Assembly: GCA_900318205.1 (NCBI GenBank)
Contig: ONJS01000007.1
Location: 124,001 to 188,000 of the forward strand
Direction of reading: 5' to 3'
DNA: 64,000 nt
Origin: an uncultured Prevotellaceae bacterium
Lineage (GTDB): Bacteria; Bacteroidota; Bacteroidia; Bacteroidales; Muribaculaceae
Position 1 is the first letter of the stretch; every line of letters begins with the position of its first letter. Position numbers and translations under genes: made by a program. A model generated the notes under the pieces. That model saw only the letters and a list, made by a program, of their open reading frames with translations. It had not been told where the DNA came from and searched no databases. Below are positions 1 to 64,000 of the stretch, in pieces.

Positions 1-707
1 GGGTAATTCTTGGAAATCGAGCCATTGTAGTCGAAGTACTTGCCATGGCAGTCAAATGAGATGGAATAGGTCAAATCCTTGACGCAGACATCGCAGAACA
101 GATTGTTCACGGTATAGCCTTCGTAGGTGACTTCTTTACCGCCGGATTTGAAGATGGGTGTGATGTTGGTGCCTCTACAGCTATAGATGCCAGTAGCTGG
201 GTCAAAGGTGACTTGAACGTCAAGCCTGAAGTTCCTCTCGTAAATGTCATCACCGCTGCCAAATACCGCCTTGCCCACGCCTATTGAACCTGTCCCTTTA
301 TAGAGGTTGAAATGAAAATCAAAGAAGGTGGAATCCTCCTCGCTCTCGATGACGCTATAGGCATCCACTATTTTAGGCGTATCAGTTTTCGGAATGAGGA
401 TCTTTTTGACGATGGTCTTACTGATGGTCTTTCCCGGCTCTTTAGCCGTAGCGGCCATCGTCTCGTAATAGTCCACGAAATCACGTCCGAAACTGGTGGG
501 ATTGGCGGTCTCTTCCATGTCATCTTCAAAGTAAAGCTTTACTTCGCCATCACCTACGGCCTTTACGGTCACTACATCATCAAGAACTTGGTCGATGATT
601 TCGGGTGCCTTGGTTGCGCTGGGCTCGTCATCACCACTACACGAGGCCAGGAGTGCGCCAGCACAAAGCATGGCAATAATTATTGGAATATTAAACAGGT
701 ATTTCAT
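1..707 (-). CDS. Putative lipoprotein, 3' end cut by window edge
   Basis: Exported lipoprotein of unknown function; the reading frame stays open to base 1, giving about 235 residues. The start codon at 705-707 opens a signal peptide with a lipobox (LLASC, Cys23) followed by an acidic stretch (SGDDEPS); in Bacteroidetes such acidic residues after the Cys often go with surface exposure. The last visible part (YSISFDCHGKYF) matches the C-terminus of the gene just upstream (YSIKFDCHGGHF at 888-1571), so the two are tandem paralogues and only a few residues are probably missing. I recognise no named domain. Seen directly: lipobox and paralogy. Inferred: surface location. Confidence 0.8.
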   Translation of the reverse strand, partial: MKYLFNIPIIIAMLCAGALLASCSGDDEPSATKAPEIIDQVLDDVVTVKAVGDGEVKLYFEDDMEETANPTSFGRDFVDYYETMAATAKEPGKTISKTIVKKILIPKTDTPKIVDAYSVIESEEDSTFFDFHFNLYKGTGSIGVGKAVFGSGDDIYERNFRLDVQVTFDPATGIYSCRGTNITPIFKSGGKEVTYEGYTVNNLFCDVCVKDLTYSISFDCHGKYFDYNGSISKNY

Positions 708-820
708 AATCAGTTGGATTTTAAATAATGGAGGGTTAAACTTTTTATATTCCTTTGACTGCCGATTGTTAAAATGGTTTAACGTCATTGGCGTATTTTG
801 CTCATTTTGTGGACCTTATG

Positions 821-856
821 TGAAGAATGGCGCACCCTTTGGCACGCCATTCTTCA
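821..856 (-). terminator. Hairpin after the second lipoprotein gene
   Basis: A 12-bp perfect inverted repeat (821-832 with 845-856, arms TGAAGAATGGCG and CGCCATTCTTCA) lies 31 bp past the stop codon of the lipoprotein gene at 888. There is no clear U-run on the minus strand, so it may be a weak terminator or an mRNA 3'-end stabiliser between the two paralogues. Confidence 0.5.
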
Positions 857-887
857 TGATTCTTTCAATTAAATATTGCTGAAACGC

Positions 888-1571
888 TTATTTCAGTTTG
901 CCGCTCTCTTCAAAATGGCCGCCATGGCAGTCAAATTTGATGGAGTAGGTCTTGTCGGTGGGATTGACCGTGCTGGTCAGGTTGTTCACCAGGTAGGAAT
1001 CACCAGGCATGGGCATCCAGGTGGTGCCACGCAGCATTTCGGCTACGATGCCGTTACCAGCATAGGTATAAGTCTTGCCGTCGACGGTCACAGGGGCTTT
1101 AAAGCGGAGGGTCATAGCGGGAGAAGTGGCCTCACCGATGCGGAACACGATGTTGTATATGTTGATCATGCTTGAGTCCTGATTCAGATCGATGTCAAAC
1201 TTGAAGTGGGTATCGTTCTCGTTCTCATAGGCACTCTCGGCTGAGAATTGAACAAGTTTTTCATTCTTTGGTATGGTGATCTGAAGAGTTCTAATCTCGC
1301 TAATCCTTTGGTTGGCTTCTTGAGCGGTAGCTGTAAAGGTGGCTGTGTAATCCTGGTGGGTTCGTTGCAGAATTGTGGGGTTAGTAGTGCTTTTTCCGTC
1401 AAGATAGAGTAAAACCTCGCCCTGTCCCTTGGCAGTGACAACCACTTGACTTTCCTGTATTTCAAAGGTTATTTCAGGAGTAGCGGTTTGTACGGGCTCA
1501 TCTTTGCCGCAAGCAGTAAGTACCAGTCCTAACAGGCTGGCAATAAATAACATAGAAAAAATTTTCTTCAT
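888..1571 (-). CDS. Putative lipoprotein, paralogue of the adjacent gene
   Basis: Exported lipoprotein of 227 residues and unknown function. The N-terminus (MKKIFSMLFIASLLGLVLTAC) is a type II signal peptide with Cys21 in the lipobox, followed by GKDEP. The body is predicted to be beta-rich, with a C-terminal YSIKFDCHGGHF block shared with the partial gene at 1-707. A good promoter lies about 45 bp upstream. No catalytic motif is visible. Tandem duplicated lipoproteins of this size are often surface antigens or carbohydrate-binding accessories in Bacteroidales, but nothing here proves that. Confidence 0.8.
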   Translation of the reverse strand: MKKIFSMLFIASLLGLVLTACGKDEPVQTATPEITFEIQESQVVVTAKGQGEVLLYLDGKSTTNPTILQRTHQDYTATFTATAQEANQRISEIRTLQITIPKNEKLVQFSAESAYENENDTHFKFDIDLNQDSSMINIYNIVFRIGEATSPAMTLRFKAPVTVDGKTYTYAGNGIVAEMLRGTTWMPMPGDSYLVNNLTSTVNPTDKTYSIKFDCHGGHFEESGKLK

Positions 1572-1617
1572 TGTTTAAATTGTTGATTGATGTTAGTTTG
1601 TTGTTTTTTTGATGGCA

Positions 1618-1649
1618 CAAAGTTACTACTTTTGTCAATAACCGACAAA
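1618..1649 (-). promoter_or_regulatory. Bacteroidetes-type promoter for the lipoprotein gene
   Basis: On the minus strand TTTG (1646-1649), 20 bp, then TAACTTTG (1618-1625). This fits the -33/-7 consensus of the Bacteroidetes primary sigma factor (TTTG-N19-21-TAnnTTTG). The expected start of transcription is about 40 bp before the lipoprotein ATG at 1571. Confidence 0.65.
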
Positions 1650-1772
1650 TTTTCCCCGTTGATGACTTGCAAAAATAGATGAATGCCCCATTTCTCACGA
1701 TTAACATGAGGCAATAAACGATGATGGCAATTTCGTTCAGGACAAGGTCTAAAACTCGGTGTCCTGGGCGTG

Positions 1773-4016
1773 TTAATCGAGGTTGATGCGCAGGGTGGCT
1801 CCCAGGCTGCACCCGTGGCCACGCTGCAGGAAGAAGTGCTGGATGGACACGAAGTTGAAGGTCTTGTACTTGGTATCAGTCAGGTTGCGGCCCCACAGCT
1901 GCAGGCTGTAGTGCTTTTGCTGCCAGGTGATGGAGGCTCCCAGCAGGGCATAGAACGGCTGGCGCATCGTGTTGCCCTCGTCCCAATAGATGTCGCCCAC
2001 GGCACGCAAGTTGGCGGCTGCGGTCAGCAACTTGTTGGCATCGCCACCGATTTTGAAAGATTGGCTGACCTCGGCAAACAGGGTGTGCATCGGGGCATAG
2101 GGAACGCGCTTGCCGCTGTGGTCGGCCTTGCCGTCGTTATAGTCCTTGAAGGTGGCGTGGGTGAAACCGTAGCTCACGTTGAAACGGGTGAGTTCGGTGG
2201 GCGTTACTGCCATAGCGAACTCGGCGCCCCAACTGTGGGTCTTGCCGGCATTGGTCATCATGCGGCCTGTGGTGGTGCCCGGCGGGAAGATGGTCAACTG
2301 GCGGTCGCGGCAGTCCATAAAGAAGACGCCTAAATCGCTCTGCACGCGTGCACCCCAACACTCGAAGTGCCCGCCCAGTTCGTAGTTCCAAGCCTTTTCG
2401 GGCTTGTAGCCTACCATCTTGTCCACGTCATACTGCATGCCGATGCCCATCATCTTCATCAGTCGTTGCTGCAGCACATCGCTGAACATCTGGGTGTTGA
2501 AGCCGCCCGCCTTGCTGCCGCGCGAGGCTGCGAGATAGACGGTGTGGTTCTTGCCCACCCAAGGATGCCAGGTGAGGCTCACGTGGGGCAGCACGTCAAA
2601 GAAGTCCTTGTTGAGGGTCCCCTTGTCGTCAATGTCGATATTCTCGTGGGCAAACACTTCGCCCGTCGCCCCGAAGAGGATGCTATAGCCCGTGTGCGTC
2701 TCGCTGTGGTAGTTGAGGCGTGCATGCTCATAGTCCAGCCTGACACCTGCCTGCAGAGTCCACTGTCCCCAGGTGTAGCTTGACTCGTGATATAAGGCTG
2801 CACCCCAGTTGGGACTGGTGAAATTGCTTCCCAGCAAGAAGGAACGGGTGTCCCATGTGATGGGATATTCGGGCAACGCATCGTTGGCATGCTTCTCGAT
2901 AAGTTGGCTGATGCCGTAGTCGTAGAACGTGACGGGCGCGTTCATCTTGTAGCGGCGATAGAAACCGCTGGCACCTGTGAGCCAGTTATAGCCCTCGGGC
3001 TTCTCATGGCTACGGGCGATGAAATCCTGGGTCACGGCGTGTTCGCTGCGTGCCTGGGTCAGCGTGAAGTAGTCATGAGGGGTGAAATCCTGGTCCAGGG
3101 TCATGTTGTCGTCCAGATACTGGTAGCTGGTGATGCTCGACAGGATGAAACGGTCCAGCGACTTGCGGATGGTCAGGCCGTCGGTCACCGACGTGCGGCG
3201 GTAGAAACACGTGTCGTTATAGGCGATCTTGCCGGTCTCGGTCCACTCATAGGGGTAACCGCCCTGGCGGCTGACCGATGCAGATGCCACGTTAGAGACA
3301 TACCAGCCATCCTGATTGCGCCACTCGACCTTCATGCGGGCACTGAACTGGCGCTCCCAGTCACAGCGGCGGCCGTTGTACTGGTTGGTGAACTCGCCCT
3401 GGGTACTGTTGTATTGTGCCGACAGCGAGAGTCCTAGGTTTTCCTTGAGCAGGCGGTAATGGCTTGCCCCGACGCGCCACGTGCCGTGGTTGGCTCCCTC
3501 GACAAGGGCGCGTGTGCCCTGGTAGTTGAGTGGCGATAGGGTATAGATGTTCATCACGCCGCCCAAGGTATTGCGCCCGTACAGCGTGTTTTGTGGACCT
3601 CGCAGGGCTTCAAAGCGGGTGATGTCCATCAGGTCAAAGTCATAGTTCTCCTTGGTCATCACCGGCACGTTGTCGATAGTCAGGCCCACTGCGGGCTGGT
3701 CGATGCGTGTGCCGATGCCGCGCACATAGATCGTCGAGGTCATGCGGCTTCCATAATCGGGAATGAACAGGTTGGGCACCAGGTCAGAAGCCGTCTTGAC
3801 CGACAGCACCTGGTTGCGTTCTGCCTCCTGGCGGCCGATGACGGTCAGCGCCGTCGCCTGTGTACGCAGGTCGCTGCTCTGCTTGATGGCTGTCACCGTC
3901 ACCTCTTCCAAGGACAGGGTGTCGCCGTGCGATATGTTTACTCCTGCTGTCTCACTGTTGGCCATCGCGGCCACAGCCCACAGGCAGGCAGTGATAATCC
4001 ATAACAATTTTTTCAT
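1773..4016 (-). CDS. TonB-dependent outer membrane receptor
   Basis: Outer membrane TonB-dependent receptor of about 747 residues, which would import an unidentified ligand such as an iron complex, a cofactor or a small glycan. The start chosen at 4016 gives a clean signal peptide (MKKLLWIITACLWAVAAMA); the frame is open 12 codons further upstream, but that would put a hydrophilic stretch before the signal peptide and run through the promoter. The plug domain follows at roughly residues 35-160 (LEEVTVTAIKQ as TonB-box region, then YVRGIGTR and ALRGPQNTLYGRNTLGG), then a beta-barrel to the end, with LQLWGRNLTDTKY near the C-terminus. It lacks the N-terminal carboxypeptidase-like domain of SusC proteins and has no SusD neighbour, so it is a classical receptor and not a glycan SusCD pair. 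Substrate unknown. Confidence 0.92.
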   Translation of the reverse strand: MKKLLWIITACLWAVAAMANSETAGVNISHGDTLSLEEVTVTAIKQSSDLRTQATALTVIGRQEAERNQVLSVKTASDLVPNLFIPDYGSRMTSTIYVRGIGTRIDQPAVGLTIDNVPVMTKENYDFDLMDITRFEALRGPQNTLYGRNTLGGVMNIYTLSPLNYQGTRALVEGANHGTWRVGASHYRLLKENLGLSLSAQYNSTQGEFTNQYNGRRCDWERQFSARMKVEWRNQDGWYVSNVASASVSRQGGYPYEWTETGKIAYNDTCFYRRTSVTDGLTIRKSLDRFILSSITSYQYLDDNMTLDQDFTPHDYFTLTQARSEHAVTQDFIARSHEKPEGYNWLTGASGFYRRYKMNAPVTFYDYGISQLIEKHANDALPEYPITWDTRSFLLGSNFTSPNWGAALYHESSYTWGQWTLQAGVRLDYEHARLNYHSETHTGYSILFGATGEVFAHENIDIDDKGTLNKDFFDVLPHVSLTWHPWVGKNHTVYLAASRGSKAGGFNTQMFSDVLQQRLMKMMGIGMQYDVDKMVGYKPEKAWNYELGGHFECWGARVQSDLGVFFMDCRDRQLTIFPPGTTTGRMMTNAGKTHSWGAEFAMAVTPTELTRFNVSYGFTHATFKDYNDGKADHSGKRVPYAPMHTLFAEVSQSFKIGGDANKLLTAAANLRAVGDIYWDEGNTMRQPFYALLGASITWQQKHYSLQLWGRNLTDTKYKTFNFVSIQHFFLQRGHGCSLGATLRINLD

Positions 4017-4021
4017 GGCTG

Positions 4022-4053
4022 CAAAGGTACTGCAAGTTGAGTGAAATGCCAAA
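4022..4053 (-). promoter_or_regulatory. Promoter placing the receptor mRNA start almost at its ATG
   Basis: On the minus strand TTTG (4050-4053), 20 bp, TACCTTTG (4022-4029), an excellent Bacteroidetes promoter. Its -7 box ends only 5 bp before the ATG at 4014-4016, so the transcript would be leaderless or nearly so if this start codon and promoter are right. Confidence 0.65.
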
Positions 4054-4177
4054 TCTGTCCCGTCATTTACGGGATATCAGGGGGCGGTTAATCCCGTTAT
4101 TGCACGCAAAATGCTCTCGTCTTGAATGATATAACAGAAAAAAAGTATTTTTAGGATTTTTTCAAGATATTTTCTAT

Positions 4178-4185
4178 TATCTTTG
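4178..4185 (+). promoter_or_regulatory. Putative -7 promoter element
   Basis: TATCTTTG matches the -7 box TAnnTTTG, about 65 bp before the ATG at 4250. The upstream region is T-rich but has no clean TTTG -33 box at the expected distance. Confidence 0.4.
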
Positions 4186-4249
4186 CACGGATTTTTAATT
4201 TCTAAATTTATTTGCTTCTGCAGCTTAAAAACTTATACTTTGTACCGCG

Positions 4250-5284
4250 ATGAATAAAAAGAACCTTTTAGTGAGTGTATTTAGTCTGTTCCTGATGGCC
4301 ATGTGCTGGTTCCCGATGGCCGCTCAAAATTCCGCTGAGCGTGGCGACGTGAACAGTGATGGCGCAGTTAGTATCCAGGATGTTTCAGTATTGATCAGCT
4401 ATCTGTTGAACGGCGATGAAACGACTGTCAATCGCAGTGCTGCCGACGTCAACATGGATGGCGCGGTAACCATCAAGGATGTGACCGAATTGATCAGTTA
4501 CCTGTTGAATGGTGAGATGACTCCTCCCTATGAGCCCGAGTACATGACGGTTACCGTGGGCTCCGGCACCAGTGCAGTGACTTTCAGGATGCTGCTCGTG
4601 CAGGGTGGCACCTTCATGATGGGTGCCCGTGAAGGCGATCCCTATGTGAGACCGTGGGAAAGCCCGGTTCATCAGGTGACGCTCTCGGACTACTATATTG
4701 CCGAGTTTGAGGTGACGCAGGCCTTGTGGAGGGCTGTGATGGGTACCAGTTCCTACAACAACCCGAGCTGGTTCTGCTCCACCAATGGTTATGAAAATAA
4801 CTATCAGCGTCCTGCCGAGAATATGATCTATAGCCAGGTCACTTCGTTCATCACCAAGCTTAACCAGAAGACGGGTATGACATTCCGCCTGCCCACCGAG
4901 GCTGAGTGGGAATTTGCCGCCCGTGGCGGTAACTGGAGCAAGGGCTACCTGTATATCGGTGGTGATGATGTCTATGAGGTGGCATGGCAGTCGGACAATT
5001 CCGATGATACCACCTATCCTGTAGGGACCAAGGCTCCCAATGAGTTGGGCCTTTATGACATGGGTGGTAATGTCGAGGAATGGTGCTCTGACTGGTATGG
5101 CCTCTATAATGAGGGCGCTCAGGTGAATCCTACTGGTGTGTCGTCCAGTAGCACCAGCTCTCGCGTCATGCGTGGTGGCAGTTGGGATCAGTCCTACAGG
5201 ATGTGCCGTCCCACTTCGCGCCATGATGCTAATGTTGCTTTCAAGAGTGCTCATTCGGGCATGCGCCTCGCCATGTCTAAATAA
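4250..5284 (+). CDS. Secreted dockerin + SUMF1/FGE-like domain protein
   Basis: Secreted protein of 344 residues. A signal peptide (to about residue 25, ..FPMAAQ) is followed by a dockerin type I pair at about 30-88, with two calcium-loop motifs (GDVNSDGAVSIQD and ADVNMDGAVTIKD), then an FGE-sulfatase (SUMF1) domain from about 97 to the end (GGTFMMGA, FRLPTEAEWEFAARGG, GLYDMGGNVEEWCSDWY, RVMRGGSW, SGMRLA). True formylglycine-generating enzymes have two active-site Cys soon after the GGSW block; here the region reads GGSWDQSYRMC, so the first Cys is replaced and only one remains. Catalysis as an FGE is therefore unlikely; a binding role or another chemistry fits better. The same dockerin type occurs in the LRR proteins at 13.5-20.3 kb. 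Confidence 0.88.
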   Translation: MNKKNLLVSVFSLFLMAMCWFPMAAQNSAERGDVNSDGAVSIQDVSVLISYLLNGDETTVNRSAADVNMDGAVTIKDVTELISYLLNGEMTPPYEPEYMTVTVGSGTSAVTFRMLLVQGGTFMMGAREGDPYVRPWESPVHQVTLSDYYIAEFEVTQALWRAVMGTSSYNNPSWFCSTNGYENNYQRPAENMIYSQVTSFITKLNQKTGMTFRLPTEAEWEFAARGGNWSKGYLYIGGDDVYEVAWQSDNSDDTTYPVGTKAPNELGLYDMGGNVEEWCSDWYGLYNEGAQVNPTGVSSSSTSSRVMRGGSWDQSYRMCRPTSRHDANVAFKSAHSGMRLAMSK

Positions 5285-5372
5285 GGCTTTAGCTTTTAGG
5301 CGTTAGACTTTAGACTTTAGACGTTAGATATTAGACGTTAGATATTAGGCGTTAGATATTAGGCTTTAGATA
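5284..5372. repeat. Heptamer tandem array NNNTTAG
   Basis: About twelve 7-bp units ending in TTAG (GCTTTAG, CTTTTAG, GCGTTAG, ACTTTAG, ATATTAG and similar) start directly at the stop codon of the dockerin-SUMF1 gene. The unit varies but the 7-bp period is kept. It is one of several related arrays in this window. Confidence 0.8.
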
Positions 5373-5379
5373 TTATTAG

Positions 5380-5426
5380 ATGTTGGCCTCTGCACTGCAC
5401 CGTGCGGAGGCCAACATTGGTTTTTT
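5380..5426. terminator. Terminator between convergent genes
   Basis: A 16-bp stem (5380-5395 with 5402-5417, one G-U pair, arms around TTGGCCTC and GAGGCCAA) followed by TGGTTTTTT on the plus strand. It sits between the convergent dockerin-SUMF1 and BadF-type genes and could serve both. Confidence 0.75.
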
Positions 5427-5448
5427 AGCAACTTGGCGTGCTGAGCGT

Positions 5449-6309
5449 TTAGGCGGTCTGGTCGCTGTGGTAGGCGACGAGGCCTGGCATGGAGCTGAGG
5501 ACAATCTTGCGCACCGTGGCACCGAAGTCGTTGGCGACCTCGAGAAGAATCTCGCTGTAGGTCGTTGCGATGGAGCCGACGAAGTTGACGGGATAGCTCT
5601 TGTAGTCATACTGGCTCACGTTGCGCTCAAAGAAACGCCTGAATTCCCGTGCAATCAGCTCGTGGACGTAGGGGTTGTCCAAATGTTCGCTCAGGAAGAA
5701 GGAGTAGGCGCGCAGGTTGCGTGTCGCAGCGGGGTTGTTGAGCACGGCATCGAGCACCTCGGCACGCGTCACCTTGTATTTGTCAAAGAAGGCATCGGTC
5801 AACTCTTGGGGCGCAAGACCCTTGAGCGCGTCACCCAGGAACACGCGGCCCAGAGCGGCGCCGCTGCCCTCGTCACCCAGGATGAAGCCCAACGCAGGGA
5901 CGTTCTTGACGATATCGTTGCCGTCATACAGGCACGAGTTGCTGCCCGTGCCCAGGATGCATGCCAGTCCCGGTTCTCGCACCAGCAGGCCGCGGGCGGC
6001 ACCCAGCAGGTCGCTGTTCACCGTCACCGGCGTCTTGAACTGTGCCACCAGCGAGCCCTCGATGATCTTGTTCTTCTCGGGACCCGAACATCCCGCTCCG
6101 TAGAAATAGATTTGTTTCCAACGGCGCTTGAAGAACTCGGGAGGCAGCTCCAGGCGGATGCTGTGGCTGATTTCGCGGCGCGTCATGAAAAACGGGTTCA
6201 GACCCGACGTATAGGCGTGCTCCAGCACTTGACCGTCGGCGACTAACGACCATTCCGTGCGCGTGGTGCTGCTCTCAGCGATGAGTGTGACGTCTTGACC
6301 TTTAATCAT
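5449..6309 (-). CDS. BadF/BadG-type sugar kinase-like protein
   Basis: Cytoplasmic protein of 286 residues in the BadF/BadG/BcrA/BcrD ATPase family, which includes N-acetylglucosamine and MurNAc kinases. It aligns along its length with the presumed MurNAc kinase at 52566 (shared GTGSNSC, LGDEGSGA, NFVGSIA). The N-terminal phosphate-binding motif differs: the usual D-x-G-S-T reads E12-S-S14-T-T, so the Asp that normally contacts the phosphoryl group and metal is Glu and the Gly is Ser. Activity may be reduced, shifted, or simply typical of this subfamily. It stands alone, with a terminator at its 3' side and a possible -7 box (TAATTTTG, minus strand, 6384-6391) about 75 bp before the ATG. Confidence 0.85.
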   Translation of the reverse strand: MIKGQDVTLIAESSTTRTEWSLVADGQVLEHAYTSGLNPFFMTRREISHSIRLELPPEFFKRRWKQIYFYGAGCSGPEKNKIIEGSLVAQFKTPVTVNSDLLGAARGLLVREPGLACILGTGSNSCLYDGNDIVKNVPALGFILGDEGSGAALGRVFLGDALKGLAPQELTDAFFDKYKVTRAEVLDAVLNNPAATRNLRAYSFFLSEHLDNPYVHELIAREFRRFFERNVSQYDYKSYPVNFVGSIATTYSEILLEVANDFGATVRKIVLSSMPGLVAYHSDQTA

Positions 6310-6477
6310 TCTTTATTCAGTTAATGGGTGTATTATTCTGTTAAATTTGCGTTAAATCTGCCTCGCGGCGATTTCTGAGGCTACAAAATTATGCGAAATT
6401 TTACTTATTCTTGGTAGATTTTTCAAAAAATTATCATATTTGAAACAATAATTAACCTATAATTGGTTTTCTTAACT

Positions 6478-6502
6478 AAAATGCGAGCCGTGCTCGCATT
6501 TT
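6478..6502. repeat. Perfect short hairpin
   Basis: AAAATGCGAGC and its exact complement GCTCGCATTTT are separated by 3 bp. The A/T ends on both sides make it terminator-like in both directions. It lies about 170 bp upstream of the BadF-type gene and starts the repeat-rich part of the 6310-6836 gap. Confidence 0.6.
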
Positions 6503-6507
6503 AGTGC

Positions 6508-6731
6508 ATAATGTTTAATGGTTAATGTTTAATGAGGCATCCGCTTTGATGCTCGCTGCGCTCGCAGTTTAGTGTTTAAAGTTTAGAGGGGCGTCCGCAC
6601 CGTACGGCCTCGCCTTGGCGTGGCCGCCCTCCCTCACGCTAAGTCGTTTTGAGGCACGCAAGGGGCTCGCATCAATGCGGATGCTTCATTATCCATTAAA
6701 CATTATCCTTTATCCTGCGAGCGCAGCGAGC
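6508..6731. repeat. Composite nested palindromic intergenic element
   Basis: Fills most of the gap between the BadF-type gene and hsp20. Outer arms GCTCGCTGCGCTCGCAG (6551-6567) and its exact complement (6715-6731) enclose heptamer-like stretches (GTTTAGT, GTTTAAA on the left; ATTAAAC-type on the right) and inner GTCCGCA / TGCGGAT arms. At its centre is a smaller imperfect palindrome (6606-6627, GGCCTCGCC..GGCGTGGCC) that recurs at 53429-53451. It encodes no plausible protein. Confidence 0.75.
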
Positions 6732-6743
6732 ACAAACAAAGAA

Positions 6744-6774
6744 AACACCCGCGGCTGGGGGAGCTGCGGGTGTT
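6744..6774 (-). terminator. Terminator of hsp20
   Basis: A 13-bp stem (AACACCCGCGGCT with AGCTGCGGGTGTT, one wobble pair) and a 5-base G-rich loop, with an A-rich plus strand at 6732-6745 that becomes the U-rich tail on the minus strand. It lies 62 bp after the hsp20 stop codon. Confidence 0.8.
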
Positions 6775-6836
6775 GACATTTACTCTTGCGTATGAAAAAT
6801 ATACTAACTCTTACTTTTTGTTGTGCCTGTGTTCTG

Positions 6837-7289
6837 TTAGGCGATCTCGATGGTGCGGTCCATCTTCTTCTCGGGCTCGGGAGCGAGCTTGGGCAGGTTG
6901 ATGGTCAGGATACCGTCCTCGACCTTGGCGCTGATGGCCTCTTTGTTGACTTCGTCGGGCAGTGTGTAGGCCTGCTCATAGCTGGCGTAGGAGAATTCGC
7001 GGCGCAGGTAGTGGTGTTTCTTCTCGCCCTCGGCGTTGCACTGGTCCTCTTGCTGGCTCTTGTTCTCGATCTTGACAACCAGGTTGCCCTCGTTGTTGAT
7101 GTTGACCGAGCAGAATTCCTTCTTGAGGCCCGGAGCGGCGATCTCCATCGTGAATGCCTCATCACTCTCCTTGACGTTGACGGCTGGAGCGGTGGTCACA
7201 TGGCGCGGTGCCCAGTCCATGTCAAACAAGTCATTGAATGCAGTGTCTAACCAATTGTTGCGGTTGTTGCGAATTACAGGAAAATACAT
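6837..7289 (-). CDS. Small heat-shock protein, Hsp20 family
   Basis: ATP-independent holdase chaperone of about 150 residues. The alpha-crystallin domain covers roughly residues 36-140 (PAVNVKESDEAFTMEIAAPG, then VEDGILTINLPK near the end). An unusually good Shine-Dalgarno sequence (AGGAGG) lies 8 nt before the ATG at 7287-7289 but only 2 nt before the ATG at 7293-7295, so I chose the downstream start (MYFPVIRNNR). The gene is monocistronic, with its own terminator. I found no CIRCE operator upstream. Confidence 0.93.
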   Translation of the reverse strand: MYFPVIRNNRNNWLDTAFNDLFDMDWAPRHVTTAPAVNVKESDEAFTMEIAAPGLKKEFCSVNINNEGNLVVKIENKSQQEDQCNAEGEKKHHYLRREFSYASYEQAYTLPDEVNKEAISAKVEDGILTINLPKLAPEPEKKMDRTIEIA

Positions 7290-7452
7290 AGTCATTACCT
7301 CCTAATTTTTTGTTTTTATTTTATCTTTAAATGTTTGTTTTTATCACTTTTGCTCTCGGGGGTTGCGCCCCGTTTGCACTCCCAGATAAAGCAAAACCGA
7401 TGCCAACCACCTATTCGGGACAAATGTGTCAGGTCCTCGCCTTTTTGTCTAT

Positions 7453-7479
7453 AAAAAAACTGACAAAATGGCAGTTTTT
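7453..7479. terminator. Hairpin with A/T-run flanks
   Basis: AAAAACTG and CAGTTTTT, 9 bp apart, between the composite repeat and hsp20. Flanking A and T runs make it a possible bidirectional terminator isolating hsp20 from the amidase transcript arriving from the right. Confidence 0.5.
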
Positions 7480-7500
7480 CTCCAAAAACAATAGGTGAGT

Positions 7501-7704
7501 GCTCGCTTTGCTCGCAGTTTAGAGTTTAGTGTTTAATGTTTAGTGAAGCATCCGCGCTCAGGATAGCACGCAAAGCCGCTAAGCCACTAAGTTGATTGCT
7601 CGCAAGAGGCTCGCAAAAGTTTTTTATTTCTTGCGAGCTCTTGCGAGCAATCTTTAATAGCTTAGCGACTTAGCGGCTTAGCGTGAGGTCAGGAATGCGG
7701 ATGC
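7501..7704. repeat. Composite palindrome abutting the amidase stop codon
   Basis: Begins with GCTCGCTTTGCTCGCAG (7501-7517) and GTTTAGA-type heptamers, then a long hairpin from GCATCCGC (7548-7555) to GCGGATGC (7697-7704). Inside are nested arms CACGCAAAGCCGCTAAG / CTTAGCGGCTTAGCGTG and GATTGCTCGCAAGAG / CTCTTGCGAGCAATC. A near copy lies at 16153-16351. It ends 2 bp from the stop codon of the amidase gene at 7707. The rest of the 7290-7706 gap is AT-rich hsp20 upstream DNA and the hairpin at 7453. Confidence 0.8.
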
Positions 7705-7706
7705 CC

Positions 7707-10145
7707 CTAAAGCCTAATTTTGTAACTGGCGGTGCGGCCGTTGATGTGGACGCGGACGAGATAGACGCCCGGGGTCATGCCCGAGACGTTCAGGCAGTTG
7801 CTGCCGGCGGTCTTGACGGTGCGGCCCTGGATGTCGAGCAGTTCCAAGCCCTGGATCCAGGTATCGGCGCTGGCGACGATGTAGTCGCCTGCAACCTTCA
7901 CCTCCATGTTGGCAATCTTCACCTCGTTGATGCCAGACGATGCTTTCTTGAGCAGGTTATCGAAACGGACAGTGCCTGTCTTTGCCGCTGGGTACATGAG
8001 ATCCGTGTAATGAGATATCCTGAAGCCGTTGAACTTGACATTTTTCTCAAACAAATCAGAAGTAGTCGGCACAATTTCTATATATCGCCAACCATGGAAA
8101 TCAATGAGTCCTAAGTTGATCTCGAAGGAACTCAGCCCCCATGAAGCATCAGTCCCATCACAGGAGAAATTTGCCATGAGAGGGTTGTAACTCATATCTC
8201 CCCATACGTGGATGCCTAGCGTGTCGCCTGGGTTGAAGATGATGTCCGATGTGTTCTTGGGGAGGATATATAACGGTCCGGTATAGTCGTTGAACTCGTA
8301 ATTCACCTGCATGGATTTGCTGCCGAACAGCCTGTCGGTCGAGTTCGTCAAACTGCTATTGTTGAGACCCTCGGGATAGATGTTATTATTGTAGCAGTAG
8401 TAGTCATCGGCGTTCTCAAAGGGCTCAACCACCTCCATGCCGGGCTTGTCGGCGCCGGCGTCAACGCCCTGGAAGACGATGTCGCGGGCGGCGGGCAGGT
8501 GGATGCCGGCGGTATCGGCGATGTCCGCGTCAAGGATGAGGTGGTATTCCTTGCCCGGCTCGATGTCCTTGACGAGCGGGATGCGCACGTAGCCGTAGTC
8601 ATCACCGTTCTTGTTGTACTTGATGCTGCGCTTGTTCCATGCCAGCTCGTTGCCCTCGCTGTCGAGCACGCGCAGGCGCATGAACAGGTTGTAGGTGTCG
8701 AGCATCGAGTCGACACGCAGTTCGACGGTGGGCTTGGTATAGTGGACGGGAGCTCCCTCGTAGGGGAAGACGGCCAGCTCGCTCAAGTGGTTGCGCGGCT
8801 GGGTATAGAACTGCATCGTGAAGTCCTCTTCCATGGGCGTGCCGCCACCGTGCTCTGCCGTCTTCTTGAGCGTGAGGGTGTAGAGGGTGTTCACGTCAAA
8901 AGCGTCCTTGGGTGTAAATACCAGCCTGTAATAGGAATCCTCCCACTTGAAATTGCCCTCCAGGGGCGGGTCGAGGGTGAAGGCGCTGCAGGTCGTCACG
9001 CTGTCCATGTCCCAGTTGAAGGCGAGCGTGATGGGGTGGCTGCACTTAACGGCAGCATCGCCCTCGTGCCACACGGGGCTGTAATCGACCACCACGGGAG
9101 GCGTGTCGCGCACGCGCTTGAGGTAGAAGTTCTGGTAGGTCGAGCCGTTGGCATTGACGGTCACCGTAGCGGTCTGGGTGAAGTGGGACGGCTCGCTCAC
9201 CTCGACGGTGTAGGTGCCGGGATTGACATACTTGAAGGTGTAGATGCCGTTCCTGAGGGTGTCGGTCATGGTGCGCTGCACCTCGGTGCCGTTGTCATCC
9301 AGCAGGCGCACGGTGGCGTTGTGGATGGGCATCAGGTTGTCGTCGCCATAGACGATAAACGGCTGCGGGTTCTCCTGCAGGCGCTTGATGCGGTCGTCGC
9401 GCACGTTGCCGCTCACCACGCCCTGGCTGAAGTTGCCCAGGCGGTCAAAGTACTTGTCGGCGCCCAGTGAGATGTTCCAGCCCTCCATCCAGCAGTACTG
9501 CAGACCCAGCAGGCGGTAGGCCTCAGGGATGTAGTCGTGGAATGAACCCTCGCTCAGGTTGGCGACAGCACGGTTGCCGCGCAGCACGCCATAGCCCTGG
9601 GTGCCCCACTCGGGACGGAAGGACCAGTCACCCCAGATCTGGTAGTTGTGGGTCCACACGGTGCTCTGGCTGGCATACAGGTACGGCTCCAGGTCGGCAG
9701 CCAGCACGTCGGCATTGGCAACCTGTGGACTGCCCGTGTAACCACGGTAGAACACCATCGGGAAGTTGTTCACCGCACTGGTGCCCGTGGCGTTGCTGTG
9801 GATGGAGTAGAAGACGTCGGCACCGCTCTGGTTGCACAGGGCGACGATGGTCGAGAGGGCCAGGTCGTCGGCAGTGGTGTTGGTCACGCGCGAGATGCTG
9901 GTCTTGTAACCTTTCTTCTGCAGGATTTCCTGCAGGGCGAGGCCCTTGCGCAGGTTGGACTTTGACTCCCACGAGCCGGCGCTGTCGCCCTGGTGGAAGG
10001 GGTAGATGACCATGTTGCGGTCGTCGCTGTCATAGCCGCCGTGCCCCGGGTTGATATAGACGTGGGGCTGCTGGGCGGTGGCGGTGTTCACGGCAAAAAC
10101 CGCTGCCAGCGCCATGATGACTGATTTGAAGCTATTCTTTTTCAT
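7707..10145 (-). CDS. Secreted N-acetylmuramoyl-L-alanine amidase, multidomain
   Basis: Secreted zinc amidase of 812 residues cleaving the MurNAc-L-Ala bond in peptidoglycan. Signal peptide to about residue 24 (..NTATAQ), then an amidase_3 domain at about 27-230 with all expected residues: H35 in NPGHGG, E60, H116 in SIHSNA and catalytic E199 in LSEGSFHDY. Next come a carboxypeptidase-regulatory-like beta domain (about 265-345), an Ig-like SbsA-type domain (about 350-460), further beta domains and a C-terminal segment (LLDIQGRTVK.. GVYLVRV.. YKIRL) that looks like a type IX secretion sorting tail. The gene starts 13 bp after the propeller gene at 10159, so the two are co-transcribed and together resemble the fused protein at 11200-13146. 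Confidence 0.9.
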   Translation of the reverse strand: MKKNSFKSVIMALAAVFAVNTATAQQPHVYINPGHGGYDSDDRNMVIYPFHQGDSAGSWESKSNLRKGLALQEILQKKGYKTSISRVTNTTADDLALSTIVALCNQSGADVFYSIHSNATGTSAVNNFPMVFYRGYTGSPQVANADVLAADLEPYLYASQSTVWTHNYQIWGDWSFRPEWGTQGYGVLRGNRAVANLSEGSFHDYIPEAYRLLGLQYCWMEGWNISLGADKYFDRLGNFSQGVVSGNVRDDRIKRLQENPQPFIVYGDDNLMPIHNATVRLLDDNGTEVQRTMTDTLRNGIYTFKYVNPGTYTVEVSEPSHFTQTATVTVNANGSTYQNFYLKRVRDTPPVVVDYSPVWHEGDAAVKCSHPITLAFNWDMDSVTTCSAFTLDPPLEGNFKWEDSYYRLVFTPKDAFDVNTLYTLTLKKTAEHGGGTPMEEDFTMQFYTQPRNHLSELAVFPYEGAPVHYTKPTVELRVDSMLDTYNLFMRLRVLDSEGNELAWNKRSIKYNKNGDDYGYVRIPLVKDIEPGKEYHLILDADIADTAGIHLPAARDIVFQGVDAGADKPGMEVVEPFENADDYYCYNNNIYPEGLNNSSLTNSTDRLFGSKSMQVNYEFNDYTGPLYILPKNTSDIIFNPGDTLGIHVWGDMSYNPLMANFSCDGTDASWGLSSFEINLGLIDFHGWRYIEIVPTTSDLFEKNVKFNGFRISHYTDLMYPAAKTGTVRFDNLLKKASSGINEVKIANMEVKVAGDYIVASADTWIQGLELLDIQGRTVKTAGSNCLNVSGMTPGVYLVRVHINGRTASYKIRL

Positions 10146-10158
10146 GATGCAGGCGGTT

Positions 10159-11055
10159 TTATTCGTGAATATTGATGGTCATTTCATACAGCAGGCCGTC
10201 GATGGAGGTATAGACGATCTTGCCGCCTCCACAGGTGGGCTGCATCGTCATCGACGCGGGCTTGGTCAGTTCGGTCTGCCAGGTGCCGTCGGCCTTGAGC
10301 AGCAGGAGCTGCGAGGAGGTGAACTGGTGGCCGTCGTCCTTGGCGTTCTGTGCCACCAGGTAGTCGTTGTTATACCAGCACGGCATCTCGTAGTTACCCA
10401 GCATGGCAAGCACTTGGCCGCGCAGGTCGATCACCACGATGCCCTTGCCGGCTGCAAAGAATGCCACACGTCGGCCGTCGGGCGAGAGCGAAGCCCACAG
10501 GTAGCCCGCCCAGGAGTTCACGGGCGAGAACACGCGTTCCTCGCCGCCAACGGTGACGTGGACGTGGCTGCCCTCGGTCCAGGTGGCGCTGCCGATGTCG
10601 CTTGATGAGTTGTAGCCCTTGCCGCCGGGAGCCTTTAGCGCTCCGCCTCGGGTGGCGGGCACGGCACGCACGGCGCCATGCTGCGGCTCGGTGAGCAGGG
10701 TGGACTTGCCGGTCAAGGCGTCAAAGCATTGTCCCGTGCGGTAAACCAGGCGGTCTTCTCCCACCTCCTGGGTGACGTAATAGACCTTGCCGTCGCCGCC
10801 CCAGCAGGCGTCGTTGCCAGCGACATAGTCGCGTGTCACAACGGTGGTGACGCCGTCGATGAAGTCGTGGTATTTCAACGCGCCATCCTCGGTGACGAAC
10901 AGCAGGCGGTTGCCTGCCTCATTCAGGACAGGGTAGTAGGCAGGACCCTCAACGCCCTCGAGCAGGCGCCGCTGTGAGGTCACCTCCACCTCTTGTCCCA
11001 TTGCCGGTAGCAACATGACCGTTGCCAGCAGCATCATGATGAATTTCTTGTCCAT
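10159..11055 (-). CDS. Secreted beta-propeller (PD40-like) protein
   Basis: Secreted protein of about 298 residues with PD40/TolB-like propeller repeats (YLWASLSPDGRRVAFF, GDGKVYYVTQE, PCWYNNDYLVAQN). The start at 11055 gives the signal peptide MDKKFIMMLLATVMLLPAMGQ; the frame is open 9 codons further. It is clearly homologous to residues 1-295 of the fused propeller-amidase at 11200 (shared KVYYVTQ, YRTG-C-D, GYLWASLSPDG, WYNNDY). It is followed 13 bp later by an amidase_3 gene, so it probably partners or guides that enzyme. Ligand unknown; it may bind wall or surface glycan. Confidence 0.82.
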   Translation of the reverse strand: MDKKFIMMLLATVMLLPAMGQEVEVTSQRRLLEGVEGPAYYPVLNEAGNRLLFVTEDGALKYHDFIDGVTTVVTRDYVAGNDACWGGDGKVYYVTQEVGEDRLVYRTGQCFDALTGKSTLLTEPQHGAVRAVPATRGGALKAPGGKGYNSSSDIGSATWTEGSHVHVTVGGEERVFSPVNSWAGYLWASLSPDGRRVAFFAAGKGIVVIDLRGQVLAMLGNYEMPCWYNNDYLVAQNAKDDGHQFTSSQLLLLKADGTWQTELTKPASMTMQPTCGGGKIVYTSIDGLLYEMTINIHE

Positions 11056-11097
11056 AGCATTTTTGAGTTTTTCCCTAATCAATTTTCAGTTTTTTTT

Positions 11098-11158
11098 CTA
11101 GACCCTCTAGATTTTCTAGATCTTCTAGATAGTCTAGATTTTCTAGATTGTCTAGAGA
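11098..11158. repeat. 9-bp tandem array with TCTAGA core
   Basis: About seven units of 9 bp (CTAGATTTT, CTAGATCTT, CTAGATAGT and similar) between the fused amidase gene and the propeller gene, followed by CTAAAGC-type heptamers (11168-11196). A second array of this kind follows the amidase gene ending at 44007. Confidence 0.8.
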
Positions 11159-11199
11159 AGCCAATTCCTAAAGCCTAAAGCCTAAAACCTAACGCCTCA

Positions 11200-13146
11200 T
11201 CACGGCCTTTTTTTCTTCTTAGGCTTCTGGTCGGTCTTTATTTTGATGTTTTTATAGACTGTCTGGTTCTTTTTGGCCTTGACTTTTACGGTCTCAAAGA
11301 GTTCCTCATAGCCGTAGTAGAGTTCCAGCTTGTACTTGTCCTTGGGCAGGTTGGTGAAGACAAACACGCCGTTGTCCAGGTTGTCGAGGGTGAAGCTGCG
11401 GGTAATCATGCCACGACCGTTATAGAGGCGCAGCAGGGCCCCGTTCACCGGTCTGAGGATGTCGTCTCCGAACAGGCGCTGGTCGTCGTCGGTGCGCTCC
11501 ATGTCGCTCCAGCGGATGGTACCGGCGATAACGCCGTTGTTGAACTGTCCCTTGCGTCCGAAGTATTCATCGATGCCGATGGACTGGTTCCATGCTTCCA
11601 GCCAGCAGTAGCTCTCGTTGAGCAGGCGCTCACGTTCGGGCAGGTAGTCGTGGAACGATCCCTCGCTCAACATGCCGGGCAGCTTGTTGAAACGCAGCAC
11701 GCCCAGTCCCACGCGATAGCCCCAGTCGGTATAGAACGACCAGTCACCACGGCTGCGCTGGTCATTGGTCCAGACGGCAAGCTGGTTGTTGGCAAGCTGT
11801 TTCATCACCGCCTGGCTCAGCTTGAGGCTCCCGTCCACGACGGGTTTGCCGTCCCAGCCGCGGTACAGTCCCAGCGGGAAGTTGACGCGCTTTTCGATGC
11901 CCGTGGCGTTGCTATGTATCGAGAAGAAGATGTCGGCACCGCTATTGGCTGCCAGGGCAACGATTTCAAACAGGTCCAGGTCGTCCTCGGTATAGTTGGT
12001 GTGGCGAGACATGGCCGTCTCGTAGCCCTTGTCCTTAAGGATTTCCTCCAGGGCAAGTCCCTTGACCAGATTGGAGTTGGACTCATAATAGTGCAGCGTG
12101 TCGCTGGCTCCGAAGACCCACGTCGGCACGTGGCGGTCGTCGCTGTCATGTCCGCCGTGTCCCGGATTGATGAACACGCGGGGCACGTTCTTGTCGCTCA
12201 CGGGTTCCTTCACCTTCTCGCTTTTTCCCTTGCTGGCCGACAGGGCAGGAGTGCCGGCAAACGGGATATCCAGTTCCAGTTTCCTCACCTCACCGCTGTA
12301 GAGGAGGCTATAGACCACCATACCGCCAGCCGTCATGGGCTGTACGGCGCGCTCCTCCTGGGGAGTGATGGCCTTGATGTCCTCGCCATTGACCGACAGC
12401 AGCCAGATGCGCGATCCGTTGATGCGCGTGTTGCCGGCGTTGCTCATGGCGATGATGTAGTCGTTGTTGTACCAGCTGGGCATCAGGAACTGGCCCAGTT
12501 CGGAGATGACTTTTCCCTTGAGGTCACAGATGACCAGTCCGCGCGATGCTGCCTCAAACATCACCTTGGTGCCGTCGGGCGATAGCGAAGCCCACAGGTA
12601 GCCGTTGCTGTCCATGACGGGCTGCAGGGCGCGCTTGTTGCCGGCGTCATCCACCAGATAGAGCCTGTCGCCACGCGTATAGACCCATGCACCGACGTTG
12701 CCGTTGCTGCGATAGATCTGCTGCTCACCGTTGATGACGGTGCCCGAGGCGGCATTCAAGGGCTGCACGCGGCCATGCTGCGGCTTGAGCACTACCGTGC
12801 TCTTGCTCGTGGCGGGGTCATAGCAGTGTCCCGTGCGATAGATCAGGCCGTTGCCCTTGCGCTGCTGGGTGACGTAATAGACCTTGCCGTCGTGCCCGAA
12901 GATGGCGTCAAAGCCCGGATACCCCGTGGTGGCGATTGTCGTTATCTCGCCCGTGTTGAGGTTCTTCATCATCAGGCTGGAGGCGTCGGTGGGCGAATAC
13001 AGCAGCCACTGTCCGTTAGGGCTGATCTGTGGGAAGAAGCCGCAGCTGTCCACCAGAGTCTCCATGCTGCCACGTTTCACAACTGCCGCTGTGGCGCTCA
13101 TCGCCAGCAGGCACAGCATCGTCATAGCCAAGAAAAGTCTTTTCAT
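11200..13146 (-). CDS. Secreted beta-propeller/amidase_3 fusion protein
   Basis: Secreted two-part protein of 648 residues: signal peptide (to about 20), PD40-like propeller (about 25-295), a Ser/Lys-rich linker (300-320), an amidase_3 domain (about 322-535) and a short beta domain before a basic tail (TDQKPKKKKRP). Amidase residues are complete: H330 in NPGHGG, E355, H411 in SIHSNA and E495 in LSEGSFHDY. It should hydrolyse peptidoglycan amide bonds outside the inner membrane. It is the first gene of a run of three with the split propeller and amidase genes, and looks like the fused form of the same two-domain unit. A -7-like box (TATCTTTG on the minus strand, 13180-13187) lies upstream without a clear -33 box. 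Confidence 0.9.
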   Translation of the reverse strand: MKRLFLAMTMLCLLAMSATAAVVKRGSMETLVDSCGFFPQISPNGQWLLYSPTDASSLMMKNLNTGEITTIATTGYPGFDAIFGHDGKVYYVTQQRKGNGLIYRTGHCYDPATSKSTVVLKPQHGRVQPLNAASGTVINGEQQIYRSNGNVGAWVYTRGDRLYLVDDAGNKRALQPVMDSNGYLWASLSPDGTKVMFEAASRGLVICDLKGKVISELGQFLMPSWYNNDYIIAMSNAGNTRINGSRIWLLSVNGEDIKAITPQEERAVQPMTAGGMVVYSLLYSGEVRKLELDIPFAGTPALSASKGKSEKVKEPVSDKNVPRVFINPGHGGHDSDDRHVPTWVFGASDTLHYYESNSNLVKGLALEEILKDKGYETAMSRHTNYTEDDLDLFEIVALAANSGADIFFSIHSNATGIEKRVNFPLGLYRGWDGKPVVDGSLKLSQAVMKQLANNQLAVWTNDQRSRGDWSFYTDWGYRVGLGVLRFNKLPGMLSEGSFHDYLPERERLLNESYCWLEAWNQSIGIDEYFGRKGQFNNGVIAGTIRWSDMERTDDDQRLFGDDILRPVNGALLRLYNGRGMITRSFTLDNLDNGVFVFTNLPKDKYKLELYYGYEELFETVKVKAKKNQTVYKNIKIKTDQKPKKKKRP

Positions 13147-13265
13147 ATCCTATTGTGATTGGTGTTACGTTTTAAAAGGCAAAGATAGTGATAAGTTTTC
13201 AGTTTTTAGTGATGTGACTTCAGTTTTTTGCCCATCGCGCGCAAAAAAAACCTGGGATAACGGGA

Positions 13266-13466
13266 AATATGCGTTGTGGGTCTCACGCTAAGACGCCAAG
13301 CCGCTAAGTCTTAAAATTGTTGCTCGCAAGAGGCTCGCAAGAGGCTCGCTACGCTCGCAGTTTAAAGTTTAATGTTTAAAGTTTAATGATGCATCCGCAC
13401 TCACTCGTTTGGCAGGAGTGCGGATGCTTCACTAATCACTAATCTCTAATCTGCGAGCGCAGCGAG
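13266..13466. repeat. Composite nested palindrome abutting an LRR gene
   Basis: The clearest nested copy. Outer arms GCTCGCTACGCTCGCAG (13344-13360) and CTGCGAGCGCAGCGAG (13451-13466) enclose GTTTAAA/GTTTAAT heptamers on the left and CACTAAT/CTCTAAT heptamers on the right. These in turn enclose a perfect 12-bp inner stem (13391-13402 with 13416-13427, GCATCCGCACTC) with the loop ACTCGTTTGGCAG. Upstream modules are CACGCTAAG-type and GCTCGCAAGAG-type repeats. The element ends 1 bp from the stop codon at 13468. Nothing else is visible in the 13147-13467 gap apart from a possible promoter box at 13180. Confidence 0.85.
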
Positions 13467-13467
13467 T

Positions 13468-16050
13468 CTAAAGCCTCTTAAGAACCGGCTTCTCGAGGTC
13501 CGGCTCCGGTAGCTCAAATGGGCTGTGGGCGCTGGGTGTCTCGTGAGTGGTCATTGTCGGGGCCTTGGCGCTACCGTCGGGCCAGGTGCCTCTCAGCAGG
13601 TAGTTGATCAGTGCCGTCACGTCGGCAATCTTTACCTGGCCGTCAGCATTGCAGTCGGCTGCTTCCAGGATGATGCCCGTTGCGTCACCGCTGAGCAGGT
13701 AGTTGATCAGGGCGGTCACGTCGCTGATTCTCACCTCACCGTCGCAGTTCACGTCACCGCGCTCAAAGATCGTGCCGGCATAGGGACTCCAGCCAGAGTT
13801 GTCACCCAGCCATGCGTACACGTCCCAGCGCTTGCTTTCTGCCACCTCGACTTGGGCGGTAGAGATAACGTTAAAGTCGGGGTCGCTTGGATCATAGATC
13901 CATACATAAAACAATCCCCGGTCGCTTGCTGGGCGAGTGTTCATGCCATTCACAACCTGTCCCATGTAGAAGCTATTGATCTGGTTACAAAAGATCGCCA
14001 ATAAACTCAGTGCAGGACAATCGCTCACATTCAGGCTGGTAAGCTGGTTAGTTTGAGCTTGCAGACTTTTAAGCGCTGAGCAGCCGCTCGCGTCAAGGCT
14101 GGTAAGGTGATTGTTTGCACAGTATAGCAGTGTCAGTTCAGTGTGATTAGCAACATTTTGCAAACTTGAGTACTCATTGTTGCTGATGGCGAGTTCATAT
14201 AAATCGGTAAACCTGCCGACATCGAGCGTGCCCGTGATCTGATTGTAGCGGCAGTCCAATGATTGTAAGCCATCTTCGCAATTGGTCAGGTCCAGACTGG
14301 TCAATTGATTGCTGTTACACCAGATGTATAGGAGCTTCGGATTGCTGCTGATGTTCAGTGAGGTCAGCTTGTTTTGATTACACAGGAGGTACAAGAGCTC
14401 AGGACAAGTGTCAATGTTCAATTCCTCCAGTAGGTTACCAATGCAATCGAGATAATAGAGTTTGGGGCAGTTATAAACATACAGTTGGGTCAAGGCACAG
14501 CCTTCACATTCGAGTTCTGCAAGCAACGGGTTATCATTGGCTACCAGCGTCTTTAAACTGGACTTACTGTTCGCTGCAAGTCTTGTGAGCTGGTTACCAC
14601 TGCACCACAGCTCGCTCAAGTCGCTCATGTTGTTCACATCCAGGTTGGAGATAGCACATCGGGAGCACTCGAGATAGTTGAGGGCTGTGCAGTCAGTCAG
14701 TCCAGTAATATCTTCGAGGTTAGGGTTATCCTTGCAGTTTAAGATTATCAACTCAGTGAGTCCCGTCACATTGAGCGAGGTCAGCTGGTTGTTGTAGCAA
14801 TACAGACTGCTGATGCCGGGACAGAAGGTCATGTCAAGTGAAGTGATTGCGCAATAATCGCAGCCAAACCACTCCAACGCTGTGCAGTCGCTCAGTCCAG
14901 TAATTGTGGTAAGATTGCTATTGCTTTCACACCCCAAATATTCCAATCCCGTGCAGCCCGTGACATCGAGCGAGGTCAACGCGTTGTTTCTACAGGAGAG
15001 GTATGTTAGACCCGGGTTGCCCTTGACCCTCAGCCTTTGCAGGTTGGGCTTGTCACTCACGGTGAGGTCGCCCGTCAGCTGGTTGTTGCGGGCCCACAAC
15101 GTTTGCAGGTTGGACATATTGTTCACGCCTGGCAGGCTGGTGATGGCGCAGTCCTCACAGTCCAGATAGGTCAATGCGGTGCAGTCCGCCAGACCTGTAA
15201 TCTCAGTCAGTTCATAGTTGTAGTAACACCTCAGGTCGGTCAACGCCGTGCAGCCTTTCACATTGAGCGAGTTCAACTTACAACTGGAGCAGGAGAGTGT
15301 AGTCAGCTGTTTGTTGCCCAGGACGCGCAGCTTGGTCAATTTGCTCTTGCCGTTGACGGTGAGAGTGGTCAGTTGGTTGTTCTGTGCGAGCAGGGTCTCC
15401 AGGTTGGGCATGTTGCTGACGGCGCTGATGTCGGTGATGGCGCAGTCCTCACAGTCCAGATAGGTCAAATTGGTACAGTCCTCCAGACCCGTAATCTGGG
15501 TCAGGTTATAGTTGCTGTAACACTTGAGATATATCAATGCCGTGCAGTCATCGACTCTAAGATTCGTCAAGTTGTTGCGCCAGCAGTAGAGACCTGTCAG
15601 GTTCGGATTGTCCATGATCCAGAGTAGATAAAGTTTACTGTGACTTGACACATTGACTGAGGTGAGCTGGTTGTACTGGAGATACAATTGCTCCAATTCT
15701 GTGTTGGCAGTCACATTAATTGAGGTCAGCTTGTTGCTGCCCAAGTTGAGATATGTCAACTTGGTGTTGCTGCCCAAGTCAACGGTGGTCAGGTTGTTGT
15801 TGAAGCAATGGAGCCTTGTCAATTGAGTGAAATACTCGATGCCCTTCAGGTTAGAGATGTTCATGCTTCCCAGCTCCAGCTCGGTGCGGGCATTGAGCTG
15901 CGCCGTGGTGATGGTGCCGCTGGGATACTCGCTCATCAAGTAGGAGCGGAAGTTCGCGTCAGGGAAGTTGGTGGCGTTGATCGTCACGTCGGCACGGGCT
16001 GCCAGCGTCGATAACAGCACTACCAGTGTAAAGAGTAAAATCTTTTTCAT
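13468..16050 (-). CDS. Secreted leucine-rich-repeat protein with dockerin, copy 1
   Basis: Secreted protein of 860 residues. The signal peptide (MKKILLFTLVVLLSTLAARA) is followed by an N-terminal cap (INATNFPDANFRSYLMSEYP) and a long run of Cys-containing leucine-rich repeats of about 21-23 residues (LTSLDVTGCTGLEYLGCESN and similar) to about residue 690. Then come a dockerin pair (about 765-822, GDVNCDGEVRISD and ADCNADGQVKIAD) and a tail ending EKPVLKRL. Such LRR proteins in Bacteroidetes and treponemes mediate binding or adhesion. No cohesin or scaffoldin is encoded here, so the dockerin partner is unknown. It shares promoter region and N-terminus with the gene at 18277. Confidence 0.9.
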   Translation of the reverse strand: MKKILLFTLVVLLSTLAARADVTINATNFPDANFRSYLMSEYPSGTITTAQLNARTELELGSMNISNLKGIEYFTQLTRLHCFNNNLTTVDLGSNTKLTYLNLGSNKLTSINVTANTELEQLYLQYNQLTSVNVSSHSKLYLLWIMDNPNLTGLYCWRNNLTNLRVDDCTALIYLKCYSNYNLTQITGLEDCTNLTYLDCEDCAITDISAVSNMPNLETLLAQNNQLTTLTVNGKSKLTKLRVLGNKQLTTLSCSSCKLNSLNVKGCTALTDLRCYYNYELTEITGLADCTALTYLDCEDCAITSLPGVNNMSNLQTLWARNNQLTGDLTVSDKPNLQRLRVKGNPGLTYLSCRNNALTSLDVTGCTGLEYLGCESNSNLTTITGLSDCTALEWFGCDYCAITSLDMTFCPGISSLYCYNNQLTSLNVTGLTELIILNCKDNPNLEDITGLTDCTALNYLECSRCAISNLDVNNMSDLSELWCSGNQLTRLAANSKSSLKTLVANDNPLLAELECEGCALTQLYVYNCPKLYYLDCIGNLLEELNIDTCPELLYLLCNQNKLTSLNISSNPKLLYIWCNSNQLTSLDLTNCEDGLQSLDCRYNQITGTLDVGRFTDLYELAISNNEYSSLQNVANHTELTLLYCANNHLTSLDASGCSALKSLQAQTNQLTSLNVSDCPALSLLAIFCNQINSFYMGQVVNGMNTRPASDRGLFYVWIYDPSDPDFNVISTAQVEVAESKRWDVYAWLGDNSGWSPYAGTIFERGDVNCDGEVRISDVTALINYLLSGDATGIILEAADCNADGQVKIADVTALINYLLRGTWPDGSAKAPTMTTHETPSAHSPFELPEPDLEKPVLKRL

Positions 16051-16106
16051 AATCGTTATCTTTTTATTAGTTAGTAAATATGAATTCCAATTCTTTAGTA
16101 ATGCCG

Positions 16107-16138
16107 CAAATATAATAATAATCTTTTACATATCCAAC
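16107..16138 (-). promoter_or_regulatory. Promoter of LRR-dockerin copy 1
   Basis: On the minus strand GTTG (16135-16138), 20 bp, TATATTTG (16107-16114), giving a leader of about 55 nt. The 108 bp upstream of the ATG differ from those of copy 3 (20329-20436) at only one position. Confidence 0.6.
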
Positions 16139-16152
16139 AAAAATCTTACTTA

Positions 16153-16351
16153 TGCGAGCGCAGCTCGCAGTTTAATGTTTAGAGTTTAGAGAAGCATCCG
16201 CGTTCCTGGGGCTCACGCAAAGCCGCAAAGTCGCAAAGTTGATTGCTCGCAAGAGGCTCGCAAAAGTTATTTATTACTTGCGAGCTCTTGCGAGCAATCT
16301 TTAATAGCTTAGCGCCTTAGCGGCTTAGCGTGCTATCCGGAACGCGGATGC
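16153..16351. repeat. Composite nested palindrome, near copy of 7501-7704
   Basis: GCGAGCGCAGCTCGCAG and GTTTAAT/GTTTAGA heptamers lead into a 158-nt hairpin. Its arms are GCATCCGCGTTCC (16194-16206) with the exact complement (16339-16351), then CACGCAAAGCCGCAAAG with its near complement, then GATTGCTCGCAAGAG with its complement. It ends 18 bp from the stop codon of LRR copy 2. Confidence 0.8.
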
Positions 16352-16369
16352 CAACTCCTAACTTCTAAC

Positions 16370-18010
16370 TTACCAAGAGCCCGAGAGTAGGTAGTTGATC
16401 AGGGCGGTAACGTCGGCGATTTTCACCTGGCCGTTCTGGTCGCAGTCGGCTGCCTGCAGGTTGATGCCCGATGCGTCGCCGCTGAGCAGGTAGTTGATCA
16501 GGGTGGTCACGTCACCGATCTTCACCTGGCCGTCGCCGTTCACGTCGCCGCGCTGGAACGAGCTGCCGGCCATGGACTCCCAGGCGTTATTATACCAATT
16601 ATAATGGTAGATAGCCCAATTCTTTGCGTTGGCTTGGCTGACCTGGGCGGGAGTAATGACATTCCCCTCGTTGGATGAACCAGTATCGGGATCAGGATCA
16701 ACGATAGCAAACACATTCCCTGTATCCCCGCTGCGTGTGGGCAGACTGGCAATCAGATTTCCCATCGCAGTACCCGTGAGGTAGTTGTAATAAATAGTCA
16801 TAGATTTAAGATTCGGGCAATTGCTCACATTCATGCTTGCAATCTGGTTGTTTAGAGCTTCTACTGTTTCAAGGCTGGTACAACCACTCAGGTCGAGGCT
16901 TGTGAGACGGTTCGTTTCACACCACAGGTTTTTAAGCTGCGTGTGGTTAGCAAGCTGCAAGCTTGAAATCTGGTTGCTGGTACAAGCCAGTTGGTAAAGA
17001 TTAGTAAACCTGCCGACATCAAGACTCGAGATCTGGTTATACCTGCAGTCAATCGATAACAAATTATTACTATTACAGGGGCTCAAGTCCAGCGAGGTCA
17101 ACTGGTTACTTCTACACCAAACGTATGCAAGGCCTGTGCAGCCACTGAGGTCCAAGTCGGTTAATTCGTTATGGTTGCAGTTAAGAGAAATGAGTGCAGG
17201 GCAGTCGGTCACATCCAGGAGGGTCAAGTAGCATACACTGCAGTCGAGTTCTGTCAGGCTTGTGTTGCCCGAGACATTGAGTTTCTTCAACTGTCTAAGG
17301 TTACTGACGTTGAGGCTGGTCAACTGGTTGTTGCAGGCCCACAGCGTTTGCAGGTTGGTCATGTTGGCCACACCGGGCAACTCGGTGATGGCACAGTCCT
17401 CACAGTCCAGGTGGGTCAACGCGGTGCAACTCTCCAGGTTGTGGATGGTGGTCAGGTGGGGGTTGTTGAAACAGCTGAGGTTCTGTAACGCGGTACAATT
17501 ATATATATCAAGATTGTTGAGATCGTTGCAGGCGCATTCGAGGTTTGTCAGGTTGGGGTTTTTGAAAACCCACAACGTTCTCAGTTCACTTAAGAATTCT
17601 ACTGTTACGCTGGTCAGCTGGTTGTTCTGGAGATACAATTGCTCCAGAGCCGTATTGTTGTCCACATTGATTGACGTCAGCTTGTTATATCCGAGATGCA
17701 GATATGTCAACTTGGTGAGGGCCCTCACATTGATCGTGGTCAGGTTGTTATTAAACAGGTTAAGCTTCGTCAATTGGGTGAAATACTGCACACCCGTCAT
17801 GTCGGAGATGCCCTTGCTTTCCAAGATTAGCTCGGTGCGGGCATTGAGCTGCGCCGTGGTGATGGTGCCGCTGGGATACTCGCTCAGCAGGTAGGAGCGG
17901 AAGTTCGCGTCAGGGAAGTTGGTGGCGTTAATCGTCACGTCGGCACGGGCTGCCAGCGTCGTCAAGACCAACGCAAGCGTCAAGAGCTTGAAAAATAGTT
18001 GTTTAGCCAT
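16370..18010 (-). CDS. Secreted leucine-rich-repeat protein with dockerin, copy 2
   Basis: Secreted protein of 546 residues and the shortest of the three paralogues. Its signal peptide (MAKQLFFKLLTLALVLTTLAARA) and upstream DNA differ from those of copies 1 and 3, but the mature N-terminus (DVTINATNFPDANFRSYL) is the same. Leucine-rich repeats run from about residue 65 to 410, then a beta-like linker and a dockerin (about 487-546, GDVNGDGQVKIGD and ADCDQNGQVKIAD) that ends the protein at LLSGSW, with none of the tail seen in the others. Function: probable secreted binding protein. Confidence 0.9.
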   Translation of the reverse strand: MAKQLFFKLLTLALVLTTLAARADVTINATNFPDANFRSYLLSEYPSGTITTAQLNARTELILESKGISDMTGVQYFTQLTKLNLFNNNLTTINVRALTKLTYLHLGYNKLTSINVDNNTALEQLYLQNNQLTSVTVEFLSELRTLWVFKNPNLTNLECACNDLNNLDIYNCTALQNLSCFNNPHLTTIHNLESCTALTHLDCEDCAITELPGVANMTNLQTLWACNNQLTSLNVSNLRQLKKLNVSGNTSLTELDCSVCYLTLLDVTDCPALISLNCNHNELTDLDLSGCTGLAYVWCRSNQLTSLDLSPCNSNNLLSIDCRYNQISSLDVGRFTNLYQLACTSNQISSLQLANHTQLKNLWCETNRLTSLDLSGCTSLETVEALNNQIASMNVSNCPNLKSMTIYYNYLTGTAMGNLIASLPTRSGDTGNVFAIVDPDPDTGSSNEGNVITPAQVSQANAKNWAIYHYNWYNNAWESMAGSSFQRGDVNGDGQVKIGDVTTLINYLLSGDASGINLQAADCDQNGQVKIADVTALINYLLSGSW

Positions 18011-18073
18011 AATATTTTCTGATTTTTAGGTTAATGTGAGTTTGACGAAAATAAGTTGCTGATACTTGGGCTC

Positions 18074-18097
18074 CTCCCCCTTGGTTAAGAGGGGGAG
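18074..18097. terminator. Hairpin between LRR copies 2 and 3
   Basis: CTCCCCCT and AGGGGGAG, 8 bp apart, lie between the LRR copy 2 start and the LRR copy 3 stop. It could end the copy 3 transcript. There is no strong T-run, so it could also be a leader structure of copy 2. The rest of 18011-18276 is AT-rich with small hairpins only. Confidence 0.4.
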
Positions 18098-18276
18098 TTG
18101 CTAACGTGCTGATTGACAATCAATAATTTCATCGAACTCGCGTTAATTAAATTAATACTGTTTAATTCTTATACTAATTTTTGCTTAATTTCTCCGTGCG
18201 AAGTACGGACATTGATACAGGCTTGACGCTGTAGTTTAGCGTAGGCAATGATGACACAGCCTTGTGGAACATGAGG

Positions 18277-20328
18277 TTATTGTATATCACCTCTCATAAC
18301 AGGGGCCTTGAGCTCTGACGTCTTCAGGTCAAGCAAGTCACTCGGGTGACTGTCTTTTTTCTTGATGGTGAGTTGCTTGGCCTTCATGACGGTAACCTTG
18401 TTGGGCCACGTGCCGCTGAGCAGGTAGTTGATCAGGGCGGTCACGTCGGCGATCTTCACCTGGCCGTTCTGGTCGCAGTCGGCTGCTTGCAGGTTGATGC
18501 CCGATGCGTCGCCGCTGAGCAGGTAGTTGATCAGAGTGGTCACGTCACCGATCTTCACCTGGCCGTCACCGTTCACGTCGCCACGCATCGACGAGCTGCC
18601 GGCATAGGGTTCCCAAGCGGAATTACTCTGATTATAATGGTAGATAGCCCAATTCTTTGCGTTGGCTTGGCTGACCTGGGCGGCAGTGATGACATTCCCC
18701 TCGTCGGTTGAACCACTATTGGGATTGGGATCAACGATAGCATACACATTCCCCGTATCCCCGCTGCGTGTGGGCAGCCCGGCAATCAGATTTCCCATCG
18801 CGTTACTCTTGAGCTGGTTGTAATAAATAATCATAGTGGTAAGATTCGGGCAATTGCTCACATTCATGCTCGCAATCTGGTTGACTTGAGCATTTATTGT
18901 TTCAAGGCTGGTACAACCACTCAGGTTGAGGCTTGTGAGATTGTTCCAGTCGCACCACAGGTTTCTAAGATTCTCGTGGTTAGCAAGCTGCAAGCTTGAA
19001 ATCTGGTTGTCGGTACAAGCCAGTTGGTAAAGATTAGTAAACCTGCCGACATCAAGACTCGAGATCTGGTTATACCTGCAGTCAATTGATGCCAAAGTAT
19101 TACTATTACAGGGACTCAAATCCAGCGAGGTCAACTGGTTACTTCTACACCAAATGTATTCAAGGCTTGGGCAGCCACTGAGGTTCAAGTCGGTTAATTG
19201 GTTAATGCTGCAGTCGAGAAAAGAGAGTGCAGTGCAGCCGGTCACGTCAAGGTTGATCAAGTTGCATTCACTGCAGTAGAGCCCTGTCAGGCTTGTGTTG
19301 CCCGAGACCCTAAGTCTATTCAACTGGCTCAGGTTACTGACGTCGAGGCTGCCTGTCAGCTGGTTGTTGCGAGCCCACAGACGCTGCAGGTTCGTCATGT
19401 TGTTCACGCCGGGCAACTCGGTGATGGCACAGTCCTCACAGTCCAGATAGGTCAACGCGGTGCAATCGGCCAGGCCTGTGATTGCCCTCAGTTCATCATT
19501 GTAGTAGCACCAGAGTTTGTTTAACGCCGTGCAGCCCCCCACAATGAGCTGGACCAGGTCACACGAACTGCAATTGAGCTCAGTTAACCAATCGTTGCCC
19601 CTGACGTTTATATTCAGCAGCTTAGACAATCCCACCGCATCGAGCGTGGTCAGCAGGTTTCTGGCTGCTAACAGGTTTTCCAGATTCACCAAGTTTGTTA
19701 CGTTCAGGCTGGTGATGGCGCAGTCCTCACAATTGATTAAGGTCAAGGCGGTGCAGCTCTCCAGACCCTGGATGGTGCTCAGGTTGGGGTTGTAGAAACA
19801 CTTGAGGTCCTCTAACGCGGTACAATTATAGATATCAAGATTGTCGAGATTGTTGTGGGCGCAATAGAGTTTTGTCAGGTTGGGGTTGTTTTGTATCCAC
19901 AGCGTACGCAGGGCACTTTTCTGATATACTGTTAGGACGGTCAACTGGTTGTTCTGGAGATACAATTGCTCCAGAGCTGTATTGTTGTTCACTATGACTG
20001 ACGTCAGCTTGTTATATCCAAGATTCAGATATTTCAACTTGGTGAGGGGACTCGCGTCGAACGAAGTCAGGTTGTTATTATACAGGTTCAGCTTCGTCAA
20101 TTGGGTGAAATACTGCACACCCGTCATGTCGGAGATGCCCTTTCTTTGCAAGATCAGTTCGGTGCGGGCATTGAGCTGCGCCGTGGTGATGGTGCCGCTC
20201 GGATACTCGCTCATCAAGTAGGAGCGGAAGTTCGCGTCAGGGAAGTTGGTGGCGTTGATCGCCACGTCGGCTCGGGCTGCCAGCGTCGATAACAGCACTA
20301 CCAGAGTGAAGAGTAAAATCTTTTTCAT
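18277..20328 (-). CDS. Secreted leucine-rich-repeat protein with dockerin, copy 3
   Basis: Secreted protein of 683 residues with the same plan as copies 1 and 2: signal peptide (MKKILLFTLVVLLSTLAARA, identical to copy 1), LRR cap, Cys-containing leucine-rich repeats to about residue 510, a dockerin (about 578-637) and a C-terminal tail ending APVMRGDIQ. Its C-terminal LRRs and dockerin are nearly identical to copy 2 (SLDVGRFTNLYQLACT, GDVNGDGQVKIGDVTTLINY), while its N-terminus and promoter match copy 1. It therefore looks like a mosaic made by duplication and gene conversion. Confidence 0.9.
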   Translation of the reverse strand: MKKILLFTLVVLLSTLAARADVAINATNFPDANFRSYLMSEYPSGTITTAQLNARTELILQRKGISDMTGVQYFTQLTKLNLYNNNLTSFDASPLTKLKYLNLGYNKLTSVIVNNNTALEQLYLQNNQLTVLTVYQKSALRTLWIQNNPNLTKLYCAHNNLDNLDIYNCTALEDLKCFYNPNLSTIQGLESCTALTLINCEDCAITSLNVTNLVNLENLLAARNLLTTLDAVGLSKLLNINVRGNDWLTELNCSSCDLVQLIVGGCTALNKLWCYYNDELRAITGLADCTALTYLDCEDCAITELPGVNNMTNLQRLWARNNQLTGSLDVSNLSQLNRLRVSGNTSLTGLYCSECNLINLDVTGCTALSFLDCSINQLTDLNLSGCPSLEYIWCRSNQLTSLDLSPCNSNTLASIDCRYNQISSLDVGRFTNLYQLACTDNQISSLQLANHENLRNLWCDWNNLTSLNLSGCTSLETINAQVNQIASMNVSNCPNLTTMIIYYNQLKSNAMGNLIAGLPTRSGDTGNVYAIVDPNPNSGSTDEGNVITAAQVSQANAKNWAIYHYNQSNSAWEPYAGSSSMRGDVNGDGQVKIGDVTTLINYLLSGDASGINLQAADCDQNGQVKIADVTALINYLLSGTWPNKVTVMKAKQLTIKKKDSHPSDLLDLKTSELKAPVMRGDIQ

Positions 20329-20384
20329 AATCGTTATCTTTTTATTAGTCAGTAAATATGAATTCCAATTCTTTAGTAATGCCG

Positions 20385-20416
20385 CAAATATAATAATAAT
20401 CTTTTACATATCCAAC
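20385..20416 (-). promoter_or_regulatory. Promoter of LRR-dockerin copy 3
   Basis: On the minus strand GTTG (20413-20416), 20 bp, TATATTTG (20385-20392), the same arrangement and nearly the same sequence as for copy 1. Confidence 0.6.
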
Positions 20417-20428
20417 AAAAATCTTACT

Positions 20429-21279
20429 TATGCGAGCGTTGATGCTCGCGCAGCTCGCAGTTTAAAGTTTAGTGTTTAGAGTTTAGAGAAGCATCCGCGC
20501 TCCTGGAGCTCACGCAAAGCCGCAAAGTCGCAAAGTTTTTTTGAAGACAATAAAGACAAGAAAAACAATATATTAATCATCAACAAAATAATTGTCATTA
20601 TTGTCTTTCTTGTCTTCCCAAATAAAGTATCCGCATTGATGCGAGCTGCGCTCGCAGATTAGTGATTAGAGATTAGTGATTAGAGAGGGCATCCGCATTC
20701 TTTGTTATAAACGCGAATTACGCTAATTCGACTAATTACGCGAAATCTTATATAATAATTCGTGTAATTCGCGTTAAAAAATTGCATCCGCGTTCCTGGG
20801 GCTCACGCAAAGCCGCAAAGTCGCTAAGTTTTTTTGGAGACAATAAAGACAAGAAAAACAATATATTAATCATCAACAAAATAATTGTCATTTTTGTCTT
20901 TCTTGTCTTCCCAAATAAAGCATCCGCAGTGATGCTCGCTGCGCTCGCAGATTAGTGATTAGAGAGGGCATCCGCATTCTTTGTTATAAACGCGAATTAC
21001 GCTAATTCGACTAATTACGCGAAATCTTATATAATAATTCGTGTAATCCGTAAAATTCGTGTAATTCGCGTTAAAAAATTGCATCCGCGCTCCTGGGGCT
21101 CACGCTAAGCCGCAAAGTCGCTAAGTTTTTTTGAAGACAATAAAGACAAGAAAATCAATATATTAATCATCAACAAAATAATTGTCATTATTGTCTTTCT
21201 TGTCTTCCCAAATAAAGAATCCGCGGTGATGCTCGCTGCGCTCGCAGTTTAGAGTTTAGAGAAGCATCCGCATTTTTTG
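20429..21279. repeat. Tandem array of ~295-bp composite repeats
   Basis: After a lead-in with GCTCGCGCAGCTCGCAG and GTTTAGA heptamers, a composite unit starting GCATCCGCG repeats at 20491-20783 (293 bp), 20784-21080 (297 bp) and 21081-21262 (182 bp, partial). Each unit holds CACGCAAAGCCGCAAAG, an imperfect hairpin around GAAGACAATAAAGACAAG, a GCTCGCTGCGCTCGCAG-type arm, GATTAGT/GATTAGA heptamers (GTTTAGA in the partial unit) and, in the full units, an AACGCGAATT..AATTCGCGTT palindromic module. It fills the 20329-21377 gap; no gene is visible in it. Confidence 0.85.
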
Positions 21280-21377
21280 GTGTCTGTTGCTTTTTGACAT
21301 GGTGTAGTGCAGCGACCGGGTATTACCTTTGCCGCACGAAGAAAAACTCAAAAACCATCAGTAAACCCCTTTTTGAA

Positions 21378-22208
21378 ATGAAAAAGACGCTTAACATAGA
21401 CATTGACCCCGCGATGATGATGACGGTGTCAACCTCGCTCAAGCATAGCGAGCTGGGACGGCTGTTCAGCGCTCTGGCTGCGCGCATGGCAGGCGAGGAT
21501 GCCGAGGTGTATCTCAACAACTCGGGCCTGAGGCTCGCCTTTGCCCTGTTGTCTCCTGCTATCGACGACAGCCTGCAACGCCTGGCCTTGAACCGTGCCA
21601 ACGGCGCCAAGGGCGGTCGTCCCCGCAAACACCCCGTCGAGCCAGTCATGACGCAAAATCCTTCCTCTCCCGAAGGGAAAAACCATGAAGAAACCTCCAA
21701 AAAAAGCAAAAAAGAAGACCTTTCCCCCACACCCCCTATAGAAGAAAAAAATAAAAAAAACAAGATAATAACTCCCTCCCATAGCGCGTGCGCAGGTGAG
21801 GAAAAATGGTACAAAAGAACCGTCCCCGTGTACCAAACGGTGGTGCTGGAGTGGGAGGAACTGCAAGAGCAGATGCTGCACGAGCAGCCGTGGCTCGACG
21901 AGTTGTGTATGAGCCGTGGCATCGGCCGCGAGGACATGGAACACTATATCGCCGACTTTATCAAATACCTGCGGGAACGTGACCTGCGCGAGACCTTGAC
22001 GCATGCCAAGGGCCACTTTGTCAATCAGTTACCTTATATCATCAAAATCTATAAAACCAATCAAGACAACCATGAAAACAATCAACGATTTATTGCCGAC
22101 CCTGTCGCCCGTCGACAATCTGAGCGCGAATCCCGCCGTCAAGCAGTCTGTCGTGCTATCGCCGGCCTTGCAGCACAAGGTGAACAGCCTGCTGTCAACC
22201 CATTCTGA
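21378..22208 (+). CDS. DUF6291/DUF7833-like protein
   Basis: Protein of about 276 residues with no signal peptide. The start at 21378 (MKKTLNIDIDP) was chosen because the open frame before it lies in repeat DNA. The N-terminal part ([14 protein letters not shown].. RANGAKGGRPRK) resembles DUF6291-type proteins and the C-terminal part (WLDELCMSRGI.. HYIADFIKYL.. HAKGHFVNQLPYIIK) resembles the DUF7833 module, both common in Bacteroides replication or mobile-element-related genes. I name these from memory of the families. A Lys-rich, poly-A/poly-C stretch (21695-21775) links them and is prone to slippage. Its last 137 nt overlap the next gene in another frame. Confidence 0.7.
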   Translation: MKKTLNIDIDPAMMMTVSTSLKHSELGRLFSALAARMAGEDAEVYLNNSGLRLAFALLSPAIDDSLQRLALNRANGAKGGRPRKHPVEPVMTQNPSSPEGKNHEETSKKSKKEDLSPTPPIEEKNKKNKIITPSHSACAGEEKWYKRTVPVYQTVVLEWEELQEQMLHEQPWLDELCMSRGIGREDMEHYIADFIKYLRERDLRETLTHAKGHFVNQLPYIIKIYKTNQDNHENNQRFIADPVARRQSERESRRQAVCRAIAGLAAQGEQPAVNPF

Positions 22209-22728
22209 CTTGCAGTCGTTCATGCGGGTGATGAATCCCACGTTGCAGCAATACAGTGCCGAACACGTCGAGCGGGCGTTCTTTGGTACTGCGCCCACGC
22301 TGTTTACCCTCCGCCATGCCTACCATGACGATGCCGCCACCATCTGGATGCTGCCCCAGCTCTATGACCTGAACGAGTATTGCGGTTGCAAAGAGAAGCT
22401 CGACGAGGCCCAGATGACGCAGCTGGCGCGCATTATCGTCAACGAGTTTGGTTACCTGAAGGTGAGCGAGATCATGCTTTTCCTGCACCGCTTCAAGTCG
22501 GGGCGTTATGGCCGCTTCTACGGAGCCGTCGATCCGCTAGTCATCGTCACCGCCCTGCGCTACAACTTCATGAACGAACGCGCCGACGCCATTGATGAGC
22601 GTGAGCGCGCCCAGGAGCGTACCGAGTGGGAGGCCCATTGCCGCGAGGTGGCTCGGGAACGTGCCGAGGCGCATGCCGCTGGTCGCCCCATGTATCCCCG
22701 CATGGTCACCCCGCCCAAACAGGAATAA
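22072..22728 (+). CDS. DUF6633-like protein
   Basis: Protein of about 218 residues of unknown function. The body (APTLFTLRHAYHDDAATIWMLPQ.. LYDLNEYCGCKEKL.. FGYLKVSEIMLFLHRFKSG.. YGRFYGAVDPLVIVTALR) matches what I know of DUF6633, a family found beside DUF6291/DUF7833 genes in Bacteroidales. The start at 22072 (MKTINDLLPTL) makes a 137-nt out-of-frame overlap with the upstream gene; a later Met (MRVMNPTLQ) lies just beyond the upstream stop and is the alternative. The Arg/Glu-rich C-terminus is probably helical. A terminator follows directly. Confidence 0.75.
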   Translation: MKTINDLLPTLSPVDNLSANPAVKQSVVLSPALQHKVNSLLSTHSDLQSFMRVMNPTLQQYSAEHVERAFFGTAPTLFTLRHAYHDDAATIWMLPQLYDLNEYCGCKEKLDEAQMTQLARIIVNEFGYLKVSEIMLFLHRFKSGRYGRFYGAVDPLVIVTALRYNFMNERADAIDERERAQERTEWEAHCREVARERAEAHAAGRPMYPRMVTPPKQE

Positions 22729-22735
22729 AAAAGTG

Positions 22736-22770
22736 GGAGGCACGGTGGATTGCCACTGTGCCTCCTCTTT
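22736..22770 (+). terminator. Terminator of the DUF6633-like gene
   Basis: A 13-bp stem (GGAGGCACGGTGG with CCACTGTGCCTCC, one wobble pair), a 4-base loop and then TCTTT, 7 bp after the stop codon. Confidence 0.8.
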
Positions 22771-22829
22771 ACATGAAACAAATCTTCTTTTGTTTGGTTA
22801 TGCTAAATGATATCAGAAGTTGTTTTTGG

Positions 22830-23017
22830 TAGACTTTAGACTTTAGATTTTAGACTTTAGATTTTAGACTTTAGATTTTAGACCTTAGATTTTAGACCTT
22901 AGATATTGGCTTTCGCTTTCTAACGTCTAATGTCTAACGTCTAGCGTCTAACGTCTAATGTCTAACGTCTAATGTCTAACGTCTAACGTCTAGCGTCTAA
23001 CGTCTAATGTCTAACGT
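22830..23017. repeat. Two opposed heptamer arrays between convergent genes
   Basis: Left arm 22830-22914: repeats of TTTAGAC/TTTAGAT. Right arm 22920-23017: repeats of GTCTAAC/GTCTAAT/GTCTAGC. The arms are inverted relative to each other and could fold into a very long imperfect hairpin. The right arm ends 3 bp from the nuoN stop codon at 23021. Together they fill the gap between the DUF6633-like gene and nuoN. Confidence 0.85.
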
Positions 23018-23020
23018 CTC

Positions 23021-24490
23021 TCACTGGACGGCATTGAACATTGCGCTGATGGCTTCTACCGAGCCGTTGATGTAGGCGTAGATGCACGAGATCAGGCCAA
23101 TGAGGATCACGCCAGCTACACACAGGATGAGTCCTGCACGCTCGGTCCAGTGGCTCTTGATGGTGGGGATGACGCAGTCGTCCTGACGCAGGAACATGGC
23201 CTTAACGACGAGCAGGTAGTAGTACAGCGAGATGATCGTGTTGACCAGCGCGATGAGTACCAGTGCGTAGATGGCTACTGAACCCTGATGGCAGGCACCC
23301 ACGAAGATGAAGAACTTGCTGAAGAAGCCTGCAAACGGGGGAATACCACCGAGCGAGAACATGGCAAGCATCATCGTGAAGGCGAGCCAGGGATTGGTCC
23401 TGAACAGGCCGTTGTAGTCGTCCATGGTGACGCGACCCGTCTGGCGCTCGATAGCGGCAATCACGCCGAAGGCGGCGAGGTTGCTGAAGATGTAAACCAG
23501 CACGTAGTAGATCATCGAGGACATACCCATCACGTTGACGGCAATCACACCGAGCATGATGTAACCGGCCTGGGAGATCGACGAGAAGGCCAGGAAGCGC
23601 TTCAGGTTGCGCTGGCGGATGGCAAACAGGTTACCCAGCGTGATGGTGAGAATGATGATGGCATAGAGCATCCATTCCCACACACGGCTATAGGCAGCAC
23701 CGAAGACCTGCACCAGGATCACCAGGAAGGCGAATGCGGCGGCACCCTTGCTGATGACCGACAGGTAGCTGGTCACAGCCGTGGGCGAGCCCTGGTAAAC
23801 GTCGGCAGTCCACTGGTGGAAGGGAACAAGCGAGAGCTTGAAGCCCACACCGGCGATGACAAACGCCAGGGCGGCGATGAGCAGTGCCGACTGGTTGCCC
23901 AGCAGCATCGTGGCGATCTCCTTGAAGTAGAGCGAGCCGCTCATGCCATAGACGAAGGAGATACCCAGCAGGAAAATCGCCGACGAGAAGATGGCAGTGA
24001 AGATGTACTTGGCTGCCGCCTCGTGGGACTCATAGTGGCGCTTCTCGAAGGCTGCCAGCGCTGCGATGGGCAGCGAGGCGGTCTCCAGACCGATGACAAA
24101 CAGCAGGAAGTGGCGTGCCGACACCATCAGGAACATACCGAACAGCGTCAGCAGGATCAACTCGTAGAACTCGCCGCGGCGAACGCTGACGAAGTCGCTG
24201 TTGGTCCACTTCACGGCCTGCAGGAGCACCAGCACGACGCCCACGTTGAGGATGTTCTTCATCACCCAGGTGGGAGCGTTGGACTCAAACATGCCGCCGA
24301 AGGCTTCTCCCACAGCAGCGGGTACACAGAAACAGTATATCGTGTAGAGCGCCATCATGATGACCGAGAAGACGGGCATGTAACGCTGAGCGCGCTCAGG
24401 CATGAAAGTGTCGTAGATGAAAACGAGCAGGAAAACCAGCAACAGGCCTATCTCCTGCGGCATCAATAAGAACTGTGAATAATCCATCAT
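23021..24490 (-). CDS. nuoN: NADH-quinone oxidoreductase subunit N
   Basis: Antiporter-like proton-pumping membrane subunit of complex I, 489 residues with many transmembrane helices. Key conserved parts are visible: FVIGLETASLPIAALAAF with the TM5-type Glu, and GVGFKLSLVPFHQWTADVY with the Lys and the PFHQW block, then GSPTAVTSYLSVISKGAA. It is the last gene of the nuo-atp operon, 40 bp after nuoM. The start could be either of two adjacent Met codons (24490 or 24487). Confidence 0.97.
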   Translation of the reverse strand: MMDYSQFLLMPQEIGLLLVFLLVFIYDTFMPERAQRYMPVFSVIMMALYTIYCFCVPAAVGEAFGGMFESNAPTWVMKNILNVGVVLVLLQAVKWTNSDFVSVRRGEFYELILLTLFGMFLMVSARHFLLFVIGLETASLPIAALAAFEKRHYESHEAAAKYIFTAIFSSAIFLLGISFVYGMSGSLYFKEIATMLLGNQSALLIAALAFVIAGVGFKLSLVPFHQWTADVYQGSPTAVTSYLSVISKGAAAFAFLVILVQVFGAAYSRVWEWMLYAIIILTITLGNLFAIRQRNLKRFLAFSSISQAGYIMLGVIAVNVMGMSSMIYYVLVYIFSNLAAFGVIAAIERQTGRVTMDDYNGLFRTNPWLAFTMMLAMFSLGGIPPFAGFFSKFFIFVGACHQGSVAIYALVLIALVNTIISLYYYLLVVKAMFLRQDDCVIPTIKSHWTERAGLILCVAGVILIGLISCIYAYINGSVEAISAMFNAVQ

Positions 24491-24530
24491 ATCTTTATTT
24501 TTGCTTTATTATCAGGTTAAACACTTTCAA

Positions 24531-26057
24531 TTACAAGGGCAGGGCAGCCTGCAGGGCCTCGACAACGGGGTTGAAGCTGCTCTTGATGATGTCAACAAAG
24601 AAGTTGGGGAAGCAACCGATGGCTGCCACAGCGAGAATCAGCGTCGCGGTGGACAGGCGCTCCTCCCACGAGGCGTCGGTCAACGTGCGGTGGTGCTCAT
24701 CCTGTACCTCGCCAAAGAGCAACTTGGCGACAACGCGCAGGATGTAAACCGCCGTCACAACGATCGAGGTGGTGGCCATGATGGTCAGCACGCGGTGGAA
24801 GGTGTCGGTGTGCTGGAATGAGCCGAAGAAGATGGTCATCTCGGCTGCGAAACCGCTCAGGTAGGGCAGACCCAACGATGCCAGACCGGCAATCACATAA
24901 CCTACACCCAGATAAGGCATGATGTGCATCATACCACCCATGTCGCGGATGTCACGCGTGTGGGTGCGGCCGTAGATCATACCGATCAGGGCAAAGAACA
25001 GGGCCGTCATCAGACCGTGAGAGAGCATCTGCAGCACAGCACCGGTCATCGCCGTGGTGTTGAACATCAGGATGGCGAACAGCACCATACCGCAGTGGCT
25101 CACCGACGAATAAGCGTTGATGTACTTGAGGTCGGTCTGCACACAGGCACTCAAGGCACCATAGACGATGCTGAAGCCCGTCAGCAGCAGGAAGATCCAT
25201 GCCAGCTCGTTGGCAGCAAACGGCATCAGGTAGATGGCGATGCGGAAGCAGCCGTAACCACCAAGCTTCATCAGTACACCGGCGTGGAGCATCGACACCG
25301 CGGTGGGCGCCGAGGCATGACCATCGGGAGACCAAGTGTGGAACGGGAACATGGCACCCAGCACGCCGAAGCCGACAAACGTCAGCGGGAACAGCACATA
25401 CTGCCAGCCGTGGGGGATGGCATCGTTATGGGCGATGTCCAGGATGTTCATCGTCAGCGGCTGTCCCTCGGGAGCCGAGTGGAAGTAGATGCCGATCAAG
25501 CCGAGCATCAGGAAGGCCGAGCCACCCATCAGCATCAGCGTCAGCTTCATCGCACTGTAGTTCTTGTTGCCGCTGCCCCACACACCAATCAGCAGGTACA
25601 TGGGAATCAGTGCGACCTCATAGAACATGAACATCGTGAATAGGTCGATCGAGATAAAGAAGCCAAACACACCCGTGGACAGCAGGAAGAACCACATGAA
25701 GAACTGGCGGGGCAGCGGGTTCATCTTCCACGAGGCGAAGACGCCGGCGAACACGATGAACGCCGACAGCAATATCATCACTACGCTCACGCCATCGACA
25801 CCGAGTGCCAGATGGACATTGAACGGGGCATACCACATCACATCGCTGCGCAGGATCATCTCGCTGGTGTCACCACCGGCACGCGCGTCAAGGAAAATCT
25901 TGACCAGCATGGCGGCGAGCACCATGAGCACGCTGGCACCGATAACGGCAACGGTCCTGATGGCCTTGATGCCCTGGTTGCGGCAGATGGCCAGGCCTCC
26001 AAGCGTCAGCAGAGGCACGATCACAAAGTAAATCAGTATATTATTGAAAAGTTCCAT
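24531..26057 (-). CDS. nuoM: NADH-quinone oxidoreductase subunit M
   Basis: Antiporter-like proton-pumping subunit of complex I, 508 residues, polytopic. Seen: MFMFYEVALIPMYLLIGVWG with the conserved Glu, MFPFHTWSPDGHASAPTAVS and MLHAGVLMKLGGYG. The block usually reads PFHTWLPDAH; here it is PFHTWSPDGH. It lies 36 bp after nuoL in the same operon. Confidence 0.97.
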   Translation of the reverse strand: MELFNNILIYFVIVPLLTLGGLAICRNQGIKAIRTVAVIGASVLMVLAAMLVKIFLDARAGGDTSEMILRSDVMWYAPFNVHLALGVDGVSVVMILLSAFIVFAGVFASWKMNPLPRQFFMWFFLLSTGVFGFFISIDLFTMFMFYEVALIPMYLLIGVWGSGNKNYSAMKLTLMLMGGSAFLMLGLIGIYFHSAPEGQPLTMNILDIAHNDAIPHGWQYVLFPLTFVGFGVLGAMFPFHTWSPDGHASAPTAVSMLHAGVLMKLGGYGCFRIAIYLMPFAANELAWIFLLLTGFSIVYGALSACVQTDLKYINAYSSVSHCGMVLFAILMFNTTAMTGAVLQMLSHGLMTALFFALIGMIYGRTHTRDIRDMGGMMHIMPYLGVGYVIAGLASLGLPYLSGFAAEMTIFFGSFQHTDTFHRVLTIMATTSIVVTAVYILRVVAKLLFGEVQDEHHRTLTDASWEERLSTATLILAVAAIGCFPNFFVDIIKSSFNPVVEALQAALPL

Positions 26058-26093
26058 TTAATATATCCTTTCTATTTTGTCAAGACCGTTGAA

Positions 26094-28091
26094 TTAGAAC
26101 AATACAAATACCATCGTGAGGGCTGCCAACAGGAGCGCGCCGATCAGATAGACATACACATAGATCTGGATGCTGCCCGACTGCAGACGGCGGATGCCGA
26201 ACGACAGCGAGTTGGTAGCATTGGCCAGCAGGTTGAAGAAGCCGTCGATGATGTGACGGTCAAACCATGCGATGGGTACACAGATGCCCTGGAAGATCAC
26301 CTTGTGGGTGATGAACTGGTAGAGCTCGTCCATGTAGAAGCGCTTGTAGCTTGCCTGCCACAGGCCGTGCATTGCGTTGGCCATGCGGTCGGGCAGCGGG
26401 TTCTCCTTGCGGTACATCACCGTGGCCAGGCCGATGCCCACCAGGGCGATGATGACACTCGTGCAGGCCACCTTCATATCGAGGGCGGTGTGCAGGTGAT
26501 GGCCGTCCCAGGTCACCATGTCGTGGAAGGGCACGAAGCCGGCAACGCACGAGATGGCAGCGAGGATAAGCAGGGGCACCGTCATTGTCCAAGGCTGATC
26601 CTTGGGTGCGTGGTGCTCATCGTGAACCTCATGTTTCTTCCAGAAGAAGATGAGGTAATAGATACGGAACATGTAGAAGGCGGTCATACCGGCCACCATC
26701 GACATCCAGATGCCCCAACCCAGGCCACGTTGGTAGGCAGCGACGAGAATCTCGTCCTTGCTCCAGAAACCGGCGAACGGGGGAATACCGGCAATCGCGA
26801 GACAGCCGATGAGGAAGCAGATGCTGGTAATGGGCATGAACTTGTGCAGGCCGTGCATCTTGCTGTTCTCATTGCTGTGAACGGCATGGATGATGGCACC
26901 GGCGCACAGGAAGAGCAACGCCTTGAACATAGCGTGGGTGAACAGGTGGAACATCGACGCCATGTAACCCAGACCGTAGCCTCCGTGAATCTCGATGAGC
27001 GAGTTGTTGTTGGAGCTCACGGCAAGCGAGGTCATCATGAAGGCGATCTGCGAGATGGTCGAGAAAGCCAGGGCTCGCTTGATATCACTCTGGGTGCAGG
27101 CAATCGCGGCGGCATAGAAGGCCGTGAAGGCACCGACCACCAGGATGATGTTCATCGCGCCCTGCACGAGCACGTAGAGCGGGAACAGCCTTGCTACCAG
27201 GAACACACCGGCGACAACCATGGTAGCGGCGTGGATCAGAGCCGAAACGGGGGTGGGACCCTCCATAGCATCGGGCAGCCAGATGTGCAACGGGTACATC
27301 GCACTCTTACCGGCACCGCCGATGAAGATGAAGGTCAATGCCCATGCCATCACCGAGCAACCCATGAAGGTGGCGCCTCCGGCAGTGCTGATGGCGCTCT
27401 GGGCAGTGTCCAGACTACCCGACATTGTGGGTCCAAAGACCAGCTTGTCGAAGTCGAAGGTGTTGGTATAGTAGCTCAGAATCATGACACCCAGCAGGAA
27501 GAACAGGTCAGCCAGACGGGTGACGATGAAGGCCTTCTTGTTGGCATGGTTGGCGGCAGGCAGTGAATAGTAGAAACCGATGAGCAGGTAGGATGACAGA
27601 CCCACCATCTCAAAGAATACGAAAATCTGGAAGATGTTGGTGGCTACCACCAGACCCAGCATCGAGAACGTGAACAGGGCCAGGAAGGCATAGTAACGCT
27701 GGAATCCCTTCTCGGCGTTGCCGTCATGGTCGCTCATGTACCCGAGGCTGTAGAGGTGCACCATCAACGATACCGTGGTGATGACCACGAGCATCATGGC
27801 AGCGATGGGATCGACGAGGACACCCATGCGCACCACCAGCGTATCGGTAAACGACAACCAGGCAGGATTGGCAACGACAACGGCCTGACGCACGCCGTCC
27901 ACTATCTGCCCCTGGCCGCTGCCGAAGAAGTAGGTCAGCGCCACGCCATAGGCGAGGATGGTATCGACGAGCATTGCCAGCACGCCAATCACACCAGTGA
28001 TTTTTCTACCCATTTTCACTCCGGCAAGTCCCAGGAAGAGGAACATGACCAGAGGTAATACGACAACTATAATTGCTAAACTTAGTGGCAT
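26094..28091 (-). CDS. nuoL: NADH-quinone oxidoreductase subunit L
   Basis: Largest antiporter-like subunit of complex I, 665 residues, carrying at its C-terminus the lateral helix region that spans the membrane arm. Seen: FVFFEMVGLSSYLLIGFYY (conserved Glu), GGAGKSAMYPLHIWLPDAM (conserved Lys) and EGPTPVSALIHAATMVVAGV. A His-rich loop (HEVHDEHHAPKD) lies before the C-terminal helices. It follows nuoK by 5 bp. Confidence 0.97.
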   Translation of the reverse strand: MPLSLAIIVVVLPLVMFLFLGLAGVKMGRKITGVIGVLAMLVDTILAYGVALTYFFGSGQGQIVDGVRQAVVVANPAWLSFTDTLVVRMGVLVDPIAAMMLVVITTVSLMVHLYSLGYMSDHDGNAEKGFQRYYAFLALFTFSMLGLVVATNIFQIFVFFEMVGLSSYLLIGFYYSLPAANHANKKAFIVTRLADLFFLLGVMILSYYTNTFDFDKLVFGPTMSGSLDTAQSAISTAGGATFMGCSVMAWALTFIFIGGAGKSAMYPLHIWLPDAMEGPTPVSALIHAATMVVAGVFLVARLFPLYVLVQGAMNIILVVGAFTAFYAAAIACTQSDIKRALAFSTISQIAFMMTSLAVSSNNNSLIEIHGGYGLGYMASMFHLFTHAMFKALLFLCAGAIIHAVHSNENSKMHGLHKFMPITSICFLIGCLAIAGIPPFAGFWSKDEILVAAYQRGLGWGIWMSMVAGMTAFYMFRIYYLIFFWKKHEVHDEHHAPKDQPWTMTVPLLILAAISCVAGFVPFHDMVTWDGHHLHTALDMKVACTSVIIALVGIGLATVMYRKENPLPDRMANAMHGLWQASYKRFYMDELYQFITHKVIFQGICVPIAWFDRHIIDGFFNLLANATNSLSFGIRRLQSGSIQIYVYVYLIGALLLAALTMVFVLF

Positions 28092-28096
28092 AATCG

Positions 28097-28408
28097 TTAG
28101 AATTTAAGTTTAGTGATTTTGTTGATGTCCACGTCCTTGGCAATGCGGAAGACATTGATGATGATGGCGAGGGCAAGAGCCGTCTCGGCAGCCGCGATGG
28201 CAATCGCGAACAGCGAGAAGAACATGCCGTCCATCTGACCAGGGAACAGGTAACGGTTAAACACCACAAAGTTGATATCCACCGAGTTGAGCATCAGCTC
28301 GAGTGAAATCATGATCGCAATCATGTTCTTGCGGGTGATGAAACCGTACACACCGCAGCCAAACATGATCAGGCTGGGAATAAGATACATAAACAGTGTC
28401 AAATCCAT
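28097..28408 (-). CDS. nuoK: NADH-quinone oxidoreductase subunit K
   Basis: Small three-helix subunit of complex I, 103 residues from the start at 28408 (MDLTLFMYLIP), which is the usual family length; the frame is open further upstream but that part is hydrophilic and not conserved. The two membrane Glu positions are visible in MISLELMLNSVDINF and AAAETALALAIII. Confidence 0.95.
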   Translation of the reverse strand: MDLTLFMYLIPSLIMFGCGVYGFITRKNMIAIMISLELMLNSVDINFVVFNRYLFPGQMDGMFFSLFAIAIAAAETALALAIIINVFRIAKDVDINKITKLKF

Positions 28409-28431
28409 AACTTTTCTCTCCTTTCTCGTGT

Positions 28432-28947
28432 TTAGCGGCGACGGGCAATTACCACACCTCCGATGATACAAGCCAATAACAACACACTGATGGCCTCAAA
28501 AGGCAACAGATAGCCATACTTGTCGGTACTCAACAGGAACTGGCCTATCTTCTCCATATTGACGTCCACTGAGCCGTTGAGCAGTCGCTTGGCAAAGTTG
28601 CCATAGCTGAACAGTCCGTAGCCGCACAGGGCGACACCTGCCACTGCTGCCGACAGTCCCAGCCAGCGACGGTGCGACGCGAGCACGTCGGCGTCCTGTC
28701 CGGGCTTATGCGTGAGCATGATGGCAAAGACGAACAGCACCAGAATACCGCCGGCATAGACGGCAATCTGCACTGCTCCCAGGAACTGGTAGTCCATCTG
28801 GAAGTAGATGATGGCTGTGGCGAAAAGCACAAACAGCAGATAAGTTGCGGAGCGCAGGATCTTGCGCGTAGTAACCGTCAGCACCGAGAAGACGATGATG
28901 GCGATCGCAACGATAAAATACAAAATGATGTTACCTAATGATTCCAT
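28432..28947 (-). CDS. nuoJ: NADH-quinone oxidoreductase subunit J
   Basis: Membrane subunit of complex I, 171 residues. Typical motif YFQMDYQFLGAVQIAVYAG (TM3 region with the pi-bulge) and GILVLFVFAIML. The start ATG overlaps the nuoI stop codon by one base (TAATG), indicating translational coupling. Confidence 0.95.
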   Translation of the reverse strand: MESLGNIILYFIVAIAIIVFSVLTVTTRKILRSATYLLFVLFATAIIYFQMDYQFLGAVQIAVYAGGILVLFVFAIMLTHKPGQDADVLASHRRWLGLSAAVAGVALCGYGLFSYGNFAKRLLNGSVDVNMEKIGQFLLSTDKYGYLLPFEAISVLLLACIIGGVVIARRR

Positions 28948-29537
28948 TATTCCTTGTTTTCTTTAGGTTTTTGATTAGTCTCGTCAGCAGCGGCGGGAGC
29001 CTCGGGGGCCGGCTTGGGAGCAGGCGCGGGCTTGGGCGCAGCGGGTGCCGCAGGCTTGGCGGCGGGTGCGGGAGCTGGAGCATCGTCCTTCTCGGGCAGG
29101 TAATTGAGCTGCTTGTTGAGCTTCTCGCGCGTGAACACCGCCTGCTCAAAGTCGTTGCTGAAGCGGATGGCGTTGGTGGGGCACACCTGTACACACAGAC
29201 CGCAGAAGGTGCAGCTGCCCAAGTCATACATGTACTTGTCCAGCTTCATTTTCTTCTTGCCGTCGGGCAGGTCCACCATGCGCTTGGTGATACTGATGGT
29301 CTGGTTGGGACAGTTGCGCTCGCAGCTGCCGCATGCGATGCACTTGTGGTAACCGTTGTCATCATAGATGAACTCCAGCGTCGCGCGGAATCGCTCCGGG
29401 ATATGGAGCTCGGCGCGATTCTCGGGATATTGCTCGGTCACCTTGGGGGTCACCAGCTCCTTGCCGGTCACCTCCATGCCCTTGATCAGGCTGTAAAAGC
29501 CTTTAAAGATTGAGACGAAATACTCCTTGATGCTCAT
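28947..29537 (-). CDS. nuoI: NADH-quinone oxidoreductase subunit I (2x4Fe-4S)
   Basis: Peripheral-arm ferredoxin-like subunit of complex I carrying clusters N6a/N6b, 196 residues. Both cluster motifs are intact: CIACGSCERNCP and CTFCGLCVQVCP. The last 50 residues form an Ala/Pro/Lys-rich low-complexity tail (APAPAAKPAAPAAPKP..) beyond the usual family end; its role is unknown. It restarts the nuo genes 37 bp after atpG, which is an odd junction: nuoI is usually next to nuoH. Confidence 0.96.
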   Translation of the reverse strand: MSIKEYFVSIFKGFYSLIKGMEVTGKELVTPKVTEQYPENRAELHIPERFRATLEFIYDDNGYHKCIACGSCERNCPNQTISITKRMVDLPDGKKKMKLDKYMYDLGSCTFCGLCVQVCPTNAIRFSNDFEQAVFTREKLNKQLNYLPEKDDAPAPAPAAKPAAPAAPKPAPAPKPAPEAPAAADETNQKPKENKE

Positions 29538-29574
29538 ATTCTTAGTCTTTTCTTGTTTTCTTTACAATTTCGCA

Positions 29575-30465
29575 TTAGCGTTCCACCTGTCCGCCCAGGA
29601 TATCGAGCAGCTCGGTGGTGATGCCCTGTTGACGCAGTTTGTTATACTCCAGCTGCAGTTCGTCGAGCAGCTCCTTGGCGTTGTCGCTGGCCGCCTGCAT
29701 CGCCATCACGCGTGCGCTCTGCTCGCTGGCGGCACTCTGGATGAAGACATCCTGGAGCATCGACTTGATGTGCAGGGGCAGCACGGTGTTGAAGATGGTG
29801 TTGGCGTCGGGCTCAAACAGGCAGGGGCTGTTGGCGGCGCGGGGGTCAACATTGTCGGCCAGGCCCTGGTAGCTCACCGGGAGCAACTGCTCGCGGGTGA
29901 ATACCTGCTTGCCGGTGGAGATGAAGTGCATGTACAGCATTTCCACGCGGTCGTAGGTGTGCTCCAGGAAACGGGTCTTCATCAGGTCGGTGAAGGCATA
30001 CAGGCCCTCATTGTCGCTGCGGGTGTTGAGGGCGACACGCTCCATCTCGATGCCGGAGCCCTTGCCGGTGATCTTCTGGACCGCCTTGGCCATCTTTTTG
30101 CCCACAGGGATGATGGTAATGCCCACCTGGCTGCCAAACTCGCTGCGCACCTCCTTGATGGTGGTGAGCAACTGCTTGAAGATGTTGACGTTGAAACCGC
30201 CGCACAGGCCGTCGTCGCTGCCGAACACCACCAGAGCGACACGCTGCACATCGCGCTGGGCGATGAGCGGCGAGTCAAACTGCTGGTCGGTCACCAGCAG
30301 GTGGCTGATGACGTGTTGCACCATGTGGCGGTAGGGCGACAGGCGCTGCAGTTGGCCGGTGGCCTTACGCATCTTGGACGAGCTGATCATCTTCATGGCG
30401 CTCGTCGTCTTCTGCGTTGAGGCGACCGAACCTATTCGCGTCTTGAGTTCTCTTAATGTTGACAT
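29575..30465 (-). CDS. atpG: ATP synthase gamma subunit
   Basis: Central rotor stalk of F1, 296 residues. The N-terminus MSTLRELKTRIGSVASTQKTTSAMKMISSSKM and the C-terminus NAKELLDELQLEYNKLRQQGITTELLDI form the coiled-coil shaft; GSDDGLCGGFNVN is the typical central motif. It lies 22 bp after atpA and is the last atp gene before nuoI. Confidence 0.96.
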   Translation of the reverse strand: MSTLRELKTRIGSVASTQKTTSAMKMISSSKMRKATGQLQRLSPYRHMVQHVISHLLVTDQQFDSPLIAQRDVQRVALVVFGSDDGLCGGFNVNIFKQLLTTIKEVRSEFGSQVGITIIPVGKKMAKAVQKITGKGSGIEMERVALNTRSDNEGLYAFTDLMKTRFLEHTYDRVEMLYMHFISTGKQVFTREQLLPVSYQGLADNVDPRAANSPCLFEPDANTIFNTVLPLHIKSMLQDVFIQSAASEQSARVMAMQAASDNAKELLDELQLEYNKLRQQGITTELLDILGGQVER

Positions 30466-30487
30466 CTTGCGAACTTAAATTGCTGGA

Positions 30488-32083
30488 TTAACTGGCTGGA
30501 GCCTCAATATACTTGGTAGCTACCTCGGCGGCAGCGGCCTTGAGCTTAGCCATGACGTCGTCATCAATCTTGCCCGAGCGCAGCACGTCGAGCACATCGG
30601 TCTGGTGCTTGCCGCGCAGGTAGTTGATGAACAGTTTCTCAAACTCACCCACCTTCTCCAGGGGCACGTCGCGCAGCAGGCCGTTCACACCGCAATAGAT
30701 GATGGCTACCTGCTCCTCGACGACCATGGGAGTGTACTGGGCCTGGACGAGCAGGCGCTCGTTCTTGCGACCGGTATCGATGGTGCGTGCGGTAACGGGG
30801 TCGATGTCTCCACCGAACTTGGTAAAGGCCTCGAGCTCACGGTACTGTGCCTGAGCGATCTTGAGGGTACCAGCCACCTTCTTCATACACTTGATCTGGG
30901 CGTTACCACCCACACGGGATACCGAGATACCCACGTTGACGGCGGGACGGATACCCGAGTTGAACAGCGCCGACTCGAGGTAGATCTGACCGTCGGTGAT
31001 CGAGATGACGTTGGTGGGGATATAGGCGCTCACGTCGCCGGCCTGGGTCTCGATGATGGGCAATGCCGTCAACGAGCCGCCGCCCTTGACGATGGGCTTG
31101 AGCGGTGCGGGCAGGTCGTTCATCACGCTGGCCACGTCCTGGTTCTCGTTGATCTTGGCGGCGCGTTCCAGCAGACGGCTGTGCAGGTAGAAGATATCGC
31201 CGGGATAAGCCTCGCGGCCCGAGGGGCGCTTGAGGATCAGCGAGATCTCACGATAGGCAACAGCGTGCTTGGACAGGTCGTCATAGATTACCAGGGCGTC
31301 GCGACCGGTGTCACGGAAGTATTCACCGATGGCGGCACCGGCAAAGGGTGCATAGTAGCGCATCGAAGCCGAGTCGGCTGCGGTGGCTGCCACTACGATG
31401 GTGTAGGGCATAGCGCCAGCCTCCTTGAGCTTGTTCACCAGGGCGGCAACGGTCGATGCCTTCTGGCCGATGGCGACATAGATGCAATATACCGGCTTGC
31501 CGGCCTCGTAGCCTGCACGCTGGTTGATGATGGTGTCCACCGCGATGGCGGTCTTGCCGATCTGGCGGTCACCGATGATGAGCTCACGCTGGCCACGGCC
31601 GATGGGAATCATCGAGTCGATGGCCTTGAGACCCGTCTGTAACGGCTGGTTCACGGGCTGGCGGAAGATAACGCCGGGAGCCTTACGCTCCAGCGGCAGA
31701 CGCACCCTCTTGCCCTCGATGTGACCATTGCCGTCGATGGGCTTGGCCAGGACGTTGATCACGCGGCCAAGGAGTCCCTCACCGACCTCGATGGAGGCGA
31801 TCTCGCCCGTGCGGCGCACCTTCATGTTCTCGGTGATGGTATCCACCTCGTCGAGCAGGATAATACCCACATCGCTCTCTTCCAGGTTCATGGCGACGCC
31901 CGTCACGCCGTTCTCGAACTGCACGAGCTCGTTGGCCTCCACGTTGTGCAGGCCGTAGGCATGAGCCACGCCGTCACCCACCTCCAGGACGGTGCCTTCT
32001 TCTTCAAAGACGGCTTGCCGCTTGGCGATGTCGTTGACGAGCTGTTGCTTTAATATATCAGATATTTCACTGGGATTAATCAT
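30488..32083 (-). CDS. atpA: ATP synthase alpha subunit
   Basis: Non-catalytic nucleotide-binding subunit of F1, 531 residues. The Walker A motif is GDRQIGKT, where most alpha subunits read GDRQTGKT; the GKT core is intact. Other blocks: [32 protein letters not shown] and [18 protein letters not shown]. It lies 10 bp after atpH. Confidence 0.98.
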
Positions 32084-32093
32084 CGTGTTGAAA

Positions 32094-32636
32094 TTATTTC
32101 TTCAGCAGTTGTAATTGCAATTCGTTCAATTCTCTCTTTACCGACGCGTCGAGTACGAGCCCGTTGATTGCCACTGTAAAGCCACCGATCAACTCGGGGT
32201 CGATCTTTTGCTCAATTTCCAGTGTCATGGCACCGAGACGCTTTTTCACAATGTCGATAATGGCATTGATCTCGGCCTCGGGCATGGGGGCTGCAGTGGT
32301 GATGACCACATGGGCTATCTCATGCTCCTCGCGGTAGAGATCGACGTAGGCGAGGGAAATCTTCTGCAGGTACTCGGCGCGGTTGTTGCGCACACACAGC
32401 AGCAGGAACTTGTCCAGTGAGCTGCCGGGCTTGCCGCCCGCGAGTTTCAGCATATAGGCACCCTTTTCCTCGTCAGAGATTTCGGGGTTGAGCACGGCGC
32501 GCTTGAGCTCGTCGATAGCGGCGTAACGGAAACTGAGCTGTTTAAGAAGCTCATAGATTTCCTGTGCGTCACCGTTCTCGACGGCTAACTTGTACAACGC
32601 TTTGGCGTATCGGCGTGGAATCAGTCCGTCACTCAT
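32094..32636 (-). CDS. atpH: ATP synthase delta subunit
   Basis: Peripheral stalk subunit joining F1 to the b dimer, 180 residues. Typical start ([17 protein letters not shown]) and C-terminal beta region ([29 protein letters not shown]). Lies 6 bp after atpF. Confidence 0.95.
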
Positions 32637-32642
32637 ATCGCG

Positions 32643-33140
32643 TTAGTTTTTAGACTCAACCTCACTCAGATATTGGTCAACAAGCGCACGCTGGGCATCG
32701 TCATTGGCGATGTTCTTGCGGATCACCTTCTCGGCAATCTGCAAGGCCAGGTCACCGACCTCGGTGCGCAGTTGCTTCTCGGCCTCCTTGCGAGCCTGCT
32801 CAAGGGAGACTTGAGCGGCATCGGTCACTTTCTTAGCCTCGACAGCTGCCTCGCCACGGGCGTTCTCGATGAGCTGGTTGCGCATCTTCTCGGCTTCCCG
32901 CAGCATCTCGTTCTGCTTGTCGTGGGCTTCAGCGATCAACTTGTCCGCCTCGGCCTTGGCATTATCCAGATGTGACTTAGCCTCCTGTGCATAGGCGACG
33001 CCCTTGTCGATCAGGTCGGCACGTTCCTCCATACTCTTGATGATGAAGGGCCATGCCCACTTGGCAAGGATGCCGAACAGGCAAAGGAATGCGATGAACA
33101 TCCAGAACGCCAGGCCAAATTCAGGCTTGAAAAGTTCCAT
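32643..33140 (-). CDS. atpF: ATP synthase b subunit
   Basis: Peripheral stalk subunit, 165 residues: one N-terminal membrane helix (FGLAFWMFIAFLCLFGILAKWAW) and a long charged helix (KSHLDNAKAEADKLIAEAHDKQNEML.. ) that dimerises. Lies 23 bp after atpE. Confidence 0.95.
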   Translation of the reverse strand: MELFKPEFGLAFWMFIAFLCLFGILAKWAWPFIIKSMEERADLIDKGVAYAQEAKSHLDNAKAEADKLIAEAHDKQNEMLREAEKMRNQLIENARGEAAVEAKKVTDAAQVSLEQARKEAEKQLRTEVGDLALQIAEKVIRKNIANDDAQRALVDQYLSEVESKN

Positions 33141-33163
33141 CTGGTAAACCGGTTAAGGGTTGA

Positions 33164-33406
33164 TTACTTGATGAAGATGGCAAGGATGCAGACGATGAGT
33201 GCGAAGAAAGCAACACCCTCGATCAGCGCGGCGATAACAATCATGTTACTGCGGATGTCGCCGGTTGACTCGGGCTGACGGGCGATAGCCTCCATGGCGC
33301 TGCCGCCAATTCTACCAATACCGATACCTGCTGCGATAGCTGCGATACCTGCTCCAATTGCTGCGCCAAGGTTGGCCATAGCTTCTAATAAAATCATTCC
33401 TAACAT
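33164..33406 (-). CDS. atpE: ATP synthase c subunit
   Basis: Membrane rotor ring subunit, 80 residues and two helices joined by the ARQPE loop. The ion-carrying Glu is in AALIEGVAFFA. The residues that mark sodium-binding rings (Gln in helix 1, and Ser after the Glu) are absent: here Ile and Gly. By motif this is a proton-type ring, which fits its operon with a proton-pumping complex I. Confidence 0.96.
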   Translation of the reverse strand: MLGMILLEAMANLGAAIGAGIAAIAAGIGIGRIGGSAMEAIARQPESTGDIRSNMIVIAALIEGVAFFALIVCILAIFIK

Positions 33407-33496
33407 AGTCGTAAAGTTTTTAGTTTGTTATTGTTGTTAATGTTTTTTAATATTCTTGTTATTGATAATCAGTTGATTATATATCCTGATTTGAAC

Positions 33497-34570
33497 TTAC
33501 TCGGCATGCTCGTGCACGTGGGCCATCGAGATGAACATCGTCGACAGGATCGTGAACACATAGGCCTGGATGAAGCTTACCAGCACGTCGAGCAAGAGCA
33601 TGAACAGTGACAGAGCCACCGAGAGCGGCGTCATCACGCCACCGATGGCCGTGCCGAACATGCTGCCGAAGATGAAGATCAACAGCATGAACACGATCAC
33701 CACCATGTGACCACCCATCATGTTCGCAAAAAGACGAATCATCAGGGCGATGGGCTTGGTGAAGATACCGAACAGCTCGATAATCTGCATCAGCGGCACG
33801 GGAAGCTTGAGGGCGGTGGGCACTTCGGGCCAGAAGATCTCTTTCCAGTAGTGCTTGGTACCCGTCAGGTTGGTCACCAGGAAGGTGAGCAGGGCGAGAA
33901 CCGCTGTCACGGCGAGGTTGCCCGTCAGGTTGGCGCCACCGGGGAAGATGACGATCAGTCCCAACAGGTTCATCGTCAGGATGAAGAAGAACGCCGTCAA
34001 CAGGTAGGGGGCATACTTGGGTGCCTCCTTACCCATGATGGGGCGGATGGTGTCGGTATAGACGAAGTCCACCACCAGCTCCAGTGAGGCGGTAAAGCGG
34101 CGCGGTGCCTTCATTCCGTTCTTCTTGTACCAGTTGCGCACCTTGAAGACCATGAGCAGCACCAGCAGGGCGGCAATGAAGATGCCGGCCACATTCTTGG
34201 TGATGGACAGGTCGATGGGGCGGTACTGGGAGCCGTCGGGCAGCACTTGGACCACCTTGTTGTTGTAGTCCCCGCCCTTGGCGATCTGGAAGCCGTCATA
34301 CTGTGCACCTTCCTCCAAGCGGTTGGACATGAAGGCGTGCCACGAGCCGTCCTGGGCTCGCACGATGACGGGTAACGGGATGCGCTGGCTATGGTTGAAC
34401 GGCACTTCCCAGCCGTAGGCATCGCCCAGGTGCTCAAAGATGATCTCCTGGGGATCCACCTCGGTCTCCCCGCCGCCACTGTGGGCGCGATGGGCTGCCG
34501 CATCGGCATATCCCAGGGCCATGAGGGCGATGATGGCTACCGCGATGATTGCTGTGATTGCTTTCTTCAT
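33497..34570 (-). CDS. atpB: ATP synthase a subunit
   Basis: Stator subunit with the proton half-channels, about 357 residues. The start at 34570 (MKKAITAIIAVAIIALMALGYADAAA) gives a signal-peptide-like first helix, followed by about 90 extra-membrane residues, then the usual helical domain. The essential Arg is in PIALMIRLFANMMGGH. The long N-terminal part is common in Bacteroidetes a subunits. Ten bp after atpC; the frame stays open further upstream but would overlap atpC. Confidence 0.94.
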   Translation of the reverse strand: MKKAITAIIAVAIIALMALGYADAAAHRAHSGGGETEVDPQEIIFEHLGDAYGWEVPFNHSQRIPLPVIVRAQDGSWHAFMSNRLEEGAQYDGFQIAKGGDYNNKVVQVLPDGSQYRPIDLSITKNVAGIFIAALLVLLMVFKVRNWYKKNGMKAPRRFTASLELVVDFVYTDTIRPIMGKEAPKYAPYLLTAFFFILTMNLLGLIVIFPGGANLTGNLAVTAVLALLTFLVTNLTGTKHYWKEIFWPEVPTALKLPVPLMQIIELFGIFTKPIALMIRLFANMMGGHMVVIVFMLLIFIFGSMFGTAIGGVMTPLSVALSLFMLLLDVLVSFIQAYVFTILSTMFISMAHVHEHAE

Positions 34571-34580
34571 AGTCTCTGCG

Positions 34581-34814
34581 TCAATATAAGCACACCGACA
34601 CCACATTATCCTTGACATCGGCTACACCGCCGTGAATCTCACGCTCCACGGTGCTGCCACCGGCCACATAGCTCATCGTGCCGGCCTTGAGGGCGGCGAT
34701 GAGGGCGGCGTGGTTCTTGAGCACCTGGAACATACCCATGACGCCAGGGAGGGTCACGGCATCGACGGTGCCTTCAAACTCGATTTGTTCAGCCGATATG
34801 ATTTTGAGTGTCAT
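34581..34814 (-). CDS. atpC: ATP synthase epsilon subunit, short form
   Basis: Rotor subunit of 77 residues (MTLKIISAEQIEFEGTVDAV.. GGVADVKDNVVSVCLY). Only the N-terminal beta-sandwich is present. The C-terminal two-helix domain that inhibits ATP hydrolysis in many bacteria is missing. Short epsilon subunits are, as I recall, usual in Bacteroidales, so this is unlikely to be a truncation. Lies 41 bp after atpD. Confidence 0.93.
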   Translation of the reverse strand: MTLKIISAEQIEFEGTVDAVTLPGVMGMFQVLKNHAALIAALKAGTMSYVAGGSTVEREIHGGVADVKDNVVSVCLY

Positions 34815-34855
34815 GTTATATTAATAATGTAAATATTCTAAAGCGTAGTGGTTGA

Positions 34856-36373
<1,518 letters not shown>

Positions 36374-36405
36374 TTATTATTGTGTTATTGATGTTATTAG
36401 CTAAA

Positions 36406-37488
36406 TCATGCACCGAAGTACCATCCCTTGGTAACGATGATGGCCATGATAACCAGGTTGACCAGGCCGATGGGCATCAGGTAGCGCCACTCCAGGGCGA
36501 GCATCTGGTCGATGCGCACGCGGGGGAAGGACCAACGGATCCAGAAGAAGATGAAGGTGATGAAGAAGGCCTTACCCAGGAACCATACCACACTGGGGAT
36601 GTAATTCATGATGGTGTTGAAGCCTTCCCAGCCAGGGATGTGCAGGGGCATCCAGCCGCCCAGGAAGAGCAGCGTGGCGATACCCGAGACGATGAACAGG
36701 TTCAGGTACTCGGCCAGGTAGAAGAAGCCGAAGTGGATACCTGAGTACTCGGTGTGGTAACCGGCGGTCAACTCGTGCTCGGCCTCGGGGAGGTCAAACG
36801 GGCCGCGGTTGTTCTCGGCGTTGGCGGCGATCATATAAATAATGAACGCGAGGATGGCGGGCAGGTGGCCCTTGAAGATGAACCAACCGTCCTCCTGAGC
36901 CTCGACGATGCCCGTTACCGACATGGTGCCGGCCAGGCAGACGATCGTCAGGATAGAGATGCCACAGGACAGCTCGTAGCTGACCATCTGGGCACCACTA
37001 CGCATAGCGCCGATAAGGGTGTACTTGCTGTTACTGGACCAGCCGGCCAGCAGGATACCCAGCACGCCGATCGACGACACGGCGACGATAAAGAACACGC
37101 CGATGTTCATGTCGATGACCTGCAGGCCCTTGCCCCAAGGCAGACAGGCGAAGGTCAGCATCGAGGCGATCAACACCAGGTAGGGCGCGAGCTTGAAGAG
37201 GAACTTGTCGGTGTTCCACAGGGTAATCAGCTCCTTCTGCAGGATCTTGATCACGTCGGCAAACACCTGGAGCAAACCCCATTTACCCACACGCATCGGG
37301 CCCAGGCGGCACTGGATCCAACCGCAGACCTTGCGCTCGTAGAAGATGTAGAACATGGCGATGAGCGAATAAGCGACCAGCAGTCCCACGGCTACCAGCA
37401 CACACTCGATTGTCGTGGTGAGCCATGACGGCATGTAGGTGTTGAGGAACTCATCTAACCATCTCGTGACTATACCGAAGTCAAACAT
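36406..37488 (-). CDS. nuoH: NADH-quinone oxidoreductase subunit H
   Basis: Membrane subunit at the quinone-binding site that joins the arms of complex I, 360 residues. Seen: [42 protein letters not shown] and [27 protein letters not shown]. Normally followed by nuoI in Bacteroidetes; here eight atp genes intervene. Confidence 0.97.
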
Positions 37489-37540
37489 AATTCTTATCTT
37501 GTTTTAGTGGTTTTGTTCTGTCTTTATTAACTCGTTGACA

Positions 37541-39175
37541 TCAGCGGTCGATGTCGGGGATGACGAAGTCGAGCGATGCCGTGATGGTGATCAGGTCAGC
37601 AATCAGGTTGTCGCGGCACGTCAGGTCCACCACGCCGATAAGGTTGAAGCACGGCGACTGGAAGTGGACGCGCACGGGCTTGGTGTTGCCGTCGCTCTCG
37701 ATATACACGCCGAAGGCGCCGCGGCTGGCCTCGACCTGCTGGTACCAGTGGCCGACGGGCAGCTTCATCACCTTGGGCACCTTGGGAGCGCAGTACTCGC
37801 CCTGGAGACCCTCGGCCTCGAGCTTGTCACAGGCCTGGCGCAGGATCTTGATGCACTCTTCCATCTCCTTCATGCGGACCATGTAGCGGTCCATCGAGTC
37901 GCCGTTCTTGTAAACGACCTCGTCGAAGTCGAACTCGTTGTACAGCGAGTAGGGGTTGGTCTTGCGCACGTCACAGTGCCATCCGCTGGCACGGCCCGAG
38001 GGACCGGTGATGTCATAGGCGATGGCGTCCTCTTTGCTCAGGATGCCCACGCCCGTCATGCGGTTCACAGCGATGACGTTGCCGGTGAAGAGCTTGTGGT
38101 ATTCCTTGAGGGCCTTCTCGATGACGTCGCATGCGTGGCGCACGTCCTTGACGAAGTCCTCATGCACGTCGGCCACCACGCCGCCGATGGTGCTGTAGCT
38201 CATCGACATGCGGGCGCCGCAGGTGCGGTCAAAGATATCGTAGATCAATTCCCTCTCACGGAAACCGTAGAAGAAGGCGGTCGTGGCACCCTGGTCCATC
38301 GTCAAGCAGCCGTAGCTCAGCAAATGTGACGACAGGCGCATCAGCTCGTCCATCATCAGGCGGATGAGCTCGGCACGGCGGGGCACCTCGATGCCGAGGG
38401 CCTTCTCGACACACATGCACATGCAGTGACGGTTGATGTGGGCGGCCATGTAGTCCATGCGCTCGGTGTAGAGGAGCATCTGGGGATAGGTCAGGCTCTC
38501 ACACATCTTCTCGATGCCGCGGTGGATGTATCCGCTCACGACGTCGATCTTCTTGACCGTCTCGCCGTCGAGGCTGGCACGGTAGCGCATCACACCGTGG
38601 GTGGACGGGTGCTGCGGGCCGACGTTGACAACATACTCGTCGTCCTCAAAGACCTTGCCATCCACTTTCTTGACCTTGCCGTTCTCGTCCTCGACCCAGC
38701 GGCAGGTGTAGTCCTCGTTGGTCTCGTCCTCGAGACGCAGGGGGTTGCTGGCGGGGTCGTAGTCCTTGCGCAGGGGGTAACCCACCCAGTCGTTGCGCAG
38801 GAACATGCGGCGCATGTCGGGGTGACCGATGAAGATGATGCCATAGAAGTCATACACCTCGCGCTCCTGGAAGTTGGCCACGGGCCACAGGTCCACAACG
38901 CTGTGCAGCATGGGGTTCTCGCGGTCGGGGGCGGTGACCTTGACGTGCAGCAGTTCGTGGGTGGTGATGTTGGTCAGGTAGTAAACGCAGCCACGGGCAT
39001 CGGGCCATTCCATGCCCACAACGGCGTTGAGCACGCGATAGTTCAACTCGTTCTTGAGAGCGCGGGCCAGGTCATGCCATTGTGCGTCGGGCACGGTCAC
39101 CAGCGGGAATTCGCCGGTAGTATCGACTTGAGCCTGGGGACACAACTTGGTGATTTTGTCTTGTATCTCTGCCAT
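37541..39175 (-). CDS. nuoCD: Fused NADH-quinone oxidoreductase subunits C and D
   Basis: Peripheral-arm protein of about 544 residues in which NuoC (about 1-150) and NuoD (about 180-544) are one chain, a fusion known in several bacterial groups. NuoD features: NVGPQHPSTHGVMRY, SGYIHRGIEK, ERMDYMAAHINRH, GPSGRASGWHCDVRKT and the C-terminal DFVIPDIDR. The start was set at 39175 (MAEIQDKITKL). Together with NuoB it forms the quinone pocket. Confidence 0.96.
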   Translation of the reverse strand: MAEIQDKITKLCPQAQVDTTGEFPLVTVPDAQWHDLARALKNELNYRVLNAVVGMEWPDARGCVYYLTNITTHELLHVKVTAPDRENPMLHSVVDLWPVANFQEREVYDFYGIIFIGHPDMRRMFLRNDWVGYPLRKDYDPASNPLRLEDETNEDYTCRWVEDENGKVKKVDGKVFEDDEYVVNVGPQHPSTHGVMRYRASLDGETVKKIDVVSGYIHRGIEKMCESLTYPQMLLYTERMDYMAAHINRHCMCMCVEKALGIEVPRRAELIRLMMDELMRLSSHLLSYGCLTMDQGATTAFFYGFRERELIYDIFDRTCGARMSMSYSTIGGVVADVHEDFVKDVRHACDVIEKALKEYHKLFTGNVIAVNRMTGVGILSKEDAIAYDITGPSGRASGWHCDVRKTNPYSLYNEFDFDEVVYKNGDSMDRYMVRMKEMEECIKILRQACDKLEAEGLQGEYCAPKVPKVMKLPVGHWYQQVEASRGAFGVYIESDGNTKPVRVHFQSPCFNLIGVVDLTCRDNLIADLITITASLDFVIPDIDR

Positions 39176-39196
39176 ATTGTAATGTTTCAATTTTTC

Positions 39197-39272
39197 GGTT
39201 TTCAGTTTTCAGTTTTCAGTTTTCAGTTGATTGCGGATGCCGCTGACAACTGACAACTGATGACTGAAAACT
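39197..39272. repeat. TTTTCAG heptamer element inside the nuo operon
   Basis: Four TTTTCAG units, a GCGGATGC module and opposed CTGACAA/CTGAAAA units lie in the 109-bp gap between nuoB and nuoCD. The two sides are roughly complementary and could form a hairpin within the operon mRNA. Confidence 0.75.
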
Positions 39273-39284
39273 ATAAAAATCTAT

Positions 39285-39881
39285 TTATTTCTCCTCGGGT
39301 GTGTACTGCAGGCCCTCGAGTTTCTCCTTGCGGTTCACGCCGCCAAAGTACTTCTGCACCTTGATCTTGCGCTGCAGCTGCATCAGGGCATAGAAGAATG
39401 CCTCGGGACGCGGCGGGCAACCGGGCAGATAGACGTCAACGGGGATGATCTCGTCAACACCCTTGACGACACAGTAGCTGTTCTTGAAAGGACCGCCGCT
39501 CACGGTGCACGAACCGCAGGCGATGACATACTTGGGCTCGGCCATCTGCTCGTAGAGGCGCTTTAGCGCCGGAGCCATGCGATAGTTGATGGTGCCCTGG
39601 CACATGATGTAGTCGGCCTGGCGGGGGCTGTTGCGTGCCACCTCAAAGCCGTAGCGCGCCATGTCGTAGCGGGCAGCGCCCAGACACATGAACTCGATGG
39701 CACAGCAGCTGGTGCCGAAGCACAACGGCCACAATGAGTTGCTCACACCCCAGTTCATCAACTGGTCCAGCTTGCCCACAATGATGTTGGTGCCGCCGGC
39801 GCGCAGTTGCTCTACCAGGTTGTCGATATACTCGTTGTCCTTGAAGTCCTCATGCTTCATCGATTTGATTTTCACTTCCAT
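39285..39881 (-). CDS. nuoB: NADH-quinone oxidoreductase subunit B
   Basis: Peripheral-arm subunit holding cluster N2, about 198 residues. Cluster ligands are visible: LCFGTSCCAIEFM, IACGSCTVSGG and YLPGCPPRPEAF. The start was set at 39881 (MEVKIKSMKHEDF), overlapping nuoA by 10 bp; more upstream codons are open but lie inside nuoA. Confidence 0.96.
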   Translation of the reverse strand: MEVKIKSMKHEDFKDNEYIDNLVEQLRAGGTNIIVGKLDQLMNWGVSNSLWPLCFGTSCCAIEFMCLGAARYDMARYGFEVARNSPRQADYIMCQGTINYRMAPALKRLYEQMAEPKYVIACGSCTVSGGPFKNSYCVVKGVDEIIPVDVYLPGCPPRPEAFFYALMQLQRKIKVQKYFGGVNRKEKLEGLQYTPEEK

Positions 39882-40246
39882 CTCAACGCTCCTTTCTTCC
39901 AGGCATAAGCCAGACCTAAAACGAGAATAACAAGGAAGGTACCCACGGCATAGAGTGCCTGGCCACCGATGTTCTTGCAGATGGTTGCCCACGGGAACAG
40001 GAAGACCGTCTCGACGTCAAACATCAGGAACAGGATGGCGAACAGGTAATAGCCCACATGGAACTGGGCCATAGAATCGCCGCGTGTGGGGATACCGCAC
40101 TCGAAGGGCTCACCCTTCTTCTTGGTGTAGCTGCGCGGGCCGATCAGCCACGCGATAACCAGGGCGCCGACTACCAGCAACACACCGGTCAAGGCCGCTG
40201 TAATCGCCATCGTCGTGCTCTGTACTCCGAAAATTGATAAATCCAT
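39872..40246 (-). CDS. nuoA: NADH-quinone oxidoreductase subunit A
   Basis: Small three-helix membrane subunit, 124 residues from the start at 40246 (MDLSIFGVQST). Typical motifs: PFECGIPTRGDSMAQFHVGYYLFAILFLMFDVETVFLFPW. First gene of the nuo-atp operon, about 135 bp after its probable promoter. Confidence 0.96.
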   Translation of the reverse strand: MDLSIFGVQSTTMAITAALTGVLLVVGALVIAWLIGPRSYTKKKGEPFECGIPTRGDSMAQFHVGYYLFAILFLMFDVETVFLFPWATICKNIGGQALYAVGTFLVILVLGLAYAWKKGALRWK

Positions 40247-40380
40247 AAAACGAAGTTTTATTATTGTTTGTTTTAATTTTTGGCAGGTTAATCCATGTAA
40301 ACGCTTCAAAGCCCCTACTGCACAACAGTTTACGCACACGCGCGTACACCATTAATGCAGTAAAGCCCTGAAAATCGGTG

Positions 40381-40412
40381 CAAATGTACGAATTATTAAT
40401 TAAACCGCCAAC
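40381..40412 (-). promoter_or_regulatory. Promoter of the nuo-atp operon
   Basis: On the minus strand GTTG (40409-40412), 20 bp, TACATTTG (40381-40388). It would give a leader of about 130 nt before nuoA and is the only good minus-strand promoter I see ahead of the 17-kb gene run. Confidence 0.55.
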
Positions 40413-40460
40413 CTTTTAACAACCATTTTTTCGCACTTGTTAACAAGTAAAGGCAATCGT

Positions 40461-40775
40461 CCACGCTCTTGGGTCTCCCGCTAAGGCGCTAAGTCTTTTT
40501 GAAAACAAGAAATACAATAAATACTATGGCATCCGCATCCTGTTTTTTTCAAACGACAACTGAAACAACTTGAACAACTTGACATCCGCGCTCACTCGTT
40601 TGGTAGGAGCGCGGATGCAATTTTTAAACGCGAATTTCACGAATTTTACGGATTGCGCGAATTATTATATTAAGATTTCGCGTAATTAGTCGAATTAGTG
40701 TAATTCGCGTTAAAAATAGTGTGGATACCGTCTAACGTCTAATGTCTAACGTCTAAAGTCTAACACCTAACGCCT
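40461..40775. repeat. Cluster of intergenic repeat modules
   Basis: Holds CGCTAAGGCGCTAAGTC, a perfect 11-bp stem CATCCGCGCTC (40583-40593 with 40607-40617) with loop ACTCGTTTGGTAG as at 13403, an AACGCGAATT..AATTCGCGTT module (40626-40716) that is the inverted copy of the module in the 20.5-21.1 kb array, and GTCTAAC heptamers (40731-40775). No gene is visible in the 40247-40977 gap. Confidence 0.8.
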
Positions 40776-40845
40776 CGTGTTTTCCTTAAAAAATGTAGTT
40801 AATTTATAAAAAATGTTGTAAAATGGGGTGTTTGGGGTGTTTTGT

Positions 40846-40876
40846 TTTGGTTTTTCGTAGTTTAGTGCTACCTTTG
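40846..40876 (+). promoter_or_regulatory. Promoter of the peptidoglycan-salvage cluster
   Basis: TTTG (40846-40849), 19 bp, TACCTTTG (40869-40876), a very good Bacteroidetes promoter. The leader of about 95 nt carries TTTTCAG/TTGTCAG heptamers (40891-40920) that are complementary to GAAACTGAAAATGACAAC (40946-40963), so a hairpin can form just before the ATG at 40978. Confidence 0.7.
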
Positions 40877-40977
40877 TTGCATAACATATCGTTTTCAGTT
40901 GTCAGTTTTCAGTTGTCAGTAGCATCTGCATTGGATTGAGAATTGGAAACTGAAAATGACAACATGAAGTAAAGATT

Positions 40978-43900
40978 ATGAAAAAGACTTGTAAAGTATT
41001 GTTGAGTGTGGTCGCATGTGTGGCGGCTGTGTTGCCGTTGCAGGCCCAGGAACAGCCGTTCACCCAGGAGCAGCAGGATGCCGTGCAGCGCATCGTTGCT
41101 AGCAAGCTGCCCGAGCTGATGGGTGTGGGGGACCTGAAGGTGCGTTCGATCACCGTTGAGAACGACACCGTTAAGGTTGACGTGAGTGAGAACTTCGGCG
41201 ACGTGCCGTTCACCCAGGAGGGCATCGAGCAGATGCGTGACGAGATCCGTGAAGCGCTGGGCGGCGACTATGGCCATAGCCCTGTGCTCATCACCATCAT
41301 GGGCAACGACATCAACCAGTACTTTGCCGACTATGAGCCCGCCTACAAGCGCAAGCATGCCCCCTTCATCAGCGAGCTCGACGCCAACCGCCATTACAAG
41401 CATGGTCTGGACGGTAACATCGTGGCGATGTGGCCCAGCCACGGCTGGTACTTCGAGCCCAAGCTCAACCGCTGGGAGTGGCAGCGTGCCCGCCTGATGC
41501 AGACGGTGGAGGACATGTACACCCACAGCTATGTGCTGCCCTTCCTCATCCCGATGCTGGAGAATGCGGGAGCCTATGTGTGGAACGCCCGCGAGCGCGA
41601 CACGCACAACTTTGGCGTCGTGGTCGATAACGACGGCGGTGAGGCGCAGCAGGGCTACAGCGAGCGCAACGGCAAGCAGAAGTGGCTCGCCGGTACCGAC
41701 GGCGGTTTCGCCTTCCTGCGTCCGACTTACAAGGACTTTGAGAATCCTTTTACCGAGGGCTCTTACCGCATGGTCATGGCCGAGAAAGACAAGAAGAAAC
41801 TCTCGACCGCCTCGTGGGACGTCGATATGCCCGAGGCTGGCGAGTTTGCCGTCTATATTTCCTATAAATCGCTGCCCAACAGCGCCCGTGACGTGACCTA
41901 TACCGTCAACAGCCTGAGTGGAGCGCGCCAGTTCCGTGTCGATCAGACGATGGCTGGCGGCGTGTGGGTCTATCTGGGCACCTTCCCGCTGGCCAAGGGC
42001 ATGAACAAGGCTGTCGTCGAGGTGTCTAACCTGAGCGACGATAAGGATGCCGTCATCACCGCCGACGCCATCAAGGTGGGCGGCGGCAAGGGCAACATCG
42101 TGCGTCGCGTGGCACTGCCCACCGAGGAGAACCGTCGCCTCGCCGCCGAGCAGGAAAACGAGAAATTCCTGGGCAAGGAAGGCGTGGACTACAGCTACAT
42201 CGGCAGCGGTGAGCATCCCTGGTTCCACCTGGGTTCGCGCTACTACCTGCAGTGGGCAGGTTTCCCTGACAGCGTCTATTCCACCTCTCACGGCATCAAC
42301 GACTATACCGACGACTACCGCAGCCGCGGCGAGTGGGTGAACTACCTGGCTGGCGGCAGCGACGTGCTGCCCAAGCGCGGCGGCCTGAAGGTGCCGGTGG
42401 ATATCTCCTTCTGCCTGCATACCGATGCCGGCAGCACGCCCGACGACGAGATCGTGGGCACCCTGTTGATCTACTGCACCAACAGCGGCGGCAAGAAGTT
42501 CGGCAAATATGCCAACGGCACCCCGCGCGAGTTGTCGCGCAAGTACTGCAACCTGCTCTCGAGTGAGATTGTCAAGGACATCCGCGCCAAGTGGGAACCC
42601 AACTGGACGCGCCGTGGCATGTGGGACAGGAGCTACTATGAGGCGCGAGTGCCCGAGGTGCCCGCCGTGCTCATGGAGCTGCTGTCACACCAGAACTTTG
42701 CCGACATGAAATACGGCCTTGACCCGATGTTCCGCTTCGACGTGAGCCGCGCTATCTATAAAGGTATGTTGAAGTTCATCGCCCAGCGTGACCACCGCTC
42801 CTACGTCGTGCAGCCCCTGCCCATCAAGAACTTTGGCATCAGCAAGAGCGAGAAGGGACGTTACCTGCTCTACTGGGATCCCACCCACGACGATTTGAGC
42901 GACAATGCCGACCCCACGAGCTATATCGTGTGTGAGCGCGTGGGTCTGGATGGCGCCTTCAAGGAAATCGCTGTCACCAAGGGTCCGCAGTATGGCGTGA
43001 CAATCAAAGACAACAAACTCCATTCCTATCGCATTATCGCCGTGAATGACGGTGGACGCAGCTTCCCCAGCGAGATATTGAGCCTGGGTGAGGCAGCCGG
43101 CAGCCAGGGCGAAGTGCTCGTGGTCAACGGCTTCACCCGCGTGAGCGCTCCCGACTGGTTTGACGGTCCCGAGCGTGCCGGCTTTGACGATAACAAGGAC
43201 CACGGTGTGCCTTATATCCAGCAGATCAACTACCTGGGCTCGCAGTATGAATTCCGCCGTGCCATCGAGTGGAAGGACGACGATGCGCCAGGCTTCGGCA
43301 GCAGCCGCAGCGACCACGAGACGATGAACGTGGCAGGCAACACCTTTGACTATCCCGCCCTGCATGGCCAGGCGCTGATGGATGCCGGCTACTCCTTTGT
43401 GTCATGCAGCCAGCAGGCACTGATAGAGAGCTATAACGCCAACGACTATCGACTGATGGACCTCATCCTGGGCAAGCAGAAGGAGATTAAGACGGGTAGC
43501 GGCCTCATGCCCTCTCGCTTCAAGATTTATACGCCGGGCCTGATGGAGACCCTGCGCAGCTTCACCGAGGCTGGCGGTAGCGTGCTCGTGTCGGGCTCCT
43601 ATGTGGGCAGCGACCTGTGGGACAATGCCGTCGGCAATAACGACGAGGCAGGCAAGGCATTTGTCAAGGACGTTCTCGGTTTTGAGGGCCTTCATGGCAG
43701 GGCTTCGCTCGACGGCACAGTCACCGCCGTTGACAGCCCCGACACCCGCTTGTCGTCGCCTGGATTCTGGCAGTTTACCAATAAGTTGAACGACAAGTCC
43801 TATGCCGTTGAGTCGCCCGACGCCATCCGCGCCAGCGACGACCGCGGCTTCACCTGGCTGCGCTACGGCGAGAACGGCCTGCCCGCCGCCATCGCCAGCG

Positions 43901-44007
43901 ACCGCGGCAACTACCGCACCGTGGTGATGGGCTTCCCGCTCGAGACGCTCACCACCGCCCAGGAACGCACCAGCCTGATGACCCGCATCATGGAGTACCT
44001 TAAATAG
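40978..44007 (+). CDS. Secreted amidase_3-like protein with golvesin-like insert
   Basis: Secreted protein of 1009 residues with signal peptide MKKTCKVLLSVVACVAAVLPLQA. An amidase_3-like domain appears split: the first half (about 145-215) has H155 in PSHGW and E167, the second half (about 400-610) has H481 in LHTDAG and E567 in VLMELLSH, matching the zinc and catalytic positions of the other two amidases here. Between them (about 255-375) lies a beta-sandwich resembling the golvesin C-terminal/xanthan-lyase domain. A fibronectin-III-like part (about 620-700) and a C-terminal alpha/beta region with GSVLVSGSYVGSDLW follow. Homologues are often labelled xanthan lyase, but its place at the head of a salvage cluster argues for peptidoglycan. 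Confidence 0.82.
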   Translation: MKKTCKVLLSVVACVAAVLPLQAQEQPFTQEQQDAVQRIVASKLPELMGVGDLKVRSITVENDTVKVDVSENFGDVPFTQEGIEQMRDEIREALGGDYGHSPVLITIMGNDINQYFADYEPAYKRKHAPFISELDANRHYKHGLDGNIVAMWPSHGWYFEPKLNRWEWQRARLMQTVEDMYTHSYVLPFLIPMLENAGAYVWNARERDTHNFGVVVDNDGGEAQQGYSERNGKQKWLAGTDGGFAFLRPTYKDFENPFTEGSYRMVMAEKDKKKLSTASWDVDMPEAGEFAVYISYKSLPNSARDVTYTVNSLSGARQFRVDQTMAGGVWVYLGTFPLAKGMNKAVVEVSNLSDDKDAVITADAIKVGGGKGNIVRRVALPTEENRRLAAEQENEKFLGKEGVDYSYIGSGEHPWFHLGSRYYLQWAGFPDSVYSTSHGINDYTDDYRSRGEWVNYLAGGSDVLPKRGGLKVPVDISFCLHTDAGSTPDDEIVGTLLIYCTNSGGKKFGKYANGTPRELSRKYCNLLSSEIVKDIRAKWEPNWTRRGMWDRSYYEARVPEVPAVLMELLSHQNFADMKYGLDPMFRFDVSRAIYKGMLKFIAQRDHRSYVVQPLPIKNFGISKSEKGRYLLYWDPTHDDLSDNADPTSYIVCERVGLDGAFKEIAVTKGPQYGVTIKDNKLHSYRIIAVNDGGRSFPSEILSLGEAAGSQGEVLVVNGFTRVSAPDWFDGPERAGFDDNKDHGVPYIQQINYLGSQYEFRRAIEWKDDDAPGFGSSRSDHETMNVAGNTFDYPALHGQALMDAGYSFVSCSQQALIESYNANDYRLMDLILGKQKEIKTGSGLMPSRFKIYTPGLMETLRSFTEAGGSVLVSGSYVGSDLWDNAVGNNDEAGKAFVKDVLGFEGLHGRASLDGTVTAVDSPDTRLSSPGFWQFTNKLNDKSYAVESPDAIRASDDRGFTWLRYGENGLPAAIASDRGNYRTVVMGFPLETLTTAQERTSLMTRIMEYLK

Positions 44008-44011
44008 GCTT

Positions 44012-44062
44012 TAGGGGCTAGATGTTCTAGATGTTCTAGATAATCTAGATATTCTAGAGGGG
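44012..44062. repeat. 9-bp tandem array with CTAGA core
   Basis: About five units (CTAGATGTT, CTAGATGTT, CTAGATAAT, CTAGATATT, CTAGAGGGG), starting a few bases after the amidase stop codon. The same kind of array follows the amidase gene at 11200. Confidence 0.75.
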
Positions 44063-44116
44063 CTGGAGAGAAACAGACAATCAATTATCAACAATATATA
44101 AAACAGATAGATAATC

Positions 44117-45607
44117 ATGGGAAGAATTAATTGCTTTATTCCGTTTGTCAGCGCCGAACAGGCTGCACAGACCATCGAGCACCTCAAGAATGAGGAACTG
44201 GTGAACAAGATTTACCTGCTCGCCACCGTGGACAAACCCAAACCCGTCGAGGGCTGCGAAATGCTGCCCGTCAATGTGCTCTTCTCGAGTGAAACGATGC
44301 GCATCATCGCCGAGCATGCCGATGCCGACTATGTGCTGCTCTACACCAAGTATGACACCTTGAAGATGGGCCCCTTCTCGCTGGAGCGCTTTGCCAAGTT
44401 GGGCGACGACACCCAGTCGGGTATGCTCTATGCCGACCACTACAACGTAACCGAAAAGGGCGCCGACAAGGCTCCTGTCATCGACTATCAGATGGGTAGC
44501 CTCAGGGACGACTTCGACTTCGGTTCGGTGATGTTCTTCTGCAGCCATTGCTTCAAAAAGGCTGTCGAGGCCATGAAAGCCAACTATGAGTTTGCCGGCC
44601 TGTACGACCTGCGCCTCAAGTTGTCGCAGTTTGCCGCTATCACCCACATCAACGAGTTCCTGTACAGCGACGTCGAGTTGGATACCCGCAAGAGCGGCGA
44701 GAAGAACTTTGACTACGTTGACCCGCGCAACCGTGGCCGCCAGATCGAGATGGAAAAAGCCTGCACCGAGCACCTCAAGGAGGTCGGCGGCTATCTGTCG
44801 CCCACCCGTGAGGAGAATGGCGAGCAAGTGCCCAACTTCCGCCACATCGAGTTCGACAAGGGTGACTTTGAGGTCGAGGCAACGGTAATGATTCCCGTGC
44901 GCAACCGCATCCGCACCATCCGCGACGCCATCGACTCGGTGCTCAAGCAGGAGTGCAACTTCAAGTTCAACCTGATGGTGGTGGACAACTTCTCTACCGA
45001 CGGCACCCGTGAGGCGATTGCCGAGTACAACGACCCGCGCCTGATTCACATCATCGCCGACTTCTATGACATGGGCATCGGCGGTTACTGGAACCTGGCA
45101 GCCCATCGCCAGAACGTCGGCAAGTTTATCGTGCAGCTCGACAGCGACGACATGTACAAGGACGAGCACACGCTGCAGACGATGGTGGACGCCTTCTACG
45201 AGCAAAACGTAGCCATGGTGGTCGGTACCTATCAGATGACCGATATTCATCTCAATCCCATTCCTCCCGGCATCATCGATCACAGGGAGTGGACGCCCAG
45301 CAACGGCCGCAACAATGCCCTGCGCATCAACGGCCTGGGAGCCCCGCGTGCCTTCTACACGCCCGTGCTGCGTGAGGTGAAACTGCCCAACACGAGCTAT
45401 GGCGAGGACTATGCCCTGGGCTTGAATATCTCGCGCAATTACCAGATTGGCCGCGTGTATGATCCCGTCTATCTATGCCGCCGCTGGGACGACAACAGCG
45501 ACGCGGCGCTCGACGTGGAGAAGGTGAACCGCAACAACCTGTATAAGGACCGCATCCGCACCTGGGAACTCCAGGCCCGAATTGCCCTTAACAAGAAAAA
45601 TCAATAG
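44117..45607 (+). CDS. Family 2-like glycosyltransferase, two-domain
   Basis: Cytoplasmic protein of 496 residues. The C-terminal half (about 255-480) is a GT-A glycosyltransferase: ATVMIPVRNRIRTIRDAIDSV, DNFSTDGTREAI, then the DxD motif in QLDSDDMYKD. The N-terminal half (1-200) is weakly similar to a GT-A fold (YVLLYTKYDTLKMG, MLYADHYNV) and may be a degenerate second domain. No membrane helix is visible. Its position inside the wall-salvage cluster suggests a link to wall or MurNAc-derived glycans, but the acceptor is unknown. Confidence 0.8.
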   Translation: MGRINCFIPFVSAEQAAQTIEHLKNEELVNKIYLLATVDKPKPVEGCEMLPVNVLFSSETMRIIAEHADADYVLLYTKYDTLKMGPFSLERFAKLGDDTQSGMLYADHYNVTEKGADKAPVIDYQMGSLRDDFDFGSVMFFCSHCFKKAVEAMKANYEFAGLYDLRLKLSQFAAITHINEFLYSDVELDTRKSGEKNFDYVDPRNRGRQIEMEKACTEHLKEVGGYLSPTREENGEQVPNFRHIEFDKGDFEVEATVMIPVRNRIRTIRDAIDSVLKQECNFKFNLMVVDNFSTDGTREAIAEYNDPRLIHIIADFYDMGIGGYWNLAAHRQNVGKFIVQLDSDDMYKDEHTLQTMVDAFYEQNVAMVVGTYQMTDIHLNPIPPGIIDHREWTPSNGRNNALRINGLGAPRAFYTPVLREVKLPNTSYGEDYALGLNISRNYQIGRVYDPVYLCRRWDDNSDAALDVEKVNRNNLYKDRIRTWELQARIALNKKNQ

Positions 45608-45609
45608 TT

Positions 45610-45650
45610 ATTAGACTTTAGACTTTAGACATTAGACATTAGACTGTAGA
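45610..45650. repeat. Left heptamer arm of the four-helix gene cassette
   Basis: TTAGACT/TTAGACA units directly after the glycosyltransferase stop codon. Inverted counterparts follow the four-helix gene at 46050-46092. Confidence 0.75.
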
Positions 45651-45685
45651 GTGAGATGGGTGTAGCCCAATAACAAATGTAGAAA

Positions 45686-46063
45686 ATGAGATCAAGTGAC
45701 TTCAGAAAACTAATCGTTTGGCAAAAGGCTATGGACTTGACGATGGAAGTTTATTCATTAATAAAATTGCTTCCTCGTGAAGAGAATTATTGCTTATCTG
45801 ACCAAATGCGTAGAGCTGCTGTGTCAATACCAGCAAACATTGCTGAAGGCCAAGGAAGAGATACAGATAGAGAGTATATCCGGTTTATTTCTATTGCACG
45901 TGGTTCTCTTTGGGAGTTATTGACGCATATTGATATTTGCGAACGCTTGAATTATATCAGCGCTGTCCAATCGGCAAAAGCAAGAGATTTGATTACCGAA
46001 ATCAGCAAAATGCTTGTTGCCTTATCAAAATCCATAACTCCAAAACTGGAGTCTAAGGTCTAA
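45686..46063 (+). CDS. Four helix bundle protein (S23/IVS family)
   Basis: Small all-helical protein of 125 residues of the family first seen in 23S rRNA intervening sequences. Typical blocks: FRKLIVWQKAMDL, SDQMRRAAVSIPANIAEG and REYIRFISIARGSLWELLTHI. Function unknown; members form pentamers and many are linked to diversity-generating retroelements or stand alone. The gene is more AT-rich than its neighbours, unrelated to their pathway and flanked by inverted heptamer arrays. Its stop codon is formed inside the right array (GTC TAA). It looks like an insertion. Confidence 0.93.
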   Translation: MRSSDFRKLIVWQKAMDLTMEVYSLIKLLPREENYCLSDQMRRAAVSIPANIAEGQGRDTDREYIRFISIARGSLWELLTHIDICERLNYISAVQSAKARDLITEISKMLVALSKSITPKLESKV

Positions 46064-46092
46064 GGTCTAAAATCTAAAATCTAAAAATCTAG
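46050..46092. repeat. Right heptamer arm of the four-helix gene cassette
   Basis: GTCTAAG/GTCTAAA/ATCTAAA units overlapping the 3' end of the four-helix gene and running to 6 bp before the next ATG. Inverted relative to 45610-45650. Confidence 0.75.
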
Positions 46093-46097
46093 AATAA

Positions 46098-47057
46098 ATG
46101 GATTATAGTGGAGTGGTAAATCGACTCATTGTCAAGCAAATGCGTGACTGGGACTTGGCTGGCGCCAATTATGCGGCGCTGGCTGATGCTGTCACGCGCA
46201 CGTTGCAGTTGGGCGAGTCAACCATTGTGCTGCAATATAATCCTGAAAGACGACGCTCGTCGGCTGCCGCTATCGACAGGAAGTCGCTGGCGCGCCGCGA
46301 GTGCTTCCTGTGCCGTGAGCATCAGCCCGCTAAACAAAAGGCCGTGTTGTGGGGTGACCACTACAAGATACAGGTCAATCCTTATCCCATCTTCAAGCGC
46401 CACCTCACGATAGCCGACCTGAGGCATACGCCGCAGCGGCTGTCGGACAGGGTGGGGGATATGTTGCAGTTGGCAAAGGAATTACCTGAGTTTGTGGTAT
46501 TCTATAATGGACCGCAGTGTGGCGCCTCGGCTCCCGACCATGCCCACTTCCAAGCGGGCGCCAAGGGCGAGATGCCGCTGCCCGACGAGATGCCTCATGC
46601 CACGACCCATTTGCTGGCCGACGGCGATGAGGGCTTTATCGGCTACGTGGACATGTTGGGCCGCAGCCTGTTTACCATCGAGACCTCGACCCAGCGTGCC
46701 GCCGAGCGTTATGCCCTGCGACTGCTGGATCTGCTGCCTGTGCCTGAGGGTGCCGACGAACCGATGGTCAATGCGCTGTGCTGGTGGAGGCAGACCGACC
46801 GGTTCTGGCAGATGGTGATATTCCCGCGCCGCAAGCACCGTCCCGCCTGCTATGGTGAGGGCGAAGGTCGTCTGTTGCTCAGCCCGGGTGCCGTCGATAT
46901 GGGCGGTTTGTGGGCCGTTCCCGAGTTCAAGGACTTTGATGCGCTCACACCCGAGACGATCCAGGCGTTGTATGACGAGTTGTGCCTGCCCCGCAAGGAC
47001 CTGGCTCCCGTCATCACCAGCTTCTCCCAGCACTGGGAAGACCTCCAGCCGATATGA
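46098..47057 (+). CDS. DUF4922, HIT/GalT-like putative nucleotidylyltransferase
   Basis: Cytoplasmic protein of 319 residues of the DUF4922 type. It carries features of the GalT branch of the HIT superfamily: a CxxC pair (ECFLC), then ASAPDHAHFQAG with the H-x-H-x-Q signature of the catalytic His loop. GalT enzymes move a nucleoside monophosphate between sugar-1-phosphates. I infer a nucleotide transfer or phosphorylase role on a sugar phosphate of the salvage route. Substrate unknown. It lies between the four-helix gene and the SpoIID gene on the plus strand. Confidence 0.8.
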   Translation: MDYSGVVNRLIVKQMRDWDLAGANYAALADAVTRTLQLGESTIVLQYNPERRRSSAAAIDRKSLARRECFLCREHQPAKQKAVLWGDHYKIQVNPYPIFKRHLTIADLRHTPQRLSDRVGDMLQLAKELPEFVVFYNGPQCGASAPDHAHFQAGAKGEMPLPDEMPHATTHLLADGDEGFIGYVDMLGRSLFTIETSTQRAAERYALRLLDLLPVPEGADEPMVNALCWWRQTDRFWQMVIFPRRKHRPACYGEGEGRLLLSPGAVDMGGLWAVPEFKDFDALTPETIQALYDELCLPRKDLAPVITSFSQHWEDLQPI

Positions 47058-47151
47058 TTCCATTTGCTCCAATATACAAATGGAGAATTAGAGATTAGTG
47101 GTTAGTGAAGGTCTATTTGATACAAAGAACAAGAAACCAAAAACTAAGAAT

Positions 47152-48486
47152 ATGGACGAGAAAATGATACCGCAAGTGAGAGTGGGCATCATGAATGAGC
47201 CGCAGGTGGAGTTTGTGCTCAATGGTGACTACCGTGTGAATGGTGCCGTGTGTAGCGGTGATCAGATTGCCTGCTGTATTGACGGCATGGTGGAGTGGAA
47301 TGGCACCCGCTACGGCGAACTGCTGTTTGAACCTGTCGATGCCGAGAAGGCCTCGTTTACGCTGAAGGCGGTGACCATCGGCGTGAGCTTCCACTGGAAA
47401 CGTCAGGAGGACCAGACCTTTAAGGGCGCCCTGCACCTCATCGTCGAGAACGGCAAACTCACGCCCGTCAATGTGCTGAGCGTCGAGGACTACCTATTGA
47501 GCGTGATCTCCAGCGAGATGAGTGCCAACGCGTCGCTCGAACTGCTGAAGGCCCATGCGGTCATCTCCCGCAGCTGGCTGCTGGCACAGATCCATACCGA
47601 GGAGACCGTCACCCCCATCGAGCGCAACCCCGATGCTCCCGGCGAGATGATGGATACCCCCGAGGAACTCGTCAAGTGGTGGGACCGCGACGACCACGTG
47701 AACTTCGACGTGTGTGCCGACGACCACTGCCAGCGCTACCAGGGCATTACCCGTGCTACGACCGAGAAGGTGGAGCAGGCCATCCGCGCCACGTGGGGCC
47801 AGGTGCTCATGCACGGCGGCGCACTGTGTGACGCCCGCTTCAGCAAGTCGTGCGGCGGCGTGATGGAGGAGTTTGAGAACTGCTGGGAGCCGCATCACCA
47901 CGACTACCTGGAAGCACGCCGCGACGGTGAGAAAGAGGCTGATTTCCCCGATCTGACCCGCGAGGACAACGCCGCCGAGTGGATCCTGTCGAGCCCTAGC
48001 GCCTTCTGCAACACCACCGATCCCGAAATCCTCTCCCAGGTACTCAACGACTACGACCAGGAGACCAAGGATTTCTACCGCTGGAAGGTGGAATATACCC
48101 AAGACGAACTTGCCGCGCTGATCAAGGAGCGCACGGGCATCGACTACGGCCGCATCCGCGACCTGCAGCCTGTGGCGCGTGGCACCAGCGGCAGGTTGTA
48201 CCGCCTGCGCATCGTCGGCGAGAAATGTGAACGCATCATCGGCAAGGAACTGACCATCCGTTATGCCTTGTCGCCCTCATGCCTGTACAGTTCGGCATTC
48301 GTTGTCGAGAAGCACGACAAGGGCGAGGACGGCTATCCCGCCAAGTTTGTGCTGCGAGGAGCAGGGTGGGGCCATGGCGTAGGCTTGTGCCAGATTGGTG
48401 CCGCCGTGATGGGCGCCAAGGGCTATGACTACAAGCAGATCCTGCTGCACTACTTCGTCGGCGCCTCAATCGAGAAACGCTATTAA
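47152..48486 (+). CDS. SpoIID/LytB domain protein without signal peptide
   Basis: Protein of 444 residues with the SpoIID/LytB fold, whose sporulation member is a lytic transglycosylase that cuts denuded glycan strands. Seen: VEDYLLSVISSEMSANASLELLKAHAVISRSW (SpoIID core with the catalytic Glu region), SKSCGGVMEE, and GAGWGHGVGLCQIGAAVMGAKGYDY near the end. The start at 47152 (MDEKMIPQVRVGI) gives no signal peptide or membrane helix, so it would stay in the cytoplasm and could act on imported fragments. The frame is open upstream, but that part is hydrophilic Lys-rich DNA. Confidence 0.88.
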   Translation: MDEKMIPQVRVGIMNEPQVEFVLNGDYRVNGAVCSGDQIACCIDGMVEWNGTRYGELLFEPVDAEKASFTLKAVTIGVSFHWKRQEDQTFKGALHLIVENGKLTPVNVLSVEDYLLSVISSEMSANASLELLKAHAVISRSWLLAQIHTEETVTPIERNPDAPGEMMDTPEELVKWWDRDDHVNFDVCADDHCQRYQGITRATTEKVEQAIRATWGQVLMHGGALCDARFSKSCGGVMEEFENCWEPHHHDYLEARRDGEKEADFPDLTREDNAAEWILSSPSAFCNTTDPEILSQVLNDYDQETKDFYRWKVEYTQDELAALIKERTGIDYGRIRDLQPVARGTSGRLYRLRIVGEKCERIIGKELTIRYALSPSCLYSSAFVVEKHDKGEDGYPAKFVLRGAGWGHGVGLCQIGAAVMGAKGYDYKQILLHYFVGASIEKRY

Positions 48487-48542
48487 GCATCTTAAAGTCC
48501 TTAAAGACGCAATAAGATTAAACTTAAAAACTAAATAACGAT

Positions 48543-49883
48543 ATGAAAGAAGCAAATCTTGAACCCAAGAGAAGGACGCCATGGTTGTGGATTCCTACGC
48601 TCTATTTTGCCGAGGGTATCCCTTACTTTGTCGTGAACAATATCTCGGTGCTGATGCTGGCCAAGATGGGTGTGCCTAACGGACAGATGGCACTGTTCAC
48701 CAGTTTGCTCTACCTGCCGTGGACCATCAAGCCTTTCTGGAGCCCGTTCGTGGACATTATCCGCACCAAGCGGTGGTGGACCATCTCGATGCAGGTGCTC
48801 ATGAGCATCGCATTTATCTTGCTCACGCTGACCATGCCGCATCCCGATGCCGCTACCATCGCTTCGGGTCAGACACCCATCAGCATGTTCGCCATCACGC
48901 TGATCCTGTTTGTGATCACGGCCTTTGCCTCGGCGACGCATGACATCGCAGCCGACGGCTTCTACATGCTGGCGTTGCGGCAGAACGAGCAGGCGGCCTT
49001 TGTCGGCATCCGTAGCACGTTCTATCGCCTGTCGTCGATCTTCGGCCAGGGTGTGCTGGTGGCCATCGCCGGTGCCATTGAGTTGAAGAACGGCAATATC
49101 CCCATGTCGTGGATGATCACGATGGGAGTTGCCGCAGTGCTGTTCAGCGCCGTCACGCTGTATCACACCTTTGCTATTCCCAGGGTGAAAAGTGATGCTT
49201 CGACCCTGAAGGACGAGAAACCCACCGTCGGCGCCATCTTCAATGAGTTTGGCCGCACTTTTGTGACCTACTTTACCAAGCCTTATGTGTGGTTGGCCAT
49301 TGTCTTCATGCTGTTGTACCGCTTGCCCGAGGCTTTCCTTATCAAGATGTGTACACCGTTCCTTGTCGCCAGCAAGGATGTTGGCGGTCTGGGGCTCTCG
49401 ACAGCCGAGGTGGGCATCGTCTATGGCACGATTGGTGTGCTGGCGTTGACCATCGGCGGTATCTTGGGCGGACTGTTCGCTGCCAAGGTGGGCTTGAAGA
49501 AGTCGTTGTGGTGGATGGCTGCCTGTATGACCTTGCCTTGTGCAACCTTCGTCTATCTGGCTGTCGGCCAGCCTACTAACCTGGTGGCTATCTCTACCGC
49601 CATTGCCATTGAGCAATTCGGTTACGGCTTCGGTTTCACCGCCTACATGTTGTACATGATGTACTTCAGCGAGGGCGAGTTCAAGACATCTCACTATGCC
49701 ATCTGCACCGCCTTCATGGCATTGAGTATGATGATCCCAGGCATGTTTGCCGGCTATATCCAGGAGGCCATCGGCTACGCCAACTTCTTCTGGATGGTAA
49801 TGGTGTGCTGCATCGCCACGCTGGTCGTTACCTACCTCGTCGATCGCCGCGTCGACCCCGCCTACGGCAAGAAAAACGACTAA
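48543..49883 (+). CDS. AmpG-like MFS permease
   Basis: Inner membrane major facilitator protein of 446 residues and about 12-14 helices. Features shared with the muropeptide permease AmpG: LYFAEGIPYFVVNN, YLPWTIKPFWSPFVDII and ATHDIAADGF. Its place between the SpoIID-like and NamZ genes supports import of wall-derived sugars or muropeptides. I do not assign the symbol because the substrate is not proven. Confidence 0.88.
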   Translation: MKEANLEPKRRTPWLWIPTLYFAEGIPYFVVNNISVLMLAKMGVPNGQMALFTSLLYLPWTIKPFWSPFVDIIRTKRWWTISMQVLMSIAFILLTLTMPHPDAATIASGQTPISMFAITLILFVITAFASATHDIAADGFYMLALRQNEQAAFVGIRSTFYRLSSIFGQGVLVAIAGAIELKNGNIPMSWMITMGVAAVLFSAVTLYHTFAIPRVKSDASTLKDEKPTVGAIFNEFGRTFVTYFTKPYVWLAIVFMLLYRLPEAFLIKMCTPFLVASKDVGGLGLSTAEVGIVYGTIGVLALTIGGILGGLFAAKVGLKKSLWWMAACMTLPCATFVYLAVGQPTNLVAISTAIAIEQFGYGFGFTAYMLYMMYFSEGEFKTSHYAICTAFMALSMMIPGMFAGYIQEAIGYANFFWMVMVCCIATLVVTYLVDRRVDPAYGKKND

Positions 49884-49891
49884 CCCTTATT

Positions 49892-49969
49892 TTAACGCGA
49901 ATTTCACGAATTGCGCTAATGAATTATAAAATTAGTGTAATTTGCTGAATTAGTTGAATTCGCATTAAC
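49892..49969. repeat. AACGCGAATT-type palindromic module
   Basis: TAACGCGAATTTCACGAATT with an imperfect inverted counterpart ending AATTCGCATTA fills the gap between the permease and the NamZ gene. Related modules are in the 20.5-21.1 kb array and at 40626-40716. Confidence 0.65.
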
Positions 49970-49972
49970 AGA

Positions 49973-51295
49973 ATGAATATGAAGAAGATAGTTTTATTGA
50001 TATTGAGTGTGATGGTGGTGATGACGGCAGGTGCGGTTGGCCGCAGGGTCGTCAAGCCGGGTATCGAGGTGCTGCGTGACGGCGGGTTCGCCGAGCTGCA
50101 GGGCAAACGCGTGGGACTGGTGACCAATCCCAGCGGTATTGACAACAACCTCAAGAGCACCGTTGACATCCTAAACGAGGCGCCGGGCGTCAAGCTCGTG
50201 GCGCTGTTCGGACCCGAACACGGCGTGCGTGGCAATGCCCATGCGGGCGATGCTGTTGGCGACGCTGTGGATCCGCTGACGGGCATCAAGATGTACTCGC
50301 TCTTCGGCAAGACGCATGAGCCGACTGCCGAGATGCTCAAGGACATTGACGTGCTGGTCTATGACATCCAGGACATTGGCTGCCGCAGCTACACCTTCTA
50401 TGCCACGATGGGTGTGTGCATGGAGGCCTGCGCCAAGCATGGTACCGAATTCATGGTGCTGGACCGCCCCAATCCGCTGGGCGGCAACAAGGTCGAGGGC
50501 AACCTCGTCGAGGACGGCTATTTCTCCTTTGTGAGCAAGTATGCCATCCCCTATATCTATGGCCTCACGCCTGGTGAGTTGGCGACCTTCCTCAACGGGG
50601 AGGGCATCATCGCCGAGCGCTCCAAGACGGGCCACGGATGCAAACTCACCGTCATCCCCATGGAGGGCTGGAAGCGTGACATGAAGTTCCGCGACACGGG
50701 TATGCCCTGGGTGCTGCCCTCGCCGCAGATTCCCACGCCCGAGAGTGCCTTCTTCTATCCCGTGTCGGGCATCCTGGGCGAGCTATACATCTTCAATACG
50801 GGCATCGGCTACACCTTGCCGTTCCAGACCTTTGCCGCCTCGTGGATCAATGCTGACTCCCTGGCGATGAAGATGAACGCGCTGAACCTGCCGTGCATGC
50901 AATTCAGGCCCATCAACTACAAGCCGTTCTACGCCTTGAGCGTGGCTGTGGACAAGTCACTGCAGGAGGTGCATGGCGTGCAGATTTATATCACCAACCC
51001 TGACAAGGCCAACCTGTGCCTGACGCAGTTCTATTTCCTGCAGGTCATTCACGAGATGTACCCCCAGGTGGAGCTGTTCGGGCAGAACCCCAAGCGCTAC
51101 GCCATGTTCGACAAGGTGTGCGGCAGCAAGGAGATACGCGAACGCTTCGTCAAGCGCTATCGCGTCGAGGACATCGCCGACTACTGGAACAAGGATGTCG
51201 ATGACTTCCGCGCGCTCAGCAAGAAGTATTACATTTACGGGACCCAGGAGGGACCTGGTAAGTTAGGAGGCAAGCTGCCCCGCAAGAAGAACTAA
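49973..51295 (+). CDS. namZ: Exo-beta-N-acetylmuramidase NamZ family (DUF1343)
   Basis: Exported enzyme of 440 residues in the DUF1343/NamZ family, which removes MurNAc from non-reducing ends of peptidoglycan fragments. A signal peptide is present (MNMKKIVLLILSVMVVMTAGAVG). Family blocks: GLVTNPSGID, LFGPEHGVRG, VYDIQDIGCRSYTF, LDRPNPLGG, YGLTPGEL and WVLPSPQIPTPESA. It should act in the periplasm and feed MurNAc to the permease, kinase and etherase encoded next to it. The alternative start is the next Met at 49979. Confidence 0.92.
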   Translation: MNMKKIVLLILSVMVVMTAGAVGRRVVKPGIEVLRDGGFAELQGKRVGLVTNPSGIDNNLKSTVDILNEAPGVKLVALFGPEHGVRGNAHAGDAVGDAVDPLTGIKMYSLFGKTHEPTAEMLKDIDVLVYDIQDIGCRSYTFYATMGVCMEACAKHGTEFMVLDRPNPLGGNKVEGNLVEDGYFSFVSKYAIPYIYGLTPGELATFLNGEGIIAERSKTGHGCKLTVIPMEGWKRDMKFRDTGMPWVLPSPQIPTPESAFFYPVSGILGELYIFNTGIGYTLPFQTFAASWINADSLAMKMNALNLPCMQFRPINYKPFYALSVAVDKSLQEVHGVQIYITNPDKANLCLTQFYFLQVIHEMYPQVELFGQNPKRYAMFDKVCGSKEIRERFVKRYRVEDIADYWNKDVDDFRALSKKYYIYGTQEGPGKLGGKLPRKKN

Positions 51296-51343
51296 ACCGG
51301 TGGACCGCAAGAACCGTCCCCCTGTTACAAAACCAAAAAGAAT

Positions 51344-52504
51344 ATGAGTAAAGATAATAAACGATTGCTGTCGCTCGACATCCTGCGAGGTATCACCATC
51401 GCAGGCATGCTGCTGGTGAATAATCCCGGCACATGGAGCTATATCTATAAGCCGCTGGAGCATGCCGACTGGATCGGTCTGTCGCCGACCGACCTGGTGT
51501 TCCCGTTCTTCGTCTTCTGCATGGGCGTGTCGATGGCTTTCTCGCTCAAGAAGTTCAATTACAAGATGTCGGGCCCGCTGATGTGGAAGGTTGTACGTCG
51601 TGCCGTCGTCCTGTTCCTTATCGGCTGGGCAGTGCAGTGGTTTGGCCATCTGGTGCGCGGCCTGTGCAAGGGCGATCCATTCAGCGAGGCCGTGAACAAC
51701 CTGGACACGCTGCGTTACCTGGGTGTGTTCCAGCGACTGGCGCTGACCTATCTGTTCGGCTCGTTGTGCGTCGTGCTGTTCAAGCGGGGGTTCATCCCGT
51801 GGCTAGTGGGCATCATCCTTGTTGTCTATGCCCTGATATTGGGGCTGGGTAACGGCTATGACTTCTCGCTCGACAATATCATTGCCCGCATCGACAACAG
51901 CGTGCTGGGCACCGACCACATGTATCACGAGAGTGCCTACGGCGAGCGGCTCTCGTTTGACCCCGAGGGCATCCTGAGCACGCTGCCGTGTATTGCCCAT
52001 GTGCTCATCGGCTATCTGGTGGGTCGCATGATCCTGAGCGTGCACAACAATACCGAGCGCGTTACCACCATGCTGCTGTGGGGTACGATGCTGGTGCTGG
52101 CAGGTTGGCTGCTGCAATACGGCATCCCTTGTGGCAAGAAGATGTGGTCCTCGACGTTTGTGATGATTACCTGCGGCATGGCGATGTGCATCCAGGCTTT
52201 GCTCATCTACTTTGTCGATGTCAAGGGCAAGAAGGGCGGCTGGACGCGATTCTTTGAGTCCTTCGGTGTGAATCCGTTGGCACTCTACCTGCTGGGAACC
52301 ATCCTTGCAATCCTGTTCGGTGCCATCCCCATCGGCCACGATGCCGAGGGCGGCAACATCTCTATCCACAGCGCGGTGTATAACTTCTTCACCACCTTCT
52401 GCAACGAGTACACGGCATCGGCATTGTATGCCATCTGCTTCGTGCTGTTGAACTGGATTGTCGGCCACATCCTCTACAAGAAGAAAATTTATATCAAGAT
52501 ATAG
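51344..52504 (+). CDS. NagX-like membrane protein (COG4299/DUF5009)
   Basis: Polytopic inner membrane protein of 386 residues related to the heparan-alpha-glucosaminide N-acetyltransferase/NagX group. Seen: RLLSLDILRGITIAGMLLVN, WIGLSPTDLVFPFFVFCMG and FGVNPLALYLLG. In other bacteria such genes sit in GlcNAc and chitin loci, and here it stands between namZ and the MurNAc kinase, so transport or modification of amino sugars at the membrane is the likely job. Which one cannot be told from sequence. Confidence 0.85.
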   Translation: MSKDNKRLLSLDILRGITIAGMLLVNNPGTWSYIYKPLEHADWIGLSPTDLVFPFFVFCMGVSMAFSLKKFNYKMSGPLMWKVVRRAVVLFLIGWAVQWFGHLVRGLCKGDPFSEAVNNLDTLRYLGVFQRLALTYLFGSLCVVLFKRGFIPWLVGIILVVYALILGLGNGYDFSLDNIIARIDNSVLGTDHMYHESAYGERLSFDPEGILSTLPCIAHVLIGYLVGRMILSVHNNTERVTTMLLWGTMLVLAGWLLQYGIPCGKKMWSSTFVMITCGMAMCIQALLIYFVDVKGKKGGWTRFFESFGVNPLALYLLGTILAILFGAIPIGHDAEGGNISIHSAVYNFFTTFCNEYTASALYAICFVLLNWIVGHILYKKKIYIKI

Positions 52505-52565
52505 TTCCTATAGTCACTATAGTTACTATAATTAAGACGATTAATAACTTAAAAACCAAGATATT

Positions 52566-53417
52566 ATGATGATTCTTATTGCTGACTGCGGTTCCACCAA
52601 GATTAACTGGACACTGCTTAACGGAAAAGAGAAGGTAGCTCAGATTTTCACTACCGGCATGAACGCCCTCCTGCTCACCGAGGAGGAGATGAAGGAACAG
52701 ATCAAGCGTGAGCTGATGCCGCACCTCACCAACTACAAGGTGGACGAGATCCACTACTACGGCGCAGGCATCATCTCGGACGAAATCAAGCAGCAGGTGG
52801 TTAATGCCCTGCGTGCCAACCTGCCCAGTGCCGGCAAGGTAGAGGTCGCCAGCGACCTGCTCGCCGCTGCGCGTGCCGTGTGCGGTCGCCAGCCTGGTAT
52901 CGCCTGCATTCTGGGTACGGGCAGCAACTCGTGCTACTATGACGGCGAGAAGGTGGTGATGAACGTGTCGCCCCTGGGATACATCCTGGGCGATGAGGGC
53001 AGCGGTGCCGTGCTGGGCAAGCTGCTCGTGGGCGATGTGTTGAAGAAGCAGCTGCCTGAGCACCTGTGCGAGAAGTTCATGAAAGAGTACAACCTGGACT
53101 ACACGACTATCATCACGTCGGTTTATCGCAAACCCGCCGCCAACCGTTTCCTGGCGCAGTTTGCCCCCTTCCTGGAGCACAACATCGAGGAACCTGCCAT
53201 CCATGACATCGTGCTGCGCTCGTTCACCGACTTCTTCAAGCGCAACGTAGCCAGCTATCCCGGCTACAAGGAGTTGCCGTGCAACTTTGTGGGCTCGATT
53301 GCCCTGTGCGAGAAGGCTGTGCTGCAAGAGGCCGCCGAGGCGCTGGGTATCACCATCGGCACCGTCATTAAGGACCCGATGGAGGGTCTGGTGAAGTACC
53401 ACTCAACCGAGGCGTGA
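52566..53417 (+). CDS. murK: BadF-type kinase, probable MurNAc kinase
   Basis: Cytoplasmic kinase of 283 residues in the BadF/BadG/BcrA/BcrD family. The phosphate-1 motif D7-C-G9-S-T11-K is intact, followed by GTGSNSC and LGDEGSGAVLGK. Its position directly before murQ matches the MurNAc kinase of Tannerella-type salvage operons, which makes MurNAc-6-phosphate. A GlcNAc kinase role is the alternative. Paralogue at 5449 with an altered motif. The start could be either of two adjacent Met codons. Confidence 0.85.
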   Translation: MMILIADCGSTKINWTLLNGKEKVAQIFTTGMNALLLTEEEMKEQIKRELMPHLTNYKVDEIHYYGAGIISDEIKQQVVNALRANLPSAGKVEVASDLLAAARAVCGRQPGIACILGTGSNSCYYDGEKVVMNVSPLGYILGDEGSGAVLGKLLVGDVLKKQLPEHLCEKFMKEYNLDYTTIITSVYRKPAANRFLAQFAPFLEHNIEEPAIHDIVLRSFTDFFKRNVASYPGYKELPCNFVGSIALCEKAVLQEAAEALGITIGTVIKDPMEGLVKYHSTEA

Positions 53418-53428
53418 TTGGGGTGAAT

Positions 53429-53451
53429 GGCCTCGCCCTTGGCGTGGCCGC
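53429..53451. repeat. Short imperfect palindrome, second copy
   Basis: GGCCTCGCC..GGCGTGGCC in the gap between the kinase and murQ. Almost identical to 6606-6627 inside the first composite element. Confidence 0.6.
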
Positions 53452-53508
53452 AAGAAAGTGTTATGCCGATGGGCATGACTGTTGTTGAATATTAAATTTG
53501 ATACGATT

Positions 53509-54324
53509 ATGGCTTTTGTGAAAATCAGCGAACAAGAGTCGCTATACAATGACCTGGAGAAGAAGTCGGTGCATGAGTTGCTCACCGAGATGAACCAGGA
53601 GGACCACAAGGTGGCCGATGCGGTGCAGCAGGCGATTCCCCAGATCGAGAAACTCGTCACGGGCATTGTCGAGCGCATGAAGAAGGGTGGCCGCATCTTC
53701 TACATGGGTGCGGGTACCAGTGGGCGTCTAGGAGTGCTTGACGCGAGCGAGATACCGCCCACCTTCGGCATGTCGCCGGGGTGGATCATCGGCATCATCG
53801 CCGGTGGTGATACGGCCCTGCGCAACGCTGTGGAGAATGCCGAGGACGATACGACCCAGGGCTGGAAAGACCTGCTGGAGTACAAGGTGACGCCGCTGGA
53901 CACGGTCATCGGCATCGCTGCGAGCGGAACGACGCCCTATGTCATCGGTGCCTTGCGTGACGCGCGTGCCAACGGCTGTCTCACCGCCGCCATCACCAGC
54001 AACCCCGATGCCCCCGTGAGCGAGGTCGCCGAAATCCCCATCGAGATGATTGTCGGCCCCGAGTATGTCACGGGCAGTTCGCGCATGAAGAGCGGAACGG
54101 GTCAGAAACTCATCTGCAACATGATCTCGACCAGCGTGATGATCAAGATGGGTCGCGTCAAGGGCAACAAGATGGTGAACATGCAACTCACCAACCAGAA
54201 ACTCGTGGACCGCGGCACCCGCTGGCTCGTCGAGGAACTGAAGCTCCCCTATGAGGACGCCAAGCGCCTGTTGCTGCTCCACGGCTCGGTAAAAAAGGCC
54301 ATTGACGCCTACCGTGGCCTGTAA
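53509..54324 (+). CDS. murQ: N-acetylmuramic acid 6-phosphate etherase
   Basis: Cytoplasmic lyase of 271 residues that splits MurNAc-6-phosphate into GlcNAc-6-phosphate and D-lactate. SIS-domain signature GAGTSGRLGVLDASE, then IAGGDTALRNAVENAEDD, AASGTTPYVIGAL and TGSSRMKSGTGQK. The start was set at 53509 (MAFVKISEQESLY). It completes the catabolic end of the cluster. Confidence 0.96.
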   Translation: MAFVKISEQESLYNDLEKKSVHELLTEMNQEDHKVADAVQQAIPQIEKLVTGIVERMKKGGRIFYMGAGTSGRLGVLDASEIPPTFGMSPGWIIGIIAGGDTALRNAVENAEDDTTQGWKDLLEYKVTPLDTVIGIAASGTTPYVIGALRDARANGCLTAAITSNPDAPVSEVAEIPIEMIVGPEYVTGSSRMKSGTGQKLICNMISTSVMIKMGRVKGNKMVNMQLTNQKLVDRGTRWLVEELKLPYEDAKRLLLLHGSVKKAIDAYRGL

Positions 54325-54371
54325 ACATTACGTCTGGTGCGATGTCTTCGTACCATAGTAAACGATTAGTA

Positions 54372-55025
54372 ATGAAGAGAATAGCATTATTGGCTGTGGT
54401 GGCGCTCATGTGCCTCACCGCCGTGGCCCAGGCCAATCTGGACCCGTACTATGCGCGGCGGGCAACGCTGTTTGAGCAGCTGCCCATCGGCAAGAAGGAC
54501 ATAGTCATGCTGGGTAACAGCCTGACGGACGGTTGCGAGTTCAACGAGCTGCTGGGCAACCGCCACATCAAGAACCGCGGCATCGTGGGCGACATCGTGC
54601 AGGGCATGATTGACCGCATCGGACCCATCATCAAGGGAAAGCCCCGCAAGTTGTTCATCATGTGCGGCGTCAACGACATTTCGCATGACGTGAGCGCCGA
54701 CAGCATCGCCCGTGCCACCGAGAAGTTGATCGTCATGGTCAAGCAGGGCAGTCCCAGGACCAAGATTTACCTGCAGAGTCTGCTGCCGTTCAATAACGAC
54801 GTGCGCGAGTGGAAGTTGCTTAAGGACCGTGACCACGTCGTCGTCGAGGCTAATGCCCTGCTCGAGCAAGTCGCTCATCGTCAGGGTGTAACATGGATTA
54901 ACCTCTACCCGCTGTTTGTCGATGACCAGGGTCGCCTGCGCGCCGAGTTGACCAACGACGGCCTGCACCTCATGGGCGACGGCTACCTCATCTGGCGCGA
55001 AGCCATCAAGCCATATCTGAAATAA
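54372..55025 (+). CDS. Secreted SGNH/GDSL hydrolase
   Basis: Exported esterase-like protein of 217 residues, with signal peptide MKRIALLAVVALMCLTAVAQA from the start at 54372. SGNH blocks: IVMLGNSLTDG (catalytic Ser), GIVGD, MCGVNDISHD (block III Asn) and DGLHLMGDGY (Asp and His). As the last gene of the salvage cluster before a terminator it may remove acetyl groups from O-acetylated wall sugars; that role is inferred. Confidence 0.9.
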   Translation: MKRIALLAVVALMCLTAVAQANLDPYYARRATLFEQLPIGKKDIVMLGNSLTDGCEFNELLGNRHIKNRGIVGDIVQGMIDRIGPIIKGKPRKLFIMCGVNDISHDVSADSIARATEKLIVMVKQGSPRTKIYLQSLLPFNNDVREWKLLKDRDHVVVEANALLEQVAHRQGVTWINLYPLFVDDQGRLRAELTNDGLHLMGDGYLIWREAIKPYLK

Positions 55026-55060
55026 ACTTCAGGCATTGTAATCCAAGTTTTTGAGGAAAC

Positions 55061-55090
55061 AAAAAGGGGCGACACGGTTGCCCCTTTTTT
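55061..55090 (+). terminator. Terminator of the salvage cluster
   Basis: An 8-bp stem GGGGCGAC with GTTGCCCC (one wobble pair), a 3-base loop and six T, preceded by five A, so it could work both ways. It lies 40 bp after the SGNH hydrolase stop codon. Confidence 0.85.
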
Positions 55091-55107
55091 GTGATTTTGG
55101 GAATATA

Positions 55108-55139
55108 TTTGCATATCTCGGTAAAAAGGTCTAATTTTG
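55108..55139 (+). promoter_or_regulatory. Promoter of the polysaccharide locus
   Basis: TTTG (55108-55111), 20 bp, TAATTTTG (55132-55139). The start of transcription should be near 55144, leaving a leader of about 200 nt before the aminotransferase ATG at 55347. Confidence 0.6.
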
Positions 55140-55143
55140 TCGT

Positions 55144-55346
55144 TTATTGTGGAAATCCTGACTGCGCCCTTTCGCGCCCGTCAGACGACCACATCATTGG
55201 AAACAGGAAAGGTAACTCGCTGATAATGACTACTGTGATAGTGTCTCCAGCTTTACCTGCAAGGCACAGTGCCACCACCTCAGTATTGAAGTGGTGACCC
55301 TTTGTGTGTTGCTCAACTATCCATTGCCCATCAATTCCATTAGTCA
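55144..55346 (+). promoter_or_regulatory. Long, structured 5' leader
   Basis: About 200 nt of leader with at least two possible hairpins: TGACTGCGC with GCGCCCGTCA (near 55158-55185) and CACCACCT with AAGTGGTG (near 55273-55296). No UpxY-type antiterminator gene is seen, and I know no riboswitch that fits. Confidence 0.35.
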
Positions 55347-56465
55347 ATGAAATTAGACAAAGACATCATCACGGTGACATCACCACTGCTGCCTGACCTC
55401 GACGAGTTCCACGCGATGCTGCGCGAGATCTGGGACCGCAAGTGGGTGACTAACAACGGCGAGTTCCACCAGAGGTTTGAAGCCGCCCTGTGCGAGTACC
55501 TCAAGGTGCCCTACATCAGCGTGTTCACCAATGGCACCCTGCCACTCATCACCGCTCTGCAGGCGTTGAACATCAGCGGCGAGGTCATCACCACCCCTTA
55601 CAGTTTTGTGGCGACGACCCATTCGCTGTGGTGGAACGGCATCAAGCCCGTGTTTGTTGACATCGACATGGCCACGGGAGGTATTGACCCCGACCGCATT
55701 GAGTCGGCGATCACGCCACGCACTACGGCGATCATGCCCGTGCATGTGTATGGCAAGCCCTGCCGCACCCGTGAGATTCAGGAGATTGCCGACAAATATG
55801 GCCTGCGCGTTATCTATGACGCCGCCCACGCCTTTGGCATTGAGGTGGACGGAAAGAGCATTCTTGAAGAAGGCGACATGTCCACGCTGAGCTTCCACGG
55901 CACCAAAGTCTTCGGTACAACCGAGGGTGGAGCCCTTGTGGTGAAGGACGAGAAGATGAAGCAGCGCATCGACTACCTCAAGAACTTCGGCTTTGCCGGA
56001 GAGACCGAGGTCGTCGCTCCCGGCATCAATGGCAAGATGGACGAGATGCGCGCCGCCTTCGGCCTGCTCAACCTGCAGCAGGTCGATGCCGCTATCGAGG
56101 CACGTCACCAGGTCGCTATTCGCTACCGTGAGGCACTGCGCCCCATTGCAGGCATCACTTTCTGGGACGACATGCCTGGTGTGCGCCACAACTACGGCTA
56201 CTTCCCCATCTTTGTTGATGCCGAGGCCTACGGCATGACGCGCGATGAGCTTTACTTCAAGCTGCGCGACCACGGCATCCTCGCCCGTCGCTACTTCTAT
56301 CCCCTCATCAGCGACTTCTCCACCTATCGCGGCTTGCCTAGCGCCACCCGCGAGAACCTCCCCAACGCCACCCGCATGGCCGACACCGTCATCTGCCTCC
56401 CCATCCACCACGAACTCACCCCCACCGACCAACAACGCATCCTCGACTGCATCCTCAACAAATAA
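55347..56465 (+). CDS. DegT/DnrJ/EryC1 family sugar aminotransferase
   Basis: PLP-dependent aminotransferase of 372 residues that makes amino sugars on a nucleotide-sugar, probably dTDP-linked. Seen: NGTLPLITALQAL, TTPYSFVATTHSLWW, VIYDAAHAFG and the Schiff-base Lys K187 in SFHGTKVFGTTEGG, plus NFGFAGETEV and GKMDEMRAAFGLLNL. The HGTKVF..EGGA form resembles FdtB/DesV-type 3-aminotransferases. First gene of the polysaccharide locus, GC-rich like the preceding cluster. Confidence 0.9.
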   Translation: MKLDKDIITVTSPLLPDLDEFHAMLREIWDRKWVTNNGEFHQRFEAALCEYLKVPYISVFTNGTLPLITALQALNISGEVITTPYSFVATTHSLWWNGIKPVFVDIDMATGGIDPDRIESAITPRTTAIMPVHVYGKPCRTREIQEIADKYGLRVIYDAAHAFGIEVDGKSILEEGDMSTLSFHGTKVFGTTEGGALVVKDEKMKQRIDYLKNFGFAGETEVVAPGINGKMDEMRAAFGLLNLQQVDAAIEARHQVAIRYREALRPIAGITFWDDMPGVRHNYGYFPIFVDAEAYGMTRDELYFKLRDHGILARRYFYPLISDFSTYRGLPSATRENLPNATRMADTVICLPIHHELTPTDQQRILDCILNK

Positions 56466-56482
56466 ATCGAAGTCTCATTGTT

Positions 56483-57625
56483 ATGAATATTATTAAAAGG
56501 GCTTGTAATAAGCTAATTAGATGCTTGGTGGCTTCATATCTAAAGAGAAAAGGCATCCACCATGGTTTCATTCTACAGATGACAACTAATGGCCTAATTA
56601 AAGACTGGAAAAGTTGCATGAAGCCTTTAAGGGATAAGATTTGGGCTGTCAAAAGAGGTTTTTACCCCAGTAGAATCGATCTATGGGGGTTGAATGAGGA
56701 TAATTACACGAGGTATTTGTCTGATTTTAATTATCGGAAATTGTTCCCGTTAAATAACGGTTTCCAAATATGGCTTGATGATAAGCTGACGACCAGGTAT
56801 GTATTTCAAGATACTCGGATCAAAGACTTCATGCCACGTTATTACCTATATGTCGAGAATGACGGGAACTATTCCTATTTAATGGATTTCAATCAGCAAA
56901 TCCCTAAAGATTCAGATGCTCTGCTTAACCTCTTACGCCAAGAGACAGTCTTGGCGCTGAAACCATTGGCTGGCTCCCTAGGAATAGGTTTTATTAAACT
57001 TGAAATTAAACAGGGTGAAATCTATGCGAATAATGAATTGCTGTCAACCGAGAAATACGATGAGTTAAAGAAATCACTCAGAGGCTACATTGTTACGGAA
57101 TACTGCCACCAGCATAGCCAATTGGATAGAGTCTGGGATAAAAGTGAATGTACTTTGAGGATAATCATGGCAAAGTTTAAGGATAAGTATTGTGGAGGTA
57201 AAACCAAATCGATTCTTTCTTATGCACGCTTTGGCACAAGTTTGTCCTCCACCACTTCCAACATGTCGCAGGGTGGGGTAGGCGTATGCTTTGATTTTGA
57301 AACAGGCATTTTGGACAATGTCTTTTATCGTAAAAAAGGATTTGACAAGAATGGTCAAACAATGCATGATGCACATCCCGATACACATGTGATACTTGGT
57401 GGTCAAAGACTGCCGAATTGGGATATTGTGAAAAAGGGCTTGTACGATATAGTGGACTATTTTTCTACGCTTGAATACTTTGGCTTTGATGTCATTATTA
57501 CTGATGACGGTTTCAAAATATGTGAAATAAATTCCTTGCCTGGCTTGGACATTGAGCAAGTCATGTTCGGGCCCATATTAGACAATGAAGTGGCAAGACA
57601 ATTCTATACTGATAGAATCCATTAA
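56483..57625 (+). CDS. Sugar-transfer-associated ATP-grasp protein
   Basis: Protein of 380 residues resembling the ATP-grasp family that accompanies sugar transferases in polysaccharide loci. Seen: VLALKPLAGSLGIGFIKLE (ATP-binding Lys), YIVTEYCHQH, CTLRIIM, and the late metal-binding block KICEINSLPGLDIEQ. It should couple a carboxylate to an amine or other nucleophile, probably decorating a glycan. Much more AT-rich than the genes on both sides, suggesting separate acquisition. Starts 17 bp after the aminotransferase. Confidence 0.8.
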   Translation: MNIIKRACNKLIRCLVASYLKRKGIHHGFILQMTTNGLIKDWKSCMKPLRDKIWAVKRGFYPSRIDLWGLNEDNYTRYLSDFNYRKLFPLNNGFQIWLDDKLTTRYVFQDTRIKDFMPRYYLYVENDGNYSYLMDFNQQIPKDSDALLNLLRQETVLALKPLAGSLGIGFIKLEIKQGEIYANNELLSTEKYDELKKSLRGYIVTEYCHQHSQLDRVWDKSECTLRIIMAKFKDKYCGGKTKSILSYARFGTSLSSTTSNMSQGGVGVCFDFETGILDNVFYRKKGFDKNGQTMHDAHPDTHVILGGQRLPNWDIVKKGLYDIVDYFSTLEYFGFDVIITDDGFKICEINSLPGLDIEQVMFGPILDNEVARQFYTDRIH

Positions 57626-57658
57626 TGGCGCTTCATGTCACAACAGAATAAGGTCTTC

Positions 57659-58870
57659 ATGAAGAAAAAACTCATGCTATTGGGCGGGCTGCGATACCTG
57701 TTGCCCGTTATAGAGGCGGCCCATCGTCATGGCATCCATGTTATTACAGTGGACTACTTGCCTGATAACATCGCACACAAGTACAGCGATGAGTATCACA
57801 ACGTGAGCATCATTGACAAGGAGGCGGTGCTCAAGTTGGCGCAGGAGCTGCAGATTGATGGAATCATGTCGTTTGCCGTGGATCCCGGTGTGGTGGCTGC
57901 GGCTTATACTGCTGAGCAGATGGGCCTCCCGTTCCAGTGCAGCTATGAGGCTGCCTGCATCCTGCAGGATAAGTCCCGTTTCCGCAAATTTCTTGCCGAA
58001 AACGGTTTCAATGTGCCCAATGCCCGTGGCTATAGCGAGGGAGATGATGCTCTCAAGGATATCGATTACTTCAACTGGCCCGTTATCGTAAAGCCCGTGG
58101 ACAGTGCTGGCAGCAAGGGCGTCACCCGCGTTGATGATCCTGCCGACTTGCCTGCTGCTATCGCCCACGCCCTCGACTGCTCTCCCTCCCGTCACTTCAT
58201 CATCGAGGATTTCCTGGAGAAGAAAGGCCCATCGATGGGCGATGAATGCTTTGTGGTCAATGGCAAGTTACTGTACAATGCCTTTTATGACCAGTTCTTT
58301 GACAACGAGGCCGTGAATCCCTATGCCCCTTCGGGTGAGTTCTGGCCCTCGGCGATGGACGAGGAGCATGAACAGGAATTCAAGGGTCAGCTGCAGCGCC
58401 TCTTTGACCTATTACATATAACTACAGGCATGTTTAATGTTGAGTGCCGTGTGTGCACTAACGGCAAGTGTTACTTGATGGAAGTCTCTCCACGGGCTGG
58501 CGGCAACCGCCTCGCCGAGATATTGAATTATGCCGCCGATGTTGACATTATTGAGGCTGAAGTGTGTGCCTCGGTGGGCTTACCATTGGCAGACATTCAT
58601 GAGCCCAACTACAACGGCTTCTACGCTATCAATGTGCTCCACAGCGAGAGTGACGGCATTTTCAAGGAATTGTGCATAGACCCCGGCTTCGAGAAGGCAC
58701 ATCTTGTCGAACGAGACCTTTGGGTCAAGCCTGGTGATAAGGTGTTAGCATTCACTGGTGCCAACCAATCGCTTGGCACAATCTTCCTGCGCTTCGACAC
58801 CCGCGAAGCTCTGAATCGCTTTGTTGTTTCGCCCAACACGTATATCTCCATCGTGACCCATTATTATTAA
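57659..58870 (+). CDS. ATP-grasp carboxylate-amine ligase-like protein
   Basis: Cytoplasmic ATP-grasp enzyme of about 403 residues with the preATP-grasp fold at the N-terminus (KKLMLLGGLRYLLPVIEAAHRHG) and the ligase core (WPVIVKPVDSAGSKGVTRVDD, FIIEDFLEKKGPSMGDE, YLMEVSPRAGGNRLAEIL). It would form an amide or similar bond with acyl-phosphate chemistry. Start 57659 is preferred for a weak AAGG ribosome site; 57635 is the alternative. GC-rich, unlike the ATP-grasp genes before and after it. Confidence 0.82.
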   Translation: MKKKLMLLGGLRYLLPVIEAAHRHGIHVITVDYLPDNIAHKYSDEYHNVSIIDKEAVLKLAQELQIDGIMSFAVDPGVVAAAYTAEQMGLPFQCSYEAACILQDKSRFRKFLAENGFNVPNARGYSEGDDALKDIDYFNWPVIVKPVDSAGSKGVTRVDDPADLPAAIAHALDCSPSRHFIIEDFLEKKGPSMGDECFVVNGKLLYNAFYDQFFDNEAVNPYAPSGEFWPSAMDEEHEQEFKGQLQRLFDLLHITTGMFNVECRVCTNGKCYLMEVSPRAGGNRLAEILNYAADVDIIEAEVCASVGLPLADIHEPNYNGFYAINVLHSESDGIFKELCIDPGFEKAHLVERDLWVKPGDKVLAFTGANQSLGTIFLRFDTREALNRFVVSPNTYISIVTHYY

Positions 58871-58908
58871 TTTAAGAAGTATCAAAAGTTCGAAGGCTAG
58901 GTAATTCT

Positions 58909-60018
58909 ATGAAGAAAAAACTTGCTATTATTGGAGCTTCAACGGGTCAGTATCCTATTTGTTTGAAAGCCAGAGAACTAGGCATAGAGACTTCATGCTT
59001 CGCTTGGGAGCAAGGAGCGGTATGTAAAGATATCGTTGACCATTTTTATCCGATTTCAATTTTTGATATGGATAAAATTGTTGAGGTTTGTAAATCAATA
59101 GGTGTAGAAGGTGTAGTTTCGAATGCATCAGACAGTACGGCGGATGTAGTAGCCTATGTTGCCGAAATGCTGCATCTAAACGGAACTCCTTATAAAACTG
59201 TTATTTCTTTGCACGATAAGTATTATGTTCGTTCTTTGACTGAATCTATTGATGGTCTAGGTTCTCCTCGTAATTACAGATATGAGGGAATGGATTTGCA
59301 TATTTATCCTTGTGTTGTGAAGCCCTGTACAGGAAGAGCGAAGAAAGGTGTTTCATTTGCACGTGATGAATCGGAATTTGAAGATGCAATAAGTTATGCA
59401 TCTATAGATAATGATTCTGGAATAATTGTTGAAGAATTCATTGAAGGTAAAGAACTTTCAATTGAGAGTATCTCTTTTCATGGCAAGCATACAGTTATTC
59501 AAGTAACCGACAAAGATAGTTCATCGGCTCCGCATTTTGTGGAACTGGGGCACCATCAGCCAGCAGATATTTCAGAGAGATTAAGAAGCAAAATAGATAT
59601 TGTCATCCCTCGTTTGCTATCAGCCATGGGGTATACAGATGGGGCGTCACATATTGAAGTAAAATATAAAGGTGATGATCTCTACCTGATTGAAGCCAAT
59701 CTGCGTGGTGGAGGTGATGACATTTCTAATAAACTCGTATTCATGAGTTCTGGTATTGATTATCTCAAATGCATGATTGATGTAGCTCTCAATCAATTTG
59801 TTGAACCTGTAAAGATGGCTTCAGGGGGGTTCGCTGGTATTTATTATCTCACCAAGCAGACATCTTATTTATTGCCTTTTTTTGAGGAAGCAACAGGAAA
59901 AGATTGGCTCATTCAAAAAGAAATACACTCTGGAGATTTAAAAGAGAGCCATTCAAACTATGAAAGAGATGGTTTTTTACTGTATTTTTCTGATCATAAA
60001 ATAACACCAAAGAATTAG
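58909..60018 (+). CDS. ATP-grasp ligase-like protein
   Basis: Third ATP-grasp protein in a row, 369 residues. N-terminal fold KKLAIIGASTGQYPICLKARELG, then YPCVVKPCTGRAKKGVSFARD, IIVEEFIEGKELSIESISFHG and DLYLIEANLRGGGDDISNKLV. AT-rich. It is related to but not a recent copy of the gene at 57659. Likely involved in attaching an amino acid or similar group to a sugar of this locus; substrate unknown. Confidence 0.82.
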   Translation: MKKKLAIIGASTGQYPICLKARELGIETSCFAWEQGAVCKDIVDHFYPISIFDMDKIVEVCKSIGVEGVVSNASDSTADVVAYVAEMLHLNGTPYKTVISLHDKYYVRSLTESIDGLGSPRNYRYEGMDLHIYPCVVKPCTGRAKKGVSFARDESEFEDAISYASIDNDSGIIVEEFIEGKELSIESISFHGKHTVIQVTDKDSSSAPHFVELGHHQPADISERLRSKIDIVIPRLLSAMGYTDGASHIEVKYKGDDLYLIEANLRGGGDDISNKLVFMSSGIDYLKCMIDVALNQFVEPVKMASGGFAGIYYLTKQTSYLLPFFEEATGKDWLIQKEIHSGDLKESHSNYERDGFLLYFSDHKITPKN

Positions 60019-60025
60019 TAGAGAT

Positions 60026-61069
60026 ATGAACAAAACGATATTAGTCATTGGAGCAACTGGAAATCTTGGGGCACATATTTCAACTCATCTTAAGAGGTTG
60101 GGTTATGATGTGATAGCAGTAGGACATCGAAAGAATGATAATGGTTTCTTTGCCGACTACAGCATTCCATATTATTCTATAGATATCACTGATGTTGAGG
60201 ATTTCGAGAAATTACCGCAATCAGGCATCTATGCCGTTGTGCACTTTGCAGGAATGTTGCCAGCAGTAATGAAAGGATTTAATGGTACAAGTTATGTCCA
60301 GTCTATCATTCAGGGAACTCTAAATGTGCTTGAATATACGCGTAAGGTTGGCGCTGACAGAATCCTATTTCCTCAGACTTTATTTGACATCAGTTATCTG
60401 TTTGGTACAAAAGTGCCCATCCCAGCTGATTCCCTCAGAAAAGTGCCAGATGGTGACCATTGGCTGTATGTTATTGCTAAAAATGCTGCTGTTGAGATGA
60501 TTGAGCACTATTATAAGAATTTTGGCATCAAGAGGTTTATCATTCGATTGTCAAGGATTTATCTATATCATCCCAATCCCTATACGTATAGAGATGGCGA
60601 GAAGGTAATGGTTTCTGATCGCTACTTGATTTACCGTGCTATGCAGGGTGCCGATATTGAATTATGGGGTGACCCTAATCGTCTTCTTGAAACAATATGT
60701 ATCAAGGATTTCTTGCAGATTATTGAAAAAGCGATTTTGGCGGACGTCGATGGTGGCATTTATAACGTTGGCAGTGGTGGCAGTACTCTGAAGGAGCGTG
60801 TTGAGGACATCATCGATGTCTTCAGTCCTAAAGACCATCCTTCGCGAATCATTTACAAGCCAGAGAAGAGAAGTGCGCGGCAATTTGTGTTGGATATCAG
60901 GAAAACAGTCAACGAATTGGGTTATGAGCCCCATTATTCTTGGCATGACTATCTAGTCGATTTTAAAGAAGAAATGGAAAAACAACGATTTGCAAAGATA
61001 TGGGGAAGGGAAGATGATTATATTACTGAGGATGAAATCCGTGATTTATTGACAAGCAATAAGTTATAG
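60026..61069 (+). CDS. NAD-dependent epimerase/dehydratase
   Basis: Extended short-chain dehydrogenase of 347 residues acting on a nucleotide-sugar. The NAD motif is GATGNLG near the N-terminus and the active-site pair is in HWLYVIAKNAAVEMI (Y-x-x-x-K). ETICIKDFLQIIEKAI and GGIYNVGSGGSTLKE are typical sugar-epimerase blocks. AT-rich. It starts 7 bp after the ATP-grasp gene, and its stop codon directly abuts a 30-codon ORF. Confidence 0.88.
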   Translation: MNKTILVIGATGNLGAHISTHLKRLGYDVIAVGHRKNDNGFFADYSIPYYSIDITDVEDFEKLPQSGIYAVVHFAGMLPAVMKGFNGTSYVQSIIQGTLNVLEYTRKVGADRILFPQTLFDISYLFGTKVPIPADSLRKVPDGDHWLYVIAKNAAVEMIEHYYKNFGIKRFIIRLSRIYLYHPNPYTYRDGEKVMVSDRYLIYRAMQGADIELWGDPNRLLETICIKDFLQIIEKAILADVDGGIYNVGSGGSTLKERVEDIIDVFSPKDHPSRIIYKPEKRSARQFVLDIRKTVNELGYEPHYSWHDYLVDFKEEMEKQRFAKIWGREDDYITEDEIRDLLTSNKL

Positions 61070-61162
61070 ATGAAGGACTGCTGCGCACCATGGTTGTGTG
61101 GCGACCTGAAATATAACGTATTTAAATTGCTGTTATATTTTGAAAGATTAATAATGAAATGA
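61070..61162 (+). other. Possible 30-residue ORF linking epimerase and glycosyltransferase
   Basis: An ATG follows the epimerase stop codon without any gap (TAGATG). The ORF encodes 30 residues (MKDCCAPWLCGDLKYNVFKL..) and ends at a TGA that overlaps the next ATG (ATGA). I recognise no homologue. It may be a translational coupling ORF, the remnant of a lost gene, or chance. Confidence 0.25.
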
Positions 61163-62085
61163 TGAAGACACCGCTGGTTTCAATCCGTTGCCTAGTGTAT
61201 AACCATGAGCTGTATTTGAGACAGTGTCTGGACGGGTTCGTGATGCAGAAGACGAATTTCCCGTTTGAGGCGATTGTGCATGACGATGCGTCGACTGACG
61301 GTTCTGCTGCTATCATTCGTGAATACGCCGAGAAGCATCCCGACATTATTAAACCCATCTATGAGACCGAGAACCAGTACAGCAAGCACAACGGCTCGTT
61401 AGTGAGAATCATGAATGCTGCCATGCATCCTGACTCCAAGTATGTTGCCCTTTGTGAAGGTGATGACTACTGGACTGACCCGAACAAGCTGCAAATGCAA
61501 ATAGACTTTCTGGAATCTCATCCTGAGTATTCTGCGTGTTTTCATCGCGCCAATACGATAATTGATGAAACTGGAGAGGAAATGCAAGGACTGCCTGGTG
61601 ACACATTCCGCAATATTCAAGCTAGAGATTATGAATCCACCGAATTGTTTAAAGTATGGACTGTACCAACAGCCTCGATGGTTTATAGAAAAGAGTGCCA
61701 GTTTTATCCTTTGAATAAAAGATATCGGAATCTATATGGCGATATTATGCGTGTGCTCTCTTGTGCTGAAATGGGTAAGGTTCGTGGAATTGATAGGGTA
61801 ATGTCGGTTTACAGGGTTCAGAATAAAGGATTGACTTTCAGCCCCGATGCTAGTTACAGATTCATTATGGGTGCACCGGAACATTATCTTTTTTTGAAGG
61901 ATAATTTCAAGAAAGTTGATAGAAAAGTGATTTGTAGAGCTATTTCAGAACGATTTTGGTTTAGGATTTCATATCAATCAACTCTTAAAGAGAAGATTCA
62001 AGACTTCCTCAAGTCGTTCCAATACGATTTCATTGGTTCTATTAGACGTGCAGTCCATGCTGTTTCTCGGAGGACAGTACATTAG
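61159..62085 (+). CDS. Family 2 glycosyltransferase
   Basis: Cytoplasmic glycosyltransferase of 308 residues. N-terminal GT-A domain: PLVSIRCLVYNHELYLRQCLDGF, AIVHDDASTDGSA and VALCEGDDYWTDPNKLQMQIDFL with the acidic metal motif. The C-terminal part is AT-rich and less conserved, giving a base-composition change near 61650. It should add one sugar to the lipid-linked repeat unit. Two adjacent Met codons (61159, 61162) are possible starts. Confidence 0.9.
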   Translation: MMKTPLVSIRCLVYNHELYLRQCLDGFVMQKTNFPFEAIVHDDASTDGSAAIIREYAEKHPDIIKPIYETENQYSKHNGSLVRIMNAAMHPDSKYVALCEGDDYWTDPNKLQMQIDFLESHPEYSACFHRANTIIDETGEEMQGLPGDTFRNIQARDYESTELFKVWTVPTASMVYRKECQFYPLNKRYRNLYGDIMRVLSCAEMGKVRGIDRVMSVYRVQNKGLTFSPDASYRFIMGAPEHYLFLKDNFKKVDRKVICRAISERFWFRISYQSTLKEKIQDFLKSFQYDFIGSIRRAVHAVSRRTVH

Positions 62086-62121
62086 TTTTTGACATAAGAA
62101 TTAATCTTCGTTTTCACATTC

Positions 62122-63261
62122 ATGAAGAGATATGATTACTTGATAGTGGGGGCTGGACTGTTCGGTGCGGTGTTTGCCCATGAGGCTCAAAAGGCGGGGA
62201 AGCGTTGCCTGGTCATTGATCGTCGTCCCCATTTGGGCGGCAATATATATTGCGAGCAGGTTGAGGGCATCAATGTGCATCGATATGGGGCTCACATCTT
62301 CCATACGGCCAACAAACGGGTGTGGGAGTATGTGAACTCGATTGTCGAATTCAATCGCTACACCAATTGCCCGGTGGCATGCTACAAGGGCGAGATGTAC
62401 AACCTGCCGTTCAACATGAACACGTTCAACCGCATGTGGGGCGTGAGGACACCTGCTGAAGCGGTTGCTAAGATAGAGGAACAGAAGGCCGAGGCGAATG
62501 CCAGAATGGAGGCTGATGGTGTCAACGAGCCCCGTAATCTGGAAGAGCAGGCGTTGATGCTGGTGGGAAAGGATATCTATGAACGCCTGATTAAAGGCTA
62601 CACCGAGAAGCAGTGGGGTCGTGATTGCCGTGACCTGCCGGCGTCCATCATTAGGCGACTGCCTGTACGCCTTGTTTTTGACAACAATTATTTTAATGAC
62701 CCTTATCAAGGGATCCCTATAGGTGGGTACAACAGGCTCATTGAGGGATTGCTTGATGGTGTTGAAACGCGTATAGGGGTGGACTTTGCCGAGCTTAAGG
62801 GGAATTGGCGCGATAAGGCTGATAAATTAGTCTACACAGGGCCTATTGATGAGTATTTTGACTACTGCTATGGCAACCTGCAGTACAGGACAGTGAGATT
62901 TGAAACGGAGGTGTTTGACATGCCCAATTATCAAGGTAATGCGGTCATCAACTACACTGAGCGAGATATTCCTTATACTCGTGTGATAGAACACAAACAC
63001 TTCGAGATGTTTGGCAGCGAGGTATACTCAACTCCAAAGACGGTAGTTAGCCGCGAGTACTCTACTGAATGGAAACCAGGCATGGAGCCTTATTATCCAG
63101 TTAATGACGACAGGAATTCAGCATTGTACCAGCAATATCGATTGTTGGCCGAGCAAGAGCCGAATGTGATTTTCGGTGGTCGTCTTGCCGAGTATAAGTA
63201 TTATGATATGGACAAAGTCATTGAACAGGCATTGTTAACCGCTAAAGAAGAACAACTATGA
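62122..63261 (+). CDS. glf: UDP-galactopyranose mutase
   Basis: Flavoenzyme of 379 residues that converts UDP-galactopyranose to UDP-galactofuranose. FAD motif YLIVGAGLFGAVFAHEA, then RRPHLGGNIYCE, GAHIFHT, KGYTEKQWGRD and the C-terminal FGGRLAEYKYYDMDKV. Its presence predicts galactofuranose in the polysaccharide. The stop codon overlaps the next start (ATGA). Confidence 0.96.
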   Translation: MKRYDYLIVGAGLFGAVFAHEAQKAGKRCLVIDRRPHLGGNIYCEQVEGINVHRYGAHIFHTANKRVWEYVNSIVEFNRYTNCPVACYKGEMYNLPFNMNTFNRMWGVRTPAEAVAKIEEQKAEANARMEADGVNEPRNLEEQALMLVGKDIYERLIKGYTEKQWGRDCRDLPASIIRRLPVRLVFDNNYFNDPYQGIPIGGYNRLIEGLLDGVETRIGVDFAELKGNWRDKADKLVYTGPIDEYFDYCYGNLQYRTVRFETEVFDMPNYQGNAVINYTERDIPYTRVIEHKHFEMFGSEVYSTPKTVVSREYSTEWKPGMEPYYPVNDDRNSALYQQYRLLAEQEPNVIFGGRLAEYKYYDMDKVIEQALLTAKEEQL

Positions 63262-64000
63262 GTAAGGTATTGAGCATTTGTATTCCTAGTTACAATATGG
63301 AAAAGTACTTGAATCGCTGTGTCGATTCGATGCTTGTTGAGGAGGTACTGGGTCAGCTTGAAATTATCATTGTTAATGACGGCAGCAAGGATGGAACCCT
63401 GGCCATTGCCAACGATTATCAGCAGCGTTACCCACAGTCGGTTGTTGTCATTGATAAACCCAACGGTCATTATGGCTCATGCATTAACGCATCGTTGAAA
63501 GTAGCTACTGGCAAGTACTTCCGTATTGTAGATGCCGACGATTGGGTTGATAGCAAGGCTCTTGTTGAATTTATACATACCTTGAGCGAGATTGATGTGG
63601 ACTGCGTGTGCACAAAGTATGCTACACGATGGGATGGTGGAATGAAGATTCAGCCCTTGGAGGCACCATTCAACGAGGTTTTGGACTTGAATCAGTTTGA
63701 GCTACCAATTCAAAATCTTCGCATGCATGGTCTGACTTATTCTATACAATTGTTGAAAGACATAGGATATGTGCAAACGGAGGGTATTTGCTATACTGAT
63801 ACTGAGTATCTGTATATTCCTCTTGCATGTGCACGTAGTATCTATTTCATGGATGTTGTGTTATATCAATATTTAGTGGATCGTAGTGGTCAGTCTATGG
63901 CTCTGGATGAGCGTCTGAAAAATGATTCCCATCTATATAAGATTATGTTGAGGTTTGAAATGATACATCATACTGATTTGCCCTTTAATAAAAATGAATC
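63258..64000 (+). CDS. Family 2 glycosyltransferase, cut by right window edge
   Basis: Starts at 63258 in a 4-bp overlap with glf and stays open to the end of the window (about 247 residues visible). Translating from the ATG gives SKVLSICIPSYNMEKYLNRC, IIIVNDGSKDGT, KPNGHYGSCINAS and FRIVDADDWVD with the acidic metal motif, all typical of GT-A family 2 enzymes. Given its coupling to glf it may be a galactofuranosyltransferase, which is a guess from position. Confidence 0.88.
   Translation, partial: MSKVLSICIPSYNMEKYLNRCVDSMLVEEVLGQLEIIIVNDGSKDGTLAIANDYQQRYPQSVVVIDKPNGHYGSCINASLKVATGKYFRIVDADDWVDSKALVEFIHTLSEIDVDCVCTKYATRWDGGMKIQPLEAPFNEVLDLNQFELPIQNLRMHGLTYSIQLLKDIGYVQTEGICYTDTEYLYIPLACARSIYFMDVVLYQYLVDRSGQSMALDERLKNDSHLYKIMLRFEMIHHTDLPFNKNE

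Follow-up and report, generated by a model that had tools for sequence, protein, structure and literature searches.

The window analysed here, a 64,000-nucleotide stretch of a genome assigned to the Muribaculaceae, raises the question of how the genes for ATP synthase came to lie inside the operon for complex I, and whether the two complexes are expressed as one unit. The sharing of one operon by two of the largest respiratory machines is unusual. The locus comprises 18 genes on the minus strand, running from the ATG of nuoA at 40246 to the stop codon of nuoN at 23021. The order nuoA-B-CD-H, atpD-C-B-E-F-H-A-G, nuoI-J-K-L-M-N and the common strand had been described in the original prediction, and we found all 18 genes intact in that order, with no internal stop codon in the window translations. 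Its estimate that no gap exceeds 109 bp was also correct: the widest, of exactly this length, lies between nuoCD and nuoB, and the nuoH–atpD and atpG–nuoI junctions measure 50 and 37 bp.

All 18 translations matched models of the expected families, four of them (nuoA, atpC, nuoI, and nuoJ) below the curated cut-offs. The upstream complex I part consists of nuoA (39872–40246), nuoB (39285–39881; NF011391), a nuoCD fusion (37541–39175; NF004739), and nuoH (36406–37488; NF004741), each over the cut-off except nuoA. The ATP synthase part consists of atpD (beta, 34856–36355; TIGR01039), atpC (epsilon, 34581–34814), atpB (a, 33497–34570; TIGR01131), atpE (c, 33164–33406; TIGR01260), atpF (b, 32643–33140; TIGR01144), atpH (delta, 32094–32636; TIGR01145), atpA (alpha, 30488–32083; TIGR00962), and atpG (gamma, 29575–30465; TIGR01146), all over the cut-off except the 77-aa AtpC, the match of which was confined to the N-terminal part of the model. 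Downstream follow nuoI (28947–29537) and nuoJ (28432–28947), and, over the cut-off, nuoK (28097–28408; NF004320), nuoL (26094–28091; NF005141), nuoM (24531–26057; TIGR01972), and nuoN (23021–24490; TIGR01770). A genome search showed that NuoH, AtpD, and AtpB are each present in one copy. Complex I is probably of the 11-subunit type, with nuoA, B, C, D, and H to N all found, C and D fused, and none of NuoE, F, and G among the genes of the operon. The F-type ATP synthase set is complete (a, b, c, alpha, beta, gamma, delta, and the short epsilon). In the translated c subunit, the carboxylate residue E is followed by G-V-A. Sodium-type c rings carry an E-S-T motif, from which E-G-V-A differs, and the window c subunit may be of the proton type.

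The interleaved arrangement is genuine, and conservation of the order across genomes excludes a chance origin. Among 59 named public loci, nuoH was followed by atpD in 52, of which 41 continued to nuoI, and two genomes that are each listed as a single contig (L168 and L169) showed the whole interleaved order. In 128 Muribaculaceae genomes, nuoH adjoined atpD in 125 (match-to-match gap 22–176 bp, median 55), the two genes lay on different contigs in two, and both were absent from one (G473). When the nuoH–nuoI junction was compared in 107 Bacteroidales genomes having a close NuoH, interleaving proved not to be general: 22 genomes from seven families were interleaved, 84 had contiguous nuoH-nuoI, and one was undecided. 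The order had been regarded as unusual, on the expectation that Bacteroidetes keep the two operons separate; it does differ from that of most Bacteroidales sampled, but this genome is not alone in having it, since nearly the whole family shares it and interleaving also occurs in six other families. Elsewhere in the phylum, we rejected the presence of the same neighborhood, since in none of 121 genomes outside Bacteroidales did NuoH and AtpD lie within 3 kb of each other among the matches listed. This set comprised genomes in which places of both proteins were listed, where further NuoH copies may exist beyond the matches listed, and it left out nine further AtpD-positive genomes with no NuoH place among the matches listed. 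Outside the order, 11 NuoH–AtpD pairs were closer than 30 kb, all on opposite strands (10 at 7–14 kb and one at 21.5 kb).

To address expression, we relied on the Bacteroidetes promoter pattern, TTG-N20-TACATTTG. The sole minus-strand match in the 22.5–41.5 kb region is located at 40411–40381 (40381..40411, minus strand), upstream of nuoA, coinciding with the single promoter originally predicted at 40381–40412; neither the A-rich nuoH–atpD junction (36356–36405) nor the atpG–nuoI junction (29538–29574) contains a match. A scan for sigma-70-type promoters, a type that is not that of Bacteroidetes, gave 18 promoter-like sites against a shuffle mean of 10.7, and a terminator scan gave no excess (13 terminator-like sites against a shuffle mean of 14.7). 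We scored the motif within 300 bp upstream of genes in interleaved loci and in 19 stretches from other Bacteroidales in which atp is apart from nuo (L200–L218). In interleaved loci, the full motif preceded nuoA in 45 of 49 cases and nuoI in 0 of 43; it preceded atpD in 4 of 96 rows (two of at most 74 genomes), a rate equal to that at other sites within the operon (4/95 for both nuoCD and atpA). Upstream of atpD apart from nuo, it was found in 7 of 19. The −7 element alone occurred upstream of interleaved atpD in 10 of 96 rows (six of at most 74 genomes) and upstream of atpD in 17 of the 19 separate stretches. The motif is an imperfect detector: among 78 nuoA genes of contiguous operons, only 10 were preceded by the full motif and 27 by the −7 part, the full motif stood upstream of contiguous nuoI in 6 of 90, and the −7 part alone stood upstream of interleaved nuoCD in 31 of 95. 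The promoter pattern makes tied expression of nuo and atp likely. The 18 genes probably form one message of ~17 kb starting from the promoter upstream of nuoA, which would therefore place a proton pump and a proton-driven synthase under one transcriptional switch, and differences in protein amount would then be set after transcription. Literature searches on transcription and on nuoH-atpD gave nothing relevant among the matches listed.

The position of atp inside nuo might also have come about without regulatory union, with an internal promoter or separate stable messages allowing the complexes to be tuned independently; we regard this as possible, albeit rather unlikely. Some lineages may have internal promoters, because the nuoH–atpD region carries the −7 element in all three genomes of family f88 and the full motif in two genomes (G209 and G142), and the motif occurred in 1 of 60 further junctions from the family. 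Moreover, a covarying hairpin at this junction in a Muribaculum-like subgroup (L074–L079 and L089) might mark a site of message processing or stabilization. This hairpin was found in none of the 60 further family junctions, which were hand-picked from 107 listed rather than random, and we accordingly rejected a conserved RNA element common to these junctions; no known RNA family reached the gathering threshold in 22500–41000. The shortness of the junctions, the rarity of the full motif upstream of interleaved atpD, and its absence upstream of the 43 nuoI genes argue against independent tuning and for a shared message.

With respect to origin, we consider it quite probable that the locus descends from one ancient operon fusion, vertically inherited and probably transcribed as one unit. 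In the tree of NuoH and NuoCD, a branch with an SH-aLRT of 99 separated the 28 interleaved rows from the rest, and in the AtpD tree the 23 interleaved rows formed one group (98/92); a single change of state suffices in each tree. The ancestor shared by the seven Bacteroidales families in the sample would have acquired this arrangement when an atp operon of eight genes was inserted between nuoH and nuoI, in a complex I operon for 11 subunits with NuoC and NuoD fused. Comparison of the loci shows that no gene was broken, and the direction of change was presumably from separate to interleaved. The moved operon appears, from the motifs, to have lost its own promoter, and the two gene trees support vertical descent of the fused locus since then. 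The arrangement also provides an old gene-order marker common to these families.

The atp part may have had a more complicated history, because family f106, the nearest lineage by AtpD, was placed elsewhere by NuoH and NuoCD. A ready-made nuo-atp cassette that spread horizontally would accommodate this family, in which the 13 genomes with NuoH carry an AtpD type near the interleaved clade (75–77%) and a different type (69–70%) is found in the 11 genomes that have AtpD but no NuoH. In three of the 13, NuoH and AtpD share a contig, at distances of ~23, 27, and 68 kb. Such spread is nevertheless improbable, since in both trees a single branch sets the interleaved rows apart and the adjacency is nearly universal in the family (125/128). 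We are more doubtful still that a proton circuit joining complex I and ATP synthase in this clade, either physically or through co-translational assembly, is the reason why the fusion was kept. In such a circuit, one message would bring both to the same membrane site, perhaps as a supercomplex, and neither would be gained or lost without the other. Whether fusing operons couples the expression, amount, or assembly of complexes that are normally set independently could be examined naturally in this clade, with related separate-operon families as controls. That assembly or binning fused two separate operons in a source genome of 53 contigs has a negligible probability, given that the order recurs in 52 of the 59 named loci, which come from many assemblies, that nuoH and atpD are adjacent in 125 of 128 family genomes, and that two one-contig genomes show the order in full; the recurrence of the junctions across independent assemblies rules out assembly error.

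Integration of an F-type ATP synthase in the complex I locus has been known for the Muribaculaceae since 2016, when it was described for S24-7 ("Ca. Homeothermaceae"), with the synthase in 26 of 30 genomes and both complexes missing from H5 (PMC4936053). According to the available part of that account, the window locus represents the same integration, and G473, from which both nuoH and atpD are absent, resembles H5. The junctions, promoter, family range, and origin are absent from that part; the present analysis adds the seven-family range, the probable single origin, and the promoter contrast. Bacteroides fragilis has an operon for an 11-subunit complex I (BF638R_0841–0850), for which proton pumping and an unknown electron donor are predicted; it likewise consists of Nuo without NuoEFG, as judged in the window from the operon; in contrast to the window, it is described alone, the available part of the source mentioning no atp genes inside it (PMC7002350).

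Among the separate stretches L200–L218, atpD-C-B-E-F-H-A-G was arranged as in the window in 11 of 19, and in two more as far as the contig or stretch extended; the remaining six had atpD-C separated, or the rest outside the stretch. Where atp was apart, the atpC–atpB gap measured 383–485 bp in 10 of 13 loci, 62 and 71 bp in f106, and 168 bp in f9, compared with −26 to 162 bp in interleaved loci. Nine of ten examined gaps of separate loci contained a gene of 119–164 aa, and three of these nine proteins gave no Pfam match over the cut-off.

The window carries 18 genes without internal stops on the minus strand, running from 40246 to 23021 in the order nuoA, B, CD, H; atpD, C, B, E, F, H, A, G; and nuoI, J, K, L, M, N. 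This is the order and strand of the original prediction, whose limit of 109 bp for the intergenic gaps agreed with the measured maximum of 109 bp; the nuoH–atpD and atpG–nuoI junctions measured 50 and 37 bp, respectively. Each gene matched a model of the expected family, the matches of nuoA, atpC, nuoI, and nuoJ being under the curated cut-offs, and the genome encodes a single NuoH, a single AtpD, and a single AtpB. The AtpC of the window (34581–34814) comprises 77 aa and matched only the first part of longer epsilon models; its C-terminal helical domain therefore seems to be absent, and its match length was similar to those at loci with atp genes apart from nuo.

Integration of atp genes in the complex I locus was reported for Muribaculaceae, the family of this genome, in PMC4936053, so the interleaving itself is already known there; no further mention of it appeared among the entries listed for the literature searched, which excludes most subscription journals. 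Our analysis adds its range over seven families, its single origin, and a contrast in promoter patterns.

The arrangement was conserved among named loci and within the family. Among 59 named loci collected via NuoH, nuoH was followed by atpD in 52, 41 of which continued to atpG and then nuoI; in the remaining seven, nuoH was followed by nuoI in four and by nuoJ in two distant loci, and one (L084) stopped within nuoH. NuoH and AtpD were each found in 127 of 128 family genomes with completeness of at least 90%, the same genome (G473, 94% complete) being the one without either. The two genes were adjacent on one strand in 125 of the 127 (match-to-match gap 22–176 bp, median 55), and in the other two (G493 and G544), where AtpD was partial, they were split between contigs, a pattern expected from contig breaks. 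An assembly artefact is ruled out by the 52 of 59 loci, the 125 of 127 genomes, and the presence of the whole arrangement in L168 and L169, two loci from genomes listed with one contig.

To define the range within Bacteroidales, we took the neighbors of NuoH genes (loci L001–L030 and L090–L166) in the 107 of 295 genomes whose NuoH match was stronger than 1e-100, a count that leaves out weaker matches forming a second type. The nuoH–nuoI junction was contiguous in 84 and interleaved in 22, and the contig of one (L160) ended after nuoH; the arrangement was not general in the order, consistent with the prediction's view of it as unusual. The 22 genomes span families f1, f22, f28, f60, f68, f88, and f109, with f1 probably being Muribaculaceae. 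In the phylum sample of 148 genomes, at least 131, the window's own included, had NuoH, and AtpD was present in all 130 others of these. NuoH and AtpD lay within 3 kb of each other in none of the 121 genomes with both places among the matches listed, a count that leaves out nine genomes and perhaps also second NuoH copies. Eleven genomes had nuoH and atpD less than 30 kb apart on opposite strands among the matches listed. The distance was 7–14 kb in ten of them (families f134, f146, and f152) and 21.5 kb in the eleventh; such neighborhoods (for example, in G418, G325, G431, and G426) are a separate case from interleaving.

In the tree of NuoH and NuoCD (115 rows, with L160 counted as contiguous), a single branch (SH-aLRT 99) separated the 28 interleaved rows from all others; the 23 interleaved rows of the 45-row AtpD tree were likewise set apart by one branch (98/92). 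Interleaving is one change of state on each tree, and the change would have been toward the interleaved state. The nearest neighbor of the interleaved rows in the AtpD tree was family f106 (100/100), which the NuoH and NuoCD tree, in disagreement, placed beside f24. Within f106, 13 of 29 genomes had NuoH (G106, G585, and G587 are among its members); the AtpD of these 13 showed 75–77% identity, and that of 11 AtpD-positive genomes without NuoH was of a 69–70% type. Three f106 genomes carried atpD and nuoH on the same contig, at distances of approximately 23, 27, and 68 kb.

Among 19 stretches around atpD apart from nuo in other Bacteroidales, 11 had the eight-gene atp order of the window, two held it up to the sequence end, and six had atpD-C separated from the other atp genes or only those two visible; the order is therefore common but not universal. 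Where atp and nuo were separate, the atpC–atpB gap measured 383–485 bp in 10 of 13 loci and 168 bp in f9 (L206), where a frame resembles the atpB start by eye. Nine of 10 gaps examined held a gene for a 119–164 aa protein (L202, L203, L205, L207–L210, L212, and L217). The product is probably a membrane protein, and the three examples tested had no Pfam match over the cut-off. The gap was short both in f106 (62 and 71 bp) and in interleaved loci (−26 to 162 bp), which suggests either loss of this gene prior to the fusion or a common history of the atp parts.

The Bacteroidetes promoter pattern consists of TTG, 17–24 bases, and TAnnTTTG, the downstream half being the −7 part. Within 300 bp upstream, the full pattern was found at nuoA in 45 of 49 interleaved loci and at nuoI in none of 43 (contiguous nuoI, 6 of 90). 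Interleaved atpD had it in 4 of 96 rows (two of at most 74 genomes, since 22 rows are repeats), compared with 7 of 19 for atpD apart from nuo; for the −7 part alone, the counts were 10 of 96 (six of at most 74 genomes) and 17 of 19. The atpD rate equaled those at other operon-internal places (nuoCD, 4/95; atpA, 4/95; nuoH, 0/96), and interleaved nuoCD had the −7 part in 31 of 95. Absence of the pattern is weak evidence, because nuoA of contiguous operons showed the full pattern in only 10 of 78 cases and the −7 part in 27. Close relatives are also numerous among the interleaved rows. Since a −7 element occurred in the nuoH–atpD region of all three f88 genomes and a full match in 1 of 60 further family junctions, internal transcription starts are possible in places.

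The atp genes probably lost their own promoter, and a single long mRNA, probably initiated at the nuoA promoter, would switch the complex I and ATP synthase genes jointly. In a hand-picked set of 59 related genomes with AtpD scored at 1e-60, AtpD was present in all 21 interleaved genomes, 24 of 30 with contiguous nuo, and seven of eight without NuoH; the two complexes therefore seem less tightly paired when their operons are separate, a tendency rather than a test. Bacteroides fragilis complex I without NuoEFG is predicted to pump protons with electrons from an unknown donor (PMC7002350), and NADH in Muribaculaceae may be oxidized by Nqr instead (PMC4936053).

A hairpin of 11 pairs, which has UGA in its loop and is followed by GGAC(C/U)AA, was observed at approximately 11100–11140 of L074 and at the nuoH–atpD junctions of L075–L079 and L089; a search of 60 further junctions from the family did not find it. 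Across the seven sequences (three near copies), seven of 11 pairs were changed on both sides, and 93.5% of cells were paired, compared with 29–58% when slid. Elsewhere in the window, three similar tandem genes (13468–16050, 16370–18010, and 18277–20328) appear by eye to encode secreted leucine-rich-repeat-like proteins with dockerin-like ends.
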